Source of the DNA: Lysobacteraceae bacterium SCN 69-320
GTDB taxonomy: Bacteria; Pseudomonadota; Gammaproteobacteria; Xanthomonadales; Rhodanobacteraceae
Reading direction: 5' to 3'
Assembly: GCA_001725155.1 (NCBI GenBank)
Contig: MEFP01000001.1
Span: 124,001 to 188,000 of the forward strand
Length of the DNA stretch: 64,000 nt
Part shown: positions 1-64,000 of the stretch, in pieces
How positions within the stretch are numbered: the first letter of the stretch is position 1
Layout of the letters: each line of letters begins with the position of its first letter
Notes under the pieces: generated by a model
The model's input: only the letters and a program-made list of their open reading frames with translations
The model's database searches: none
What the model was told of the DNA's origin: nothing
Made by a program: the position numbers and the translations under genes

Positions 1-415
1 AATGCAGGCCGTCGCCGCCGGGGCCGTAGACTGCGCGGAAATGCCGGCCGAACGGCAGATGGTCGATGATGCGCTGCGCCTGCGCCTGCATCTTGGTCGT
101 GACGATTGCGAGCTCGCGTGCATCAACGGCCAGCGCTTCGATCAGCTCGGCAATGCCCGGATAGACCTCGTGCTCGCTCCAGCCGGTGGCGTCGAAGCGC
201 TCGCGATAGTGGGCCACGGCCTGCTCGATGCGCGCCGGATCGTCGCCGACGACCTTCGGAAAGCTCTGCCGCAGCGGCGGGCCTATCCAGCGGCGCAGCT
301 CTTCCAGTGGCGGCGCCTCGTGACCGAGCCGCGCCAGCGCATGGCGCAGCGAGCCGACGATGCCGGCTTCGGAATGGATCAGGGTGCCATCGAGATCGAA
401 CAGGACGAGTTGCAT
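1..415 (-). CDS. HAD-family phosphatase, phosphoglycolate phosphatase-like (partial, C-terminus outside window)
   Basis: About 138 N-terminal residues are visible and the rest lies beyond the window start. The protein opens MQLVLFDLDGTLIHSEAG, so the HAD motif I DxDGT nucleophile pair (D7, D9) lies next to the start. A helical cap region follows, then the segment LAIVTTK (near residue 105), which fits HAD motif II with its conserved Thr. The cap and the IGPPL segment after motif I resemble Gph/PgmB-type phosphatases acting on phosphoglycolate or small sugar phosphates. The substrate cannot be fixed from this part. It lies on the same strand as the upstream metalloprotease, 245 bases away, and probably has its own promoter. 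Confidence 0.85.
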   Translation of the reverse strand, partial: MQLVLFDLDGTLIHSEAGIVGSLRHALARLGHEAPPLEELRRWIGPPLRQSFPKVVGDDPARIEQAVAHYRERFDATGWSEHEVYPGIAELIEALAVDARELAIVTTKMQAQAQRIIDHLPFGRHFRAVYGPGGDGLH

Positions 416-660
416 GCGGCGGCCGGCGAGGAGAAAGCAGGACGCATGGCGTCGCGGCAGCGCGATTTCAACGGGAACGACTGGGCGACGTTCGTCGAAC
501 GGGCGGGGCCGTGCGGTGCGTGCGGGCGATTCCGTCTGGCGAGCCGGGGTTTCCGAAGCGTGATCGTTCGAGATCCGGTTTTCGAGGTCCGGCTTCGGCG
601 CGATCGCCTGCTTTTTCCGGGCGCGGAACCGCGCCCGAGGGGGGGCCACGGCCCTTTTCC

Positions 661-2052
661 TCAGGGCTGGAAGCCGTTGCGGAACAGGGTGTCGCTGGCG
701 ACGTTGCCGCGCGTGATCGAGACGCGGAAGCCCTCGGCCGTGGCCGCGTCGACGCTGATGCGGAAGCCGTTGGCCGGGGCGGTCCACGATTCGCCGACCT
801 TGAACATCGAGCCTTCGTTGTTCGAGGTCGTCGCCGGCGGCGCGGTGGCGTCGACGCTCCAGGCCGGTTCCTGACGCGTAGTGTCGACCGCATGGATGAT
901 CACGGCGTCGCCGGCCAGATTGGCCTCGTACTTGCCGCTGCGCTTGCGCGCCTCGACCGTGTAGTACTTCGTCGTCGGATCGCCAGCCACGCGTACGACG
1001 ATCATCTGCCGGTTGGTCGAGCCGACCAGGCTGGCGCGGTCCAGCAGCAGGTTCGCGTAAGCGCCGTCGGCGCTGATCGTGAGCTTGCGCGCGGCGTCGA
1101 CGAACGCGAGCTTGTCCCGCGACCAGATGCTCAGGTGCTTGGCGGTGACGCCGTAGGTCGTATCGGTCGTGGCGTTGTCCCAGGCGTCGCTCATGACGTC
1201 CCAGGGATTGTCGTAGGGATCGGTGTCGCCGTCGGAGTTGTTCGCGTGCGGCAGGCCGTAGCCGTGGCCCATCTCGTGGCACAGCGGCGCGGAGTTGTTG
1301 AACGACCACGGCGGATTCCAGGTCGAGCTCCAGCACTTGTTGATGCCGTCGAGGGTCGCGCAGCGGCCGCCGCCCCAGGCGTAGCCGTCGAGGTCGCCGT
1401 TGAACATCATGTTGATGCCCTGCAGGCCGCCGTTGGCCGCGAAATTGACCGTCGCATTGGCCGCGGCCGTGCAGTCGTCGAACAGCTGATTGAGATTGGC
1501 GCTGCCGCCGGACGGGATGTAGAACGAGCGCGGCTGCGGCAGGGTGAACCAGCCGTAGGCGGCGCTGCCGGTCAGGTTGATCTTGTTGTAGGACACCTCT
1601 CTCCAGTAGTGGTCGAGCTGGCCCGGGTTGTTGCCGTACTGGCCGGTGAAGAAGCTCTGCGGCTTCTGCTCGGTCGCGATGTCGGCGAATTTGCACAGCA
1701 GGGTGGCCCAGACCGTGGTGCCGGCGACGGCCGGCTGCACGTCGCGTGGCGCGTCGGCGGCGACCACGGCTTCGACGGCGAGGCCCTGCGGCGTGGCCGG
1801 CGTGCCCAGTTCGACCGCAACGCGGCGGCCGGCCAGTGCGTACAGGTCGCCGGCGCCGAGCCGTGCCTGCTGCGGGTCCAGCGCGTAGCGCAGGCCGGCA
1901 TCGTCGACGAGGGTGGCGCGGAACTGCGCGGCACTGCCGCTTGCGGGGTCGGGATCGCCCCAGGTCAGTTCGAGGCGGCCTTCGAGCGGCGCAGCCGCTG
2001 CGGCGGCACCGACGAGCAGCAGGAGGGCAGGGGCGAGGCGGAACACGGTCAT
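661..2052 (-). CDS. secreted zinc metalloprotease of metzincin type (M6/M11-like)
   Basis: This is a 463-residue protein. I chose the ATG at 2052 because it gives a clean Sec signal peptide (MTVFRLAPALLLLVG, cleavage near AAA-AP at 20-22); an upstream in-frame start would add 15 residues of poor signal character. Residues 259-269 read HEMGHGYGLPH, a full HExxHxxGxxH metzincin zinc site. PWDVMSD near 284-290 fits the Met-turn. The pattern resembles gametolysin-like M11 and M6 peptidases. The C-terminal ~140 residues look like a beta domain and end in DTLFRNGFQP, a short tail discussed in the findings. It is a plausible client of the type II secretion system encoded at 13.7-24.7 kb, though nothing in the sequence proves that. 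Confidence 0.85.
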   Translation of the reverse strand: MTVFRLAPALLLLVGAAAAAAPLEGRLELTWGDPDPASGSAAQFRATLVDDAGLRYALDPQQARLGAGDLYALAGRRVAVELGTPATPQGLAVEAVVAADAPRDVQPAVAGTTVWATLLCKFADIATEQKPQSFFTGQYGNNPGQLDHYWREVSYNKINLTGSAAYGWFTLPQPRSFYIPSGGSANLNQLFDDCTAAANATVNFAANGGLQGINMMFNGDLDGYAWGGGRCATLDGINKCWSSTWNPPWSFNNSAPLCHEMGHGYGLPHANNSDGDTDPYDNPWDVMSDAWDNATTDTTYGVTAKHLSIWSRDKLAFVDAARKLTISADGAYANLLLDRASLVGSTNRQMIVVRVAGDPTTKYYTVEARKRSGKYEANLAGDAVIIHAVDTTRQEPAWSVDATAPPATTSNNEGSMFKVGESWTAPANGFRISVDAATAEGFRVSITRGNVASDTLFRNGFQP

Positions 2053-2133
2053 GGCGGACGGCAGGCGAGGGCGAACAGGGACGCACCCTAGCGCCACCGT
2101 GCAAAGGCGTCTGTTAAACCTGCCCGGAATCCG

Positions 2134-2173
2134 GCTCCGCCCGGGATGAGCGGCGGCTCATCCCGGGCGGAGC
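2134..2173. terminator. 18-bp perfect inverted repeat between pgk and the metalloprotease gene
   Basis: The arms GCTCCGCCCGGGATGAGC (2134-2151) and their exact complement (2156-2173) are separated by the 4-base loop GGCG. It lies 10 bases past the pgk stop and upstream of the protease gene on the same strand. There is no U-tract on either strand, so it may act as an RNA 3' end stabiliser or a factor-assisted terminator rather than a classic intrinsic one. Confidence 0.6.
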
Positions 2174-2183
2174 GAATCTGCGG

Positions 2184-3356
2184 TCAGGCGCGCGCCTTCA
2201 GCGCGGCCACGGCCGGCAGTTCCTTGCCTTCGAGGAATTCGAGAAAGGCACCGCCGCCGGTGGAGATGTAGCTGATGTCGGCTTCGACGCCGTATTTCTC
2301 TACGGCCGCGAGCGTGTCGCCGCCGCCGGCGATGGAAAACGCCTTCGACGCGGCGATCGCCCGGGCCAGGGTTTCGGTGCCCTTGCCGAACGCGTCGAAC
2401 TCGAACACGCCGACCGGGCCGTTCCAGACCACGCTGCCGGCCCTGGCGATCAGCGCGGCGTAGCTCGCTGCGGTCTGCGGGCCGATGTCGAGGATCATGT
2501 CGTCGGCGCCGACGGCATCCACGGCCTTGATGGTGGCCGGTGCATCGGCGGCGAAGGCGGTTGCGACGACGACGTCGCTCGGAATCGGCACGTCGGCGCC
2601 GCGCGCCTTGGCCGCGGCGATGATCTGTCGCGCCGTGTCGAGCAGGTCGTTCTCGACCAGCGACTTGCCGATCCCGTAGCCGCTTGCGGCGATGAAGGTG
2701 TTGGCGATGCCGCCGCCGACGATGAGCTGGTCGACCTTGCCGACGAGAGTCTGCAGCAGTTCCAGCTTGGTCGAGACCTTGGAGCCGGCGACGATGGCCA
2801 GCAGCGGGCGCTGCGGGTTTTCCAGCGCCTTGGCCAGCGCGTCGAGCTCGGCCATCAGCAGCGGGCCGCCGCAGGCCACCTTGGCCGCGCGGATCGCGCC
2901 GTGGGTCGAGGCCTGGGCACGGTGCGCCGTGCCGAAGGCGTCCATGACGTAGATGTCGCAGAGGGCGGCGTACTTCGCGCTGAGCTCGGGCGAGTCCTTG
3001 CCTTCGCCGACGTTCATGCGGCAGTTCTCCAGCAGCACGACCTCGCCGGGAGCCACGTCGACACCGTCCAGGTAATCGCGCACGAGACGCACCGGGCTGC
3101 CGAGCGCGTCGCCGAGCCAGGCCGCGACCGGCGCCAGCGAATCGGCCTCGGAGAACTGGCCTTCGACCGGCCGGCCCAGGTGCGACATGACCAGCACGGC
3201 GGCGCCGGCATCGCGCGCCAGACGCAGGGTCGGCAGTGCGGCGTCGAGGCGCTGGGTCGCGGTGATGCGGCCGTCCTTGATCGGCACGTTGAGATCCTCG
3301 CGGATCAGCACGCGCTTGCCGCGCAGGTCGAGGTCGGTCATGCGGAGGATGGACAT
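2184..3356 (-). CDS. pgk: phosphoglycerate kinase
   Basis: This 390-residue protein has the usual bacterial PGK length. It transfers a phosphate from 1,3-bisphosphoglycerate to ADP in glycolysis, or the reverse in gluconeogenesis, in the cytosol. Recognisable landmarks are [12 protein letters not shown] near 15-26 (substrate loop with Arg and Asp), SHLGRP near 59-64, the helix ending at GSKVSTK near 192-198, WNGPVGVFE near 313-321, and the nucleotide loop AGGGDT near 344-349. The C-terminus [17 protein letters not shown] is typical. It is divergent from plsY, with about 180 bases shared as promoter region. The distal genes on its strand are the protease and the HAD phosphatase. Confidence 0.98.
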
Positions 3357-3498
3357 GGAAGCTCCGGAACGGGAAGGGGCGGGCGCAAGCCGCGGATTAC
3401 AGCGGCGCCCCGGAGCGTTTGCAAATCACCGCCGGCAGGGGCCGCTCGGCGCCGCGGCGGACGTGACGGCCGGCGCGCCGCCCGCGGCCGGCATGGAT

Positions 3499-3504
3499 TA
3501 GGCT
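3499..3504 (+). promoter_or_regulatory. candidate -10 box for plsY-birA-coaX
   Basis: TAGGCT followed by TTGCGCCC sits 29 bases before the plsY ATG. It matches the TANNNT pattern repeated before several transcription units here. No convincing -35 is seen. Confidence 0.3.
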
Positions 3505-3533
3505 TTGCGCCCCTGTCCGCGCCCGGCGGTGCC

Positions 3534-4175
3534 ATGTTCGTGCTGATGACCAAGGCGGTGCTCGCCTACGCGCTGGGTTCGATCTCCGGCAGCCTGCTGC
3601 TCGGCCGGCGCCAGGGTTTCGACATACGCCGCGCCGGCAGCGGCAATGCCGGCGGGACCAATGCGCTGCGCACGCGCGGCTGGCGCTTCGCGCTAGTCGT
3701 GGTCGTGATTGACATCGGCAAGGGCGCGCTCGCCGCCGGGCTCGCGCTGGCGCTGCCGACCACGGCGGATTCGCCGGGCCTATACAGCGAGGCGCTGGTC
3801 TGCGGCTTTGCCGCGGTGCTCGGCCATGTGTTTCCGGTCTTCTACGGCTTTCGCGGCGGCAAGGGCGCGGCGACCGTCGTCGGCACCCTGGCCGTGCTGC
3901 AGCCGCTGCTGCTCGTGCCGCTGCTGCTGGTCTGGCTGCTCGTGCTCGGCCTGACCGGCTACGTGGGGCTGGCGACCGTGATCGCCGGCATCAGCCTGCT
4001 GCCGCTGACGGCCTGGATCGCGCCGCAGACCCAAGGGCTGCTGATCTATGCCGCGGCCTGCGCGGCGCTGCTCGTGCTGACCCATGCGGGCAATCTGCAG
4101 CGCCTGTACCGCGGCACCGAACACCGTTTCGAGCGCGCCCGCGTGTTCGCGCGGCTGTTCGCGGGGCGCCGCTGA
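3534..4175 (+). CDS. plsY: acyl-phosphate glycerol-3-phosphate acyltransferase PlsY
   Basis: This 213-residue integral membrane protein transfers an acyl group from acyl-phosphate to glycerol 3-phosphate, the first step of phospholipid synthesis. Its hydrophobic helices are interrupted by the family motifs SGNAGGTNALR (about residues 36-46) and GHVFPVFYGFRGGKGAAT (about 97-114), which form the active site. The start at 3534 (MFVLMTK) precedes the first membrane helix; upstream in-frame sequence is antisense to pgk and not protein-like. The stop overlaps the birA start in TGATG, so the two are probably translationally coupled. Confidence 0.95.
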   Translation: MFVLMTKAVLAYALGSISGSLLLGRRQGFDIRRAGSGNAGGTNALRTRGWRFALVVVVIDIGKGALAAGLALALPTTADSPGLYSEALVCGFAAVLGHVFPVFYGFRGGKGAATVVGTLAVLQPLLLVPLLLVWLLVLGLTGYVGLATVIAGISLLPLTAWIAPQTQGLLIYAAACAALLVLTHAGNLQRLYRGTEHRFERARVFARLFAGRR

Positions 4176-5143
4176 TGCAGACGCGCGATCTCGTCGCCGC
4201 GCTCGCCGACGGGCGCGGCTGGTCCGGCAGCGAGCTGGCGCGCCGCTTTGGTGTCACGCGCGCGGCGGTCTGGAAACGCCTGGACGAGCTGCGCGCGGCC
4301 GGCCTGCCGCTGCGGGCCGTGGCCGGCCGCGGCTATCGTCTGGAACTGCCGCTGGAGCTGCTCGACGCGGCGGCGATACAGGCCGCGCTGCCGCCGGCGC
4401 TGCAGGCCCGCTACGGCGACGTCGCCGTGCATTGGGAAATCGACTCGACCAGCAGCGAGCTGCTGCGCACGGCCGCCGCGCGCGGCGATCTCGCCGTCTG
4501 TCTGGCCGAACAGCAGAGCGCCGGCCGCGGCCGGCGCGGCCGCCAGTGGCAGTCGCCGCCGCTGTGCAATGTCTACCTGTCGGTGCTCAAGCGCTTTGCG
4601 CGCGGCATGGGCAGTCTGGCGGGACTCAGCCTGGCCGTCGGCGTCGCCGTGGCCCAGGCCCTGGAGCGCTGCGGCGCGCCGCCGCTGGCGCTGAAATGGC
4701 CCAACGACGTGCTCGCCGGCGAAGGCAAGCTGGCCGGCATCCTGGTCGAGCTCGGCGGCGAGTTTCTCGGTCCCTGCCACGCAGTCATCGGTATCGGCGT
4801 GAATGTCTATCTGCCGGCGGCCGTGCGCGCGGCCATCGGCCAGCCGGCGGCCGACCTGGCCGCGATCTGCGCGCCGCTGCCGTCGCGCAACCGCGTCGTC
4901 GCCGCGCTGCTGACCGAGCTGGCCGAGGTTCTGGACCGCTTCGACGCGAGCGGTTTTGCCGGCCTGCGCGAGGCGTTCGTACAGCGCGACTGCCTGTTCG
5001 GCCAGGCCCTGGATCTCAGCGACGCGAACGGCCGGCAGCGCGGCACCGGCGCCGGCGTCGACGCGCGCGGTGCGCTGCTGCTGCGGCAAGGCGATACCAT
5101 CGCGAGTTTCGACAGCGCGGAAGTGACGGTCAGGCGCGCATGA
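4175..5143 (+). CDS. birA: bifunctional biotin operon repressor / biotin-[acetyl-CoA-carboxylase] ligase
   Basis: The 322-residue protein has the two-part BirA layout. Residues 1-60 form a helix-turn-helix with wing (SELARRFGVTRAAVWKRLDE, then GRGYRL at 51-56), so it should bind the biotin operator as well as act as a ligase. The catalytic domain carries GRGRRGR at 117-123, the biotinyl-AMP loop, and KWPNDV at 174-179, followed by GILVE. The C-terminal SH3-like domain (about 270-322) is present. It joins biotin to the acetyl-CoA carboxylase carrier protein in the cytosol. Its 3' end overlaps coaX in ATGA. Confidence 0.96.
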   Translation: MQTRDLVAALADGRGWSGSELARRFGVTRAAVWKRLDELRAAGLPLRAVAGRGYRLELPLELLDAAAIQAALPPALQARYGDVAVHWEIDSTSSELLRTAAARGDLAVCLAEQQSAGRGRRGRQWQSPPLCNVYLSVLKRFARGMGSLAGLSLAVGVAVAQALERCGAPPLALKWPNDVLAGEGKLAGILVELGGEFLGPCHAVIGIGVNVYLPAAVRAAIGQPAADLAAICAPLPSRNRVVAALLTELAEVLDRFDASGFAGLREAFVQRDCLFGQALDLSDANGRQRGTGAGVDARGALLLRQGDTIASFDSAEVTVRRA

Positions 5144-5904
5144 ATCTGCTCGTGGATCTGGGCAATACGCGGCTCAAATGGGCGCTGCACGACGGCGTCG
5201 GGCTGCAGGTCGGCACGCCGGTCGACCACTCGCGGCCGCTGGCGCAGGAACTGGCCGCGGCCTGGCGCGGCGCGCCGCCGCTGCGCCGCGCGCTGGTCGC
5301 TTCGGTGGGCCGGCCGCGACTGGAGGCCGAACTCGTACAGGCCGTGCGCACGCGCTTCGGCGTCGAGCCCGAGTTCGTCGCGAGCGCCGCCGAGGCCTGC
5401 GGCGTGCGCAGCGCCTATGCGCGGCCGGAAAAACTCGGCGTCGACCGTTTCGTCGCACTGATCGCACTGCATGCGCAGCGCGCCGAGGCGGTGGTGCTGG
5501 CCAGCGTCGGCACGGCCCTGGTGCTCGATGCGCTGGATGCCGGCGGGCGTCATCTCGGCGGCCTGATCGCGCCGAGCCCCGTGCTGATGCAGCAGGCCCT
5601 GCTCGGCGCGACGGCGCGGGTCAGCGCTTCGGACGCGGCGCGCATCGTCGAGATCGCCGACGACACCGAGGATGCCGTGCGCTCGGGCTGCTGGCTCGCA
5701 GCGGCTTCGCTTGTGGAAAGGTTCCATTCGCGGATCGCCGCATATCTCGATGCCGAGCCGGCCCTGGCGCTGGCCGGCGGCGCGGCCGGCGAACTCGCGC
5801 CATTGCTGAGCCGGCCCGCGCGCATCGAGCCCGACCTGGTGCTGCGTGGCCTGGCGCGGCTGGCCGGCGTTGCCGCGGCGGGCGGCGAGTCGCCGGTGGA
5901 GTGA
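5140..5904 (+). CDS. coaX: type III pantothenate kinase
   Basis: This 254-residue protein catalyses ATP-dependent phosphorylation of pantothenate, the first step of coenzyme A synthesis. Type III hallmarks are the N-terminal phosphate loop DLGNTRLKW (residues 5-13), PEKLGVDRFVAL near 97-108, the SVGTALVLDAL segment near 123-133, and GGLIAPSP near 140-147. The ASKHA fold is complete to the C-terminal GGAAGEL stretch. The ATG overlaps the birA stop (ATGA), continuing a tight plsY-birA-coaX operon. The birA-coaX pair is common in Xanthomonadales. Confidence 0.96.
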   Translation: MNLLVDLGNTRLKWALHDGVGLQVGTPVDHSRPLAQELAAAWRGAPPLRRALVASVGRPRLEAELVQAVRTRFGVEPEFVASAAEACGVRSAYARPEKLGVDRFVALIALHAQRAEAVVLASVGTALVLDALDAGGRHLGGLIAPSPVLMQQALLGATARVSASDAARIVEIADDTEDAVRSGCWLAAASLVERFHSRIAAYLDAEPALALAGGAAGELAPLLSRPARIEPDLVLRGLARLAGVAAAGGESPVE

Positions 5905-6208
5905 TTCGGCTGGCGTTTCTGCGGCGCTTGCCGCTGCTTCGGGTCGCACGAAGCCACGTTTCCAGCAAGAGCCTTCAATGAAGGCCTGGCCGACCTGCAG
6001 AAACGCCGGCAGAGGAGGGGGCATCAGGCGATCCGCCCATTCGTCGAACAACCGGACCCGGCGCCTGTCGCCGCGAGCCTGGCCATGGCGGGCCGTCGTC
6101 GTGCGGAGTACGGCACCGCGGCGGCCCGCCGCGAAAGATGCCGAATCCGTTCTAGGAATGGCCGGACCACCTCACTAGAATCCGGTCACCCCTGATCGGC
6201 GTCCTGGC
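5905..6208. other. intergenic gap between coaX and the SPOR-like gene
   Basis: This stretch of 304 bases has no convincing gene. It contains an inverted pair GGCGGGCC / GGCCCGCC at about 6087-6130, which could form a stem after coaX. A candidate -10 box TAGAAT at 6176-6181 lies 27 bases before the next start codon. Open frames on both strands here are extensions of antisense coaX reading and have no family resemblance. Confidence 0.4.
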
Positions 6209-6871
6209 ATGTTTCTGCGCGTGTTGTTCCTGCTGCTGCTCGCGATGAACGTCGGTGTCGCGAGCTGGCTGTATTTCGCGCCAAAGACTGCCGAGCATGA
6301 AGTCCCGGTGACCGACTACGGCATTGCGCGGCTGGAGCTGCTGGCCGAGCGCGAGCGGCTGGGCGACGCAGCCAGTGCCGAGCTCGCCGAAGCGCCGGCG
6401 GCCAGCGACGCGCCCGAGCAGTGCCGCAGCATAGGTCCATTCGCGACCCAGGCCGACGTGCGCGCAGCGCTGAACAAGCTGACCCCGAGCGTGCGCCGCA
6501 TCCAGTTCCGCGAGGCGCGCACGACCCAGCCGCGCGGCTACTGGGTGTTCGTGCCGGCCATGGCCTCGCGCGAGCAGGCGCTCGGCGTCGCGCGCCAGCT
6601 GTCGGCCAAAGGCGTGCGCGACTATTACGTCGTCACCGCCGGCGACCAGCAGAACACGATCTCGCTGGGCCTGTTCCGCGAACAGGCCAACGCCGAACGC
6701 CGCCGGGCCGAGATCGCCGGCCTGGGCTTCTCGCCGCAGATGCTGCAGCGGACCGAGGACCTGCCGGTGTACTGGATAGATTTCGCCGAAGACCCGCAGC
6801 GCCCGGTGGTCTGGCGCGATCAGCTGCCCGATCTCGTCGATCTCAAGGAACAGTCGGTCAACTGCTTCTGA
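6209..6871 (+). CDS. membrane-anchored SPOR-like domain protein
   Basis: This 220-residue protein opens with one transmembrane helix (about residues 2-24, MFLRVLFLLLLAMNVGVASW) without a lipobox, so it is an inner-membrane anchor with a periplasmic body. The C-terminal half contains a SPOR-like pattern: YWVFVPAMASREQALGVA, then YYVV, ISLGLF and A-rich helices ending in GFSPQML. SPOR domains bind denuded peptidoglycan glycan strands at division sites. An earlier copy (SIGPFATQADVRAAL) may be half of a second repeat. A SPOR-like gene after coaX is typical of this order. It has its own likely -10 box (TAGAAT, 6176). Confidence 0.75.
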   Translation: MFLRVLFLLLLAMNVGVASWLYFAPKTAEHEVPVTDYGIARLELLAERERLGDAASAELAEAPAASDAPEQCRSIGPFATQADVRAALNKLTPSVRRIQFREARTTQPRGYWVFVPAMASREQALGVARQLSAKGVRDYYVVTAGDQQNTISLGLFREQANAERRRAEIAGLGFSPQMLQRTEDLPVYWIDFAEDPQRPVVWRDQLPDLVDLKEQSVNCF

Positions 6872-6960
6872 GCCGTGCGAGCGTCGTGCCGCCGGCGTGC
6901 GAGCGCAGGCTCGGCACATCGACCAACTGAGCCTGAGCCGCCGCCGCCGGCGTGCAGGCG

Positions 6961-6966
6961 TATGCT
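6961..6966 (+). promoter_or_regulatory. candidate -10 box for the alcohol dehydrogenase gene
   Basis: TATGCT followed by CGGCGCC lies 37 bases before the ATG at 7004. No -35 is recognisable at the expected distance. Confidence 0.3.
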
Positions 6967-7003
6967 CGGCGCCTCGCTTTCCCGTACCGACGGAGCCGAC
7001 GCC

Positions 7004-8026
7004 ATGAGCCAACCGATACGCGCCTGGGCCGCGACCGCGGCCAGGTCCGCACTGCAGCCGTTCGAGTACGACCCGGGCCCGCTCGGCGAGGAGCAGGTCG
7101 AGATCGCGGTCGAATACTGCGGCATCTGCCATTCCGACCTGTCCATGCTGGACAACGACTGGGGCCGCACGCGCTATCCGTTCGTGCCCGGGCACGAGAT
7201 CGTCGGCCGCATCACCGCCTGCGGTCCGCAGGTCAAGGGACGCCAGGTCGGCCAGCGCGTCGGTCTGGGCTGGTTCTCTTCCAGTTGCCTGCACTGCGGC
7301 GCCTGCATGGGCGGCGACCATCACCTCTGCGCGAACGGCGAGGAGACCCTGGTCGGCCGCCACGGCGGTTTCGCCGACCGCGTGCGCGCGCACTGGGCCT
7401 GGGCGATTCCGCTGCCCGAGGCGCTGGCGTCCGCGTCGAGCGGGCCGTTGTTCTGCGGCGGCATCACCGTGTTCAACCCGATCGTGATCGCCGGCGTGAA
7501 GCCGACCGACCGCGTCGGCGTGGTCGGCATCGGCGGGCTGGGCCATATGGCGCTGGCCTTCCTGCGCCATTGGGGCTGCGAGGTAACAGCGTTCACGTCG
7601 AGCGAGTCCAAGCGCGACGAGGCGCTGGCTCTCGGCGCACACAAGGTGGTTTCCAGCCGCGACCGCAGCGAGCTCAAGCGGCTGGCCGGGCAGTTCGATT
7701 TCATCCTGGTCACGGTCAACGTCGCGCTGGACTGGGGCCTGTTCATCGCCGCGCTGGCGCCGAAGGGGCGGCTGCATTTCGTCGGCGGCGTGCTGGAGCC
7801 GATCGAACTGGCCGCATTCAGCCTGATCGGCGGGCAGAAGAGCATCGGCGGCTCGCCGCTGGGCAGTCCGGCGACGACGGCGAGCATGCTGGAGTTCTGC
7901 GCCAGGCACGCGATCGCGCCGCAGGTCGAGCGCTTCCCGCTGGCGCGGGTCAACGACGCGCTGGAGCATCTGCGCGCCGGCAAGGCGCGTTACCGCGTCG
8001 TGCTCGAGGTCGGCGATCCGGCGTGA
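7004..8026 (+). CDS. zinc-dependent NAD(P) alcohol/aldehyde dehydrogenase, cinnamyl-alcohol-dehydrogenase (YahK/AdhA) type
   Basis: This 340-residue medium-chain dehydrogenase has catalytic zinc ligands C39, H64-E65 and C151. The structural zinc is bound by C95, C98, C101 and C109 (CLHCGAC with a downstream Cys). The Rossmann motif GIGGLGHMA lies at about 175-183, followed by SSESKRDEA, where Ser rather than Asp after strand 2 suggests NADP preference. Family members reduce a broad range of aldehydes. The start at 7004 gives the standard MCD N-terminus, while upstream in-frame residues are unlike protein. It is apparently monocistronic. The physiological substrate cannot be told from sequence. 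Confidence 0.92.
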   Translation: MSQPIRAWAATAARSALQPFEYDPGPLGEEQVEIAVEYCGICHSDLSMLDNDWGRTRYPFVPGHEIVGRITACGPQVKGRQVGQRVGLGWFSSSCLHCGACMGGDHHLCANGEETLVGRHGGFADRVRAHWAWAIPLPEALASASSGPLFCGGITVFNPIVIAGVKPTDRVGVVGIGGLGHMALAFLRHWGCEVTAFTSSESKRDEALALGAHKVVSSRDRSELKRLAGQFDFILVTVNVALDWGLFIAALAPKGRLHFVGGVLEPIELAAFSLIGGQKSIGGSPLGSPATTASMLEFCARHAIAPQVERFPLARVNDALEHLRAGKARYRVVLEVGDPA

Positions 8027-8263
8027 ATTCCGCACGCCTGGGCGCAGCGGCGGGCCGGCGGCGCAATGCGCCGGCACCGGCGGCGGTCCTGCCCCGGACA
8101 AGTGCGGCGCCAGAGCGCCAAGCCGTTCGCGGTCGCCGCTCTTGCGGCGGCGGCAGGCGCTTGGCACTCTTGCGCGCTCGCCTGAACCCGACCCCCGGCG
8201 CTGAACTTTTCGTCCCGAGCCGGGGTCACGGCTGGATCTGTGCACCCATTCCGAGGATTCGCG

Positions 8264-8995
8264 ATGTTCAAGAAGCTCACCCTGGCCCTCGCCCTCGCGG
8301 CGGCGTCCTTCACCGTCATGGCCGCCGACGAAGCCAAGGAAACCAAGGCTGTCAGCGACGCGATCCTCGCCCTGGTGCCCCAGGCCAAGATTGATTCCGT
8401 GACCAGGTCCAGCCTGCCGGGCTTCTACGAAGTGGTCACCGGCGGCCAGGTCGTCTATGTCAGCGCCGACGGCAAGTACCTGCTGCAGGGCAGCCTGTTC
8501 GACATGAGCTCGCGCAAGGATCTGACCGAAGCGCGCCTCGGCGGCATCCGCAAGGAGCTCGTCGACAAGGTGCCGAAGTCCAAGCGCATCGTGTTCGCGC
8601 CGAAGGATCCGAAGTACACCGTCACGGTGTTCACCGACATCGACTGCGGCTACTGCCGCAAGCTGCACCACGACATCGCCAAGTACAACGAGCAGGGCAT
8701 CGCCGTGGAGTACCTGTGGTTCCCGCGCTCGGGCCCGGGCACGCCGTCGTTCGAGAAGGCCGTCTCGGTCTGGTGTTCGGCAGACCGCAACAAGGCGTTC
8801 ACCGAGGCCAAGTCCGGCACCGACCCGAAAACGGCGACCTGCGACAACCCGATCGCCGAGGAATTCGAGCTGGGCCGTCGCGTCGGCGTCAACGGCACGC
8901 CCACCGTGATCGCCCCGGACGGCACGCAGATCGGCGGCTACCTCGCCCCCGAAGCCATGCGCCAGCGCCTGGACAGCCTCGCTTCGACGAAGTAA
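8264..8995 (+). CDS. dsbC: periplasmic thiol:disulfide interchange protein DsbC
   Basis: This 243-residue protein has a signal peptide ([20 protein letters not shown], cleaved near 21). An N-terminal dimerisation domain (about 22-85) and linker helix are followed by a thioredoxin fold with the active site CGYC at 128-131. The cis-proline loop GVNGTPTVI is near 213-221. A second Cys pair (C171 and C193) matches the structural disulfide of DsbC. It isomerises wrong disulfides in periplasmic proteins and would assist T2SS clients and the Cys-containing secreted proteins nearby. I chose 8264 over 8240 because the shorter form starts directly with the basic n-region of the signal. Confidence 0.95.
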
Positions 8996-9018
8996 GTCAC
9001 GGATTTTCCGGGATTTCC

Positions 9019-9050
9019 CGACGGCGGCTGCGGCGACGCAGCCGCCGTCG
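9019..9050. terminator. GNRA-capped hairpin between dsbC and purL
   Basis: Fourteen-base perfect arms (CGACGGCGGCTGCG at 9019-9032 and its complement at 9037-9050) close on a GCGA tetraloop of the GNRA class. It starts 23 bases after the dsbC stop. No U-tract follows, so it is best read as a 3'-end stabilising or factor-assisted terminator. Confidence 0.55.
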
Positions 9051-9101
9051 GCGTGTCTGCGCGCGGCGCCGTGGCGATGGCGGCAGCCGGACGGCAGCGG
9101 T

Positions 9102-9107
9102 TATCAT
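9102..9107 (+). promoter_or_regulatory. candidate -10 box for purL
   Basis: TATCAT followed by GCGCGCCC lies 39 bases before the purL ATG. The same box-plus-GCGCGCC arrangement occurs before the DUF3297 gene at 62365. Confidence 0.35.
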
Positions 9108-9146
9108 GCGCGCCCTTCTGAGAACCCGCTCCGGAACGGCCTTTAC

Positions 9147-12100
9147 ATGATCGTCCTCGACGGGCAAAGCGCCCTGTCCGCCTTCCGTCTCGATCGCCTG
9201 AATCGCCAGCTGGCCGAATCGGCACCCGGAACCCGCGTCGTCGCGACGCGTTACGTCTATCTGCTGGCCGCGGCCCAGGCACCCGACGAGATCACCCGCA
9301 AGCGCCTGGCCGAAGTGCTGGAAGCGCGCAGCGACGCGGCGCGGCCGGCCAGCCTCTGGGTGGTGCCGCGGCTCGGCACGATTTCGCCCTGGTCGAGCAA
9401 GGCCACCGACATCCTGCGCGACTGCGGCTTCGCGATCGACCGGGTCGAGCGCGCCGTCGCGTTCGAGGTCAATCAGCTGCCGGCCGCCGGCAGCGAGGCC
9501 TGGAATGGCCTGCTCGCGGTGCTGCACGATCCCATGATCCAGTCGGTGCTGACGTCGCTGGCCGACGCGCAGCAGCTGTTCCTGGCCGGCAGCCCCGGCC
9601 CGCTCGGGCGCATCGCACTCGGCGCGGATGCCGCCGCGGCGCTGGCGGAGGCGAACCGCCGGCTGGGCCTGGCCCTGGCGCCCGACGAGATCGATTATCT
9701 CGTCGCCCGCTATGCCGAACTCGGCCGCGATCCCAGCGACGCCGAGCTCATGATGTTCGCGCAGGCCAATTCCGAACACTGCCGCCACAAGGTATTCAAC
9801 GCGAGCTGGACCGTCGACGGCCAGGCGCAGCCGCAGTCGCTGTTCGCGATGATCAAGAACACGCATCGCGCATCGCCGGCGCATACCCTGTCGGCTTATT
9901 CGGACAATGCCGCGGTCGTGACCGGCAGCGAGGGCCGGCGCTTCTTCGCCGACGCCGACGGCGTCTACCGCGGTCATGCCGAGCGCATCGACTATGCGAT
10001 CAAGGTCGAGACGCACAACCACCCGACCGCGATCGCGCCGTTCCCGGGCGCGTCGACCGGTTCGGGCGGCGAGATCCGCGACGAAGGCGCGACCGGCCGC
10101 GGCGGCAAGCCCAAGGCCGGCCTGACCGGTTTCTCGGTTTCGCATCTGCGCATTCCGGGCCTGGCGCGGCCCTGGGAAACCGAGCGGCCGCTGCCGCCGC
10201 GCATGGCCAGCGCGTTCGAGATCATGCGTGACGGCCCGATCGGCGCGGCCTCGTTCAACAATGAATTCGGCCGCCCGGCGCTCGGCGGCTATTTCCGCAG
10301 CTACGAGCAGGAAACCGGCCTGCCGGGCCTGCGCCGCGGCTACGACAAACCGATCATGATCGCCGGCGGCCTGGCCAACCTGCGTTCGCCGCATGTCGAG
10401 AAGCGCAGCCTGCAGGCCGGCGACGCGGTCGTCGTGCTCGGCGGTCCGGCCATGCTGATCGGCCTCGGCGGCGGCGCGGCCTCGTCGGTGGCCTCGGGCA
10501 CGAGTTCGGCGGAGCTGGATTTCGCCTCGGTGCAGCGCGACAACCCGGAAATGCAGCGGCGCTGCCAGGAAGTCATCGATCACTGCTGGCAGCTCGGCGA
10601 CACCAATCCCATCGTCAGCGTCCACGACGTCGGCGCCGGCGGCCTGTCCAACGCAATTCCCGAGCTGCTGCACGACTCCCACGTCGGCGGCCGCATCGAC
10701 CTGGCCAAGGTGCCCAGCGCCGATCCGTCGCTGTCGCCGATGCAGCTGTGGTGCAACGAGTCGCAGGAGCGCTACGTGCTCGGCGTGCGCCCGGCCGACC
10801 TGGTCCGCTTCGAGGCGATCTGCCTGCGCGAGCGCTGCCCGTACGCGGTGGTCGGCACGGCCACGGCCGACGAGCACCTGATCGTCGGCTACGACGTGGC
10901 CGCGGATACCGCGCCGGGTTCCGGCGCAGCGATCGACCTGCCCATGGACGTGCTGTTCGGCAAGGCGCCGAAGATGCATCGCGATGCGACGCGCAAGGCG
11001 CCGCGCGTGGATCTCGTGTCCGATTGCCTCGGCATCAATCTGAACGAGGCGCTGCAGCGAGTGCTGCAGTTCCCGGCGGTCGGCTCCAAGTCGTTCCTGA
11101 TCACGATCGGCGACCGCAGCGTCGGCGGTCTGTGTTCGCGCGACCAGATGGTCGGCCCGTGGCAGGTGCCGGTGGCCGACTGTGCCGTCACCCTGGCCGA
11201 TTTCGACGGCTATGCGGGCGAAGCCATGGCCATGGGCGAGCGCACGCCGCTGGCCGCGCTGTCCTCGGCCGACGCCGCGCGCATGGCGGTCGGCGAGGCG
11301 CTGACCAATCTCGCGGCCGCGCCGGTCGCCGACCTCGGCGAAGTGCGCCTGTCGGCCAACTGGATGGCGGCGGCGAACTTCCCGCACCAGGACGCGGCGC
11401 TGTTCGACGCGGTGCGCGCGATCGGCCTGGAACTGTGTCCGGCGCTCGGCATCTCGATTCCGGTCGGCAAGGACTCGCTGTCGATGCAGACGGTCTGGCA
11501 CGACGGCGAGCGCGAGCAGAAGACCATCGCGCCGGTGTCGCTGATCGTGTCGGCTTTCGCCCGTGTCGGCGACGTGCGCCGCGCCCTGACGCCGCAGCTG
11601 CGTCTGGACCAGGGCGAGACCGAGCTCTGGCTGATCGACCTCGGCGGCGGCCGCAACCGCCTCGGCGGTTCGGCGCTGATGCAGGTGTTCAGCCGCACCG
11701 GCGGCGTGCCGCCGGACCTGGACGATCCGGCGCGTTTCAAGAACTTCTTCGACTGCATCCAGCAGGCCAACGCGGAGGGCCTGCTGCTGGCCTACCATGA
11801 CCGCGCCGACGGCGGCGTACTGGTGACCCTGCTGGAAATGGCCTTCGCCGGCCATTGCGGCCTGTCGATCGGTCTGGACGGCTGGGGCGAAAACACCCTG
11901 CGCGCGCTGTTCTGCGAAGAGCTCGGCGCGGTCGTGCAGCTGCGCCGCGACGACGTCCCGGCGTTCAAGGCGCTGCTCGATCGCTACGGCCTGGGCGATA
12001 TCGCGCACATGGTCGGCCGGCCCAAGGAAAAGCTGCAGATCGGCCTGCGCCTCGGCGACGATGCGCTGGGTCGCTGGAACTGGAGCGACCTGATGCAGAC

Positions 12101-13025
12101 CTGGTCGCAGACCAGCCACGCCATGCAGCGCCTGCGCGACAACCCGGTCGTGGCCGACAGCGAACTGGACTGGCGCTGCGACGTCGACGATCCGGGCATC
12201 ACGCCGAAGCTGACGTTCGACCCGGCCGAGGACGTGGCCGCGCCGTTCATCGTCGGCGGCGCGCGCCCGCGCGTGGCGGTGCTGCGCGAGCAGGGCGTCA
12301 ACGGCCAGATCGAGATGGCTGCGGCGTTCACGCGCGCGGGCTTCGAGGCGGTGGACGTGCACATGTCCGACCTGCAGAGCGGCCGGCGCCGGCTGGAAGA
12401 CTTCCACGGCCTGGCGGCCTGCGGCGGCTTTTCCTACGGCGACGTGCTCGGCGCGGGCCGCGGCTGGGCCACTTCCATCCTGTTCAATCCGGCGCTGCGC
12501 GAGCAGTTCGCCGCGTTCTTCGCCGATCCGGCGCGCTTCGCGCTCGGTGTCTGCAACGGCTGCCAGATGCTGTCGGGCCTCAAGGACATCATTCCGGGCG
12601 CTGCCTACTGGCCGCGTTTCCGGCGCAACACCTCCGAGCAGTACGAAGCGCGCTTCGTCACCCTGGAAGTGCTGGAGTCGCCGTCCATCCTGCTGCGCGG
12701 CATGACCGGCTCGCGCATCCCGGTCGTCGTCGCACACGGCGAAGGCCATGCGGAGTTCGTCCAGGGCAGCGACTATTCCCGCGTGCAGCCCTGCCTGCGC
12801 TTCGTCGACAACCGCGGCAGGGCGACCGAGAACTATCCGCTGAACGCGAACGGCTCGGTCGGCGGCCTGACCGGCCTGACCGCGGCCGAAGGGCGCGTCA
12901 CGATCATGATGCCGCACCCGGAACGCGTGCATCGCAGCGTGCAGATGAGCTGGCGGCCGGACACCTGGGGCGAGGATTCGCCGTGGATGCGCATGTTCCG
13001 CAACGCGCGCGTCTGGCTGGGATGA
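9147..13025 (+). CDS. purL: phosphoribosylformylglycinamidine synthase (large, single-chain form)
   Basis: At 1292 residues this matches the fused proteobacterial PurL. It converts FGAR, glutamine and ATP to FGAM in purine synthesis. The N-terminal PurS-like domain (about 1-150) is followed by the linker and tandem AIR-synthase-like ATP-binding halves, including [10 protein letters not shown] near 208-217, [19 protein letters not shown] near 287-305 and [12 protein letters not shown] near 496-507. The C-terminal class I glutaminase domain has the nucleophile in [10 protein letters not shown] (about 1132-1141), with HGEGHAEF and MPHPERV supplying the His/Glu partners. Nothing is missing. The stop overlaps the next gene (ATGA). 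Confidence 0.98.
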
Positions 13026-13675
13026 AGCTCAGTCCGCTCAAGCGTTTCCTGCTCGCGGCCCTGGCCTGGCTGCCGGCCTGCTTCGCGCTGTGGTGGTGGG
13101 TGTCGGGCCTGACGGTCAAGCTGCCGGTCTGGCTTGCCGGCCACGCCCTGGCGACGCTGTGGCCCGATCTCGTCGCCAGCGTCAGTCTGGGCTTCGACAA
13201 CGGCGGCATGCCGACCATGGACGTGCTGACCCGGATTGCGGTCAGCGAAGTCGGTCCGGGCGGCCAGGTCGCGACCGGCTATCTGGAACCCAGCGTGCAT
13301 CCGCTGCTCTATGGCTACTCGCTGCCGCTGTTCTTCGGCCTGTGCCTGGCCACGCCGCAGGACGAGGAGCGGCGCTGGGGCCAGATGGCACTGGGTTGTC
13401 TGGCGATCTGGCTGGCCCAGGCCTTCGGCATCGCCGCCGACGCGCTCAAGCTGCTGGCGCTGGGGTCCGGTCCCGAAGCCGCCGCGGCGGTGCAGGCCGC
13501 GGGGCTTAACGTGAATCTGATTGCCCTTTGCTACCAGTTCGGCTATCTGATCCTGCCGACCGTCGTTCCGGCCGCGCTGTGGCTGGCGCTCAATCGTCCG
13601 TTCATCGAAGCGCTGACCGGACGCCCGTTCGGGGAACCCGGCGGCGGCAGTGCCGGTCGAAACGCCGCCTCCTAG
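13022..13675 (+). CDS. integral membrane protein, resembles the exosortase-H-associated membrane protein family
   Basis: This 217-residue protein starts inside the purL stop codon. It has an N-terminal helix after a basic start ([18 protein letters not shown]), further helices near 98-110, 118-136 and 165-185, and a soluble insert (about 45-95) between helices 1 and 2. The overall pattern, including [16 protein letters not shown] and a C-terminal LNRPFIEAL, recalls proteins found next to exosortase H. That match is from memory and is not certain. No exosortase gene or IPTL-type C-terminus is seen in the window. Its position between purL and gspE could instead mean a role with the secretion machine. 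Function is unknown. Confidence 0.6.
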
Positions 13676-13685
13676 GAAAGAAGTC

Positions 13686-15425
13686 ATGTCTGCTGCCGAA
13701 TTGCAGGAAGTCGAGCCCGGCCTCGACGCCGCCGCTGTGAACCTGGACGAGCAAATCTGCGCGTTCCTGGTCAAGAAGGGTCGCCTCAAGGAGGCGGACC
13801 TGACGCGAGCGCGGCGTGTGCACGAGGAATCCGACAACGATTCGCTGGTGGACCTGCTGACCCGGCTGGGCCTGGTGTCCGAGCGCGAGATGGCCGAATC
13901 CATGGCCGAGCTGCTCAGGCTGCCGCTGCTGGGCGCGAAGGATTTCCCCGAGGCGCCGCCGCCGAACATCGCGCTGTCGGTGCGCTTCCTCAAGCAGCAC
14001 CACGTCGTGCCGATCAGCGAGAGCGAAACCGAGGTCGGCCTGCTCGTGGCCGATCCGGCCGAGTCGTATCCGGCCCAGGCGGTGGAACTTGCGACCGCGC
14101 GCAAGGTATCGCTGCAGATCGGCCTGCGTTCGGAGATCGACGATCTGATCGAACGCTATTACGGCCAGGGCCGTTCGGCCATGGGCACCATCGTCGAGAC
14201 CCTGTCCGATGAGGCTTCGCGCGGCGAGGACGATATCGAGCATCTGCGCGACCTCGCTTCCGAGGCGCCGGTCATCCGCCTCGTCAACCTGATCGTGCAG
14301 CGCGCGGTCGAGCAGCGCGCGTCGGACATCCACATCGAACCGTTCGAGAGCCGCCTGAAGGTGCGCTACCGCATCGACGGCGTGCTGCACGAGGTCGAGT
14401 CGCCGCCGGCGGCGTCGACCGCGGCGGTGATCTCGCGCGTCAAGATCATGGCCAAGCTCAACATCGCCGAGCGCCGCCTGCCGCAGGACGGCCGCATCAT
14501 GCTGCGCGTGCAGGGCAAGGAACTCGACTTGCGTGTTTCCACCGTGCCGACCTCCTGGGGCGAGTCGGTGGTCATGCGTATTCTGGACCGCGAAAGCGTG
14601 GTGTTCGATTTCCACACCCTCGGCTTTACCGACGAATTCCTGCCGCAGTTCATGAAGGTGCTGGAACTGCCGCACGGCATCATGCTCGTGACCGGTCCGA
14701 CCGGTTCGGGCAAGACGACGACCCTGTACACGGCGCTGTCCAAGCTCAACCAGCCAGACGTCAAGATCATCACGGTCGAAGACCCGGTCGAATACCAGAT
14801 CGAAGGCATCAACCAGATCCAGGCCAAGCCGCAGATCGGCCTGGATTTCAGCCATGCGCTGCGCTCCATCGTGCGTCAGGACCCGGACATCATCATGATC
14901 GGGGAAATGCGCGACCTGGAGACCTGCCGCATCGCGATCCAGTCGGCGCTGACCGGACATCTGGTGCTGTCGACCCTGCATACGAACAACGCCGCCGGCG
15001 GCATCACGCGTCTGCTCGACATGGGCGTGGAAGACTATCTGCTGACCTCCACGGTCAACGGCATCCTGGCCCAGCGCCTCGTGCGCCGCCTCGACAAGGC
15101 GCATGCGGAGCCCTACACGCCGCTGCCCGAAGTCGTGCGCGAGTTCAATCTGGACAAGCTCGGCGGGCCCGGTCCGCTGCAACTCTACAAGCCCATGCCC
15201 AGTGCCAATTACCCGAGCGGCTACTACGGTCGTACGACGATCATGGAATTCATGGTCATGTCCGATCCGCTGCGCCGTCTGGTCATGCAGCACGCGGGCA
15301 TGGGCGAACTCGAACAGCAGGCGCGCAGCGAAGGCATGCGCACGATGTACGAGGACGGCCTCGTCAAGTCGCTGGCCGGCGTCACTACCATCGAAGAAGT
15401 GCTGCGCGTGACCCAGGAAGGCTGA
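13686..15425 (+). CDS. gspE: type II secretion ATPase GspE (XpsE)
   Basis: This is the cytosolic ATPase that drives pseudopilus assembly, docked on GspL. It has 579 residues from the ATG at 13686, preceded by AGGAAAG at good spacing; an upstream in-frame ATG at 13650 would overlap the previous gene. The N-terminal domain (about 1-150) carries the GspL-binding region. Walker A GPTGSGKT is at 337-344, an Asp box near ITVEDPVEYQ, Walker B near DPDIIMIGEMRD, and the His box near STLHTNNA. The zinc tetracysteine segment found in many GspE proteins is absent: the region after RLVRRLDKAH has no cysteine. It is the first gene of the T2SS operon. Confidence 0.96.
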   Translation: MSAAELQEVEPGLDAAAVNLDEQICAFLVKKGRLKEADLTRARRVHEESDNDSLVDLLTRLGLVSEREMAESMAELLRLPLLGAKDFPEAPPPNIALSVRFLKQHHVVPISESETEVGLLVADPAESYPAQAVELATARKVSLQIGLRSEIDDLIERYYGQGRSAMGTIVETLSDEASRGEDDIEHLRDLASEAPVIRLVNLIVQRAVEQRASDIHIEPFESRLKVRYRIDGVLHEVESPPAASTAAVISRVKIMAKLNIAERRLPQDGRIMLRVQGKELDLRVSTVPTSWGESVVMRILDRESVVFDFHTLGFTDEFLPQFMKVLELPHGIMLVTGPTGSGKTTTLYTALSKLNQPDVKIITVEDPVEYQIEGINQIQAKPQIGLDFSHALRSIVRQDPDIIMIGEMRDLETCRIAIQSALTGHLVLSTLHTNNAAGGITRLLDMGVEDYLLTSTVNGILAQRLVRRLDKAHAEPYTPLPEVVREFNLDKLGGPGPLQLYKPMPSANYPSGYYGRTTIMEFMVMSDPLRRLVMQHAGMGELEQQARSEGMRTMYEDGLVKSLAGVTTIEEVLRVTQEG

Positions 15426-15475
15426 GCGCCCCCTGCCGAGCTATTCCCCCCTTTTCGGATCGAACCGCCGCCCGC

Positions 15476-16693
15476 ATGCCTCTGTTCCGCTACAAAGCCG
15501 TAACCCCTGCCGGCGAGACGCTCGAAGGCCAGATGGAGGCCGCGTCCGCCGACGAGGTCATCGCCAAGCTGCAGGACGCCGGCAACATTCCGCTGGACGC
15601 GCGCGCGGCCGACGCGAGCGAGGGCAGCACGCTGATGTCGCTGCTGACGCGGCGGTCGAGCTTCAGCGCAGCCCAGGTCGTGCAGTTCACCCAGCAGCTC
15701 GCGACCATGCTCGGCGCCGGCCAGCCGCTGGACCGTGCGCTGCAGATCGTGCTGGACCTGCCCGGCGACGAGAAGGCGCGGCGCATGCTCGAACGCGTGC
15801 GCGACACCGTGCGCGGCGGCGCGCCGCTGTCGGATGCGCTGGAGGCCGAGCACGGCGTGTTCTCGCGCCTCTACGTCAACATGGTCCGCGCCGGCGAGGC
15901 CGGCGGCTCGCTCGACGAAACCCTGCGCCGCCTGGCCGAATACCTCGAGCGCACGCGCGAGCTGCGCGGCAACGTCATCAACGCGATGATCTACCCGGCC
16001 TTCCTGGTTGGCATGGTGTTCGCGTCGCTGATGATCCTGCTGATCTACGTCGTGCCGCAGTTCGTGCCGATGTTCAACGACATGGGCGTGGAGCTGCCGC
16101 TGATCACGCGCCTGGTTTTCGGCGTCGGCACCATCCTGCAGAGCTTCTGGTGGCTGCTGCTGGTGGTCGCGGTGCTCGGCTTCGGCTGGCTGCGCAAGCA
16201 GTACTCCCAGCCCGAGACGCGCCTTGCGCTGGATTCGCGCCTGCTGTCGGTGAAAGTCGCCGGCGACGTGATTCTGAAGCTCGAAACCGCGCGCCTGACG
16301 CGTACGCTGGGAACTTTGCTCAAGAATGGCGTTCCCTTGTTGGGCGCGATGACGATCGCGCGCAATGTCATGAGCAACGCCGCCTTGTCCGAGGCGGTCG
16401 GCGCGGCCACCGAAGAAGTCAAGCGCGGCAACGGGCTCGGCTATGCGTTGAGCCAGAGCAAGCGCTTCCCCAAGCTCGCGCTGCAGATGGTCACCGTCGG
16501 CGAGGAATCGGGCGAGCTCGACGGCATGCTGCTCAAGACCGCCGACACCTTCGACCTGGAAGTCAAGAACACCCTGGACCGGCTGCTCGCCGCGCTGGTC
16601 CCGGTAGTGACGATCGCGATCACGGTGCTGGTCGCGATGATCATGATGGCGATCATCCTGCCGATCATGGATCTGGCCGGTTCGGTTCAATAA
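15476..16693 (+). CDS. gspF: type II secretion inner-membrane protein GspF
   Basis: This 405-residue polytopic protein has two homologous GspF domains (about 68-190 and 270-395). Each is followed by membrane helices, for example AFLVGMVFASLMILLIYVV and the C-terminal LVPVVTIAITVLVAMIMMAI. It forms the platform between the ATPase GspE and the pseudopilus. The start MPLFRYKAVTPAGE is the family's standard N-terminus. It lies 50 bases after gspE and 14 bases before gspG. Confidence 0.97.
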   Translation: MPLFRYKAVTPAGETLEGQMEAASADEVIAKLQDAGNIPLDARAADASEGSTLMSLLTRRSSFSAAQVVQFTQQLATMLGAGQPLDRALQIVLDLPGDEKARRMLERVRDTVRGGAPLSDALEAEHGVFSRLYVNMVRAGEAGGSLDETLRRLAEYLERTRELRGNVINAMIYPAFLVGMVFASLMILLIYVVPQFVPMFNDMGVELPLITRLVFGVGTILQSFWWLLLVVAVLGFGWLRKQYSQPETRLALDSRLLSVKVAGDVILKLETARLTRTLGTLLKNGVPLLGAMTIARNVMSNAALSEAVGAATEEVKRGNGLGYALSQSKRFPKLALQMVTVGEESGELDGMLLKTADTFDLEVKNTLDRLLAALVPVVTIAITVLVAMIMMAIILPIMDLAGSVQ

Positions 16694-16707
16694 AACGGGA
16701 GAATGTC

Positions 16708-17139
16708 ATGAAGTACCAATTTTCCGGCCGGGGCGCGGCGCGCGGCCAGTCCGGTTTCAGCCTGCTCGAGATGCTCGCCGTCATCGTGCTGATCGGCATC
16801 GTCGCCGGCATCGTCGTCAATCGCGTCGGCGCCAACGTCGACAACGGCAAGTACAAGGCCGGCAAGGCGCAGCTGGCCAAGCTCGGCATGATCGTGGAGG
16901 CCTATGCGCTCGACAACGGCGCACCGCCGGACAAGCTCGAGGACCTGATCACCAAGCCCGGCAACGCGCCGAACTGGAAGACCGCCTATGCCAAGGAATC
17001 CGATCTCAAGGATCCGTTCGGCCATGCGTTCAGCTACAAGGCGCCCGGCGAGCACGGCGATTTCGACATCGTGTTCTACGGCAAGGACGGCAGGGCCGGC
17101 GGCGACGGCTTCAACGCCGACATCGGCAACTGGCAGTAA
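16708..17139 (+). CDS. gspG: major type II pseudopilin GspG
   Basis: This 143-residue pseudopilin has a prepilin leader of 16 residues ending in QSG, then FSLLEMLAVIVLIGIVAG. This is the N-methylated hydrophobic helix with Glu at +5, cut by the prepilin peptidase (gene not in the window). The C-terminal globular part carries the GspG calcium-loop pattern near KDPFGHAFSYKAPGEHGDFDI and ends in ADIGNWQ. It is the main subunit of the pseudopilus. The start at 16708 is preceded by CGGGAGAA. Confidence 0.97.
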   Translation: MKYQFSGRGAARGQSGFSLLEMLAVIVLIGIVAGIVVNRVGANVDNGKYKAGKAQLAKLGMIVEAYALDNGAPPDKLEDLITKPGNAPNWKTAYAKESDLKDPFGHAFSYKAPGEHGDFDIVFYGKDGRAGGDGFNADIGNWQ

Positions 17140-17145
17140 TGAGCG

Positions 17146-17685
17146 ATGAGGACGGCGGATCGCGAAACGTGTCCCGGCCCGGCCGGGCACCGCGCGAGCC
17201 TGCGGCCGCCGGCCGCGGGCGGCGCCGTCCCGTCTAGGGCTGCGCAGCGCGGCTTCAGCCTGCTGGAGCTGATCGCCGTGCTGGTGCTGATCGGCATCGC
17301 CGTCACCGTCGCGTCGGTGTCGGTCAGCAAGAGCCTGGGTAGCGCGAAGATCCAGGCCGCCAGCCGCGACCTCGTCGCGGCGCTGCGCTACACGCGCGGC
17401 CAGGCCATCGTCAAAGGCCAGCAGAAGACCCTCGAAGTCGATCTCGAGGACATGAGCTATACCGCGCCGGGCAAGTCGGCGGTCAAGTTTCCCGACAAGA
17501 TCGAAGTCAAGCTGCTGACCGCGCAGAGCGAACAGATCCACGAAAAGGCCGGCCGCATCCGCTTCTATCCGGACGGCAGCTCCACCGGCGGCCATGTCTC
17601 CATCATTTCCGGCGCGCGCGAATGGCGCGTCAACGTCGGCTGGCTCACGGGCGAGGTCGACCTCGAGGAGCTCAAGGAGCGATGA
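17146..17685 (+). CDS. gspH: minor type II pseudopilin GspH
   Basis: This 179-residue protein has an unusually long N-terminal leader of about 36 residues before the cleavage site (RG then FSLLELIAVLVLIGIAVTV). The length may mean that translation really begins further in, but no better in-frame ATG precedes the motif, and the start lies just 6 bases after the gspG stop. The beta-rich body ends in the GspH-like GEVDLEEL. Minor pseudopilins cap or prime the pseudopilus. Confidence 0.9.
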   Translation: MRTADRETCPGPAGHRASLRPPAAGGAVPSRAAQRGFSLLELIAVLVLIGIAVTVASVSVSKSLGSAKIQAASRDLVAALRYTRGQAIVKGQQKTLEVDLEDMSYTAPGKSAVKFPDKIEVKLLTAQSEQIHEKAGRIRFYPDGSSTGGHVSIISGAREWRVNVGWLTGEVDLEELKER

Positions 17686-18203
17686 AGCGCATGCCGTCGT
17701 TCCATGCCCGCGCGCTGCGGCCGCCGCCGCGCCAGGCCGGTTTCAGCCTGATCGAGATGATTGCGGCCTTCGTCGTGTTCGCGCTCGGCTTCGGCGTGCT
17801 CATGGGCATATTGTCCGCGTCGATCCGCAACACGCGGCTCGCCGCCGATTACACCCAGGCCGCGCTCTGGGCGCAGACGCGGCTCGACGTGGTCGGCATC
17901 GGCGAGAAGCTGGAACCCGGCCGCAAGAGCGGACGCTTCGACAATCAGTTCCGCTGGAACCTGGAAATCAGCAAGTACGACCCGCCGCCGGATCCGAATT
18001 CGCAGACCGCGGCCACCCCCGAGAGCTTCCAGAGCATCAAGCTGTTCCGCGTCGACCTCGAGGTGCTCTGGGGCGAACGGCGCAGCCCGCGCAGCGCGCA
18101 TTTCGTCTCGCTGCGCTCGGCCACTCCCGAAGCCGGCGGCACCGCCGGCACGGAATCGTCCGACGGCACCATCCGGCGCACCGACCAGGACCGCAAGCAA
18201 TGA
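17682..18203 (+). CDS. gspI: minor type II pseudopilin GspI
   Basis: This 173-residue protein has the prepilin motif AG then FSLIEMIAAFVVFALGFGVL, with Glu at +5. It is part of the GspI-J-K tip complex. I chose the ATG at 17682 because AAGGAG sits just upstream and the start overlaps the gspH stop (ATGA). Another in-frame ATG lies at 17622, inside gspH. The C-terminal 25 residues are Thr/Gly/Asp-rich and probably disordered. Both ends overlap neighbours by 4 bases. Confidence 0.92.
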   Translation: MKRMPSFHARALRPPPRQAGFSLIEMIAAFVVFALGFGVLMGILSASIRNTRLAADYTQAALWAQTRLDVVGIGEKLEPGRKSGRFDNQFRWNLEISKYDPPPDPNSQTAATPESFQSIKLFRVDLEVLWGERRSPRSAHFVSLRSATPEAGGTAGTESSDGTIRRTDQDRKQ

Positions 18204-18928
18204 GCGCGGGCCGCCGCCATGCGGGTTTCAGCCTGCTCGAAGTGCTGCTCGCGATCACCCTGCTCGCCGTGCTGCTGGCCGGTGCAATGGGCGGGATCCG
18301 CGCCGCGACGCGGGCCATGCACTCGGGTGAACAGAACATAGAACGTACCAACCGGCTGCGCGTCGCGCAGGAATTCATCCGCCGCGAGCTCAGTCGCAGC
18401 CTGCCGCTGGCGTTCGGCCAGGAGCACGGCAGCGGCGCCAATTTCGTGTTCCAGGGCGAGAACGACTTCCTGCGCTTCGTCGCGCCGATGCCGGGCCATC
18501 TGAGTCGCGGCGGCCCGTACGTGCAGACCCTGGAACTCGCGCGCGGACGCAACGGCCTGCAGCTCGTGTTCACCCACAACATGCTCAACGGCTTCGATCT
18601 GGACAAGCTCAAGCCCGACGACGGCACGCCGGTGCTGCTGCTCGACGGCATCCGCCGCGGCCGTTTTGAATACCGCAAGTTCGACGATCGCAACGAGCTC
18701 GAAGACTGGAAGGCGGATTGGGAAAACCCCTCCAACCTGCCGGTCATGGTGCGCATCGAACTGGAAATGACGCCGGAGTCCGGCCTGGTCTGGCCGACCA
18801 TGGAGATCCCGCTGGTCCTCGACACCAGCGGCGGCGTGCGCATGTTCCAGCAGCGCTCGTCGCAGAGCGGCCGCGGCGCCTCGCCGGATGCGAACTCCGG
18901 TGCCGGCGGCGCGACGGAGAAACAGTGA
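18200..18928 (+). CDS. gspJ: minor type II pseudopilin GspJ
   Basis: This 242-residue protein has the short leader MSAGRRHAG followed by FSLLEVLLAITLLAVLLAG, with Glu at +5 as in class 3 prepilins. It is a tip-complex partner of GspI and GspK. The body shows the GspJ-type strand pattern with LLLDGIRRGRFEYRKF near 154-169. The last 25 residues are low-complexity Ser/Gly. It overlaps gspI (ATGA) and touches gspK (TGATG). Confidence 0.94.
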   Translation: MSAGRRHAGFSLLEVLLAITLLAVLLAGAMGGIRAATRAMHSGEQNIERTNRLRVAQEFIRRELSRSLPLAFGQEHGSGANFVFQGENDFLRFVAPMPGHLSRGGPYVQTLELARGRNGLQLVFTHNMLNGFDLDKLKPDDGTPVLLLDGIRRGRFEYRKFDDRNELEDWKADWENPSNLPVMVRIELEMTPESGLVWPTMEIPLVLDTSGGVRMFQQRSSQSGRGASPDANSGAGGATEKQ

Positions 18929-19818
18929 TGCGACCGGTGAACCAGCGCGGCGTAGCGTTCATCATCGTGCTCTGGATCATCGCGCTGATGAGCATCCTGC
19001 TCGGCAGCTTCGCCGTGATCGCGCGCACCGAGAATCTGCAGGCGCGCCACCTGTTCGACGCGACGGCCGCCCGCTACGCGGCCGAGGCGGGCATTCACCG
19101 GGCCGTCTACGAGCTGCGCAACCCCGATCCGCTGACGCGCTGGGTCGCCGACGGCCGGCCCTACGAGTTCGAGTTCGACGACTGCAAGATCGAGCTGCGC
19201 ATGACCGACGACAGCGGCAAGATCGACATCAACGTCGCCGACGCGGTCATGCTCAAGGCCCTGTTCCAGTCCAGCGGCATCGAGGAGCGGCGCGCCGAGG
19301 AACTGGCCGACGCGATCATCGACTGGCGCGACCCGGACGACCTGGCCAGCACTCACGGCGCCGAGGAGTCCGATTACAAGGCCGCCGGCCTGAAGTACGC
19401 CCCGCGGAACGCGCCGTTCGAAACGGTGTCCGAAGTGCAGCAGGTGCTGGGGATGGACTACGACACCTACCACCTGATCGAAAAGGCCATCACGCTGTAT
19501 TCCGGCCGCAATCAGCCGAGTCCCGCCTACGCGCCGCTGGAAGTCCTGCGCGCGATGCCGGGCATGACCGAGGAACAAGCGCAAATGCTGCTGACCCAGC
19601 GCCAGGCGGTGCCGCCGGGCATGCCCTACAACATCACCATGCCCGATGGAACCCCTGTCATGGCGGAGGGTGGGGGGCTCACGTATAGTATCGAGTCCCG
19701 CGCCACGCTCCCGAACGGCTCCAGCACACGGCTGGATGCCACGATACGGCTCGGCGGACAGGGTATAGGGGGCAGGCCGTTCGTGGTCCTGCGCTGGCGC
19801 GACGGCGAAGATCAGTAA
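18928..19818 (+). CDS. gspK: type II secretion pseudopilin GspK
   Basis: This 296-residue protein has the short leader QRG followed by VAFIIVLWIIALMSILLGSF. As usual for GspK, the +5 residue is not Glu, which fits its place at the very tip of the pseudopilus. The large helical domain carries DDSGKIDINVADA near 92-104 and the helix-hairpin-helix-like PLEVLRAMPGMTEEQAQ near 207-223. It lies between gspJ and gspL with single-base stop/start overlaps on both sides. Confidence 0.95.
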   Translation: MRPVNQRGVAFIIVLWIIALMSILLGSFAVIARTENLQARHLFDATAARYAAEAGIHRAVYELRNPDPLTRWVADGRPYEFEFDDCKIELRMTDDSGKIDINVADAVMLKALFQSSGIEERRAEELADAIIDWRDPDDLASTHGAEESDYKAAGLKYAPRNAPFETVSEVQQVLGMDYDTYHLIEKAITLYSGRNQPSPAYAPLEVLRAMPGMTEEQAQMLLTQRQAVPPGMPYNITMPDGTPVMAEGGGLTYSIESRATLPNGSSTRLDATIRLGGQGIGGRPFVVLRWRDGEDQ

Positions 19819-21080
19819 TGGCCATCCTAGACGTGCTCGAACCTCAGCTCGTCCGCTTGCGGGCGCGCTATGCCAAGACACCGCTGCCGCGCTTCTTCGC
19901 GTGGTGGGGCGGCGAGCTGCTGTCGTTCCTGCCGGCCGGCTGGCGCGCCGCGCTGGCCGAGGGGCGCGAATCCCTGCTGCTGCATGTGGCCGATGGCCAG
20001 CTCGTGGCGCGTCGCGAGACCGCGCGCGGCGTGACCGATTTCGGCCAGGTCGCCCTGGACCAGGACGTGGATGTCCAGCGCGGCGATTTCCAGCGACTGC
20101 GCGCGCGCATCGACGAACCGCAGCTGCGCCAGTTCTTCTGCGTGCCGCCGGCCCGCGTGCTGCGGCGCACGCTGAACCTGCCGGCCGCGGCCGAGGACAA
20201 CCTGCGCCAGGTGCTCGGTTTCGAGATGGACCGGCAGACCCCGTTCAAGGCCGACCAGGTCTATTTCGACTACGTCGTGCGCGGCCGCGACGCGGCCGGC
20301 CGGCAGATCGTCGTCGACCTCGTGGTCATGCCGCGCAATGCGTTCGACGAGGAGCTCGCGCCGGTCACCCAGCTCGGCATCCCGCTTGACGGCGTGGATT
20401 GCTGGCTCAACAGCGCCGACGGCCAGCGCCTCGGCGCCAATCTGCTGCCGGTCGAACGGCGCGCCCGGCGCAGCCATCAGCGCCTCTGGATCAACCTCGG
20501 CCTGGCCGCGGTGTCGGTGGCGCTGGCGTTCGGGGTCATGGGGCGTACCGTGGCCAATCGCGAGGTCGCGCTGGAGAAGATGACGGCCGAGGTGCAGGCC
20601 GCGCAGGAGGAAGCCAAGCAGGTTGCGGCGCTGCGCAAGACCCTGGAAGACACCATCGACTCGGCCAACTTCCTGACCCAGAAGAAGCGCACCGTCGTGC
20701 CGGCGATCGCGCTGCTCAAGGATCTGACCGAGCGTCTGCCTGACAGCACCTATATCGAGCGCCTCAACGTCACCGAGGACGGGCGCGTCGAGCTGCAGGG
20801 ACTCAGCGACCGCTCGGAAAACCTGATTGCCGAGCTGCAGAAGTCCAAGGTGCTCGGCGACCCGGCGTTCCAGGGCGTCGTGCAGCCGGATCCGCGCGTC
20901 AAGAAGGACCGTTTCAATCTCGTCGCCCAGCTCAAGCCGCGCGAAGCGGCGCCGGCCAGGCCGGCCGCCGACAAGGCGGCGGCGGAGAAGGCTGCGGACG
21001 ACAAGGCGCCAGCTGCGGCCGCGCCGGCGGCCGAACCCAAGGAGGGGAGCGCGAATGCGCCTGCTGCCCGAAAAGAATAA
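19818..21080 (+). CDS. gspL: type II secretion protein GspL (PilM/PilN-like)
   Basis: This 420-residue bitopic protein has a cytoplasmic actin-like domain in its first ~220 residues, the GspE docking site. One membrane helix lies near 232-248 (LGLAAVSVALAFGVMG), followed by a coiled coil and a periplasmic PilN-like domain. The tail beyond about 375 is Ala/Lys/Pro-rich and probably disordered. It recruits the ATPase and partners GspM. Its start overlaps the gspK stop, and its 3' end overlaps gspM by 26 bases. Confidence 0.93.
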   Translation: MAILDVLEPQLVRLRARYAKTPLPRFFAWWGGELLSFLPAGWRAALAEGRESLLLHVADGQLVARRETARGVTDFGQVALDQDVDVQRGDFQRLRARIDEPQLRQFFCVPPARVLRRTLNLPAAAEDNLRQVLGFEMDRQTPFKADQVYFDYVVRGRDAAGRQIVVDLVVMPRNAFDEELAPVTQLGIPLDGVDCWLNSADGQRLGANLLPVERRARRSHQRLWINLGLAAVSVALAFGVMGRTVANREVALEKMTAEVQAAQEEAKQVAALRKTLEDTIDSANFLTQKKRTVVPAIALLKDLTERLPDSTYIERLNVTEDGRVELQGLSDRSENLIAELQKSKVLGDPAFQGVVQPDPRVKKDRFNLVAQLKPREAAPARPAADKAAAEKAADDKAPAAAAPAAEPKEGSANAPAARKE

Positions 21081-21669
21081 TGGCCGGCTGATGGCCGTGG
21101 TGCTGACCCTGATCGTGCTGCTGCTCGGCTATCTGCTCGGCGTGCACTGGTGGTTCGTCGCGCCGCATCTGGAGATCGCCTCGCAGATGAGCGACCTGCG
21201 CGAGCAGCAGCAGCGCTTCCGCGAGACGAGCAAGCAGCGCGCCGAGATCGAGAAGCGCCTGAACGACGTACGCAACTTCGAACAGAGCAACCAGGCCTTC
21301 CTGGCCCAGACCGACCCGGCCGGTGCGGCGGCCGACCTGATCCAGCGCATGAAGCAGGCCGTCAGCGAGCACGGCGGCGACCAGAACCGCTGCCAGGTGC
21401 TGACCCACCAGCAGCTCAGCGGCGGCAAGCCCGAACTCTACGAGAAGGTCACGGTACAGGTGCGCATGCGCTGCGACCTGGAACCGCTGTCCTCGATCAT
21501 CTACCAGCTCGAAAGCGGCAAGCCGTATCTGTTCGTCGAGCAGCTGATGATCTACAAGCAGAACTACGGCTACGTCGCGCCGGGCCAGAAGCAGCCGCAG
21601 CAGAGCGCGCTGGATATCCGTTTCAACCTGTCGGGCTACATGCGCAAGCGAGGCGCGGAGAAGGCATGA
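21055..21669 (+). CDS. gspM: type II secretion protein GspM
   Basis: This 204-residue inner-membrane protein has one N-terminal helix (about 13-35, MAVVLTLIVLLLGYLLG), a coiled coil with many Gln/Arg (residues 45-85) and a ferredoxin-like periplasmic domain containing two cysteines. GspM pairs with GspL in the assembly platform. The ATG at 21055 is preceded by GGAGGGGA, a strong ribosome binding site lying within the gspL coding region. Confidence 0.92.
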   Translation: MRLLPEKNNGRLMAVVLTLIVLLLGYLLGVHWWFVAPHLEIASQMSDLREQQQRFRETSKQRAEIEKRLNDVRNFEQSNQAFLAQTDPAGAAADLIQRMKQAVSEHGGDQNRCQVLTHQQLSGGKPELYEKVTVQVRMRCDLEPLSSIIYQLESGKPYLFVEQLMIYKQNYGYVAPGQKQPQQSALDIRFNLSGYMRKRGAEKA

Positions 21670-22406
21670 ACGCGCGCACCTCTCGCCTGATCACGACGGG
21701 TCTGGCCGGAACCTGCGGCGTCATGGCCCTGGCCGGAGTACTGGCCTGGATGGGCGCCGGCCGCGGCTACGGCTGGCTGCCCGAAACCGACGCGCCGCCG
21801 GTCACCGGCGTCGGCCGCATCGACACCGATGCCGTCGTCATGCCGCCGGACTCGGAGTTCGCCGAGGTGCGCCAGCGGCCGATCTTCAACGAGGACCGCA
21901 AGCCGACGCCGATCATCGACAAACCGTCCATCGAAACGCCGCCCGTGGTGCCGCTGAACATCACCTTGACCGGCGTCGTGCTGACGCCGGAGATCAAGCT
22001 CGCGATGGTGCGCGACAACGCCAAGAACGAAGCGGTGTCGCTGCGCGTCGGCATGCCGCTGCCCGGCGAACAGCAGGGCTGGGTCGTCACCGAGATCCAC
22101 GCGCGCAAGGTCGTGTTCAAGAATCCGCAGGACGAGACTTCCGAGGTGGAACTCGAGGTCGCGCCGGGACTCACAGTACCGCCCAGTCCACGCCCCACGG
22201 CGCCGGCGGCTGCGAACGCTGCGGCGCCCGTGCCGCCGCCGCCAGGCGGCGCGCCGACCACCGTACCGGGCCAACCGCCAGGTACGCAGCCCGGTCAACC
22301 GCCGGCAGACCGGGCCGCCGAACTGCAACATCGTATCGAAGAGCGCCGCCGCGAAATGCGCGAGCAGGCGGAAAAGCTGCGCCAGCAGCAGGAACAGGTC
22401 AAATGA
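21666..22406 (+). CDS. gspN: type II secretion protein GspN/GspC-like (XpsN)
   Basis: This 246-residue protein has one N-terminal membrane helix (about 8-30). A periplasmic region follows (RQRPIFNEDRKP near 77-88, then strands to about 170) that resembles the homology region of GspC. A Pro-rich linker runs over 175-220 and a charged Gln/Arg/Glu coiled coil over 220-246. In Xanthomonas the equivalent XpsN links the inner-membrane GspL/M platform to the secretin. No separate gspC is present in the operon, so this gene probably fills that role. It overlaps gspM and gspD by ATGA. Confidence 0.85.
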   Translation: MNARTSRLITTGLAGTCGVMALAGVLAWMGAGRGYGWLPETDAPPVTGVGRIDTDAVVMPPDSEFAEVRQRPIFNEDRKPTPIIDKPSIETPPVVPLNITLTGVVLTPEIKLAMVRDNAKNEAVSLRVGMPLPGEQQGWVVTEIHARKVVFKNPQDETSEVELEVAPGLTVPPSPRPTAPAAANAAAPVPPPPGGAPTTVPGQPPGTQPGQPPADRAAELQHRIEERRREMREQAEKLRQQQEQVK

Positions 22407-24706
22407 ACGGAGTGCCACCAGTGCGTCTACGACTGTATCCCCTTTGCCTGGTTGCGCTGCTGGTCGCGCTGGGCGGTTGCACGTCGGGGCCGGTGCGGCC
22501 CGACAAGGATGGCGGGCCCCCGACCAAATCCGCTCCGTCGGAAACGATTGCCGAGAAGGTGCTGACCGGCAAGGCCGAGCATGACGAAGGTCCGATCGCG
22601 CTGAGCAGCCGCAAGGATCCTTCGGCCCCCGCGCCCAAGCCGGAAATCGAGAAGGGCACGTCGAAGTTCATCAACGAGGCTGCCGCGCGTGCGCCGGTCC
22701 CGAGCGTGCCCGACAGCGATGGTCAGCTGACCTTCAACTTCGAGAACCAGCCCATCCAGGCGGTGGCCAAGGCCATCCTCGGCGACCTGCTGCAGCTCAA
22801 TTACGTGATCGCCCCGGGCGTGCAGGGCAACGTCAGCTTCTCGACGTCCAAGCCGATCAAGTCCGACCAGGCCATGTCCATCCTCGAGATGCTGCTGTCC
22901 TGGACCAACAACTCGCTGGTCTACAGCGAGGGCCGCTACACGGTGCTGCCGACCAAGGACGCGCTGCCGGGCAAGCTGGTGCCGCGCATCGCGGCGCCGA
23001 ACATGGCCAAGGGCTACGAGGTGCGCGTGTTCCCGCTGCGCTACGTCTCGCCCAAGGAAATGGAGAAGCTGCTCAAGCCCTATGCCAAGCCCGAGGCCTT
23101 CGTCTCGGTGGACACGGCGCGCAGCATGCTCGTGCTGGCCGGCACCGGCACCGAACTGACGAACTATCAGCGCACGATCGACACCTTCGATGTGGACTGG
23201 CTCAAGGGCATGTCCATCGGCGTCTATGCCGTGGTCAACGTCGAAGTCGCCAAGATCATGCCCGAGCTCGACAAGCTGTTCGGCGCGACCGGCGAGTCGC
23301 CGATGGCCGGCATGTTCCGCTTCGTGCCGATCGAACGCACGAACTCGGTCATCGTGATCACGCCGAACCCCGATTACCTGGCTCAGGCCGAGGAATGGCT
23401 GCGCCGCCTCGATCAGGGCGGCAGCGAGAACGGCACCCAACTCTACGTATACGATGTCAAGAATGTGAAATCGGTCGATCTGGCCGACCGCCTCAACGAG
23501 GTCTTCACGGGCCAGCGCGGCAGCAGTTCCTCGTCGTCGCGCCGCACGAGTACGCGGGGCGGCGTCGCGCCGGGCTTGCAGTCGGTCGAGATGCGCGGCA
23601 CCAACGACACGAGCCGCCGCGCCGAAGCCGCGCGCGACCGGCAGGCGGCAGCTGCGGCCGGCGGTACGGCGGGCAGCGGCGCGGCCTCGTTCACGATCGG
23701 TGACGAGGAAAACGAAGTACGCATCACCGCGGTCGAGGAAAACAACCAGATTCTCGTGATGGCGACGCAGAGCCAGTGGGGCATCATCCAGAGCGCGATC
23801 AAGCGCCTCGACGTCGAGCCGCTGCAGGTGCAGATCGAGACCAAGATCCTCGAAGTGTCCCTGGTCGGCGACCTGGAATACGGCGTGCGCTGGTTCCTCG
23901 AAGGACTGATCGGCACGAGCAACCAGGGCGACAACCGCTTCACCCAGTCGCAGCCGGGCAATCAGCAGCGCGGCCTGTTCGGCGCGACGAATACGCCGAG
24001 CGCGAACAATTCCAATTTGTTCTTCTCGTTCATCAACAGCGAGATCGAAGTCGCGATCAACGCGCTGCAGACGAACTCGAACACCAAGACCCTGTCGGCG
24101 CCGTCGCTGGTCGTGCTCAACAACAAGGAAGCGCGCATCAATGTCGGCGACCAGATCCCGGTCGTGCAGAACTACCTCAGCGGCGGCTTCAATACCGGCA
24201 CCAACGGCGTCAGCACCGGCACCAGCTATGGTTCAGTGCAGTTCCGCGACGTCGGCGTGATCCTGACCGTGACTCCGCGCGTCAATCCGGGCGGTCTGGT
24301 CTACATGGAAGTCTCGCAGGAGGTCAGCAAGCCCGGCGTGCAGGACGTCACCGGCAACTACAGCGTGGCCAAGCGTGAGATCGAGACCGAGATCGCCGTA
24401 CAGAGCGGCCAGACCGTACTGCTCGGCGGCCTGATCGGCGAATCCGAAGTCACCGGCAAGGACGGCGTGCCGGGCCTGAGCCGCATTCCGCTGATCGGCA
24501 ACCTGTTCGGCCATACCAAGCGGAACCGCACGCGCACCGAACTCATCGTGCTGATCACGCCGCGTGTCGTCGGCAATGCCGTTGACGCGCGCAGCATCAC
24601 CGAGGAATACCAGCGTCGTTTCGAATCGCTGCCGCCGATCAAGGGCGCCGGCGGCGACACGCTGGAGAGCGCGTTCGGCGACAAGACCAAGAAAAAGCAG
24701 AACTGA
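22403..24706 (+). CDS. gspD: type II secretion outer-membrane secretin GspD (XpsD), lipoprotein
   Basis: The 767-residue secretin forms the outer-membrane channel. It has a lipoprotein signal with lipobox LGGC (Cys26), as known for XpsD, so it may not need a separate pilotin. An N0 domain (FNFENQPIQAVAKAI near 112-126) is followed by repeated N1-N3 domains. The linker near 372-435 is Ser/Arg/Ala-rich. The secretin core carries VPGLSRIPLIGNLFG near 690-704 and RTELIVLITPRVV near 712-724. The start at 22403 overlaps gspN. Confidence 0.97.
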   Translation: MNGVPPVRLRLYPLCLVALLVALGGCTSGPVRPDKDGGPPTKSAPSETIAEKVLTGKAEHDEGPIALSSRKDPSAPAPKPEIEKGTSKFINEAAARAPVPSVPDSDGQLTFNFENQPIQAVAKAILGDLLQLNYVIAPGVQGNVSFSTSKPIKSDQAMSILEMLLSWTNNSLVYSEGRYTVLPTKDALPGKLVPRIAAPNMAKGYEVRVFPLRYVSPKEMEKLLKPYAKPEAFVSVDTARSMLVLAGTGTELTNYQRTIDTFDVDWLKGMSIGVYAVVNVEVAKIMPELDKLFGATGESPMAGMFRFVPIERTNSVIVITPNPDYLAQAEEWLRRLDQGGSENGTQLYVYDVKNVKSVDLADRLNEVFTGQRGSSSSSSRRTSTRGGVAPGLQSVEMRGTNDTSRRAEAARDRQAAAAAGGTAGSGAASFTIGDEENEVRITAVEENNQILVMATQSQWGIIQSAIKRLDVEPLQVQIETKILEVSLVGDLEYGVRWFLEGLIGTSNQGDNRFTQSQPGNQQRGLFGATNTPSANNSNLFFSFINSEIEVAINALQTNSNTKTLSAPSLVVLNNKEARINVGDQIPVVQNYLSGGFNTGTNGVSTGTSYGSVQFRDVGVILTVTPRVNPGGLVYMEVSQEVSKPGVQDVTGNYSVAKREIETEIAVQSGQTVLLGGLIGESEVTGKDGVPGLSRIPLIGNLFGHTKRNRTRTELIVLITPRVVGNAVDARSITEEYQRRFESLPPIKGAGGDTLESAFGDKTKKKQN

Positions 24707-24727
24707 TAGAAAGAGCGGAGTGAAGCC

Positions 24728-25141
24728 ATGAAGAATGCCAAGATCCTGCTGGTGCCGGCACTGTTCGCGCTGCTGGCCGGCTGTTCCGCCGGCGGCGGCG
24801 TGAAGAAGGGCGGCAGCGTCGAGGAACGCGCCGTCCAGCGCTGGGAGCTGCTGATCGACCACAAGGGAGGCGAGGCCTACGAGTATCTGACTCCGGGCTA
24901 TCGGGCCACCCACCCCAAGGACCAGTACGCCGCGGCCATGTCCTCGCGGCCGGTCCGCTGGAAGAAGGTCGAGCTCATGGACAAGGAGTGTCCGGATGAG
25001 GACACCTGCAACGTTCGCCTTATCGTCGATTTCGAGCTCCGGATCGCTGCCGGTATCCCGGGTCCGGTCTCAAGTGCCGATGTCCAGAAGGAAAAATGGC
25101 TCCGCATCAAGGGGCAGTGGTACCACCTTCCGGCGCAATGA
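24728..25141 (+). CDS. small lipoprotein at the end of the T2SS operon, NTF2-like
   Basis: This 137-residue protein has a clear lipoprotein signal, with lipobox LAGC at about 16-19 and Ser-Ala after Cys, which favours the outer membrane. The mature part (RAVQRWELLIDHKGGEAYEYLT near 38-59, alternating strands after 75, a CPDEDTC Cys pair) resembles small NTF2-like lipoproteins. It starts 21 bases after gspD and precedes the operon terminator, so it is probably co-transcribed. A role in secretin assembly is possible but unproven. Confidence 0.75.
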   Translation: MKNAKILLVPALFALLAGCSAGGGVKKGGSVEERAVQRWELLIDHKGGEAYEYLTPGYRATHPKDQYAAAMSSRPVRWKKVELMDKECPDEDTCNVRLIVDFELRIAAGIPGPVSSADVQKEKWLRIKGQWYHLPAQ

Positions 25142-25164
25142 GCCGGCCTGAAAAGCCGGTTTTC
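25142..25164 (+). terminator. intrinsic terminator of the T2SS operon
   Basis: The stem CCGGC (25143-25147) pairs with GCCGG (25155-25159), extended by a G-U pair. The loop is CTGAAAA and the tail TTTTC follows. It sits directly after the lipoprotein stop codon. Confidence 0.7.
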
Positions 25165-25170
25165 GTGGGA

Positions 25171-25199
25171 TTGCGTTGCCATGACCTTTGTTCTAGCAT
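25171..25199 (+). promoter_or_regulatory. candidate promoter of the surface-protein gene
   Basis: TTGCGT (25171-25176) and TAGCAT (25194-25199) are 17 bases apart. This gives a leader of about 100 bases. The leader contains complementary segments ACCATGC (25218-25224) and GCATGGT (25257-25263), so it can fold before the ribosome binding site AGGAG at 25294-25298. Confidence 0.4.
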
Positions 25200-25305
25200 T
25201 GGCGCGCTGTTGCCCTACCATGCCCAAAAAAGGCGGGCCAAAACCGCTGCTGCGGAGCATGGTCGGTTGTAAGCAAAAGCCCTGTGGTTCATTAGGAGTG
25301 TTGTG

Positions 25306-26820
25306 ATGAAAAGAAACAATCTGACGACTTCGGTTGTCGCCGGCCTCGCCGCCATCGCTGGCATCGCGAGCACCGCGAACGCCGTTGAGCTGAACCCGGA
25401 TGGTACCGGCCAGGTCCTGGTCTACCCGTACTACACGGTCAACAAGAACCAGCAGACGATCGTCTCGGTGGTCAACACCACCAACATCGCCAAGGCTGTC
25501 AAGGTCCGCTTCCTCGAGGGTCACAACTCTCGCGAAGTCCTCGACTTCAACCTGTTCCTGTCGGAATACGACGTCTGGACCGCCAGCGTGTTCGCGCTGA
25601 CCGACGCCGGTCTGACCGGTGACGGCGCTGCCGTCACGACCACCGACAAGAGCTGCACCGCTCCGAACAAGAGCGACTGGACCGGCTCCCTCGGCACCGG
25701 CCGTCCGTACCAGGTGTTCCTGCCGTACGCCTACACCGGCACGCACGAAGACACCGGCCCGACCGACGACGCCCGTACCCGTGAAGGTCACATCGAGCTG
25801 ATCTCGATGGCCGACCTGACCGGCGCGCTGCGCACGGCCGTGACCCACACGTCGGCCGGCACCCCGGCGAACTGCGCCGTGGTCCAGTCGATCGACCCGG
25901 CCAACACGCTGCTCGTCGCTCCGACCGGCGGCCTGTTCGGCGCCGGCGGCGTCGTCAACGTTGCTCAGGGTACGTTCTTCACCTACAACGCTGACGCGAT
26001 CGACGGCTTCACGACCGTCAAGCTGTTCTCCGACACGTCCTCGCTGACGCCGTCGCTGGCTCAGGCCAACACGGACCAGGTCCTCGGCGTGGCTACCGCC
26101 TACGTCTTCGGTTCGGCTGGTCAGCTGATCCGTTCGGACTACTCCACGATCGGCGCCCCGAGCAACGCGATCGACGCCGTGTCGGCCGTGTTCATGTCGA
26201 ACAACCTGTTCAACGAATACAACGTTGACTCGTCGGTCGGCTCGAACACCGACTGGGTTGTGACCTTCCCGACCAAGCGCTTCTACGTCGACAACGAAAT
26301 CCTCGGCGTCGACCTGGGCGATCCGGGCGCGATCCAGCCGTTCCGCTACACCTTCGGCGAAGACGCCACGGGTAACGGCGACGGTCTGTCCTGTGCTCAG
26401 ATCGAAATCGCTCAGTACGACCGCGAAGAAGGCCGTCCGGTCGGTCCGGCTCCGGGCTTCTCGCCGCCGCCTCCGGGCCAGCCGGCTTCCTCGCTGTGTA
26501 AGGAAGTCAACGTCATCAGCTTCCTGAACGTTGCCACCGCTCCGAGCGAATCGGGCGTGCTGGGTTCGAAGCTGGTCACGAACGTCAAGCCGTTCGCTGC
26601 CGCTGGTTGGCTGCGTCTCGGCATGAACCCGGCTGGTCAGCCGCACCTCAGCCGCGCTTCCATCGACGGCGACGTGTACGCTGGTCTGCCGGCGACCGGC
26701 TTCGAAGCGGTCAACTACATCAACACCAACGTGAGCGCCGGCGTGCTGTCGAACTACAGCGGCCTGTTCCGTCACCGCGCCAGCCGCGCCTGCACCAACG
26801 GCACGGCGGCTTGCTCCTGA
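25306..26820 (+). CDS. abundant secreted cell-surface-type protein, function unknown
   Basis: This 504-residue protein has a Sec signal (MKRNNLTTSVVAGLAAIAGIASTANA, cleaved near 26) and no membrane anchor or lipobox. The mature part starts VELNPDGTGQVLVYPYYTVN, a pattern seen in a poorly studied family of proteobacterial secreted proteins. It is Asn/Thr/Ser-rich with few cysteines and has a Pro-rich patch (SPPPPGQ near 390). Codon use differs from neighbours: more GGT, GCT and GTT, and strict use of AAC, TAC, TTC and GAA, which suggests high expression. I start at the ATG at 25306 rather than the GTG one codon earlier because AGGAG is 7 bases upstream. It is flanked by its own promoter and terminator. 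Confidence 0.8.
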   Translation: MKRNNLTTSVVAGLAAIAGIASTANAVELNPDGTGQVLVYPYYTVNKNQQTIVSVVNTTNIAKAVKVRFLEGHNSREVLDFNLFLSEYDVWTASVFALTDAGLTGDGAAVTTTDKSCTAPNKSDWTGSLGTGRPYQVFLPYAYTGTHEDTGPTDDARTREGHIELISMADLTGALRTAVTHTSAGTPANCAVVQSIDPANTLLVAPTGGLFGAGGVVNVAQGTFFTYNADAIDGFTTVKLFSDTSSLTPSLAQANTDQVLGVATAYVFGSAGQLIRSDYSTIGAPSNAIDAVSAVFMSNNLFNEYNVDSSVGSNTDWVVTFPTKRFYVDNEILGVDLGDPGAIQPFRYTFGEDATGNGDGLSCAQIEIAQYDREEGRPVGPAPGFSPPPPGQPASSLCKEVNVISFLNVATAPSESGVLGSKLVTNVKPFAAAGWLRLGMNPAGQPHLSRASIDGDVYAGLPATGFEAVNYINTNVSAGVLSNYSGLFRHRASRACTNGTAACS

Positions 26821-26850
26821 TATCCATCAGGTAGCAGGTGTTTCAGTAGT

Positions 26851-26882
26851 GAAAGAGGGGCCCTCGGGCCCCTCTTTTTTTT
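26851..26882 (+). terminator. strong intrinsic terminator after the surface-protein gene
   Basis: AGAGGGGCC (26854-26862) pairs with GGCCCCTCT (26867-26875) around a CTCG loop. It is followed by an unbroken run of T to 26882. This is the most classical Rho-independent terminator in the window. Confidence 0.9.
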
Positions 26883-27242
26883 GGCCTCGTCGCCGTCATC
26901 TGTTCACTGCCGGCAACCCGGGATGGGATACGGCAAAGACTGTCCGGAAATCCGGCATGGCTGGATCGGATCGGGCGGGATCTGCGCACCAGGGTGGTGC
27001 GGCGCCACGACGCGACGCGGTTGCAATTTATAAAAATATGACGGACAGGCTCGGGATTGGGTGCCTATTTATTCGCGGATCCGGGCTTTTCCCGGCACTT
27101 TTCTGCTTTGCGCCCCGGCTTCCGGCCGCGTTCCGGCCCTTCGCCTGTCGTTCACATGCAACTTGATTTAACGAAGGGTTTGCACGGAACGGCATATCCG
27201 GCGCTAAAATTCAATCGCTCTCATCTGAATTGGAACTTGTCA
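26883..27242. other. AT-richer intergenic region between two secreted-protein genes
   Basis: This stretch of 360 bases has no supported gene. Around 27020-27045 the DNA turns AT-rich (TTGCAATTTATAAAAATATG), which is unusual in this genome and could be a promoter or UP-like element. A further candidate is TTGCAC (27180-27185) with TAAAAT (27205-27210), spaced 19, which is slightly long. The in-frame extension upstream of the next gene's ATG lacks protein character. Confidence 0.4.
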
Positions 27243-28385
27243 ATGCCTGCATTGCGCCTGCCCGCCGCTGCGCTGCTGTTCACGATCGCGGCCGCCACCG
27301 GTTCTGCGAATGCCCAGACGACGCTGCGGCTCACCTGGACTCCCAACGGCGGAACGCCGAAGGTCTGCGAATATACGACCGACGCAGCCGGCGTGAGCAT
27401 GGATCCGGCGACCGGCGCCCTCGTGGCGACGGGTAGCTTTTCCGGTACGGATTGCCCGACGGGCACGGCGCCGGTTTCGGATCCGTCGATCAGCAACGGC
27501 ATCGACTCGAACGACATTCCGACGTCGACGTCGGGCAATGCGACCCACACGATCACCTGGGCCGCGAATGCGGACAGCTGCACCTATGCTGGTAGCGTCA
27601 CGCCCAGCCCGATCAGCAACTGGCCGCTGACCGGCAATGTCTGCAGCTCGGCTGCGGAATGCGCCACGGGCAAGTCGGTCGCCGTAACGATTCCGAACGT
27701 CAGCGGCAACTTCCGCTTCCAGCTCAGCTGCAACAAGGTCGGTTCCACCGTCACGGCCACTTCGGGTCAGAACGTCACGGTTACTCAGACCGGCGGCGGT
27801 GGCGGCGGCGACACCTGCGTCAATACGGCCGGTATTTCGCGCCAGACCTTCGGCACGGTCATGTACAACAGCGGTCTGTCCCGCGACGTCGACCTGACGC
27901 TGTACGAGAACGTTTTCGGCGACAACCCCGGCGGCTCGCCGCGTCTGTTCCCGGGCACGGCCGACCTGAACCAGCGCATCATGATCGCACGCAACAAGTA
28001 CGTGGCGCTGAAGTTCACCGTGCCGGCGAACTTCCCGCTGCAGACCATCGGTCAATACCGCTTCGAGGAAACCCAGCCGCAAACCACGCGCATGTCCTGG
28101 ACGATCAGCAAGACCTGCGGAGACTTCTCGATGTCGCCGGTCGCGCCGCTGACCACGTCCTGCATCATGAACAACGGCCCGGTCAACAGCACGCTGGCCT
28201 GGGGCTATGTCCAGGGCGCGTCGGCCCGTTGTCCGCTCGAGCCGGGCCAGACTTACTTCCTCAACATCATCCACGCGCCGCTGTCCAACCCGGCCAGCAC
28301 CTACTGCTCGGGTACCTGCGGCAATACGATCCAGAACCAGGGATCGGGCGCCGGCTGGCCCACCGTCATCGACGTGGACAAGTAA
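27243..28385 (+). CDS. secreted protein with glycine hinge, function unknown
   Basis: This 380-residue protein has a signal peptide (MPALRLPAAALLFTIAAATGSANAQ, cleaved near 24). Residues 25-180 are Thr/Ser/Asn-rich with short strands and several cysteines, like an immunoglobulin-type domain (ADSCTYAGSV, FRFQLSCNKVG). A flexible hinge TGGGGGGDTC near 181-190 leads to a C-terminal domain of ~190 residues with three or more Cys pairs and a YRFEETQPQTTRMSWTIS segment. I chose the ATG at 27243 because it begins the signal peptide. The family is not recognised. DsbC nearby may help its disulfides. Confidence 0.7.
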   Translation: MPALRLPAAALLFTIAAATGSANAQTTLRLTWTPNGGTPKVCEYTTDAAGVSMDPATGALVATGSFSGTDCPTGTAPVSDPSISNGIDSNDIPTSTSGNATHTITWAANADSCTYAGSVTPSPISNWPLTGNVCSSAAECATGKSVAVTIPNVSGNFRFQLSCNKVGSTVTATSGQNVTVTQTGGGGGGDTCVNTAGISRQTFGTVMYNSGLSRDVDLTLYENVFGDNPGGSPRLFPGTADLNQRIMIARNKYVALKFTVPANFPLQTIGQYRFEETQPQTTRMSWTISKTCGDFSMSPVAPLTTSCIMNNGPVNSTLAWGYVQGASARCPLEPGQTYFLNIIHAPLSNPASTYCSGTCGNTIQNQGSGAGWPTVIDVDK

Positions 28386-28493
28386 CAAGGAATCCGCCAC
28401 GACCTGCGCTGCGGCGCAGGTCGTTGGTCCAGCGGGGCCTGCGCGAGGAACTCAACTCCAGGGCCTGCGGTCCATCCAGATTCCATCAACCCG

Positions 28494-28526
28494 GTGGGCG
28501 CGCTCTGCGCGCCCCCTTTCTTTTTT
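28494..28526 (+). terminator. intrinsic terminator ending 10 bases before the next start codon
   Basis: GGGCGCGC (28496-28503) pairs with GCGCGCCC (28507-28514) around TCT. CCTTTCTTTTTT follows to 28526. It should end the preceding secreted-protein transcript, yet the isomerase ATG is at 28537. It may also act as an attenuator for that gene. Confidence 0.75.
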
Positions 28527-28536
28527 GGGATATTCA

Positions 28537-29481
28537 ATGCGCCAACTGATCCTTGCTCTCGGTCTGCTGACTTCTGCCAGCGCATTTGCAGAGGGAATTG
28601 CCAAAGACGGCGATACGCTGGTCGTGTCGCAGGGTACGGCCCGCGTGACTCTCGACGACGTCGACGCCTACGTGCATCGTATTCCTAGCACCGATCGCGT
28701 CGGCTTCATGAACAAGCCCGAGCGCATCGAAACCATGCTGCGCAGCCTGTTGCTCGACAAGCAGCTCGCCGAGGAAGCGCGCAAGCTCGGCCTGGACAAG
28801 GATCCGGTCGTGCAGAAGCAGGTCGCACTCGCAATCGACACCGCCCTGTCGCGCGTGCGCATGGAGAAGTTCCGCGAATCGCTGAAGGCGCCGGACTTCA
28901 CCGAACAGGCCTACGAGGATTACCTGGCCAACAAGACGAAGTACCAGATTCCCCGGCGCGTCGATGTCAAGCACATCCTGATCGACACCAAGTCGCGTAC
29001 GGCGGCCGAGGCTGAGGCCATCGCCAAGGAAACAGCGGAAAAGATCGCGCGCGATCCCACGCAGTTCGACGCGCTCGTCGAATCGCTGTCGGACGACCAG
29101 AGCAAAAAGGATAACCACGGTCTGATCGAGAACGCCTCGTCGGAGGCCTTCGTCGCCCCGTTCGCAGAGGCTTCCGCGAAACTGCAGAAGGTCGGCGAGA
29201 TTTCGCCGATCGTGCGCACGCCGTTCGGCTTCCATATCATCAAGCTGGTCAAGACGGAATCGGCCGTGCAGCAGCCGTACGAGAAGGTGCGTGCGCAGAT
29301 CGTCTCGCGCCTGGAGGCCGAATGGCTGGAAAGCCAGATCCGCGGCAAGCTCGACGGCCTGCGCAACGAGAAGATGGATCCGCAGCCGGAAGTGCTGGCC
29401 ACGCTACGCGAGCGCTATGGCAAGCCGGCTCTGCTGCCGTCGCAGCAGCCGGCCGCCGCCGACGCGGCCAACCCGCAATGA
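28537..29481 (+). CDS. periplasmic peptidyl-prolyl cis-trans isomerase, PpiC/SurA-like
   Basis: This 314-residue protein has a signal peptide (MRQLILALGLLTSASAFA, cleaved near 18). An N-terminal helical chaperone-like part (about 40-140, LLLDKQLAEEARKLGLDKDP) and one parvulin domain follow, with VKHILI near 144-149 and PFGFHIIKLV near 228-237. The C-terminal helix and a Gln/Ala-rich tail complete it. It catalyses proline isomerisation and holds unfolded clients in the periplasm. The ribosome binding site GGGA follows the T-tract of a terminator hairpin directly upstream. The wzm gene begins 55 bases downstream. Confidence 0.9.
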   Translation: MRQLILALGLLTSASAFAEGIAKDGDTLVVSQGTARVTLDDVDAYVHRIPSTDRVGFMNKPERIETMLRSLLLDKQLAEEARKLGLDKDPVVQKQVALAIDTALSRVRMEKFRESLKAPDFTEQAYEDYLANKTKYQIPRRVDVKHILIDTKSRTAAEAEAIAKETAEKIARDPTQFDALVESLSDDQSKKDNHGLIENASSEAFVAPFAEASAKLQKVGEISPIVRTPFGFHIIKLVKTESAVQQPYEKVRAQIVSRLEAEWLESQIRGKLDGLRNEKMDPQPEVLATLRERYGKPALLPSQQPAAADAANPQ

Positions 29482-29536
29482 TCCTGCCGCTCGTGCGGCG
29501 CTGCGCCGCACGAGCGCTGCTGCCGGGGCGGACGCA

Positions 29537-30343
29537 GTGAGCCCAACCCTGTCGCCGAGAGCCGCGCGCGTCGTCGCGGTGTTCGGGCTCGCGTTGCAGC
29601 TCGCGCGCCGCGACCTGCGCAATCGCTATCTCGGCAGCTTCAGCGGCGGTGCCTGGGCACTGGTGCAGCCGCTGGTGCAGCTCGCCGTTTATTCTTTTGT
29701 ATTCGGATACATTTTCCGCCAGCGCCTGCCGGGTGCCGATGCGCCCGGCTACGTGCCGTTCCTCGTCGTCGTGCTCTGGCCGTGGACCGCCTTCTCCGAG
29801 GCCGTGAGCCGCGCGACGACGGCGATCCAGGACAACGCCAGTCTGATCGGCAAGGTCGCGCTGCCGCGTTCGGCGCTCGTGCTTGCCCCGGTGCTCGCTT
29901 CGTTCGCGGTGCACGGCGTCGGCTATTTCGGTCTGCTGCTCGTGCTGCTTGTCGTCGGCGCAGGCATTGCGCCCGCCGGACTGCTGGCCATGCTGCCGGC
30001 GTTCGCGCTGCTGTTCCTGTTCGCGCTCGGGCTCGCGCTGCTGCTGTCGGCCTTGCAGGTATTCGTGCGCGACATCGCACCGGCTCTGCCGCAGCTGCTG
30101 ATGCTCTGGATGTTCCTGTCGCCGGTGTTCTACGGCCGTTACGTCATGCCCGAAGCAGTGCGTCCCTGGTTCGATCTGAATCCGATGACCGGATTCGCCG
30201 AATACCTGCGTTTCGTGTTGCTCGGCACGGCCGCACCCGGCTGGTCGACCCTGGCCTGCAGCCTGGCCGGTGTCACGGTCGCCGTGGCCGCTGGCGGCTT
30301 CGCGTTCCGCCGCCTGCAGCGCCATTTCGAGGACTTCCTGTGA
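29537..30343 (+). CDS. wzm: ABC-2 type polysaccharide exporter, membrane subunit (Wzm-like)
   Basis: This 268-residue ABC-2 permease has about six membrane helices and the N-terminal amphipathic signature LARRDLRNRYLGSFSGGAWALVQPL typical of O-antigen, teichoic acid and capsule exporters. FLSPVFYGRYVMPEAVRPW near 195-213 and LNPMTGFAEYLR near 216-227 match the family. No in-frame ATG lies between the previous gene and the conserved start, so I use GTG at 29537. It pairs with the downstream ATPase, whose GTG overlaps this stop (GTGA), to move undecaprenyl-linked glycan to the periplasm. Confidence 0.9.
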   Translation: MSPTLSPRAARVVAVFGLALQLARRDLRNRYLGSFSGGAWALVQPLVQLAVYSFVFGYIFRQRLPGADAPGYVPFLVVVLWPWTAFSEAVSRATTAIQDNASLIGKVALPRSALVLAPVLASFAVHGVGYFGLLLVLLVVGAGIAPAGLLAMLPAFALLFLFALGLALLLSALQVFVRDIAPALPQLLMLWMFLSPVFYGRYVMPEAVRPWFDLNPMTGFAEYLRFVLLGTAAPGWSTLACSLAGVTVAVAAGGFAFRRLQRHFEDFL

Positions 30344-31554
30344 GCGTTCTGGTGCAGGCACGCGGCTTGGGCAAGAGCTACCCGCGCGTGTTCCGCCGCA
30401 GCGACCGCCTGCGCGCGCTTGCCAACCTGTTGGCCGGCCGCGCTTCGGGCGAGGTCACGCCGGTGCTGCAGGGCATCGACCTGACCGTCGCGCGCGGTCA
30501 GTCACTGGGCCTGATCGGCGACAACGGCGCCGGCAAGTCCACATTGCTGAAGCTGCTGACCGGCGTGTTGACGCCGAGCCACGGCCAGGTCGAGGTCAAT
30601 GGCCGTGTCGGCGCGCTGCTGGAGCTCGGCGCCGGCTTCCATCCGGAATACAGCGGTCGCGACAACATCGCGATGTCGGCCACCTTGCAGGGCTTCTCCG
30701 CCGACGAGCTCGCAGCGAAGCTCGACGACATCGTCGCGTTCGCCGACATCGGCCACTACATCGACGAGCCGGTCAAGCACTACTCCTCGGGCATGGTCGT
30801 GCGGCTCGGATTCGCGATCGTCGCGGCGACGCGGCCGGACCTGCTGATCACCGACGAGGTGCTGGCCGTCGGCGACGAATCCTTCCAGAAGAAATGCATA
30901 CGCTGGATGGAGGACTATCTCGAACAGGGCGGCACCCTGATCCTCGTCTCGCACAGCATGTACCACATCCAGAAGCTGTGCCGGCAGGCACTGTGGCTGC
31001 GCCAGGGCCGCATGCAGGCCTGCGGCGACGTATACGAAGTGACCCAGGCCTACCTGGCCTATCACGAACGCAAGTCGGCTGGCGAAGAAACCCGCGCCCG
31101 CGATCTCGAGGCCGTGCGCGGCCTCGAATTCCACGTGCGGTCGATGCGCGTCAACGGCGAGGAAGCAGAAACGCTGCCGGCGCTGGAGCAGGGCGCCGCG
31201 CTGATCGTCGAGGCGACCATTGCGTCGCGCGACGGCCGCGTGCCCGTCATCAATGTCGGCATCGCCCGTGCCGACGGCACGCCGGTCTATGGCGTCAGCA
31301 GCGACATGGACGGCGTGCAGCCGGCGCCGCTGGCCGATGGCGACTACCGCATCGTGCTGCATTTCGCCGAGTTGCCGTTGCTGCCGGGCAGCTATACCGT
31401 CCGCGTGCATCCGCTGGACAGCGAAGGCATGCGTCTGTTCGACACGGTCGAGCGCACGCTGACTGTCAAGGGGCGCAGCTCGGAGTCGGGACTGGTGCGC
31501 CTGGCCCACGTCTGGGAACATGCCGCCCCCCTGAGCAGGAGCCGAAGCGAATGA
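30340..31554 (+). CDS. wzt: polysaccharide ABC exporter ATPase with glycan-recognition domain (Wzt-like)
   Basis: At 404 residues this is the long Wzt form. The nucleotide-binding domain has Walker A GDNGAGKST near 65-73, signature YSSGM near 148-152 and Walker B LLITDEVLAVGDE near 167-179. Residues beyond ~255 form a beta-sandwich like the Wzt C-terminal domain, which recognises the capped end of the glycan before export. A methyltransferase gene follows, and terminal methylation is a common cap for such systems. The start is GTG at 30340, overlapping wzm. Confidence 0.92.
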   Translation: MSVLVQARGLGKSYPRVFRRSDRLRALANLLAGRASGEVTPVLQGIDLTVARGQSLGLIGDNGAGKSTLLKLLTGVLTPSHGQVEVNGRVGALLELGAGFHPEYSGRDNIAMSATLQGFSADELAAKLDDIVAFADIGHYIDEPVKHYSSGMVVRLGFAIVAATRPDLLITDEVLAVGDESFQKKCIRWMEDYLEQGGTLILVSHSMYHIQKLCRQALWLRQGRMQACGDVYEVTQAYLAYHERKSAGEETRARDLEAVRGLEFHVRSMRVNGEEAETLPALEQGAALIVEATIASRDGRVPVINVGIARADGTPVYGVSSDMDGVQPAPLADGDYRIVLHFAELPLLPGSYTVRVHPLDSEGMRLFDTVERTLTVKGRSSESGLVRLAHVWEHAAPLSRSRSE

Positions 31555-32465
31555 GCGCTGGCGCAGCCCTGGATTTCACCGGCGAGCGCTTCACCCCCGA
31601 GTGCGTGCGCGAGATCTGGTACGAGCATTGGCACCGTTATGCGATGGTCCGCGCCTGGGCGCGAGGCCGCCGCGTGCTCGACGCGGCCTGCGGCGAAGGC
31701 TACGGCAGCGCCCTGCTGGCCCAGGTCGCCGATTCGGTGCTCGGCCTCGATGTCGACCCGGCCGCCGTCGCCCATGCGCGCGAGCGCTATGCCGCCGCGG
31801 CGGCCAATCTGCGCTTCGATCAGGCCGACGCGACCCGGCTGCAGCTGGCGCCGGGCAGTTTCGATCTCGTCGTGTCGTTCGAGACGCTGGAACATGTCCA
31901 AGCCCAGGACGCGCTGCTCGACGGTCTCGGCAACGCCCTGGCCGACGACGGCCTGCTGGTGATTTCCTCGCCCGACAAGGCCACCTACAGCGATGCGGCC
32001 GGCTTCCGCAACGAATACCACGTACGCGAGCTGTATCGCGACGAGTTCGAGGCCCTGCTGCGTCGCCGCTATCCCTATGTACGGCTGTATGCGCAGCGCC
32101 TGCTGTTCCAGTCGGCGATCTGGAGCGTGGACCCGCCCGATCTGGCCGCGGCGGGGCAGTACCTGACCTCCGGCAGCGACGGCCGCGTCGACGACGGCCT
32201 GGCCTACGCGCCGATGTACTACATCGCGGTTTGCTCGCGTCGGCCGCTGCCCGAGCTGCCGGCGACGTCCTGGTTCGGCGATCGCGACGAATCGGTCTAT
32301 CAGCACTACAATCACGAAATCCGCAAGAACATGGCGGCCGGCGCACGCATCGCCGAGCTCGAGGCGCAGGTCGCGGCCTTGCAGCGCGAGCAGGCGGCGG
32401 CCGGCGGTCGGCCGGCCGCGGTCACGGCGCGGCGGCCCTGGTGGCGCTTCTGGGGCGCCGACTAG
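31551..32465 (+). CDS. SAM-dependent methyltransferase of the polysaccharide cluster
   Basis: This 304-residue protein has a class I methyltransferase fold. Motif I is VLDAACGEGYGSALLA near 42-57, the acidic end of strand 2 is VLGLDVDPAA near 63-72, and DLVVSFETLEHV lies near 104-115. After about 270 comes a charged helix (RIAELEAQVAALQREQAA), likely a coiled coil, then a Trp-rich tail. It overlaps wzt (ATGA). Coiled-coil methyltransferases beside Wzm/Wzt in other bacteria cap the growing chain (WbdD-like), which is an attractive but unproven role here. Confidence 0.85.
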   Translation: MSAGAALDFTGERFTPECVREIWYEHWHRYAMVRAWARGRRVLDAACGEGYGSALLAQVADSVLGLDVDPAAVAHARERYAAAAANLRFDQADATRLQLAPGSFDLVVSFETLEHVQAQDALLDGLGNALADDGLLVISSPDKATYSDAAGFRNEYHVRELYRDEFEALLRRRYPYVRLYAQRLLFQSAIWSVDPPDLAAAGQYLTSGSDGRVDDGLAYAPMYYIAVCSRRPLPELPATSWFGDRDESVYQHYNHEIRKNMAAGARIAELEAQVAALQREQAAAGGRPAAVTARRPWWRFWGAD

Positions 32466-32664
32466 CCCCGGCAGCCGGCAGTCCCTGACGGGGTTGCAGC
32501 GGCCAGGCGCTGGCCTCCAACCGGCGAAACGACGGCAGCGCGATGACGGACGCGGGCCGGCAGCAGATCGACCCCGGCCGCGGTTCGCGGCAATCCGCCA
32601 GCAACGACAGCGATGCGCAGCGGCCCGCGGCCCTGCGCCGATACAGGCAAAGGCAACCGGCTTC

Positions 32665-34530
32665 ATGAGCAACAACCTGCAGTACCAATACACTTTCGAC
32701 GCCACGCCGCAGCCGCCCGCGCCGCTGCGTCCGGACCCGAATGCGCCGCTGTTCGCGTCCGAGGACGCCGTCGTCGCCTCGCTGTCCAACAGCGAATGCG
32801 TGTTCCAGGTCAAGCGCACGGGCGATGCCCACGTGATGACCTTCCAGGTGCTGCAGGCACTGGACCAGTGCCGCGAATTCCGCACGATGGACGAGCACGT
32901 TGCGCGAATCCAGAGCACGATTCCGGGCCTGGAGCACCAGCGCGAAGCGGTCACGCGCGTGCTGCAGAGCCTCGTCGAGCGCGACCTGCTGATCTCCGAC
33001 GACCGCTTCACCGAACGTCTGCGCGGCGGCGCGACGCCGGCGACCGCGCCGTTGCGCGCGATCTTCGTGCGCGCCTGCGACCGTCCGGCCCAGCTCGAAC
33101 GCCTGCTCGCCTCGATCGGCGACTACGAGCGCCGGTCGCGTGCCGGCCGCCATTACGTCGTGCTCGACGATTCGGTGCTGTCGGCCAACATCGACCGGCA
33201 CCGCGACCTGCTGCGCGAGTTCGCACGCACCACCGGCTGCAAGGTCACCTACGTCGGTCCGGCCGAGCGCCAGCGCCTGGTCGAGCGCTTGGCCAAGGCT
33301 GTGCCGAACAGCCAGACGGCGTTGCAGCGGCTGCTGCTGCCACAAGCCGGTGCGACGCGCTTCGGCGGCGGGCGCAGCTGGAATCTCGCGCTGCTGCTGT
33401 CGGCCGGTGGACGGCTCGCCCTGTTCGACGACGACCAGCGCCTGCCACTGCGCCGGCACGAACTGGTTCGCAGCGGCCTCGACCTCAATCCGACCCACCT
33501 GCCGTTCGCGCGCTTCTACCGCAACATGGAAGAGGCGCTGGCCGCCGGCGAGGAAATCGCCGACGACCCGTTCAACCTGCATCTGGACGTCTGCGGGATC
33601 GGCGTCGGCGAGCTCGTATCGCGCGGCGAATACGGGCTCAATCGCGAGTCGCTGCGCGGCCTGAATCTCGCGCGTCTGGCGCATCTGAACAGCGACACGC
33701 GTGTGCTCGCGACGCAGCAGGGCACCTACGGCAGTGCGCGTTCGGAAAGCGCGGCCTGGATCTATCACCTCGACGCGGCCGGGCGCGCGGACCTGTGCTC
33801 CAGCCGCGAGGCCTACCTGACCAACATCGAGGCGCAGTTCATCTGGCAGGGCACCGCCCGCGCACGGCTCGCGTCGATTTCCTGGTTTACACCGTTCGCG
33901 TTCGACAACAGCCAGCTGCTGCCGTGCACGAATGCGGTCGGCCGTGGCGAAGACGCGCTGTTCTCGGCCGCCGCGCATTTCTGCCATCCGGATGCGCTCG
34001 TGCTCGAACTGCCGGTCGCGGTCGGCCATCTGCAGGAACAGTCGCGCAGTCGTTCGGCACGCACCCTGCAGGCCAATACGCCACGGGTGAACCATTTCGC
34101 GACCGACTATATCCAGCGCCAGTTCGGCACCTTCCTCGCGAGCGACGCGGGGCAGCGCCTGGGCCTGCTGGCCGACATCTTCCGCGACCTCGCCGGCGCG
34201 AGCCAGAACGCGCGCATCACGCACCTGCGCGAATACCTCAACTACGTGCGCGCCGATGCGATCGAGCGCCTGCAGCAGCAGTTCGAGGCCGCCAGCGACG
34301 CGCCGGTCTACTGGCAGGCCGACGTGCGCAGCATCATCGACGCGAACGGCCGCGCGCTGATCGCCAAGGCGCCGCCGCGCCTGGGCGACTGGAGCGACGA
34401 ATTCGATGCGCCCGCCTGCGCGCAGGCCCTGAGCCAGGAGCTCGGCGAACTCGCCGACAGCTATGACACCTGGCCGCAGCTGTGGCAGCACGCGCGCGAG
34501 GCCGGCGACAAGCTGCTGGCCGGCGTCTGA
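32665..34530 (+). CDS. putative glycosyltransferase with N-terminal PqqD-like winged-helix domain
   Basis: This 621-residue protein is not one I can name. Residues 28-112 resemble a PqqD-type peptide-recognition fold: a strand pair (SECVFQVKRTGDAHVMTF), then ALDQCREFRTMDEHVARI and a closing helix VLQSLVERDLLIS. Residues 130-470 look like a GT-A glycosyltransferase: RACDRPAQLERLLASI, YVVLDDS, and GGRLALFDDDQRLP with Asp triplet 255-257. The remainder is helical. The ATG at 32665 is preferred; an in-frame extension to 32494 is low-complexity Arg/Gln. It sits between the methyltransferase and a GT2 gene, so glycan assembly is the default role. A carrier-peptide substrate is an open alternative. 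Confidence 0.7.
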   Translation: MSNNLQYQYTFDATPQPPAPLRPDPNAPLFASEDAVVASLSNSECVFQVKRTGDAHVMTFQVLQALDQCREFRTMDEHVARIQSTIPGLEHQREAVTRVLQSLVERDLLISDDRFTERLRGGATPATAPLRAIFVRACDRPAQLERLLASIGDYERRSRAGRHYVVLDDSVLSANIDRHRDLLREFARTTGCKVTYVGPAERQRLVERLAKAVPNSQTALQRLLLPQAGATRFGGGRSWNLALLLSAGGRLALFDDDQRLPLRRHELVRSGLDLNPTHLPFARFYRNMEEALAAGEEIADDPFNLHLDVCGIGVGELVSRGEYGLNRESLRGLNLARLAHLNSDTRVLATQQGTYGSARSESAAWIYHLDAAGRADLCSSREAYLTNIEAQFIWQGTARARLASISWFTPFAFDNSQLLPCTNAVGRGEDALFSAAAHFCHPDALVLELPVAVGHLQEQSRSRSARTLQANTPRVNHFATDYIQRQFGTFLASDAGQRLGLLADIFRDLAGASQNARITHLREYLNYVRADAIERLQQQFEAASDAPVYWQADVRSIIDANGRALIAKAPPRLGDWSDEFDAPACAQALSQELGELADSYDTWPQLWQHAREAGDKLLAGV

Positions 34531-34543
34531 TCGCGGCGCCCGC

Positions 34544-35440
34544 ATGACGGCGCCGTCGCTGACCAGCATCGTCGTCGTCGCCGCCGACAGCGGAGCCGGC
34601 CTCGTCGATGCGGCAAGGCGCGCGCTTGCGAGCAGCGTGCCGGTAGAGCTGATCATCAGCGACAACGCCAGCAGCGACGGCAGCGTCGCGGCGGTCGAGG
34701 CCCAGTTCGGTGCCGATCCGCGCGTGCGCATCGTCCACAACGGGAAAAATCTCGGTTTCGGCGCCGGCGTCAATCGCGTCGCGGCGCAAGCCCGCGGCGA
34801 CCATCTGCTGATCCTCAATCCCGATTGCCTGCTCGACACCGACACGGTCGAGCGCCTGCTTGCGCAGGCGGCGGCCGTGCCGCGGCTCGGCCTGCTCGGC
34901 GCGCGCATACGCCACCCCGACGGCAGCGACGAAGCCGCCTCGCGGCGTCGTGACCCGACCCTGCGCCGCAGCCTGATGACCTTGAGCGGTCTCGCGCGCT
35001 TCGCCGCGGACCGGCCGGCATGGCAGGGCGTCAACGAGCCGCTGGATGAAGCCGTGCGCGGTGCCGACGGCCCCGCCGAAGCGGTATCCGGGGCGCTGAT
35101 GCTGCTGCCGCGCGCGGCGTTCGACGCGGTCGGCGGCTTCGACGAAGGCTATTTCCTGCACTGCGAGGATCTTGACCTCTGTCGGCGCCTGCGCGACGCG
35201 GGCTACGCGGTGCATTACGCCGGTTCGATCGCGGTCGTCCACGGCAAGGGGGGATCGAGCCGCCATCGCCCGGTGTTCGTCGCCTGGCACAAGCATCGGG
35301 GCATGTGGCGCTGGTTCCGCCGCTTCGATCCGGCCGCGCACCGGCCGCTGCTGTCCGGCCTGGTCTGGCTCGGACTGTGGGCGCGCTTCGCCGCGTCGCT
35401 GCCGCTGCTGCTCTGGCGCAAACGGCGGCGCGCGCGCTGA
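34544..35440 (+). CDS. family 2 glycosyltransferase, rhamnosyltransferase-like
   Basis: This 298-residue GT-A enzyme begins SIVVVAADSG. It has DNASSDGS near 40-47, NLGFGAGVNR near 68-77 and the metal-binding stretch LILNPDCLL near 89-97. GGFDEGYFLHCEDLDLCRRL near 197-216 matches the acceptor/catalytic segment of WbbL-type transferases. The C-terminal helix with basic residues (LLLWRKRRRAR) suggests membrane association. It is the last plus-strand gene of the polysaccharide cluster, 13 bases after the previous one. Confidence 0.92.
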   Translation: MTAPSLTSIVVVAADSGAGLVDAARRALASSVPVELIISDNASSDGSVAAVEAQFGADPRVRIVHNGKNLGFGAGVNRVAAQARGDHLLILNPDCLLDTDTVERLLAQAAAVPRLGLLGARIRHPDGSDEAASRRRDPTLRRSLMTLSGLARFAADRPAWQGVNEPLDEAVRGADGPAEAVSGALMLLPRAAFDAVGGFDEGYFLHCEDLDLCRRLRDAGYAVHYAGSIAVVHGKGGSSRHRPVFVAWHKHRGMWRWFRRFDPAAHRPLLSGLVWLGLWARFAASLPLLLWRKRRRAR

Positions 35441-35447
35441 AGTGCGG

Positions 35448-36116
35448 TTACCAGTGCTCGCCGAGCACGGCCGGCACGTAGCGTGCGCCGCGTTCGGCGA
35501 CGAGGCGCGAATAGATCTCGCCGTCGGACGTCAGGGAGCGGTCGTACCAGCCGCCGATCTCGCGCCAGATCGTCGTCTTCGCGACCAGCTGCAGGCAGTC
35601 GATCAGGCCGACGATGGCCGGTATGCCGGTGTAGATCAGCACGCTGTTGGTCCACGAGGTGTTGCGATACAGCGCGCCGCGGCCGCTGTAGCTCATGCCG
35701 CGCATCAGGATGCCGAAGATCAGGATATCCGGGTTCTCGGTCATCTGTTCGTTCGGGCCCGGCCGCACCGGAACGCGGCTCCAGTAGTCGATGACTTCGA
35801 GCGCGTTCGGATACAGCAGATTGTCCGGGTTGAAATGCACGATGTACTCGCCGCGCGCGGCGCGGATGCCGAGATCGCGCAGCGAATGACCCCAGTCGTC
35901 GTGGCGCTGCGACGTGATCTCCACGCGCAGGCGCTCGCCGAAACCCAGGCCGGACAGATCCGGCAACGGCCGCGACAGCGGACCGTCGTGATACAGCAGC
36001 ACCTCGAAATCCTGCAGCGTCTGCTCGGCCAGGCAGCGCATGCCGCGCAGGAAGAATTCGTCGTTGACGCTGCCGTCGTAGTGCGGCACGACGATGCTGT
36101 AGCGCGGTTGGCGCAT
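35448..36116 (-). CDS. family 2 glycosyltransferase, small
   Basis: This 222-residue protein has a GT-A start (RYSIVVPHYDGSVNDEFF), an Asp-containing nucleotide site HDGPLS near 42-48, HDDWGHSLRDLGIRAARGEY near 72-91 and the metal-binding HFNPDNLLYP near 94-103. It lacks the long C-terminal region of typical GT2 enzymes. It converges with the preceding GT gene, the stops being 7 bases apart, so it belongs to the same cluster but is transcribed separately. Confidence 0.85.
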   Translation of the reverse strand: MRQPRYSIVVPHYDGSVNDEFFLRGMRCLAEQTLQDFEVLLYHDGPLSRPLPDLSGLGFGERLRVEITSQRHDDWGHSLRDLGIRAARGEYIVHFNPDNLLYPNALEVIDYWSRVPVRPGPNEQMTENPDILIFGILMRGMSYSGRGALYRNTSWTNSVLIYTGIPAIVGLIDCLQLVAKTTIWREIGGWYDRSLTSDGEIYSRLVAERGARYVPAVLGEHW

Positions 36117-36288
36117 GGGTGAGTCTCCGAGGGTAGTCGATACGAGCCTTCATCGGATGCGGCGAAGGCCATGCACGAGGCTCTGCGGAATGCGGCGGCC
36201 ATCTGCCGGGTGTGCATCCCGCGCGCCGTCGCGGCGCCCAGTTCCTGACGGAGCAGGGCGCCGCGCCCCCCAGGCGGCGGCGTGCCGC

Positions 36289-37950
36289 TCAGGCCAGCTT
36301 CTTGTAGCGCACGCGGTGCGGCCTGGCCGCCTCGTCACCGAGGCGACGCTTCTTGTCTTCCTCGTATTCGCGATAGTTGCCGGTGAAGAACTCGACGTGC
36401 GAGTCGCCTTCGAACGCGAGAATGTGCGTCGCGATGCGGTCGAGGAACCAGCGGTCATGCGAGATGACCATCGCGCAGCCCGGGAATTCGAGCAGGGCTT
36501 CTTCCAGCGCGCGCAGGGTTTCCACGTCGAGGTCGTTGGACGGTTCGTCGAGCAGCAGCACGTTGCCGCCCTGCATCAGGGTCTTGGCCAGATGCAGGCG
36601 GCCGCGCTCGCCGCCGGACAACTGGCCGACGATCTTCTGCTGGTCCTGGCCCTTGAAGTTGAAGCGACCGATGTAGGCGCGTGACGGCGTCTGGTACTTG
36701 CCGACGGTGATCATGTCCGAGCCGCCGGACACTTCCTGCCAGACATTGTTCGTGCCTTCGAGCTTCTCGCGCGACTGGTCCACATAGGCCAGCTGAACGG
36801 TCTGGCCGATCGCGATCTCGCCCTTGTCGGGCTTTTCCACGCCGGTCAGCAGCTTGAAGAAGGTCGATTTGCCGGCGCCGTTCGGACCGATGATGCCGAC
36901 GATCGCGCCGGGCGGCACGCGGAAGGACAGGTCGTCGATCAGCAGGCGGTCGCCGAACGCCTTGGACACATGCTTGAACTCGATGACCATGTCGCCGAGG
37001 CGTTCGCCGGGCGGAATGTAGATCTCGTTCGTTTCGTTGCGTGCCTGGTATTCGACCGAGTTCAGTTCCTCGAAGCGGTTCAGGCGCGCCTTGCCCTTGG
37101 ACTGGCGGCCCTTGGCGTTCTGGCGCACCCACTCGAGCTCGCGCTGGATCGCTTTCTGGCGCGACTTTTCCTGCTGCGCTTCCTGCTTCAGGCGTTCGTC
37201 CTTCTGTTCCAGCCAGGACGTGTAGTTGCCCTTCCACGGGATGCCGCGGCCGCGGTCGAGTTCCAGAATCCACTCTGCCGCATTGTCGAGGAAGTAGCGG
37301 TCATGGGTGACCGCCACGACGGTGCCGGGGAAGTCGGCCAGGAACTGCTCCAGCCATTCCACCGATTCGGCGTCGAGGTGGTTGGTCGGCTCGTCCAGCA
37401 GCAGCATGTCGGGCTTGGACAGCAGCAGGCGGCACAGTGCCACGCGGCGCTTCTCGCCACCGGAGAGGTTGGCGATCTTCGCGTCCCAGTCCGGCAGTCG
37501 CAGCGCGTCGGCGGCGACTTCGAGCTGGCGTTCCAGGGTATGCGCGTCGGTTGCCGCGAGGATGTTCTCCAGACGCTGCTGCTCGGCCGCGAGCTTGTCG
37601 AAATCCGCGCCTTCCTCGCCGTAGGCCGCGTACACCTCGTCGAGGCGCTGCTGCGCGTGCAGGATGTCGGAAACGCCTTCCTCGACGCATTCGCGCACGG
37701 TCTTGTTCGGGTCGAGCTCGGGCTCCTGCGGCAGATAGCCGACCTTGAGGTCGGGCTGCGGCCGCGCTTCGCCGACGAAATCCTGATCGACGCCGGCCAT
37801 GATGCGCAGAACCGTGGATTTGCCCGAGCCGTTGAGGCCGAGCAGGCCGATCTTGGCGCCGGGGAAGAACGACAGCGAGATGTCCTTGATGATCTCGCGC
37901 TTCGGGGGCACGACCTTGCTGACCCCGATCATGGTGTAGACGTACTGCAT
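36289..37950 (-). CDS. ettA: energy-dependent translational throttle protein EttA (ABC-F)
   Basis: This 553-residue ABC-F ATPase has two nucleotide-binding domains and no membrane part. Walker A motifs are GLNGSGKST near 38-46 and GPNGAGKST near 350-358. Signatures are LSGGEKRR and LSGGERGR. The linker between domains (about 242-320) is long, helical and basic, matching the P-site tRNA interaction motif of EttA. It binds the ribosomal E site and gates the first peptide bond according to ADP/ATP ratio. It appears to be monocistronic. Confidence 0.97.
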   Translation of the reverse strand: MQYVYTMIGVSKVVPPKREIIKDISLSFFPGAKIGLLGLNGSGKSTVLRIMAGVDQDFVGEARPQPDLKVGYLPQEPELDPNKTVRECVEEGVSDILHAQQRLDEVYAAYGEEGADFDKLAAEQQRLENILAATDAHTLERQLEVAADALRLPDWDAKIANLSGGEKRRVALCRLLLSKPDMLLLDEPTNHLDAESVEWLEQFLADFPGTVVAVTHDRYFLDNAAEWILELDRGRGIPWKGNYTSWLEQKDERLKQEAQQEKSRQKAIQRELEWVRQNAKGRQSKGKARLNRFEELNSVEYQARNETNEIYIPPGERLGDMVIEFKHVSKAFGDRLLIDDLSFRVPPGAIVGIIGPNGAGKSTFFKLLTGVEKPDKGEIAIGQTVQLAYVDQSREKLEGTNNVWQEVSGGSDMITVGKYQTPSRAYIGRFNFKGQDQQKIVGQLSGGERGRLHLAKTLMQGGNVLLLDEPSNDLDVETLRALEEALLEFPGCAMVISHDRWFLDRIATHILAFEGDSHVEFFTGNYREYEEDKKRRLGDEAARPHRVRYKKLA

Positions 37951-38198
37951 GGGACTCGTTCCGGAAGGCGGAAAGTCGGCAATTATCGGTCATGGCCGCC
38001 GTCGCGGCCAGTGTGACGGCGCCGGCCCGGGGCAGCGCCGGACACACGTTCGCCCGCGGTCCGCACGGGCGGAGGCGTTCGCAGCCTCTGCGACTGCTCC
38101 GGCGCATCATCGGCTTGCCGCCATCGTCACGGACTGCGCCGCCTCCGGAGCGGCCGGTGGCGGCACCCCTGAACGTCATCACCGACAAGGAGCAATAC

Positions 38199-38678
38199 AT
38201 GATCAGGAAATTCTGCGGCCTCGCGCTGGCGGCCTTTCTCGCCCCCGGCATCGCGGCGGCCAGCGACGGACCGTTCGCCAATGTCAACGCACTGAAAAGC
38301 TACTGGACTTCGGCGGCCGGCAGCGGCCACGTCGAAATCTTCGTCAACGGCCGGGAGGTTCTCGACATTCCCGGCAGCAATCCGTCCTTCGTCAAGCAGT
38401 ATTTCAGCTGCCTGCTGACCAACGACATCCGCGTGCACTGCAACAGCGGCTACGACGGCGCCGAGCTGCTCTCCGATCTCGTCGCCACGCTCGATGCCGG
38501 CGCGGAAATCTGGGTGAACGGCACGCTGTACCGTGCCGGCTCGGGTCCCACCCCCTACGACCGGGCCGAGATCGAGCGCTGCACCGGCGATTCGAGCTAC
38601 TACGGCCCCGAACGGTACTACCTGGTCACGGCGTATTACGACGGCTTCGGCGTGCCCTACGGCAACAACTGCTACTGA
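38199..38678 (+). CDS. small secreted protein, unknown function
   Basis: This 159-residue protein has a signal peptide (MIRKFCGLALAAFLAPGIAAAS, cleaved near 21). The mature part has four cysteines (YFSCLLTND, VHCNSGYDG, IERCTGDS and the C-terminal NNCY), suggesting two disulfides, and is rich in Tyr/Gly/Asn near the end. ACAAGGAG lies just before the ATG, which supports this start over longer in-frame reading. I do not recognise the family. It is isolated between divergent ettA and a convergent glycosyltransferase and ends at a shared hairpin terminator. Confidence 0.75.
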   Translation: MIRKFCGLALAAFLAPGIAAASDGPFANVNALKSYWTSAAGSGHVEIFVNGREVLDIPGSNPSFVKQYFSCLLTNDIRVHCNSGYDGAELLSDLVATLDAGAEIWVNGTLYRAGSGPTPYDRAEIERCTGDSSYYGPERYYLVTAYYDGFGVPYGNNCY

Positions 38679-38714
38679 GCGTCGACGGGGCGGATAGCCC
38701 TCACTGACCTCACG

Positions 38715-38741
38715 GCGCGGCCGCGAAAGCGGCCGCGCTTT
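38715..38741. terminator. bidirectional GAAA-capped hairpin terminator
   Basis: GCGCGGCCGC (38715-38724) and GCGGCCGCGC (38729-38738) flank a GAAA tetraloop, followed by TTTCC on the plus strand. It lies between the convergent secreted-protein gene and the GT gene, so it can serve both. Confidence 0.7.
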
Positions 38742-38759
38742 CCGCGCGAACATCCTGCC

Positions 38760-39746
38760 TCAATCCGGTGGCGCGCCCAGCCAATGCGCAATCCAGTCGT
38801 AGATCGGCTCGATCTGCGCTTCGTCGGCGCAAAGCAGCGTGCCCGGGCGGAATGGCGCGGCCGCCGTGCGTGGCTGCAACTCCGGGAATTTGCCGAGGAA
38901 ACGCTGCGCGTAGCCCTGCCAGCTCGCCGCGAAATTGCCGCCGGAGGCATGCCAGAGCAGCAGATCCAGCGCGACCGCGCAGCGCAGGCCGGCGCGGTGA
39001 GCGCGCCAGCTCAGGTCCAGGTCGTAGAAATGGAAGCCGTCGAACGCCGCCGCGTCGAAGCCCAGCGCGCGCAGCGCGTCGCGGCGGCCGGCCAGGAACA
39101 AGCCGTCGAGCGCCTGGGCGTCCTCGACGACCGGTCCCCACGCGCCAAGCAGGCCGAGCAGCCAGCCCTCGCCGTGCGGCTGGCTGACCCAGGATGCCGT
39201 ATGCGGCGGGCCGGCCCAGAACCATTTGGGTCCGTCCAGCCGGTCGCTGCCGGCGACGCCGATCAGGTCGTGGTCGGCCAGATGCTCGCGCAGACGCCTG
39301 GCGAAACGCCGGCTCAGGATGCCGATGTCGTCGTGGCACAGCACGACAAGCTCGCCGCCCGCGCGCTCCAGGCCGCGGCCATAGCCCTCGCACAGCGAGC
39401 GCGCGTCGCCGATGACGATGAGTTCCCAGTCCTCGCCGGCGAGTTCTCGGTCGAGGTCCGCGCGCAGCCGCGCGAGCCGTGCCGGATCAATGCTGCAGAC
39501 GACGACCGAGATCGCGCCGGCAGCCTGGACCTGCGGCGGCGGCAGCGGCGCGCGGCGGCCGGCGGCGACCTGCCGCGCGGCGCATTCGAGCAGGCCCTGG
39601 GCGGCGACCGCCAGGTCCGGCGCAGCGCGCCACGCCCCGCGCAGCGCGGTGGCCGCGGCGTTCCAGTCACCGGCACCGCCGGCCGCCAGGCCTTGCTGCA
39701 GCAGGCGCTGCGCGCGGTCCGGATCGCTGGCGGGATAGATTCTCAT
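38760..39746 (-). CDS. glycosyltransferase with GT-A fold, partner of the GT41 gene
   Basis: This 328-residue protein starts with a helical ~75-residue segment resembling one or two TPR-like hairpins (AQRLLQQGLAAGGAGDWNAAATALRGAW). A GT-A domain follows: ISVVVCSIDPARLARLRADL near 79-98, GYGRGLERAGGELVVLCHDDIGI near 120-142 (DD as likely metal site) and FDGFHFYDLDLSWRAHRAG near 237-255. The family resembles transferases that use NDP-sugars on surface glycans or glycoproteins. Its ATG overlaps the stop of the upstream GT41 gene by four bases, so the two form one unit. Confidence 0.82.
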   Translation of the reverse strand: MRIYPASDPDRAQRLLQQGLAAGGAGDWNAAATALRGAWRAAPDLAVAAQGLLECAARQVAAGRRAPLPPPQVQAAGAISVVVCSIDPARLARLRADLDRELAGEDWELIVIGDARSLCEGYGRGLERAGGELVVLCHDDIGILSRRFARRLREHLADHDLIGVAGSDRLDGPKWFWAGPPHTASWVSQPHGEGWLLGLLGAWGPVVEDAQALDGLFLAGRRDALRALGFDAAAFDGFHFYDLDLSWRAHRAGLRCAVALDLLLWHASGGNFAASWQGYAQRFLGKFPELQPRTAAAPFRPGTLLCADEAQIEPIYDWIAHWLGAPPD

Positions 39747-41926
39747 GCGTCGCGTGGCTGCACCTGGCGCAGGAAATCGGCGAAGGCCGTGCAGACCTCG
39801 CGGTCGTCGAACAGCCGATGTTTGGACTCGCCGATGCGCCGCTCCAGCGCGCGCCGCCGTTCCGACGATCCGGCCAGCGCGACGGCACGGGCGACGTAGT
39901 CGTCGACCGAGTCGGCGATCAGCTCGTCGAGACCGAGGCGCGCGAGCATGGCCATGCTCTGGCGACCGCGCATGCACTCGCCGGGCAGGGTCAGCCAGAC
40001 GCGCTCCTGCCATAGCGCATCGAGTGTCGTGATGCCGCCGGAAAAGCCGAAGCTGTCGAGCAGCAGGTCGGCGTCGGCGATGTGTTGGCGGTAGTCGGCG
40101 GCGCAGAGGGTCGCATGCAGGCGCACGCGCGCCGGGTCGACGCCGGCTGCCGCGAGCGCCGGTTGCAGACGCCGCTCCAGACCGGCGACCTGTTCGTCGG
40201 TCGCGGCGGTCAGGAAATCCAGGGTTGCCGTCGGCGCGCCGGCCAGGATGCGTGCGAACACCGCATCGTGCTGCGGATGCAGCTTGTACAGGTTCTGCGC
40301 GCAGACCAGGCGCGCGCCTGACGTTTCCGCGCGGCGTGCCAGCGGCGTTTCGTCGGGCAGCGCGAAACAGCCGCCCAGGCGCGGCAGGCGCAGCAGGCTC
40401 TCGCTGTAATGCGCCTCGGCGCCGGGCGGTTCTGCGTCTTCGGCCGACACGAACCAGTCGATCGCCGCCGCGCCGCTGGTGATCGGATGCGCCCAGGTCG
40501 ATATCTGCACCGGCGCATGGCGCAGCGCAGCCAGGCATTGGTTGACCACGTCCAGGCCGAGGTCGAGGAACACCAGCACGTCGAGTTCGGCCGCGCGCAG
40601 GCGTGCAGTCCAGGCGGCAAAGCTGTCGGCACCGGCCGCATAGTGGTCGGCGCGCGCGCGGAAGCGCTGCACCATGGCATCGTCGCGCGTGCCGGTATGG
40701 AACACGTGCAGCTCGAAATCAGCGGCGGGCAGGGCGAGCAGCGCTTCGCCCCAGGCGCGCGTGACCGAATGCCGGTGCAGGCAGCTCGACACCAGGCCGA
40801 TGCGGCGGCGTGCGCGCGTGATCGGCCGCGGGGCAATGTCCGCGTACGCACCGCCGGTCGCCGTATCGAGCAGACGCCGCACGAGGCGGGCGTGACGCTT
40901 GTGCAGCTCGACGTGGGCGCCGTCCTGATACGCCAGCGCGAAGTTCGGCACGCTGCCGAGCAGGTGCTGCGCCGTGGCCGCGTCGAGATCGGCCCGTTCG
41001 AACTCGGTCAGGCCGCGCTCGAAATCCCGCAGCCATTCGGCGCGGGCCGGTTCCGACGCGAAGCAGGGCAGATCCGGCGTGTGGAACAGCATCCAGCGCG
41101 CGAGCCATCGCTGCGGTTCACGCTGCAGCAGCCCGCGGAACAGCGCGTTCGCCGCGGCCGTGCGGTGCGCGCCGATCAGGGCCAGGCCGAGCTTTTCCTC
41201 GGCCTCGACCGAGCCCGGCTGCAGCGCGAGCAGCCGCTCGCGCACCTGCACGGGCTCGTCACCGCCGCAGCGCGCCGCGTCCAGCGCCGCGGCGCGACGC
41301 TGCCATAGCGCCAGGTTGGCGGGCGCCAGCTCGGTCGCGCGGCGCAGCGCGGCGGTGCTGGCGGGCCAGTCCTGCCGGGCGGCCGCGGCCTGGCCCAGTG
41401 CATCCCAGGCGGCGGCCTGGTCGGGCAGCCATTCGACGAGGCGCTCGGCATGAAAGCGCGCGGCTGCCGCGTCGCCGCGGGCCAGTGCGTCGCCAACCAG
41501 GCCCAGCCGTGCGGCGGGCACGCCGGCGACAGCGCGGATCGCGTCGAACTCGCGTTCGGATTCGTCAAACCGGTGCAGCAGCCCGAGCACATGGCCGCGC
41601 AGGAAGGCATCGGCGGAAGGCAGCGGCTGCAGCCGGCGCAGCTGCGCCGAAGCCTGGTCTGCTTCGGCCAACTGGCCGGTTTCCAGCGCGTTGATCGCCA
41701 GCTCGCGCCAGGCGGCGGCCAGGCGCGGCTCCAGCGCGACGGCCTGTCGCAGCGCGGAGGCGCCGGCGCCGCGCTCGCCGCGCGCGCGCAGCAACTGGCC
41801 CAGTTGCAGATGCAGCGCCGCATCGCGCGGGCGTCGCGCCAGCGCGCGGCGGCAGATCTCCTCGGCGGCGGCCGCGTCGCCGCGACGCAGGGCCTGCTGG
41901 ATTTTCTCGGCTGACTGATCCGACAC
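39743..41926 (-). CDS. TPR-containing O-GlcNAc-transferase-like protein (GT41, bacterial SPINDLY type)
   Basis: This 727-residue protein has a TPR superhelix in about residues 1-280 (for example ALHLQLGQLLRARGERGAGA). The GT41 catalytic half contains SSCLHRHSVTRAWGEALL, HPITSGAAAIDWFVS, HYSESLLRLPRLGGCF, AQNLYKLHPQHDAVF and a UDP-sugar site near LLLDSFGFSGGITTLDALW with GECMRGRQ. Such enzymes add N-acetylglucosamine-type sugars to Ser/Thr of proteins. I chose GTG at 41926, which has GGAG six bases upstream. An ATG at 41995 would add 23 residues but lies in the glyA promoter region. The target protein is unknown. Confidence 0.88.
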   Translation of the reverse strand: MSDQSAEKIQQALRRGDAAAAEEICRRALARRPRDAALHLQLGQLLRARGERGAGASALRQAVALEPRLAAAWRELAINALETGQLAEADQASAQLRRLQPLPSADAFLRGHVLGLLHRFDESEREFDAIRAVAGVPAARLGLVGDALARGDAAAARFHAERLVEWLPDQAAAWDALGQAAAARQDWPASTAALRRATELAPANLALWQRRAAALDAARCGGDEPVQVRERLLALQPGSVEAEEKLGLALIGAHRTAAANALFRGLLQREPQRWLARWMLFHTPDLPCFASEPARAEWLRDFERGLTEFERADLDAATAQHLLGSVPNFALAYQDGAHVELHKRHARLVRRLLDTATGGAYADIAPRPITRARRRIGLVSSCLHRHSVTRAWGEALLALPAADFELHVFHTGTRDDAMVQRFRARADHYAAGADSFAAWTARLRAAELDVLVFLDLGLDVVNQCLAALRHAPVQISTWAHPITSGAAAIDWFVSAEDAEPPGAEAHYSESLLRLPRLGGCFALPDETPLARRAETSGARLVCAQNLYKLHPQHDAVFARILAGAPTATLDFLTAATDEQVAGLERRLQPALAAAGVDPARVRLHATLCAADYRQHIADADLLLDSFGFSGGITTLDALWQERVWLTLPGECMRGRQSMAMLARLGLDELIADSVDDYVARAVALAGSSERRRALERRIGESKHRLFDDREVCTAFADFLRQVQPRDA

Positions 41927-41965
41927 GCACGACTCCGGCCGCGGTCCTGCGCCGGGCTTATTCAG

Positions 41966-41995
41966 TTGGGACAGGGGGCGCGAAACCGCTAACAT
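41966..41995 (+). promoter_or_regulatory. candidate promoter of glyA
   Basis: TTGGGA (41966-41971) and TAACAT (41990-41995) are 18 bases apart, 33 bases before the glyA ATG. This is the only TANNNT box here with a fair -35. It lies in the gap divergent to the GT41 gene. Confidence 0.4.
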
Positions 41996-42028
41996 CGGCG
42001 GATTCCCAGCCCAGAAGGCGATTCTCCC

Positions 42029-43282
<1,254 letters not shown>

Positions 43283-43356
43283 TCGACCCGCCCGGATTGC
43301 CGGCGATCCGCGGCCGCGGCACGGCTCCCGGCGGGGCCGGCGCCGCGCCGCCGCTA

Positions 43357-43385
43357 TTACCGTAGTGGCGTTTTCGCTTTACGAT
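43357..43385 (+). promoter_or_regulatory. candidate promoter of nrdR, nearly leaderless
   Basis: TTACCG (43357-43362) and TACGAT (43380-43385) are 17 bases apart. A start site 6-7 bases downstream would fall about two bases before the nrdR ATG at 43394, and no ribosome binding site is visible. Confidence 0.4.
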
Positions 43386-43393
43386 CGGCGCTC

Positions 43394-43915
43394 ATGCACT
43401 GTCCCTTCTGTCAGCACGAAGACACCCGCGTCATTGATTCGCGCCTGGCAGAAGACGGCGCGACGGTGCGGCGTCGGCGCGAATGTCCCGGCTGCGGCGA
43501 GCGCTTCAATACCTTCGAGACCGCCGAGATCAAGCTGCCGGCCATCGTCAAGAGCGACGGCCGGCGCGAGGCCTTCGACGAGAACAAGCTGCGCATCGGC
43601 ATCGAGCGCGCGCTGCAGAAGCGGCCGGTGCCGAGCAATGCGGTCGACGAGGTCGTGCGCAACATCCTGCGCAACCTGCGCCAGGTCAACGAGCGCGAGA
43701 TCGCCTCGCGCCGTGTCGGCGAATGGGTCATGGACGAGCTGCGCCGCATAGATTCGGTCGCCTACGTGCGCTTCGCCTCGGTCTATCGGCGTTTCGAGGA
43801 CGTGCAGGCATTCCGCGAGGAAATCGAGCGCCTCGAACGCGAGCTGCCGCGCATCGAAGGTCTGCAGTTGCCGCTGCTCGGCGAAGAAGCGCCGCCGGCG
43901 CGCCGGAAGTCCTGA
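43394..43915 (+). CDS. nrdR: transcriptional repressor NrdR
   Basis: This 173-residue regulator senses ATP/dATP and represses ribonucleotide reductase genes. The N-terminal zinc ribbon has Cys at 3, 6, 31 and 34 (MHCPFC and ECPGCG). The ATP-cone spans about 49-139 ([20 protein letters not shown] onward). It is slightly longer than usual at the C-terminus (about 150-173, Pro/Arg-rich). It lies between glyA and ribD, the common order, 20 bases before ribD. Confidence 0.97.
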
Positions 43916-43935
43916 GCCGTTCCGGCTCGTCCGCA

Positions 43936-45117
43936 ATGGCCTTTTCCGCTGCCGACCATCAGTTCATGGCCGAGGCGCTGCGCCTGGCCGAGCGCGGTGC
44001 GTACACGACGCGGCCGAATCCGCGCGTCGGCTGCGTGCTCGCGCGCGACGGTGCCATCGTCGGCCGCGGCTGGCATCAGCGCGCCGGCGGTCCGCATGCG
44101 GAAGTGTTCGCGCTGCGCGAGGCCGGTGAACGCGCGCGCGGCGCAACGGCTTACGTGACCCTGGAGCCCTGTGCGCATCACGGCCGCACGCCGCCGTGCG
44201 CCGTTGCGCTGGTGGCAGCCGGCATCGCGCGCGTGGTCGCCGCCGTAGAGGATCCGTTTCCCCAGGTTGCCGGCGCCGGGCTCGCGCGCCTGCGCGCGGC
44301 GGGCATCGCCGTCGATGCGGGCCTGCTGGCCGGCGATGCGCGCGAGCTCAACCGCGGCTTCTTCAGTCGCATCGAGCGCGGCCGGCCCTGGGTGCGCGTG
44401 AAGCTCGCGCAGAGCCTCGACGGCCGCACGGCGCTGCACAACGGCGTCTCGCAATGGATCACCGGCGCGGCTGCGCGCGCCGACGTGCAGCGCTGGCGCG
44501 CGCGCAGCGCGGCGATACTGACCGGCGCCGGCACGGCGCGCGCCGACAACCCGCGGCTGACGGTGCGGCTGGACGAGGACACGCCGGTCGTCGCGCCGTT
44601 GCGTGTCGTGCTCGATGCACGCCTCGCGGCGCTGGCGCCCGGCTGCCATCTGCTCGACGGTTCGGCGCCGACGCTGGTCGTGCACGGCGACGACGTTGCC
44701 GCGCCGGCCGCGCAAGCCGGAGTCGACCATCTCGCGTTGCCGTTGCGCGACGGCCGGCTGGATCTGGCCGCGCTGCTGGCCGAGCTGGCGCGCCGCGGCG
44801 TCGACGAGCTGCAGGTCGAGGCCGGGCCCGTGCTGGCCGGCGCCCTGTTTGCGGCCGGTCTCGTCGACGAGCTACTGCTCTACGTCGCGCCGCTGCTGCT
44901 CGGGTCTTCGGGCCTGCCGCTGCTGACCTTGCCAACCTTGTCCGAGATGGCCGGGCGCTGGCCGCTGCGCGTCGCCGACCGGCGACTGGTCGGTGACGAC
45001 GAGCGGCTGCTGCTGCGGCCCTTGCCGCCGGTTTCGGCCGGTTCGGGCAGCCTCCTCTCCTCCGGCCCCTCCCCCGCGAGGGCAGAGGGGAGGCCGGGCG
45101 CAGAGTTCTCCCGGTGA
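43936..45117 (+). CDS. ribD: bifunctional riboflavin deaminase/reductase RibD with repeat-derived C-terminal tail
   Basis: This 393-residue enzyme performs the second and third steps of riboflavin synthesis. The deaminase domain (1-145) has the zinc site HAEVFAL near 54-60 and EPCAHHGRTPPC near 77-88. The reductase domain (150-365) has VKLAQSLDGRTAL near 156-168 and GAGTARADNPRL near 197-208. The normal end of the protein is near LLLRPLP (about 363-369). The last ~22 residues (SLLSSGPSPARAEG and on) are encoded by a dispersed palindromic repeat at 45049-45093, so the original stop was probably displaced. An intact catalytic core is expected. Confidence 0.95.
   Translation: MAFSAADHQFMAEALRLAERGAYTTRPNPRVGCVLARDGAIVGRGWHQRAGGPHAEVFALREAGERARGATAYVTLEPCAHHGRTPPCAVALVAAGIARVVAAVEDPFPQVAGAGLARLRAAGIAVDAGLLAGDARELNRGFFSRIERGRPWVRVKLAQSLDGRTALHNGVSQWITGAAARADVQRWRARSAAILTGAGTARADNPRLTVRLDEDTPVVAPLRVVLDARLAALAPGCHLLDGSAPTLVVHGDDVAAPAAQAGVDHLALPLRDGRLDLAALLAELARRGVDELQVEAGPVLAGALFAAGLVDELLLYVAPLLLGSSGLPLLTLPTLSEMAGRWPLRVADRRLVGDDERLLLRPLPPVSAGSGSLLSSGPSPARAEGRPGAEFSR
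45049..45093 (+). repeat. dispersed palindromic repeat inside the 3' end of ribD
   Basis: The sequence runs AGCCTCCTCTCCT, then CGGCCCC, a CCCGCGAG core and AGAGGGGAGG. It closely matches the intergenic copy at 63031-63075. It is read in frame as the RibD tail. Confidence 0.75.
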
Positions 45118-45192
45118 TGTCAGGAGCACGCTTGCGTCCCGCCGGTCATCGGCGTTCCAGTATTGTTGATTATTGAAAAGAGATAACTGTCC

Positions 45193-45792
45193 ATGTTTAC
45201 CGGAATCATCCAGGCCGTGGGCCGCATCGCTGCGCTCGAGCCCTGCGGCGGCGATCTGCGCCTGAGTGTCGACGTCGGCGGGCTCGATCTGGGCGACGTG
45301 CAGCTCGGCGACAGCATCGCCGTCAACGGCGTCTGCCTGACCGCGATCGCACTGGCCGACGGCCGTTTCAGCGCCGACGTCTCGGTCGAGACCCTGGACT
45401 GCACGACCCTGGGCGCGCTCGCTCCCGGCGCACGCGTGAATCTGGAAAAAGCGCTGCGTCTGGCCGACCGGCTCGGTGGGCATCTGGTCTCCGGTCACGT
45501 CGACGGTGTCGGCGAAGTCGTCTCGATCACGGCCGATGCGCGTTCCTTGCGCTGGGTATTCGAAGTGCCGGCGAATCTCGCACGCTACATCGCCGCAAAG
45601 GGCTCGGTCGCCGTCGATGGCGTGAGCCTGACCGTCAACGAAGTCGACGGCCGCCGCTTCGGCGTCAACCTGATTCCGCATACCATGCAGCACACGCGCT
45701 TCGCCGACTGCACCGTCGGCACCCGCGTGAACATCGAGGTCGACCTGATGGCGCGCTACGCCGAACGTCTGGCCGCACCGCACGAGGACTGA
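45193..45792 (+). CDS. ribE: riboflavin synthase alpha subunit
   Basis: This 199-residue protein has two homologous lumazine-binding barrels (1-97 and 98-199) and opens with the signature [12 protein letters not shown]. The second copy has [15 protein letters not shown] near 96-110, and [11 protein letters not shown] lies near 141-151. It dismutates two 6,7-dimethyl-8-ribityllumazine molecules to riboflavin. It follows ribD by 75 bases; that gap is AT-rich at its end (TATTGTTGATTATTG) but has no FMN riboswitch core. Confidence 0.97.
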
Positions 45793-45854
45793 GGCGCCGC
45801 GCGCCCGCTCCGCATCTTCCTTTCCGCCCGCACGACAGATTCCGCGTATCCGCC

Positions 45855-46949
45855 ATGGCTTTCGACCGCATCACCGACATCATCGACGACATCCGCGCCG
45901 GCCGCATGGTCGTCATCCTCGACGACGAAGACCGCGAAAACGAGGGCGACGTCATCATGGCCGCCGAGAAGGTGCGGCCCGAGGACATCAACTTCATGGT
46001 GCGCGAGGCGCGCGGCCTGGTCTGCCTGTCGCTGACCCAGGCGCGCTGCCGCCAGCTCGGCCTCAAGCCCATGGTCATGGACAATACCTCGCCGTACCAC
46101 ACGAACTTCACCGTCTCGATCGAGGCCGCCGAAGGCGTGACCACGGGCATTTCAGCCTACGACCGTGCGCATACCGTGCGTACGGCCGTGCGTGCCGACG
46201 CACGCGCGCAGGATCTGTCGCAGCCCGGCCATATCTTTCCACTGACCGCGCAGCCCGGCGGCGTGCTGACGCGCGCCGGTCATACCGAAGCGGCCAGCGA
46301 CCTCGCCGCACTGGCCGGACTGGAACCGGCCGGCGTGCTCGTCGAAGTACTGCACGACGACGGCAGCATGGCGCGCCGGCCCGAACTCGAAGCGTTCGCG
46401 CGGAAGCACGGCCTGCGCATCGGCACGATCGCCGACCTGATCCGCTATCGCCTGGAAACCGAGAAGACCATCGAGCGCGTCCACGACGAGGCCGTCGACA
46501 CCGAGTTCGGGCCGTTCCGCCTCGTCGCCTACCGCGACGTCGTCAACAAGTCGCTGAACTTCGCGCTCGTGCGCGGGCAGGTCGACGACGGCGAGCCCGT
46601 GCTGACCCGCGTGCATGTGCGCAACACCTTGTCCGACGTGCTGCATCTGGTCCGTGCCGACCTCGGCCTGACCGTGACCGCGGCACTGCGCCGCGTCGCC
46701 GCCGAAGAGCGCGGCGTCGTGCTCGTGCTGTCGGAGCCCGGCGAGGACGAGGCCCTGCTCGACCGCCTGGGCCGCCGCGCACGCGCGAGCGGCAAGGCCG
46801 AAGCGGTGCAGGAATGGCGCCGCCACGGCCTCGGCGCGCAGATCCTGGCCGATCTCGGCATACGCCGGCTGCGCGTGCTCGGTACGGCGCGGCGTCTGGT
46901 CGGTCTGGCCGGCTTCGGACTCGAAGTCGTCGGTCACGAGGCGGGCTGA
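45855..46949 (+). CDS. ribB: 3,4-dihydroxy-2-butanone-4-phosphate synthase with degenerate GTP cyclohydrolase II domain
   Basis: This 364-residue RibBA-type protein has an intact DHBP synthase domain (1-205): [10 protein letters not shown] near 23-32, [11 protein letters not shown] and [11 protein letters not shown] near 98-108, and QPGHIFPL near 124-131. The C-terminal half (206-364) aligns in outline with GTP cyclohydrolase II. The zinc cysteines are missing: where the family has a Cys-rich segment, this protein reads [19 protein letters not shown]. The EGRGIGL loop is also replaced ([15 protein letters not shown]). It should therefore make only DHBP. It follows ribE by 62 bases. Confidence 0.94.
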
Positions 46950-47068
46950 GCGGTATCGGCCTGCAAGGCACAATTCGACAGGAGATGGAGAGGGCGGAGC
47001 GTGCAGGGTGCCGCTGCGGCGCAAGGCCATAGTGGCCGAGTGAGCAGCAGCTGCTGCGCGGCGGGACG

Positions 47069-47087
47069 AGCCGGTTGCCGGCGATTT
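47069..47087 (+). terminator. weak hairpin with T-tract after ribB
   Basis: GCCGG (47070-47074) and CCGGC (47078-47082) flank TTG and are followed by GATTTTT. The stem is short. It separates ribB from a candidate -10 box TAGAAT at 47133-47138. Confidence 0.45.
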
Positions 47088-47132
47088 TTCCATTACCGGC
47101 CACCGGACCCCGCGACCGACAGCGGCCTCGGG

Positions 47133-47138
47133 TAGAAT
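47133..47138 (+). promoter_or_regulatory. candidate -10 box for ribH-nusB-thiL-pgpA
   Basis: TAGAAT followed by GACGACCC lies 30 bases before the ribH ATG. It is of the same type as the box before rnpB at 57024. Confidence 0.35.
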
Positions 47139-47168
47139 GACGACCCTTCCCGATACCTGTTGACGCCC

Positions 47169-47633
47169 ATGCCCCTGATCGCTGGCGAGCTCCGCGTCGC
47201 CCCGAACAGCCGTATCGCGATCGTCGCGAGCCGCTGGAATCCCCGAGTCGTCGATGCGCTGGTGGCCGGCGCCGAGCAGGTGCTGCAGGCGCACGGTGTC
47301 GCTGCCGAAGCCATCGACGTGATCCGCGTACCCGGCGCCTGGGAAATCCCGGCCGCGGCGGCGCGCCTGGCCGATGCCGGCAATCACGCGGCCGTGCTTT
47401 GCCTGGGCTGTGTCGTACGCGGCGAAACGCGTCACTACGAGCACATCGCCGACGGCTGTGCCCAGGGCCTCATGCGCGTCGCGCTGGACTATCGCCTTGC
47501 CGTGCTCAACGGCGTGCTGGCGGTCGAACGCCACGAAGACGCCCTGGCGCGCGCCGGCGGCGCGCACGGCAACAAGGGCGAGGAGATCGCGCTGGCCGCT
47601 TTGGAAATGATTGATTTGTGGAGAAAGCTGTGA
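47169..47633 (+). CDS. ribH: 6,7-dimethyl-8-ribityllumazine synthase
   Basis: This 154-residue protein condenses DHBP with the ribityl pyrimidine to lumazine, forming icosahedral or pentameric shells. Landmarks are [10 protein letters not shown] near 16-25 (substrate Trp), [11 protein letters not shown] near 54-64, [15 protein letters not shown] near 79-93 (catalytic His) and [14 protein letters not shown] near 134-147. The ATG at 47169 is preferred over TTG at 47160. It overlaps nusB (GTGA). Confidence 0.97.
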
Positions 47634-48085
47634 CGAATGCGCGACGACCCGAAGGTGTGGATCTGGCGGCCCGCTCGCGTGCGCGGCGGCGCGCGCTGCA
47701 GGCGCTGTATGCCTGGCAGCTCTCCGGCAGCGCGATCGGCGGCGTTATCGACCAGTTCCGCCACGAGCAGGACATGGAAGTCGCCGACGTCGAGTACTTC
47801 GAAGACCTCGTGCGCGGCGTCGAACGCCATTGCACCGAACTCGACGCGGGCCTGACGCCGTTCCTCGGCCGCGAAGTCGGCCAGGTCGATCCGATCGAGC
47901 GCGCCGCCCTGCGTCTGGGCGCCTACGAACTCAAATACCGCATCGACGTGCCGTACCGCGTCGTCATCAACGAAGCGATCGAGACGACCAAGCGCTTCGG
48001 CGCCGACCACGGCCATACCTACGTCAACGGCGTGCTCGACAAGCTGGCCGGCGAGTGGCGCAAGACCGAGTACCGCGGCCGCTGA
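47630..48085 (+). CDS. nusB: transcription antitermination factor NusB
   Basis: This 151-residue all-helical protein, with NusE (S10), binds boxA RNA and keeps RNA polymerase elongating on rRNA operons. [18 protein letters not shown] near 16-33 is the Arg-rich RNA-binding helix. [15 protein letters not shown] and [17 protein letters not shown] near 107-123 are family signatures. I chose GTG at 47630, inside the ribH stop, rather than GTG at 47618. The ribH-nusB-thiL-pgpA order is conserved in gammaproteobacteria. Confidence 0.95.
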
Positions 48086-48091
48086 GCGCGC

Positions 48092-49066
48092 ATGGGTGAG
48101 TTCGCCCTGATCGAGGAAATCCGCCGGCGCTGCGCCGTCCCGCGCGCCGACGTGATCCTCGGCATCGGCGACGACGCGGCGTTGCTGCAGCCGCGCGCCG
48201 GCAGCGAGCTTGCCGTCAGCACCGACACCCTCGTAGCCGGTGTGCATTTCCCGGCCGGCACCGCGCCGTTCGACATCGGCTGGAAATCGCTTGCGGTCAA
48301 TCTGTCCGATCTGGCGGCCATGGGTGCCGAACCGGCCTGGGCGCTGCTCGCGCTGAGCCTGCCCGCAGCCGATGCCGACTGGCTCGCGGGTTTCTGCGAC
48401 GGCTTCGCCGCGCTGGCGCGGCAGCACGGCATCGCGCTGGTCGGCGGCGACACCACGCGCGGACCGTTGACCATCACGGTGACCGTGCACGGCTTCGCGC
48501 CGCCGGGGGCGGCGCTGCGCCGCGACGGCGCGCGCGCCGGCGACCGGATTCTCGTCAGCGGCATACCGGGCGAGGCCGCGGCGGGCCTGACCTGCCTGCT
48601 CGGCAGCGCGCTGCTGCATGCGGCCGGGCCGGTCGACCGCGACTACCTGCTCGAACGCCTGCAGCGGCCGATCCCGCGAGTCGCGCTCGGTCTAGCGCTG
48701 CGCGGTATCGCCAGCGCAGCCATCGACATATCCGACGGGTTGCGCCAGGACCTCGGTCATATCGCCGCACGCAGCGGCCTGGGCGCGGTGATCGTCACCG
48801 ACCGCCTGCCGCATTCCGAGGCGCTGCAGCGTGCCGGCGATGCGGACCAGCGTCTGCGCTGGCAGCTGGCCGGCGGCGACGACTACGAACTGTGCATCGC
48901 CGTGCCGCCGGCGCGCGTTGCCGCGGCCCAGGCTGCCGCCGCGGACTGCGGCACCGTGCTGACCGACATCGGCGCCTTCGAGGAAGGCGACGGCGTGCGC
49001 ATCGTCGATGCGGCCGGCGCCGATGTCGCGCTGCCGCGCAGCGGCTGGGAGCATTTCGTCGCATGA
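48092..49066 (+). CDS. thiL: thiamine-monophosphate kinase
   Basis: This 324-residue kinase converts thiamine phosphate to the pyrophosphate cofactor. MGEFALIEEIRRR is the usual start. GIGDDAALL near 26-34 and STDTLVAGVHF near 45-55 bind Mg-ATP. LVGGDTTRG near 116-124, DISDGLRQDLGHIAARSG near 209-226 and GGDDYEL near 260-266 complete the active site. It lies 6 bases after nusB and overlaps pgpA (ATGA). Confidence 0.97.
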   Translation: MGEFALIEEIRRRCAVPRADVILGIGDDAALLQPRAGSELAVSTDTLVAGVHFPAGTAPFDIGWKSLAVNLSDLAAMGAEPAWALLALSLPAADADWLAGFCDGFAALARQHGIALVGGDTTRGPLTITVTVHGFAPPGAALRRDGARAGDRILVSGIPGEAAAGLTCLLGSALLHAAGPVDRDYLLERLQRPIPRVALGLALRGIASAAIDISDGLRQDLGHIAARSGLGAVIVTDRLPHSEALQRAGDADQRLRWQLAGGDDYELCIAVPPARVAAAQAAAADCGTVLTDIGAFEEGDGVRIVDAAGADVALPRSGWEHFVA

Positions 49067-49554
49067 GCCCGAGCGCCGCGCAGCGCCGCACGATACTGAG
49101 TCATCCGGCCGGCTGGATTGCCAGCGGCTTCGGCGCAGGCCTGAGCCCGCTGGCGCCGGGTACGGTCGGCTCGGCCGTCGCCTTGCTGCCGTACCCGTGG
49201 CTGCGCGAACTGCCGCTGTGGGGCTATCTGGCGTTCGTGGCGGCCGTGTTCGTGCTCGGCATCTGGGCCTCGCGCGTGCTTGCCGCGCGCCTGCACATCG
49301 AGGATCCCGGCTGCATCGTCGTCGACGAGTTCGTCGGCCAGTGGCTTGCGCTCGCGTTCGCGCCGCCGGGCTGGATCTGGATACTTGTGGGTTTCTTGCT
49401 TTTCAGGCTCTTCGATGTGGCCAAGCCCTGGCCCGTATCCTGGGCCGACCGCCGGGTCGGCGGCGGTCTCGGCGTCATGCTCGACGACGCGCTGGCGGGC
49501 CTTCTCGCCGCGGCCGCGCTGGCCGTTCTGGTCTGGGGTGTTGCGCACTTCTAG
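49063..49554 (+). CDS. pgpA: phosphatidylglycerophosphatase A
   Basis: This 163-residue membrane phosphatase dephosphorylates phosphatidylglycerol phosphate. It has GFGAGLSPLAPGTVGS near 22-37, a membrane helix, then HIEDPGCIVVDEFVGQW near 78-94 with the acidic catalytic residues, and further helices with LFRLFDVAKPWP near 113-124. It is the last gene of the ribH-nusB-thiL-pgpA unit. Its TAG stop shares the palindrome CTAG with the stop of the convergent DUF3592 gene. Confidence 0.96.
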   Translation: MSPSAAQRRTILSHPAGWIASGFGAGLSPLAPGTVGSAVALLPYPWLRELPLWGYLAFVAAVFVLGIWASRVLAARLHIEDPGCIVVDEFVGQWLALAFAPPGWIWILVGFLLFRLFDVAKPWPVSWADRRVGGGLGVMLDDALAGLLAAAALAVLVWGVAHF

Positions 49555-50327
49555 CGCAGCGCGGCGCGCGAGCGCCGCATCGTGTGTTCGAGCGGCGGCA
49601 GGGTTGCGGGGGCGATGACGCTCTGCGCCGGATCGGCGCTGTCGGCGAGCACGCGCACTGTGGCGGAGTCCACCGGCATCGGGTCGTAGTGGAACGGACC
49701 GCTCAGGGTCTGCTGCGGCCGTCCGGCGGAATCGCGCCAGGTCGCGACCGGTGCCCAGCGCGTGAACTTGCCCCAGGACACGGCCTGCGAGCGCACCGAT
49801 TCCACTGCGGTCGCGACGCCGGCGCGCTGCAGCCGCGCATAGCCTTCCTTGTGACGCCGCAGCCGGCGCCGGAGAAACAGCAGATAGAGCAGCGGCGCCA
49901 GGCCCAGGCCGATCCAGAAAATCGTCGACGCGACATTGCCGCCCACGTTCCCGACGTCGACGCTGCCTTCGTGGCCGCGCCGACAGAGCACCGGCAGGCG
50001 TTCGCCGGCGCGCAAGCCGTCGCGCGATATGCCGGTCAGATTGGCGACGTGGCCGGCGGCCGTATGCGTGACGCCGCGGTCGTCGACGTAGCGGACGGTG
50101 TAGGTGCTGCGGTTCTGCACCTCGACGATCTCGCCCGTCGCGCGCAGCGTAGAGCGGCCCTGCTGCCAGGCGCTGAGCAGCAGCGCGCCGGCCAGCAGGG
50201 CGAGCGCGGCGAATCCGACCGGGACTGCGCTCGACAGCTGCACTGCATGGTCCAGATAGTCCGGCGGCGAGGCGGAAAGAACGGCCTCGCGGCTGACAGG
50301 TGCCGGCTGCGTGTCGCGGGTCGTCAT
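49551..50327 (-). CDS. DUF3592-type membrane protein
   Basis: This 258-residue protein has two membrane helices, about 35-53 (VGFAALALLAGALLLSAW) and 137-155 (WIGLGLAPLLYLLFL). Between them lies a small beta domain (GEIVEVQNRSTYTVRYVDDRGV near 66-87) characteristic of DUF3592 proteins. A second soluble region follows the second helix. I chose the ATG at 50327; upstream in-frame sequence is Arg/Cys-rich and antisense-like. Function is unknown. It lies 94 bases downstream of the PilO-like gene on the same strand. Confidence 0.7.
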   Translation of the reverse strand: MTTRDTQPAPVSREAVLSASPPDYLDHAVQLSSAVPVGFAALALLAGALLLSAWQQGRSTLRATGEIVEVQNRSTYTVRYVDDRGVTHTAAGHVANLTGISRDGLRAGERLPVLCRRGHEGSVDVGNVGGNVASTIFWIGLGLAPLLYLLFLRRRLRRHKEGYARLQRAGVATAVESVRSQAVSWGKFTRWAPVATWRDSAGRPQQTLSGPFHYDPMPVDSATVRVLADSADPAQSVIAPATLPPLEHTMRRSRAALR

Positions 50328-50421
50328 GGCGGGCAAGGTCTGGTCGGCGGGGCAAGGGCGATGTCCACGGCAAGCGCCGGTGGCGCGGGCCGTGCCGCAC
50401 CGATCGCGGCCGCCGCCTCGT

Positions 50422-50973
50422 CTAGGGCCTGCGTTTCGGCGGTTGATCGTCCCCGTTGTAGCGGAAGTAGTCGGTTTCCACCTCGGCCGTATAGCTGTTG
50501 CCGGCCTCGGCGAAACGCACGCGGCGCAGGCGCTGCAGCGGCACGATCTCGGCATAGTCGCGCAGGAACGCCTGCAGCGCCGGCAGGCTGCCGCGCAGCG
50601 AGAACGTGAACGCCCGGCGTGCGTAGAACTCGCCCGGCTGCTCGCGGCCCTGCTGCGGCGGCGTCAGTACCAGGCCATGTTGTCCGGCCAGCGCCTGCAG
50701 GCCGGCGTTGATTTCGTCGTCGGCAAACTGCGTCGGCAACTGCTGTTCGAGCTGGGCGAGATCCTTGCGCACGGCGTTGACGTCCTGGGCGTAGGCGTCG
50801 AGGTCGGCCACGTGGCGGCGGCGCAGGTCGATGCTCTCGTCGAGCCACTGCACGGCCAGGTCGCCGCGTTCGCAGCGCTCCTGCGCATCCAGCAGCAGCC
50901 AGAGTCCGACCAGCGCGCCAGTCACCAGGGATAGCGCGACGACGGCGCGGCCCGCGGCGGCGGCCGCGCTCAC
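50422..50973 (-). CDS. PilO/GspM-like bitopic membrane protein
   Basis: This 183-residue protein has one N-terminal helix (about 9-28), a long coiled coil (LDESIDLRRRHVADLDAYAQDVNAVRKDL region, residues 43-80) and a C-terminal ferredoxin-like domain with FTFSLRGSLPALQAFLRDYAEI near 122-143. This is the architecture of PilO and GspM. It overlaps the PilN-like gene upstream (ATGA). No PilM, PilP or secretin gene is beside it. The pair may serve a reduced pilus or secretion-like device. Confidence 0.7.
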   Translation of the reverse strand: MSAAAAAGRAVVALSLVTGALVGLWLLLDAQERCERGDLAVQWLDESIDLRRRHVADLDAYAQDVNAVRKDLAQLEQQLPTQFADDEINAGLQALAGQHGLVLTPPQQGREQPGEFYARRAFTFSLRGSLPALQAFLRDYAEIVPLQRLRRVRFAEAGNSYTAEVETDYFRYNGDDQPPKRRP

Positions 50974-51515
50974 GGCTGCGCCTCGGCCGTGCCGGCGGCG
51001 CGCGCGATTTCGGCGAAGCGCGCCGGATCCAGGCGCGCGGTGTAGCGCACCTGCTCGGCGCCGGCCGGCGTGGCGGGTTGGCGCTGACTGATGCGCGCAT
51101 CGCCAAAGCCGGCCTTGCGCAAGCGATCGAGTACGGCGTCGGTCGCTGCCGCGTCGGTGCAGCGCGCCTGCAGGCTCAGCTGCTTCTCGTCGACGTCCAG
51201 ATCGACGAGGTTGGCGCCGGCCGGCATCGCGGCGGCCAGCGCGAACGCCGCCTGCTGGCCGCGCTGCGGTTCCTGCAGCACGTCGACGATCTGCTTGCGC
51301 GCGAACATCGCGCTGCGCAGGCGATCGAGGTTGCCGATGGGTTCGAGCTGCGCGTCGAGCGCGGCAAGCTGGGTTTCCTGCTTGTGCAGCTCCGCGGCAA
51401 ACCGATGTTCGCGCCAGTAGTAATAGCCGGCTGCGGCCGCGAGCGGCAGGCAGGCGGCAACGAAGGCCAGCATCGCGCGCCGCAGCGTGCTGCCGGGACT
51501 GCCGGCGACGCTCAC
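50970..51515 (-). CDS. PilN-like bitopic membrane protein
   Basis: This 181-residue protein has one N-terminal helix (about 13-34), a coiled coil (HRFAAELHKQETQLAALDAQ near 37-56) and a PilN-like domain with MFARKQIVDVLQ near 69-80 and ANLVDLDVDEKQLSL near 100-114. It is clearly of the PilN/GspL periplasmic type but lacks the cytoplasmic part of GspL. It overlaps both neighbours by ATGA, so it is made with the PilO-like and DUF4019 proteins. Confidence 0.7.
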   Translation of the reverse strand: MSVAGSPGSTLRRAMLAFVAACLPLAAAAGYYYWREHRFAAELHKQETQLAALDAQLEPIGNLDRLRSAMFARKQIVDVLQEPQRGQQAAFALAAAMPAGANLVDLDVDEKQLSLQARCTDAAATDAVLDRLRKAGFGDARISQRQPATPAGAEQVRYTARLDPARFAEIARAAGTAEAQP

Positions 51516-51949
51516 GGCCGGCGCACCTTGTCGGCCGCGCTGCAGCGCGCGGCCGGATCGGCCGGCGGCGGGCCGACGCGGTAGGCCTGCACCGTCGGCT
51601 CCTCGGCCGCGCTCAGCGTGACCTTTTCGGCGATGCGGCGGCCGTCGGCGAACTGGGTAACGAAGACGGCATCGACGCGCGTGGGCGCTTCACGCCGCTG
51701 CAGGCCCAGCGACTTGCGGCAGCTCGGCTGCCCGCTGCCCCGCGCAGCGATCTGCGCCTGGCTCCAGCGTGAAAGATCGGTGCCGCGCTGCACGGTCGCC
51801 GCGGTCTGCTGCCAGGCCTGCGCATAGCGGCCGCTGTCGAGCAGCTCCAGCCAGGCCTGCGCCTGCTGCGTCGCTGTCGCGGGTTCGGCGGCGACGGCGC
51901 CGGGAGGCACGGCCAGAAGCAGGGCGAATACGACGTTCGGGCAGCGCAT
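51512..51949 (-). CDS. DUF4019-type periplasmic protein
   Basis: This 145-residue protein has a signal peptide (MRCPNVVFALLLAVPPGAVAAE, cleaved near 21). It then shows the DUF4019 pattern: AQAWLELLDSGRYAQAWQQTAATVQ near 30-54, a Trp-containing helix, and FVTQFADGRRIAEKVTLS near 95-112. Two cysteines may pair. It heads a three-gene overlapping unit with the PilN- and PilO-like genes and lies 9 bases after the flavin oxidase stop. DUF4019 proteins have no known function. Confidence 0.7.
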   Translation of the reverse strand: MRCPNVVFALLLAVPPGAVAAEPATATQQAQAWLELLDSGRYAQAWQQTAATVQRGTDLSRWSQAQIAARGSGQPSCRKSLGLQRREAPTRVDAVFVTQFADGRRIAEKVTLSAAEEPTVQAYRVGPPPADPAARCSAADKVRRP

Positions 51950-51958
51950 CGGCGGTTC

Positions 51959-53335
51959 CTAGTCGGGCAGCAGCTTGCCCGGATTGAGTATGCCATCGGG
52001 GTCGAACTGGGCCTTGATCCGCCGCATCAGCGCGAGCGCCATCGGATCGAGCGCGCGCGGCAGGAATTCGCGTTTGACCAGGCCTATGCCGTGCTCGCCC
52101 GACAAGGTGCCGTCGAGCGCGAGCACGAGATCGAACACCGCCGCGAGGCAGCCCGGCGCCGCGGCGGCCTGGGCCGGATCCTCGGGGCGGTACAGCAGAT
52201 TGACGTGGATGTTGCCGTTGCCGGCATGGCCGAAGTTCACTATAGGAATATGGAATTTCTGCGAAATGCTCTTGAGGCCGTCTATGAGCTCGGGCAGGCG
52301 GCTGACCGGCACGACGACGTCCTCGTTGATCTTCATCGGTGCGATCGCGCGCAGCGCCGGCGACAACGCCTTGCGCGCGGCCCAGAGATCGGCGATCTCG
52401 GCCTCGCTGTCGGCGGCACGGCAGTCGATCAGGCCGGCCCCGCGCGCCGCCGCGGCGACGGCCTCGACCGCCGTCGGCAGGAACGCGGCTTCTCCGTCGA
52501 CTTCGATCAGCAGCATGGCGCCGGCAACCGGCACGGCATCGCCGCCATGCTTGCGCGCGAGACGCAGCGCCTCGTCGTCGAGGAATTCCAGGGCGCAGGG
52601 CGTGACCGGCTGGGCCATGATGCGCGACACCGCCGCGGCGGCACTCGTGATGTCAGCGTAGGTCGCTCGCAGTACGCGCTTGGCCGCGGCCAGCGGCGTG
52701 AGCTTCAAGGTCGCTTCGGTGATCAGCGCCAGGGTGCCTTCGGCGCCGATCAGCAGACGCGTGAGGTCATAGCCCGTGGCGCCCTTGCTCGTGTAATAGC
52801 CGGCGCGGAACGTTTCGCCGCTGCCGGCGACGGCCTGCAGGCCCAAGGTGTTCTCGCGCGGCGCGCCGTATTTCACGGTGCGCGGTCCGGCCGCGTTGCA
52901 GGCGAGATTGCCGCCGATGCTGCAGTACGCGCTGGACGTGGGATCGGGCGGCCAGAAGAAGCCCAGCGGCTTCAGTGCCGCCTGCAGGTCGCCGTTGAGC
53001 ACGCCCGGTTCGACCACGGCGTAGCGATTCGCCGTGTCGATGCGCAGGATGCGGTTCATGCGTTCGAACGAAACCACCACGCCGCCGGCCACGGGCACGG
53101 TCGCGCCGGTAGTGTTGGTGCCGCGGCCACGCGCGATCAGCGGCGTGCGCGCGGCGCGGCAGGCCTGCACGAGTGCGACGACCTGCTCGTGCGTGGTCGG
53201 AAACACGACCGCGTCGGGCAGGGCGCGGCGCCGCGAATTGTCGTAGCCGTAGGTCAGGCATTCGGCCGGATCGACGCTGAGCGCGTCCGGAAAGATCGCG
53301 GCGAGGGTCTGCTGCAGTCCGGCGGCCAGCGCCAC
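51959..53335 (-). CDS. FAD-linked oxidase, GlcD / D-lactate dehydrogenase-like
   Basis: This 458-residue flavoprotein of the vanillyl-alcohol-oxidase superfamily has a PP-loop FAD site (LIARGRGTNTTGATVPVAGG near 65-84, SSAYCSIGGNLACNAAG near 133-149). The C-terminal cap contains the substrate region FGHAGNGNIHVNLLY near 378-392 and LSGEHGIGLVKREFL near 422-436. Such enzymes oxidise D-2-hydroxy acids (glycolate, D-lactate, D-2-hydroxyglutarate) and pass electrons to the membrane. No GlcE/GlcF or iron-sulfur partner is adjacent, so a single-subunit D-lactate type is more likely. It starts just past the BON gene. Confidence 0.88.
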   Translation of the reverse strand: MALAAGLQQTLAAIFPDALSVDPAECLTYGYDNSRRRALPDAVVFPTTHEQVVALVQACRAARTPLIARGRGTNTTGATVPVAGGVVVSFERMNRILRIDTANRYAVVEPGVLNGDLQAALKPLGFFWPPDPTSSAYCSIGGNLACNAAGPRTVKYGAPRENTLGLQAVAGSGETFRAGYYTSKGATGYDLTRLLIGAEGTLALITEATLKLTPLAAAKRVLRATYADITSAAAAVSRIMAQPVTPCALEFLDDEALRLARKHGGDAVPVAGAMLLIEVDGEAAFLPTAVEAVAAAARGAGLIDCRAADSEAEIADLWAARKALSPALRAIAPMKINEDVVVPVSRLPELIDGLKSISQKFHIPIVNFGHAGNGNIHVNLLYRPEDPAQAAAAPGCLAAVFDLVLALDGTLSGEHGIGLVKREFLPRALDPMALALMRRIKAQFDPDGILNPGKLLPD

Positions 53336-53338
53336 GGC

Positions 53339-53923
53339 TCAGTCCTGGTACTCGAACACGCGCACGACCTTCTCCACGCCGGCCACGTTGCGCGCAATGT
53401 CGGCGACGCGCTCGGCTTCCTCGCGCGAGACCAGGCCCATCAGATAGACCGTGCGGTGCACCGTGGTCACATTGACGCGGGTCGGATCGAAGCCGGCCAT
53501 GTCGACGATGTCGAGCAGTGCGGTCTTCACATGCACCGAAATCGTGTTGTCGCGGCGCCGCGACAGGAAGCCTTCGGGCTCGCGCACCTCGATCTCGTTG
53601 ACGAGGCGGCGCACGCCTTCGTAGCCGCTGACTCGCCGCTCGGCGCGCTCCTTGAGCTCTGCCGTGCGCACTTCACCGGCCAGCAGCATCACGCCGTTGT
53701 AGACGACGATCGTGACGTTGTTCTTGAGCGCGAGCTCCTTGTCCTTGTTGAAATTGTCGTAGGCCGTCGTCTGGATGTTGCGATCGCTGATGACCGTGGT
53801 CCAGCTGCGCCGGTCGTGGCCGACGCCGGCGGCGGTGCCGCCGATGACGGCGGCGACGCAGCCCGACAGCAGCACGGTCAGCAGGAGCGGAATCAGCAGG
53901 CGGATCGTGGCGGCTTTCATCAT
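53339..53923 (-). CDS. dolP: BON-domain outer-membrane lipoprotein (DolP/YraP-like)
   Basis: This 194-residue protein has a lipoprotein signal with lipobox LLSGC (Cys22). Two BON domains follow: about 62-115 (VTIVVYNGVMLLAGEVRTAE, ERRVSGYEGVRRLVNEIEV) and 125-190 (ISVHVKTALLD, VYLMGLVSREEAERVADIA). DolP binds anionic phospholipid at division sites and supports outer-membrane integrity. Start is ATG at 53923, with an alternative ATG one codon in. It follows yraN as in the E. coli yraL-yraM-yraN-diaA-yraP cluster, but diaA is missing. Confidence 0.88.
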   Translation of the reverse strand: MMKAATIRLLIPLLLTVLLSGCVAAVIGGTAAGVGHDRRSWTTVISDRNIQTTAYDNFNKDKELALKNNVTIVVYNGVMLLAGEVRTAELKERAERRVSGYEGVRRLVNEIEVREPEGFLSRRRDNTISVHVKTALLDIVDMAGFDPTRVNVTTVHRTVYLMGLVSREEAERVADIARNVAGVEKVVRVFEYQD

Positions 53924-53933
53924 GCGATCTCTC

Positions 53934-54284
53934 TCAATGCGCGTCGAAGGCGGAGCGTTCCCAGCGACAGGTTCCGGCATCGCCGCTGAACGCGACGCTG
54001 TCGAAGCGGCAGGCGCTGTGCGCGAACGCGGGATGGGCGGCGAGGAACAGCTCGGCGGCGCGGACCAGCCGGCGCTGCTTGGCCGGGCCAATCGACGCGC
54101 TGGGATCTTCGTCCGAGGTCGCGCCGCGATAGCGCACCTCGACGAAGACCAGCGCGTCGCCGTCACGCATGACTAGGTCGATCTCGCCGTAGCGGCACTG
54201 CCAGTTGCGGGCGACCAGGCGCAGGCCGGCGCGTTCGAGTTCGGCCTGCGCGGCGCGCTCCCAGACGGCGCCGAGCGAGCGCAT
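53934..54284 (-). CDS. yraN: YraN-like UPF0102 protein
   Basis: This 116-residue protein has a Holliday-junction-resolvase-like nuclease fold. AQAELERAGLRLVARNWQC near 13-31, GEIDLVMRDGDALVFVEVRYR near 33-53 (Asp and Glu-x-Arg in place of the common ExK) and GPAKQRRLVRAAELFL near 67-82 match the family. Its cellular role is not established. Its ATG overlaps the lpoA stop (TGATG). Confidence 0.93.
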   Translation of the reverse strand: MRSLGAVWERAAQAELERAGLRLVARNWQCRYGEIDLVMRDGDALVFVEVRYRGATSDEDPSASIGPAKQRRLVRAAELFLAAHPAFAHSACRFDSVAFSGDAGTCRWERSAFDAH

Positions 54285-56059
54285 CAGGGCATCCGGCCGT
54301 CGCTCAGGGTCAGTCCCGACACGGGTCGTGCGACGCCGTTCTCGAAGCGCGCCCAGGTCAGCAGCCGGTGCACGCGGCCGAAGCTGTCGGAGGCGAGCTG
54401 GCCGGTCGCGCCGGGCAGATAGCTGTCCGGATGCGTGCCGAGCCAGTCCATGTAGGGCAGCAGCGAGTAGGCGTCCAGGCCCAGCGCGAACAGGCGCGCG
54501 CCGGTGCCGCGCGCCGACTCGATGCCGCGCAGGAGCTGGTCGCGCGGCGGCAGGCCGGCGCTGGCGTCGAACAGCCACGGTGCGTCGCAGAACTCCAGGC
54601 CGTCGAGGTCGCGGTCGAGGCCGGGATTGAGCGTGCCGGAATAAACGTGCGAAGTCGCCATGACCGGAATGCTGACGCCGGCCAGCTTGAGCTGCGGCAT
54701 CAGCAGGCGCGCCTGCTGCGGGCGCATGCTGATGAAGACGCCCGCGTTCGACGCCGTCGCGAAGCTGCCGACGGACTGGCGGATCAGGCCGGAATAATTG
54801 ACGTCGCCTTCCTTGACCCGCGCCTCGCCGACGACGGCGCCGCCGAGGCTTTCGAACTGCGCGCGGAACGCGAGCGCGGCGCGCTCGGCCCAATCGTCGG
54901 TCGCGGCGATGACGGCGGCCTCGCGGATGCCCTGCGACGCCATGCGTTCGGCGGCCTGGGCACCTTCGGTGTCCGGCAGCAGGCCGAACGCGATGCTGCC
55001 CGGCGGCGGCGTCGCGCCGTTGTCGGCCTGGTTCAGCGCAAGCACCGGCACGCGCAGGCCGCCCTGTTCGAACAGCAGGCCGACGGCCTCGCGCGTCAGT
55101 GGGCCGACGACGCGATCGGCGCCGTCCTCGACCGCGCGACGGTAGGCGGCGACGGCGTCTTCCGAACTTTGTCCACTATCGTAGATTTTCACTTCGCCGC
55201 GCTCCGGCGGCGCGTTCGTGTCGTTGAACCAGGCGGCGAAGAAACCGTCGCGGATCGCTGCCGCGGCGTTCTTCAGCGCGCCGCTGGCCGGCAGCAGCAG
55301 CGCGACCTTGTGCGCGGCGCTGTAGCCCTCGCGGCTCCAGCGGTCGCCGCCGTCCTGCTGCAGGGTGCCGACCGGCCGGCTCGGCCGCTGCAGCGCCAGC
55401 GGCAGCGCCTGGCCCTGCTTGCGCAACGCGCGTTCTATCCACGGGCGCAGCAGATCGTTCGGCGGCAGCTCGCCGCCGCGCTGCTTCAGCGCAGCGGCGT
55501 CGAGCGTGGTCAGGGTGTCGACGATCTCGCGGCGGTTGTTCTCCCGGTCCGGGCCGCTCAGCGAGCGATCGAGCACGGCGCGCGTGCGCGCGGCGGCGAA
55601 GCGGTCGCCGGTGGCCTGCTGCGCGCGCGCGGTCAGCTCGAGGCGGCGCAGCACCAGCGCCGGCGACAGCGCCGAGTCGGGCAGGGCCAGCAGCGCCAGC
55701 GCATCGGCCGGCTGCTGGCGGTTCAGCGCGATCTCGGCGCTGAGCAGATCGAAACGATAGGCGTCTTCACCGGCCAGGCGCTTGCGCCGCACGTCCGACA
55801 AGGTGTCGGCCGCGGCGGCGAGATCGCCTTCCTCGCGCAGTGCCTCGGCCGCACGCAGGCGATAGTGGCCGCGGGCGTTGGAGTCGGCCTTGGCCAGCTG
55901 CAGATAGGCATCGGCCGCGGCGCGGAAGTCGCCGCGCTCGAACAGCGCGTCGGCCGCGCCGACCTGCGGCGTCTGCGTCGGCACCGTGTCCAGGGTGGCG
56001 CAGCCGCCGAGCAGCGACAGCAGCAGGCAGAGCAGGACTCCTCGCGAATTCACAGGCAT
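54284..56059 (-). CDS. lpoA: penicillin-binding protein activator LpoA-like lipoprotein
   Basis: This 591-residue outer-membrane lipoprotein has lipobox LGGC (about 17-20). The N-terminal half (about 35-230) is TPR-like (GDFRAAADAYLQLAKADSN). The C-terminal half (about 245-580) is a type 1 periplasmic-binding fold (KVALLLPASGALKNAAAAIRDGF, VVGPLTREAVGLLF, SIPVMATSHVYSGTLN). LpoA stimulates PBP1a transpeptidase through the peptidoglycan. I start at the ATG at 56059. It is divergent from rsmI, 82 bases away. Confidence 0.92.
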   Translation of the reverse strand: MPVNSRGVLLCLLLSLLGGCATLDTVPTQTPQVGAADALFERGDFRAAADAYLQLAKADSNARGHYRLRAAEALREEGDLAAAADTLSDVRRKRLAGEDAYRFDLLSAEIALNRQQPADALALLALPDSALSPALVLRRLELTARAQQATGDRFAAARTRAVLDRSLSGPDRENNRREIVDTLTTLDAAALKQRGGELPPNDLLRPWIERALRKQGQALPLALQRPSRPVGTLQQDGGDRWSREGYSAAHKVALLLPASGALKNAAAAIRDGFFAAWFNDTNAPPERGEVKIYDSGQSSEDAVAAYRRAVEDGADRVVGPLTREAVGLLFEQGGLRVPVLALNQADNGATPPPGSIAFGLLPDTEGAQAAERMASQGIREAAVIAATDDWAERAALAFRAQFESLGGAVVGEARVKEGDVNYSGLIRQSVGSFATASNAGVFISMRPQQARLLMPQLKLAGVSIPVMATSHVYSGTLNPGLDRDLDGLEFCDAPWLFDASAGLPPRDQLLRGIESARGTGARLFALGLDAYSLLPYMDWLGTHPDSYLPGATGQLASDSFGRVHRLLTWARFENGVARPVSGLTLSDGRMP

Positions 56060-56141
56060 GGCCGCATCCGTAACGCCGGGTAATGCTGCGATGATAGCGG
56101 ATCGGAACAGCGCGCCCGTGGGTCGGCGTACGGAGGAAAGC

Positions 56142-56978
56142 ATGACGACGGATTCGACCGGGCGGCTCTGGGTCGTGGCCACGCCGATAGGCAATCTCGA
56201 CGACCTTTCGGTGCGTGCCCGCGAGGTGCTGGGCCGGGTCGCGCTGATCGCGGCCGAGGACACGCGCCACAGTGCGCCGTTGCTCGCGCGCTACGGCATC
56301 GGCACGCGCGTCGTCGCGTTGCACGAGCACAACGAGCGCGATGAAGCCGAGCGCCTGGTCGCGCGACTGCGCGGCGGCGACGACATCGCGCTGATTTCCG
56401 ATGCGGGCACGCCGCTGGTCAGCGATCCGGGCTTTCGTCTCGTGCGCGCCGCGCGCGCGGCCGGCATCGTCGTGTCGCCGGTGCCGGGCGCCTGCGCCGC
56501 GATCGCCGCACTGTCGGTGGCCGGCCTGCCGAGCGATCGTTTCGTGTTCGAAGGCTTCCTGCCGGCCAAGGCCGCGGCGCGGCGCGAGCGGCTGGGCGAA
56601 CTCGCCGGCGAGGCGCGCACGCTGGTGTTCTACGAATCCAGCCATCGCGTGCGCGAATGCCTCGACGACATGGCCGCGGTGTTCGGCGCCGCGCGCCCGG
56701 CCGTGCTCGCGCGCGAGCTGACCAAGTTGTTCGAGACCGTCATCGACGCGGACCTGGCGACCCTGGTCGCGCGCGTCGCCGCCGATCCGAACCAGAGCCG
56801 CGGCGAGTTCGTGCTGCTGGTCGGCGGCCGTCCCGAGCAGGAAGACGCGCGCCTGGCCGAGGGGCGTCGCGTATTCGCGCTGTTGCGCGCGGAATTGCCG
56901 CCGGCGCGCGCGGCCAAGCTCGCCGCCGCGATCAGCGGCGCGCCGCGCAAGGCGCTGTACGGCAGCGATGAGGGCTGA
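56142..56978 (+). CDS. rsmI: 16S rRNA (cytidine-1402-2'-O)-methyltransferase RsmI
   Basis: This 278-residue tetrapyrrole-methylase-fold enzyme methylates the ribose of C1402 in 16S rRNA. LWVVATPIGNLDDLSVRAREVL near 9-30, AAEDTRHSAPLL near 37-48, LISDAGTPLVSDPGFRLV near 85-102 and PVPGACAAIAAL near 115-126 are signature segments. FYESSHRV near 168-175 binds the cofactor. GGAGG before the ATG fixes the start. It is followed directly by rnpB. Confidence 0.97.
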   Translation: MTTDSTGRLWVVATPIGNLDDLSVRAREVLGRVALIAAEDTRHSAPLLARYGIGTRVVALHEHNERDEAERLVARLRGGDDIALISDAGTPLVSDPGFRLVRAARAAGIVVSPVPGACAAIAALSVAGLPSDRFVFEGFLPAKAAARRERLGELAGEARTLVFYESSHRVRECLDDMAAVFGAARPAVLARELTKLFETVIDADLATLVARVAADPNQSRGEFVLLVGGRPEQEDARLAEGRRVFALLRAELPPARAAKLAAAISGAPRKALYGSDEG

Positions 56979-57023
56979 ATGCGTCCACGCCCGGGCCGCC
57001 GCGCAGGCCGCGCGCATCTCGGC

Positions 57024-57029
57024 TAGAAT
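57024..57029 (+). promoter_or_regulatory. candidate -10 box for rnpB
   Basis: TAGAAT followed by GCGCGG lies 6 bases before the first bases of the P1 stem. It is correctly placed for the mature RNA to start at the transcription start. Confidence 0.5.
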
Positions 57030-57034
57030 GCGCG

Positions 57035-57402
<368 letters not shown>

Positions 57403-58025
57403 ATCGCGCAGGCGCGGCAGGAGAGTGGTGACAGCGGCGTCGCGATACGCCGTTGTCGCCACTTTCCTCCGTGCCCTGCGCGTTTTTTCCGGCTTGAGAT
57501 GCAGACGGCAGCGGGCTGGCTCGTGGCATGTTCTGAGCCTGAGCAACCCCATCCCGCCCGCGCCCGCCCGGCCCGTCGGGCGTTCAAGGTCGTCGGAGCC
57601 TGCGGTTCTGGGCGACGACCTTTTCCCCTTGAACGGGGGCGACGTTCGCGAGGTGCCTGATTCGAAACTCGCCTTTTTCGAACTGGCTTGATCAAGCTTT
57701 GGACGAGTTGCTTCAACCCCGTCAACGAGCTGCTGCAACCCGCCCGTCCGCGAGCTGCTGCACCCCACCCGTCGGCGAGCTGCTGCAAACCCTCCCCTTC
57801 AAGGGGAGGGCATGGGTGGGGATGGGTTTCGCCATTGATGTCCCCAGCGAATCGCGAAGCCCGCGAACTCCCCGCAGCGGCGACCCAGCGTCGAGTCGCC
57901 GGGCTTACGTGGCTGCTCGTCCTGCCTTGAAAACCTGCGGGATTCTTCATCGACGGCCGCGCGCCGTGCCCCCATCCACCGCGTCGCGGCGCATCGCCGT
58001 TGCCGTTCGCTTCGCCCACCGCGAC
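57403..58025. repeat. repeat-rich gap between rnpB and the glutathione S-transferase gene
   Basis: This gap of 623 bases has no supported gene. Its main content is a run of about four tandem units around 57702-57800 and a hairpin CCCTCCCCTT / AAGGGGAGGG at about 57790-57810. A GACGACC / TTTTCCCCTTGAACGGGGG stretch lies near 57613-57640. The open frames crossing it on both strands change character at the repeats and run into rnpB, so I treat them as non-coding. Confidence 0.6.
57702..57800 (+). repeat. tandem repeat with core GAGCTGCTGCA
   Basis: Four imperfect units of 23-26 bases begin near 57702, 57725, 57751 and 57776. Each has CGAG(C/T)TGCT(G/T)CA followed by C-rich sequence and CCCGTC-type ends. 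The last unit runs into the GGGGAGGG hairpin. Confidence 0.7.
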
Positions 58026-58718
58026 TTATGGCGCCGGCTTGGTGCCGAACAGCACGTCGCGTTCGGCGTCGGACAGCTTGCGCGATGGCGCGTAGGAATC
58101 GGCGGCATCGACGTAGGCGCGCTGCGTCGCCGGGCGTTCGCGTACGGCTTCGAACCAGCGCCGCAGTTGTGGGAAATCATCGAGATTTTGGCCGTGCGCG
58201 GCGTGCGGCACGATCCACGGATAGCAGGCCATGTCGGCGATGCTGTAGTCGCCGGCGATGAATTCGCGGCCGCTCAGGCGCTTGTCGAGTACGCCGTAGA
58301 GGCGCGCGGTCTCGCGCGTGTAGCGGTCGATCGCATACGGCACGGGCTCGGGCGCGTAGACGCGGAAATGGCCGCATTGGCCGGCCATGGGGCCGAGGCC
58401 GCCGACCTGCCAGAACAGCCATTGCATGACGTCGGCGCGGCCGCGCGGATCGGCCGGCAGAAAGCGGCCGCTCTTCTCGGCGAGGTACTGCAGGATCGCG
58501 CCGGATTCGAACAGCTTCACGGGTTCGCCGCCGTCGGCGGGCGCGTGGTCGATCAGTGCCGGAATGCGATTGTTCGGCGCGAAGGCCAGGAACTCCGGCC
58601 GGAACTGCTCGCCCTTGCCGATATCGACCGGGACGATGCGATAGTCCAGCCCGGTTTCCTCGAGCATCAGCCGCGGCTTCAGTCCGTTGGGCGTGCCCCA
58701 GTAGTACAGGTCGATCAT
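58026..58718 (-). CDS. glutathione S-transferase family protein (YfcG/Nu-class-like)
   Basis: This 230-residue protein has an N-terminal thioredoxin-like domain: MIDLYYWGTPNGLKPRLMLEE at 1-21, where the TPNG motif replaces the usual catalytic Ser/Tyr; NRIPALIDH near 49-57; ESGAILQYLAEKSGRF near 71-86. An all-helical C-terminal domain contains SIADMACYPW near 158-167. Similarity is closest in pattern to YfcG, a disulfide-bond reductase using glutathione. It lies beside the glutathione-dependent formaldehyde operon but is transcribed away from it. Confidence 0.9.
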   Translation of the reverse strand: MIDLYYWGTPNGLKPRLMLEETGLDYRIVPVDIGKGEQFRPEFLAFAPNNRIPALIDHAPADGGEPVKLFESGAILQYLAEKSGRFLPADPRGRADVMQWLFWQVGGLGPMAGQCGHFRVYAPEPVPYAIDRYTRETARLYGVLDKRLSGREFIAGDYSIADMACYPWIVPHAAHGQNLDDFPQLRRWFEAVRERPATQRAYVDAADSYAPSRKLSDAERDVLFGTKPAP

Positions 58719-58930
58719 GTGCGGCTCCTCGTCTGCGAGACGGCCAGCATAGGTCGGCTGCCGGCATGCTTGAAGCGCCGGAAGGCGGCGTATGCAAGGA
58801 GCCAGTTCTCGTGCCTGCGCCGCATGTGCCGCCGTGGGGTTCGCGCAGGCCGCGCGGGGCGGTCCCCGGCGGGCGGGCCCCTGCGGATGCGATGCCGGCC
58901 GTTCGGCCGCTGGCCATCGTCAGCCTCTTC

Positions 58931-58951
58931 GGATACTGTACCCCAGTATCC
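58931..58951 (+). promoter_or_regulatory. FrmR operator overlapping the frmRAB promoter region
   Basis: GGATACT (58931-58937) and AGTATCC (58945-58951) form a perfect 7-base inverted repeat around GTACCCC. It lies 14 bases before the frmR ATG. A palindrome with a G/C-tract spacer is the type of site bound by CsoR/FrmR-family repressors, which implies autorepression relieved by formaldehyde. Confidence 0.75.
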
Positions 58952-58965
58952 TACGGAGCGACGTC

Positions 58966-59241
58966 ATGCCGCACTCGCCGGCCGAGAAGAAACGCGTGCT
59001 CGCCCGGGTCGGCCGCATCCGGGGCCAGACCGAGGCGCTGCAGCGCGCGCTGGAGCAGGGCGCCGAGTGCGCCGCGGTGCTGCAGCAGATCGCCGCGTTG
59101 CGCGGCGCGGTCAACGGGCTCATGGCGCAGGTGCTCGAAAGTCATCTGCGCGAGGAGCTCGGCCAGCCGGCCGTTTCGGCACGGCAGCGCCAGGAGCGTG
59201 TCGAGGAGGTGGTCGCGCTGGTCCGCTCCTATCTGAAGTAA
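58966..59241 (+). CDS. frmR: formaldehyde-responsive repressor FrmR
   Basis: This 91-residue all-helical CsoR/RcnR-family repressor carries the residues that define formaldehyde sensing: Pro2 and Cys35, which are cross-linked by formaldehyde in FrmR. It also has His3 and His60 at family positions. RVLARVGRIRGQTEALQRAL spans 10-29. It lies 54 bases before frmA, with its operator directly upstream. The ATG at 58966 is required to place Pro at position 2. Confidence 0.93.
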   Translation: MPHSPAEKKRVLARVGRIRGQTEALQRALEQGAECAAVLQQIAALRGAVNGLMAQVLESHLREELGQPAVSARQRQERVEEVVALVRSYLK

Positions 59242-60405
<1,164 letters not shown>

Positions 60406-60416
60406 GCGGCGCGGTC

Positions 60417-61256
60417 ATGCAGCGAATCGAGTCGCACGCCAGCCACGGCGGCGTGCAGGAAGTCTGGCAGCACGAGTCGGTCGCACTGAACTGCACGATG
60501 CGCTTCGGCATCTACCTGCCGCCGCAGGCGCGCGCGCGCGCCTGCCCGGTGCTGTACTGGCTCAGTGGCCTGACCTGCACCGAGCAGAACTTCATCACCA
60601 AGGCCGGCGCGCAGCAGTTCGCCGCCGACTACGGCCTCATCGTCGTCGCGCCGGACACGAGTCCGCGCGGCGACGCGGTGGCCGACGCCGACGGCTATGA
60701 CCTCGGCAAGGGCGCCGGCTTCTACGTCGACGCGACGCAGGCTCCCTGGGCCGCGCACTACCGCATGCATGCCTATGTCGCCAGTGAATTGCCGGCGCTG
60801 ATCGAAGCGAATTTCCCGGCCACCGGCGCGCGCTCGATCAGCGGGCATTCCATGGGCGGGCATGGCGCGCTCGTGCTTGCGCTGCGTCATCCGGGGCGCT
60901 ATCGCAGCGTGTCGGCGTTCTCGCCGATCGTTGCGCCCAGTCGTGTGCCCTGGGGCGAGAAGGCGTTCGCGGCCTATCTCGGTGACGACCGTGAAGCCTG
61001 GCGCTCCTGGGATGCATGCGCGCTGATCGTCAATGCCGCCGAGCGGCTGCCGCTGCTGGTGGACCAGGGCGAGGCCGACGAATTTCTCGCGACGCAACTG
61101 CGGCCCGAGCTGCTGGAGCAGGCCTGCCGCGAGGCGGCGCACCCGCTGATCCTGCGTCGCCGGCCGGACTACGATCACAGCTACTACTTCGTCGCGAGCT
61201 TTCTCGGCGATCATTTCGCGCATCACGCGCAGGCGCTGGGCCTGCGGCCGGCATAA
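60417..61256 (+). CDS. frmB: S-formylglutathione hydrolase
   Basis: This 279-residue alpha/beta hydrolase of the esterase D family releases formate and glutathione from S-formylglutathione, completing formaldehyde detoxification. The nucleophile is Ser145 in GHSMGGHGALVLAL. YWLSGLTCTEQNFITKAGAQ near 47-66 carries the oxyanion and conserved Cys region. PDYDHSYYF near 254-262 supplies the catalytic His. The start at 60417 is 11 bases after the frmA stop. Confidence 0.97.
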   Translation: MQRIESHASHGGVQEVWQHESVALNCTMRFGIYLPPQARARACPVLYWLSGLTCTEQNFITKAGAQQFAADYGLIVVAPDTSPRGDAVADADGYDLGKGAGFYVDATQAPWAAHYRMHAYVASELPALIEANFPATGARSISGHSMGGHGALVLALRHPGRYRSVSAFSPIVAPSRVPWGEKAFAAYLGDDREAWRSWDACALIVNAAERLPLLVDQGEADEFLATQLRPELLEQACREAAHPLILRRRPDYDHSYYFVASFLGDHFAHHAQALGLRPA

Positions 61257-61280
61257 GCCGCGGCGTCGACGGAGGCGGGC

Positions 61281-62288
61281 ATGGCCAGCATCGCAGTCAT
61301 GGGGGCCGGCAGCATAGGCTGCTACGTCGGCGGTCGATTGGCCGCGGCCGGTGCCGATGTCGTGTTCATCGGCCGCGAGCCGCTGGGGAGCGAGCTCGCC
61401 GCGCACGGCCTCACGCTCAGCGACTACCGTGACTACCGCCGGCGGCTGGCGCCGTCGGAGATCGTCTATGCGACGACGGCACAGCCCGCCGCAGATGCGG
61501 CCCTCGTGCTGGTCACGGTGAAATCGGCCGCGACCGCGGCGGCGGCGCGGGAACTCGCCGGCGTGCTGCAGCCCGATGCGGTTGTCGTGAGTCTGCAGAA
61601 CGGTCTCGGCAACGCCGCCGTGTTGCGCGGCACGCTGACCACGCAGCGCGTGCTCGCCGGCATGGTGCCGTTCAATGTCGTGCACGGCAGCGACGGCGCC
61701 TTCCATCAGGGCAGCGAAGGCGAGCTGGAGGTCGAGGACGATGCGCGCCTCGCACCGTTCCTGGATCTGTTCGCGGCAGCCGGGCTGCCGCTGCGCCGGC
61801 ATGCGGACCTGCTGCCGGTGCAGTGGGCCAAGCTGCTGCTGAATCTCAACAACCCGGTCAATGCGTTGTCCGACCTTCCGCTCAAGGCGCAGCTGTCGCA
61901 GCGCGCGTATCGGCGCTGTCTCGCGCTCGCGCAGCGCGAAGGTCTGGACCTGCTCGCCACGGCCGGCATCGCGCCCGCCCGGCTCACGCGCGTGCCGGCG
62001 AACTGGATTCCGTGCGTGCTCGCCTTGCCCGATGCGCTGTTCCGTCTCGTCGCGGCCGGCATGCTCGCCATCGACCCGCTCGCGCGCTCGTCGATGTGGG
62101 AAGACCTGCAGGCGCGGCGCGCGACCGAAGTCGACTGGATCAACGGCGAGATCGTGCGTCTGGCCGAGCGCCTGGGTCGCGCGGCGCCGGTCAATGCGCG
62201 GCTGGTCGCGCTGGTGCATGCGGCCGAGCAAGGCGGACGGCGTCGCTGGAGCGGCGCCGAGCTGCTCGCGGCGCTGCGTCCGGGCTGA
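61281..62288 (+). CDS. 2-dehydropantoate 2-reductase-like protein (PanE/ApbA family)
   Basis: This 335-residue NADP-dependent reductase has the glycine motif IAVMGAGSIGCYVGGRLAAAG near 4-24, cut here at a conserved ketopantoate-reductase start. TVKSAATAAAA near 78-88, SLQNGLGNAAVL near 109-120 and the catalytic Lys in AKLLLNLNNPVNAL near 183-196 follow. SSMWEDLQARRATEVDWINGEIV near 271-293 is the usual C-terminal signature. Paralogues outside the pantothenate pathway exist, so the substrate is not certain. It lies 24 bases after frmB and may be co-transcribed. Confidence 0.88.
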   Translation: MASIAVMGAGSIGCYVGGRLAAAGADVVFIGREPLGSELAAHGLTLSDYRDYRRRLAPSEIVYATTAQPAADAALVLVTVKSAATAAAARELAGVLQPDAVVVSLQNGLGNAAVLRGTLTTQRVLAGMVPFNVVHGSDGAFHQGSEGELEVEDDARLAPFLDLFAAAGLPLRRHADLLPVQWAKLLLNLNNPVNALSDLPLKAQLSQRAYRRCLALAQREGLDLLATAGIAPARLTRVPANWIPCVLALPDALFRLVAAGMLAIDPLARSSMWEDLQARRATEVDWINGEIVRLAERLGRAAPVNARLVALVHAAEQGGRRRWSGAELLAALRPG

Positions 62289-62364
62289 AGTTCGCAACGG
62301 CCGCTCTGCGCAGGGTCGTGACGGCGGCCGCGCCGCGTCGACTGCGGCCGGGCACGCGCTGGCT

Positions 62365-62370
62365 TATGAT
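62365..62370 (+). promoter_or_regulatory. candidate -10 box for the DUF3297 gene
   Basis: TATGAT followed by GCGCGCCCC lies 27 bases before the ATG. It is nearly identical to the purL box. Confidence 0.35.
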
Positions 62371-62397
62371 GCGCGCCCCGTATCAGGATCCGTCACC

Positions 62398-62646
62398 ATG
62401 AGCGACACGCCTCCCGACCGCCTCGACGCCGACCCGCGCAGCAAATTCCACGACGCCGGCGCATTCGAGCGCGGCATCGGCATCCGCTTCAACGGCAACG
62501 AGCGCTACGACGTCGAGGAATACTGCGTCAGCGAAGGCTGGATCCGCGTTCCCGCCGGCAAGGCCCGCGATCGCCGCGGCAATCCGATGACGATCAAGCT
62601 CAAGGGCGAAGTCGTCGCGTATTACCGGCCGGCGCAGTCCGAATGA
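62398..62646 (+). CDS. DUF3297 small conserved protein
   Basis: This 82-residue acidic-basic protein has no signal or membrane segment. The core DPRSKFHDAGAFERGIGIRF and the segment NVEEYCVSEGW-like (here DVEEYCVSEGWIRV), then KARDRRGNPMTIKLKGEV, match the DUF3297 family, widespread in alpha-, beta- and gammaproteobacteria. Function is unknown. It has its own candidate -10 box and is followed by a repeat-rich gap. Confidence 0.88.
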   Translation: MSDTPPDRLDADPRSKFHDAGAFERGIGIRFNGNERYDVEEYCVSEGWIRVPAGKARDRRGNPMTIKLKGEVVAYYRPAQSE

Positions 62647-62777
62647 GCGCCCTTTCCGGGGGCTGAGGCGGCGTCAGGCGCTCTCTTCCCGCGGCCTCTT
62701 TCCCTGCATGTCTCCGGGCTATGCATCCGCGGGGAACTCGCTGAGTGCGATCGTGGATTTCCACAGAACGGATCGGG

Positions 62778-62860
62778 TTGAATTCCAGGCAGGAAATTCA
62801 ACGCTTTGGCCGCGATTGAGAGCCCCTCGCCCCGGGCCCCTCCCGCGGGGCGGGGGAGCG
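62778..62860 (+). repeat. composite repeat, copy 1
   Basis: It starts with the inverted repeat TTGAATT / AATTCAA (62778-62801, 10-base spacer ending AGGA). It continues CGCT, GGCCGCG, TTGAGAGCC and a C-rich/G-rich palindrome. The order matches copy 2. Confidence 0.75.
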
Positions 62861-62900
62861 CTTCAGGTGCTTGCTCGGATGCGAAAGACGGACGCCCGTC

Positions 62901-62931
62901 AAGCCCCTCTCCCTTTGTGGGAGAGGGGCTT
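62901..62931. terminator. 13-bp-arm hairpin in the convergent gap
   Basis: AAGCCCCTCTCCC (62901-62913) and GGGAGAGGGGCTT (62919-62931) are perfect complements around TTTGT. It resembles dispersed repeat hairpins and may also stop transcripts entering from either side. Confidence 0.5.
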
Positions 62932-62987
62932 GGGGAAAGGAAATGCTTCGGCAAACGCGGCTGCAGATTCTCGCCGGTAAGCTTGTG

Positions 62988-63075
62988 TTGAATTTCGTGA
63001 AGGAAATTCAACGCTGCGGTCACGGTTGAGAGCCTCCTCTCCTGCGGCCCCCTCTCCCGCGAAGGGAGAGGGGGG
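62988..63075 (+). repeat. composite repeat, copy 2
   Basis: It has the same TTGAATT / AATTCAA pair (62988-63011), then CGCT, GGTCACG, TTGAGAGCC, and the palindrome CCCTCTCCC / GGGAGAGGG. Its second half is closely similar to the element inside ribD at 45049-45093. Confidence 0.75.
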
Positions 63076-63081
63076 ATTGCA

Positions 63082-64000
63082 TTACTTTTTCTTTTCCACC
63101 TGTTTCTTGACCGCCTCCTTGGCCGACTCGGTCGCTTTCTTGACCGCGCTGGTGCTGGTCTTGACCGGGCAGGCGGCCGGCAGCGGACCTTTGCCGTTGC
63201 CGCAGCCGCCGGTCTGCTGGGCGAAACCCCAGAGGTGGCTGAAGTTGGCCGGGGCGCCGGTCGGGAAGCCCATAGGGCCTTTCGTGCTGCTGACGAACTG
63301 CGTCTGCGTATGACAGGTGAAGCAGTTGTGGTTGCCGCCCTGGATGAAGGTCTCCAACGTGGTGTTGGCGTTTTCGACCGAGCCGGCGATGTTGCCGCTG
63401 TTCGGCGGCAGCGCGCCGTCGCGGGTCCAGACGTTGCCGGTCATCTGGTAGTTCAGCCAGATCGCCATGTTGTCGTACTTGCCCGGCGAACTCTTGATCA
63501 GGCCCTGCAAGGTGGACTGCACCGAAGCGTTCAGCGCGACGATCGCACTCGTGTTGTCGGTGCTGCCGCCGCCCTGGGGCGCGACGCGGCAGACCTGGGT
63601 CGGGTTGACCTTGTTCTGGTTCGGCGGGCAGTTCGTCGTGTTGCAGCTCGGGTTGTTGAACGACCAGCCCGCGGCCGGCGGCGTCTGCGGATTGGTGCAG
63701 TCCGGCGCGTTGCGGTTGTGCTCGAACGTGGCCCAGATGAATTCCGGATGATCCGGCGTGTTGGCCACGAGATGGAAGCCGACCAGGCCCATGGTCACCG
63801 GCTGGCAGGTGTCGCCGACCACGCCCTGGATCGTATACATGTCGGTCGGCGGCGCGCCGGTGAACACGCGCCAGGCGGCCTTGAGCTCGACCGAACCGGC
63901 CGGCAGCGCCGTCGTCGCCGGCGCGGAGGTGATGCAGGTCGTGTTGTTGAAATCGCACTCGGTGATGAAGGTGTATTCGGTCTTGTTGACCCAGATGCTG
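63082..64000 (-). CDS. secreted protein with c-type heme motif (partial, N-terminus outside window)
   Basis: About 305 C-terminal residues are visible and the frame stays open to the window end. A single CxxCH motif (NHNCFTCHTQTQF) predicts covalent heme c and a periplasmic or extracellular place. Upstream, VGFHLVANTPDHPEFIWATFEH is conserved in appearance, and many Cys pairs (CDFNNTTC, CNTTNCPP) and Asn/Pro-rich stretches occur. The tail is Lys/Ala-rich (TSAVKKATESAKEAVKKQ) and probably helical. The family is otherwise unnamed to me. An internal ATG at 63867 is not the start, since conserved-looking sequence continues upstream. Confidence 0.78.
   Translation of the reverse strand, partial: SIWVNKTEYTFITECDFNNTTCITSAPATTALPAGSVELKAAWRVFTGAPPTDMYTIQGVVGDTCQPVTMGLVGFHLVANTPDHPEFIWATFEHNRNAPDCTNPQTPPAAGWSFNNPSCNTTNCPPNQNKVNPTQVCRVAPQGGGSTDNTSAIVALNASVQSTLQGLIKSSPGKYDNMAIWLNYQMTGNVWTRDGALPPNSGNIAGSVENANTTLETFIQGGNHNCFTCHTQTQFVSSTKGPMGFPTGAPANFSHLWGFAQQTGGCGNGKGPLPAACPVKTSTSAVKKATESAKEAVKKQVEKKK

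Follow-up and report, generated by a model that had tools for sequence, protein, structure and literature searches.

Among described proteins, RiPP recognition elements (RREs; PqqD and the RREs of TbiB1, LynD/TruD and ThcOx) and GT2/GT-A enzymes (GpgS and GlfT2 among the structural matches) come closest to the two main domains of the protein reported here. With the former it shares the fold, the order of secondary structure elements and profile similarity, but its RRE precedes a GT-A core within one protein, encoded in a surface-glycan locus; the gaps scanned yielded no precursor peptide, and PF05402 is silent. With the latter it shares the GT-A fold, with DDS and DDD falling on GT2 motifs, but PF00535 is silent on the protein, which carries extra N- and C-terminal domains. 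The surrounding locus is reminiscent of the WbdD-type systems for Wzm/Wzt_C-dependent, methyl-terminated O-polysaccharides, which, we presume, likewise combine Wzt_C with a methyltransferase bearing a coiled-coil-like tail; the likeness to this methyl-terminated glycan system is drawn from the genes, the WbdD kinase part aside. In Aeromonas, S-layer and type II secretion system (T2SS) genes are described between wzm and wzt (PMC4483657), so that the A-layer/wbsalmo locus likewise joins them to wzm/wzt O-antigen genes, but its gene order differs and no RRE-glycosyltransferase is mentioned in the passages on that locus. The NpdA S-layer loci, as presented in the passages of PMC10765051 that concern them, likewise place T2SS genes next to a secreted protein of ~50 kDa, in overlapping genera; nowhere does the main text of that paper contain the words "glycosyl", "LPS", "lipopolysaccharide" or "anchor".

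Fusions of an RRE to a glycosyltransferase are already in print: passages of PMC7470986 and, with PF00535, of PMC12710340 mention them, and they are of the same kind as ours but in a RiPP setting, the likeness being by description and not member by member. The original prediction, which knew of no described family with this arrangement, is hence too broad as regards the fusion itself, but stands for the present family and locus, which are absent from those fusion passages. We found no paper dedicated to this family or locus, or to the glycan half of NpdA loci, in a survey of titles and abstract openings in the open-access literature (with few subscription papers covered), and both family and locus are apparently undescribed in the literature so searched.

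The window is a stretch of 64,000 nucleotides from Lysobacteraceae bacterium SCN 69-320 (contig MEFP01000001.1). The features discussed below are listed here with their positions in it; RRE-GT denotes the fusion protein, and residue numbers refer to it.

13650-24706, plus strand: type II secretion genes (assigned by Pfam: E, F, H, another pseudopilin, L (PilN), M and D; assigned only from their position: C and K)
24728-25141, plus strand: small lipoprotein-like gene, recognized by eye
25306-26820, plus strand: secreted-looking protein of 504 aa with a signal-like start, NpdA-like S-layer candidate
27243-28385, plus strand: second secreted-looking protein, assigned to no family and less conserved
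28537-29481, plus strand: PPIC-type peptidylprolyl isomerase (PPIase; Pfam on a longer frame), with a signal-like start
29537-30343, plus strand: Wzm-like ABC-2 permease, start uncertain (Pfam on a longer frame; below the NCBIfam cut-offs)
30340-31554, plus strand: Wzt ATPase with a C-terminal Wzt_C domain (34.0 bits, cut-off 30.4)
31551-32465, plus strand: SAM methyltransferase with an ESVYxHYNHEIRKN-like stretch, a coiled-coil-like stretch (by eye) and a basic/Trp-rich end
32665-34530, plus strand: RRE-GT protein, 621 aa (residues ~25-120 RRE/PqqD-like, 125-470 GT-A, 475-621 helical)
32665-32730, plus strand: its disordered N-terminal tail with alternating aromatic residues (LQYQYTFD in the window, MEFEFNFG in relatives)
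32737-33024, plus strand: its RRE/PqqD-like domain (AlphaFold2 models, Foldseek, hhalign)
33037-34074, plus strand: its GT-A core (DDS168-170, DDD255-257, ED429-430, H455)
34544-35440, plus strand: GT2 glycosyltransferase (Pfam), conserved downstream neighbour

The RRE-GT frame is complete, without internal stop, its start at 32665 is common to the Tahibacter relatives (L061-L066), and a 95% identical copy is encoded by Tahibacter caeni, so that we regard the genome as Tahibacter-like. By itself, the protein stays below every Pfam and NCBIfam cut-off and has no NCBIfam match up to E 1. A sequence search of the PDB gave no match, and a search with the family profile returned a GT2 enzyme at E 0.016 together with two unrelated chains, which weakly favours the GT core. 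Homologues (E up to 0.001) were detected in 116 of the 299 genomes sampled from the order. A family-profile search of 398 genomes of the phylum, with three candidates scored per genome, gave 21 matches, of which only those from the genome under study and from one genome of the same family (G022) were full length; the remaining 19 cover a short stretch that corresponds roughly to the GT region. The AlphaFold2 model of the full-length protein has a mean pLDDT of 91.5 and a pTM of 0.89.

The original assignment of the N-terminus to a PqqD-type domain was borne out. Modelled alone (pLDDT 81.4) or within the full-length protein, residues 1-125 show strands at 29-32, 35-39, 44-49 and 55-59 followed by helices at 60-67, 75-85 and 93-105, so that residues 29-105 show the element order of an RRE plus an additional strand at its front. 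In the Foldseek search with residues 1-125, ranks 1-21 are all RRE-bearing by title or enzyme type (best E 3.1e-3, none below 0.001); they include heterocyclases, TbiB1, ThcOx, TigE, PbtF, MadB, a sactipeptide enzyme and lasso B1, enzymes that we take to contain RREs. Unrelated proteins follow from rank 22, and PqqD (5sxy) is found at rank 37 (E 1.3). Profile comparison by hhalign with 14 PF05402 domains of relatives yielded a probability of 92.6% over 88 columns, as against at most 7.5% in 100 column shuffles, 0.2% for the reversed profile and below 1% for the GT and C-terminal parts of the same protein; similarity to PqqD was called at a profile probability of at least 80%, here against PF05402 domains of relatives, whereas PMC7470986 used the PDB profiles 5SXY and 3G2B. 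PF05402 itself matches neither the window protein nor anything else in its genome, and the N-domain profile, searched against the PDB, returned one unrelated chain (E 3.5) and no PqqD, a result that counts against the assignment. Among the 91 distinct homologues, F72 is found in 91 and H78 in 89. We consider the RRE/PqqD-like fold confirmed at the level of structural models, and we predict that the domain binds a peptide.

A GT-A core with a DDD site at residues 255-257 had likewise been anticipated, and it is supported by both structure and profile comparisons. Foldseek with the full model lists glycosyltransferases (by title or enzyme type) in 46 of the best 50 rows, at low TM-scores (at most 0.43 by target) and with E below 0.001 in 2 of these 50. 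With hhalign, the core matches the PF00535 domains of the genome (23 of 24 matches, L208 being left out) at 88.3% over 101 columns, compared to at most 0.7% in 60 shuffles, and this alignment places DDS168-170 and DDD255-257 on GT2 motifs; we assume that ED429-430 and H455 correspond to, and act as, further GT2 motif residues. Against the downstream GT2 family alone, the probability is 3.9%. PF00535 is matched in 20 of 48 homologues at E up to 1 (best 1.3e-4), and a weak GNT-I match occurs in five of the 48 (best E 8.6e-4). The catalytic letters are strongly conserved: D255 in 91/91 homologues, D257 in 84/91, D430 in 84/91 and H455 in 87/91. We regard as confirmed, on sequence and model grounds, that a GT-A core follows the RRE-like domain, and catalysis is predicted.

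The window protein retains all catalytic motifs. All ten letters are present in 59 of the 91 homologues, and the changes in the others are in many cases mild, e.g. D256E. Seven distinct homologues (L041, L043, L044, L047, L034, L045 and L038) have lost at least two of the four catalytic motifs, and three more have lost one. The seven occupy four separate places in a FastTree tree (branch supports not considered); all have Wzm and Wzt upstream, L038 without a detected methyltransferase, and six come from genomes with a single match. Four of them, forming one clade, also lack the aromatic tail. This tail (pLDDT under 50 for residues 1-16) is placed without confidence in both the full-length and the 1-125 models; its aromatic pattern, fixed after the sequences had been viewed, is found in 71 of the 91 homologues, which are related sequences, versus 2.6 on average and 9 at most in 500 shuffles (an earlier form of the pattern, run without a control, occurred in 54 of 101 proteins).

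The Wzm/Wzt setting named in the original prediction was found, with the Wzm-like permease and the Wzt_C gene upstream of the methyltransferase, and the conserved context is wider than that prediction foresaw, as it includes the type II secretion and putative S-layer genes. We compared 86 main-clade loci, 28 from the order sample and 58 from a second search (some genomes may be shared), counting neighbours on the same strand and excluding from each count the loci with too little flank. The methyltransferase lies just upstream in 80/82 and the GT2 gene just downstream in 79/80; Wzt is found in 74/77 loci, Wzm in 73/76, the PPIase in 69/75, the small gene in 57/69, the secreted protein in 46/49, gspD in 41/49 and the second secreted protein in 34/75. 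Twelve distant homologues (L049-L060, 26-30% identical) have none of these neighbours on the same strand (0/2 to 0/11, depending on the neighbour); nine of them share gene clusters that Pfam, in the scanned locus L053, names as threonine-pathway. Near five of the twelve we noted two kinds of short conserved ORF. Among 11 loci picked by the secreted protein, the methyltransferase and GT2 genes adjoin without an RRE-GT gene between them in eight, so that the glycan can be made without RRE-GT; three of these eight genomes carry a homologue elsewhere.

The secreted protein is represented by at least six copies in its own genome, and it was detected in 139 of the 299 order genomes and, in a class-wide sample of 274, in 9, the genome under study included. 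Among the 299, both it and RRE-GT are found in 104 genomes, RRE-GT only in 12, the secreted protein only in 35 and neither in 148, counts that are uncorrected for kinship. Seven of the 35 were checked near the locus with the profile, and one proved to have a divergent RRE-GT in place. Some paralogues of the secreted protein (L143-L150) are arranged in tandem, and many have a C-terminal GLPxTGF...NYSG-like stretch; we did not accept the LPxTG-like string in the secreted protein as a sortase signal.

Assuming removal of 26 residues, the secreted protein would have a mass of ~50 kDa. NpdA is described in PMC10765051, in the passages dealing with it, as having a signal peptide, ~52 kDa and gsp genes upstream, and is listed there in Tahibacter, Rudaea, Dokdonella and Chiayiivirga; Delftia NpdA has ~61 kDa. 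The window holds the arrangement typical of NpdA, T2SS genes beside a secreted protein close to 52 kDa, and by size, signal-like start, T2SS neighbours and host genera the protein is a candidate NpdA-type S-layer protein, the match being one of description. On a Comamonas plasmid, a "cell surface protein" with 30.8% identity over 76% to the window protein lies in the order gspE to gspD, small gene, "cell surface protein", PPIase, ABC permease, ABC ATPase and two methyltransferases, followed by a GT2 gene on the opposite strand; tblastn with the window methyltransferase found no match to the two methyltransferases of this locus at E 1e-3. The whole locus, RRE-GT included, is present in Rudaea cellulosilytica DSM 22992 (L070). 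This strain is among the cultures of PMC10765051, in which one culture, possibly DSM 22992 or another, is given as without an S-layer.

The permease, the ATPase with Wzt_C and the methyltransferase form a Wzm/Wzt_C export set, from which we predict a methyl-terminated glycan. The tail of the methyltransferase (31551-32465) has an ESVYxHYNHEIRKNMAAG-like stretch followed by a coiled-coil-like one, with a PWWRRW-like end in some relatives; a tail specific to RRE-GT-containing loci was sought and not found. A Glyco_tranf_2_5 gene and a TPR/GT41 (OGT-like) gene lie near the locus on the minus strand (38760-42000). A second Wzt_C gene is located in the same genome ~63 kb away, outside the window (C1:92514-92927), hence the glycan of the locus may not be the main exported glycan or O-antigen of the genome.

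We propose that RRE-GT is a cytoplasmic GT-A glycosyltransferase that would add a sugar to the glycan of its own locus. This glycan would be methyl-capped by the neighbouring methyltransferase, recognized by Wzt_C, exported by Wzm/Wzt, and would probably hold or coat the type-II-secreted S-layer-like protein encoded upstream. The RRE may have been reused as a docking module that would hold a peptide of a protein from the same assembly alongside its third strand and third helix, the way RREs do; candidates for this peptide lie in the methyltransferase tail, in the GT2 partner and in the aromatic tail at the N-terminus of a second RRE-GT copy. To this reading as a whole, with RRE-GT as a builder of the methyl-capped, ABC-exported glycan of an S-layer locus and its RRE reused for docking, we assign a probability of roughly 0.5. 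It is favoured by the two folds and the GT motifs, Wzt_C, the conserved neighbours, the co-occurrence with the secreted protein, the Comamonas gene order and the NpdA and Aeromonas precedents. Two findings complicate it, namely the loci in which methyltransferase and GT2 adjoin without RRE-GT and the seven homologues with lost catalytic motifs next to Wzm and Wzt. The distant homologues outside such loci, the second Wzt_C gene, the unmatched Comamonas methyltransferases and the poorly placed N-terminal tail also weigh against it. The computations yielded two folds, conserved catalytic letters and a conserved gene order; the sugar, the acceptor, the docking partner and the role of the glycan in the S-layer are what we infer. 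Of the readings offered in the original prediction, a repurposed domain with a different partner fits best.

The other suggestion made there, glycosylation of a short peptide, found no support, as the gaps of 22403-42000, compared with six Tahibacter relatives, yielded no short ORF that seems conserved as protein. Our scan covered 22 short ORFs in these gaps, leaving aside ORFs mostly inside called genes, and none of the 22 looks conserved as protein. The only well-conserved short ORFs are five that overlap on both strands at 25096-25373; here the DNA itself is conserved, hence we read it as a regulatory or leader stretch. The gap that precedes the secreted-protein gene (25142-25306) shows 88-98% identity in the six relatives, above the other gaps compared, and has no Rfam match up to E 1; it could be the promoter and leader of a gene with strong expression, and as a RiPP precursor it was set aside as probably regulatory. 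In the 199-base gap before the RRE-GT gene, conservation ends beyond the closest relatives. That the protein is a RiPP enzyme acting on a short precursor, as its RRE fold, the fusions mentioned among possible RiPP clusters in PMC7470986 and the short ORFs near five distant homologues might suggest, is in our opinion highly improbable: the conserved precursor gene expected near such an enzyme was not found in the gaps of 22403-42000 in the six relatives, the short ORFs of the distant homologues have no counterpart in the window or in main-clade loci, and no radical-SAM or peptidase family passes its cut-off in the 19 scanned window neighbours and RRE-GT.

The peptide-binding nature of RRE folds could also be taken to mean that RRE-GT acts in the cytoplasm on an exported protein, of which the S-layer candidate is the likeliest, glycosylating it directly while the RRE reads one of its segments like a leader peptide. 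The co-occurrence of this multi-copy protein family with RRE-GT in the same locus and the weak GNT-I matches agree with such a role, but proteins exported by Sec are unfolded when they cross the membrane, so that a sugar added beforehand in the cytoplasm would be unusual, and the 35 genomes with the secreted protein and without an RRE-GT match also speak against it (one of seven checked has a divergent copy); on balance we find it rather unlikely. It is quite improbable that RRE-GT is mainly a scaffold, with the GT-A core kept for structure, even in part of the family. The decayed homologues, with their four places in the tree, their retained Wzm and Wzt and, in six of seven cases, a genome with a single match, are what one would expect of a scaffold, but the window protein keeps all motifs, most homologues match all ten letters, and many other changes are mild. 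A general cell process, with the position in the locus due to history only, would accommodate the distant homologues, which sit elsewhere, but is hard to reconcile with the near-constant place of main-clade genes between the methyltransferase and the GT2 gene, and we hold it to be very unlikely.

To our knowledge, little is known about the anchoring of Gram-negative S-layers beyond the well-studied ones. With a T2SS, a candidate S-layer protein, a folding helper for the periplasm and an exporter for a capped glycan all encoded together, the conserved locus offers a testable model of such an anchor. Tentatively, and with more doubt than confidence, we suggest a broader picture in which the RRE fold has left peptide natural products for surface biogenesis: a widespread RRE-GT family of the order would couple an ABC-exported glycan to a type-II-secreted S-layer through peptide docking on a partner from the locus, and in several lineages the catalytic core would decay while docking persists. 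If this is true, an RRE working outside RiPP synthesis would be a warning to genome miners who take an RRE as the sign of a peptide natural product.
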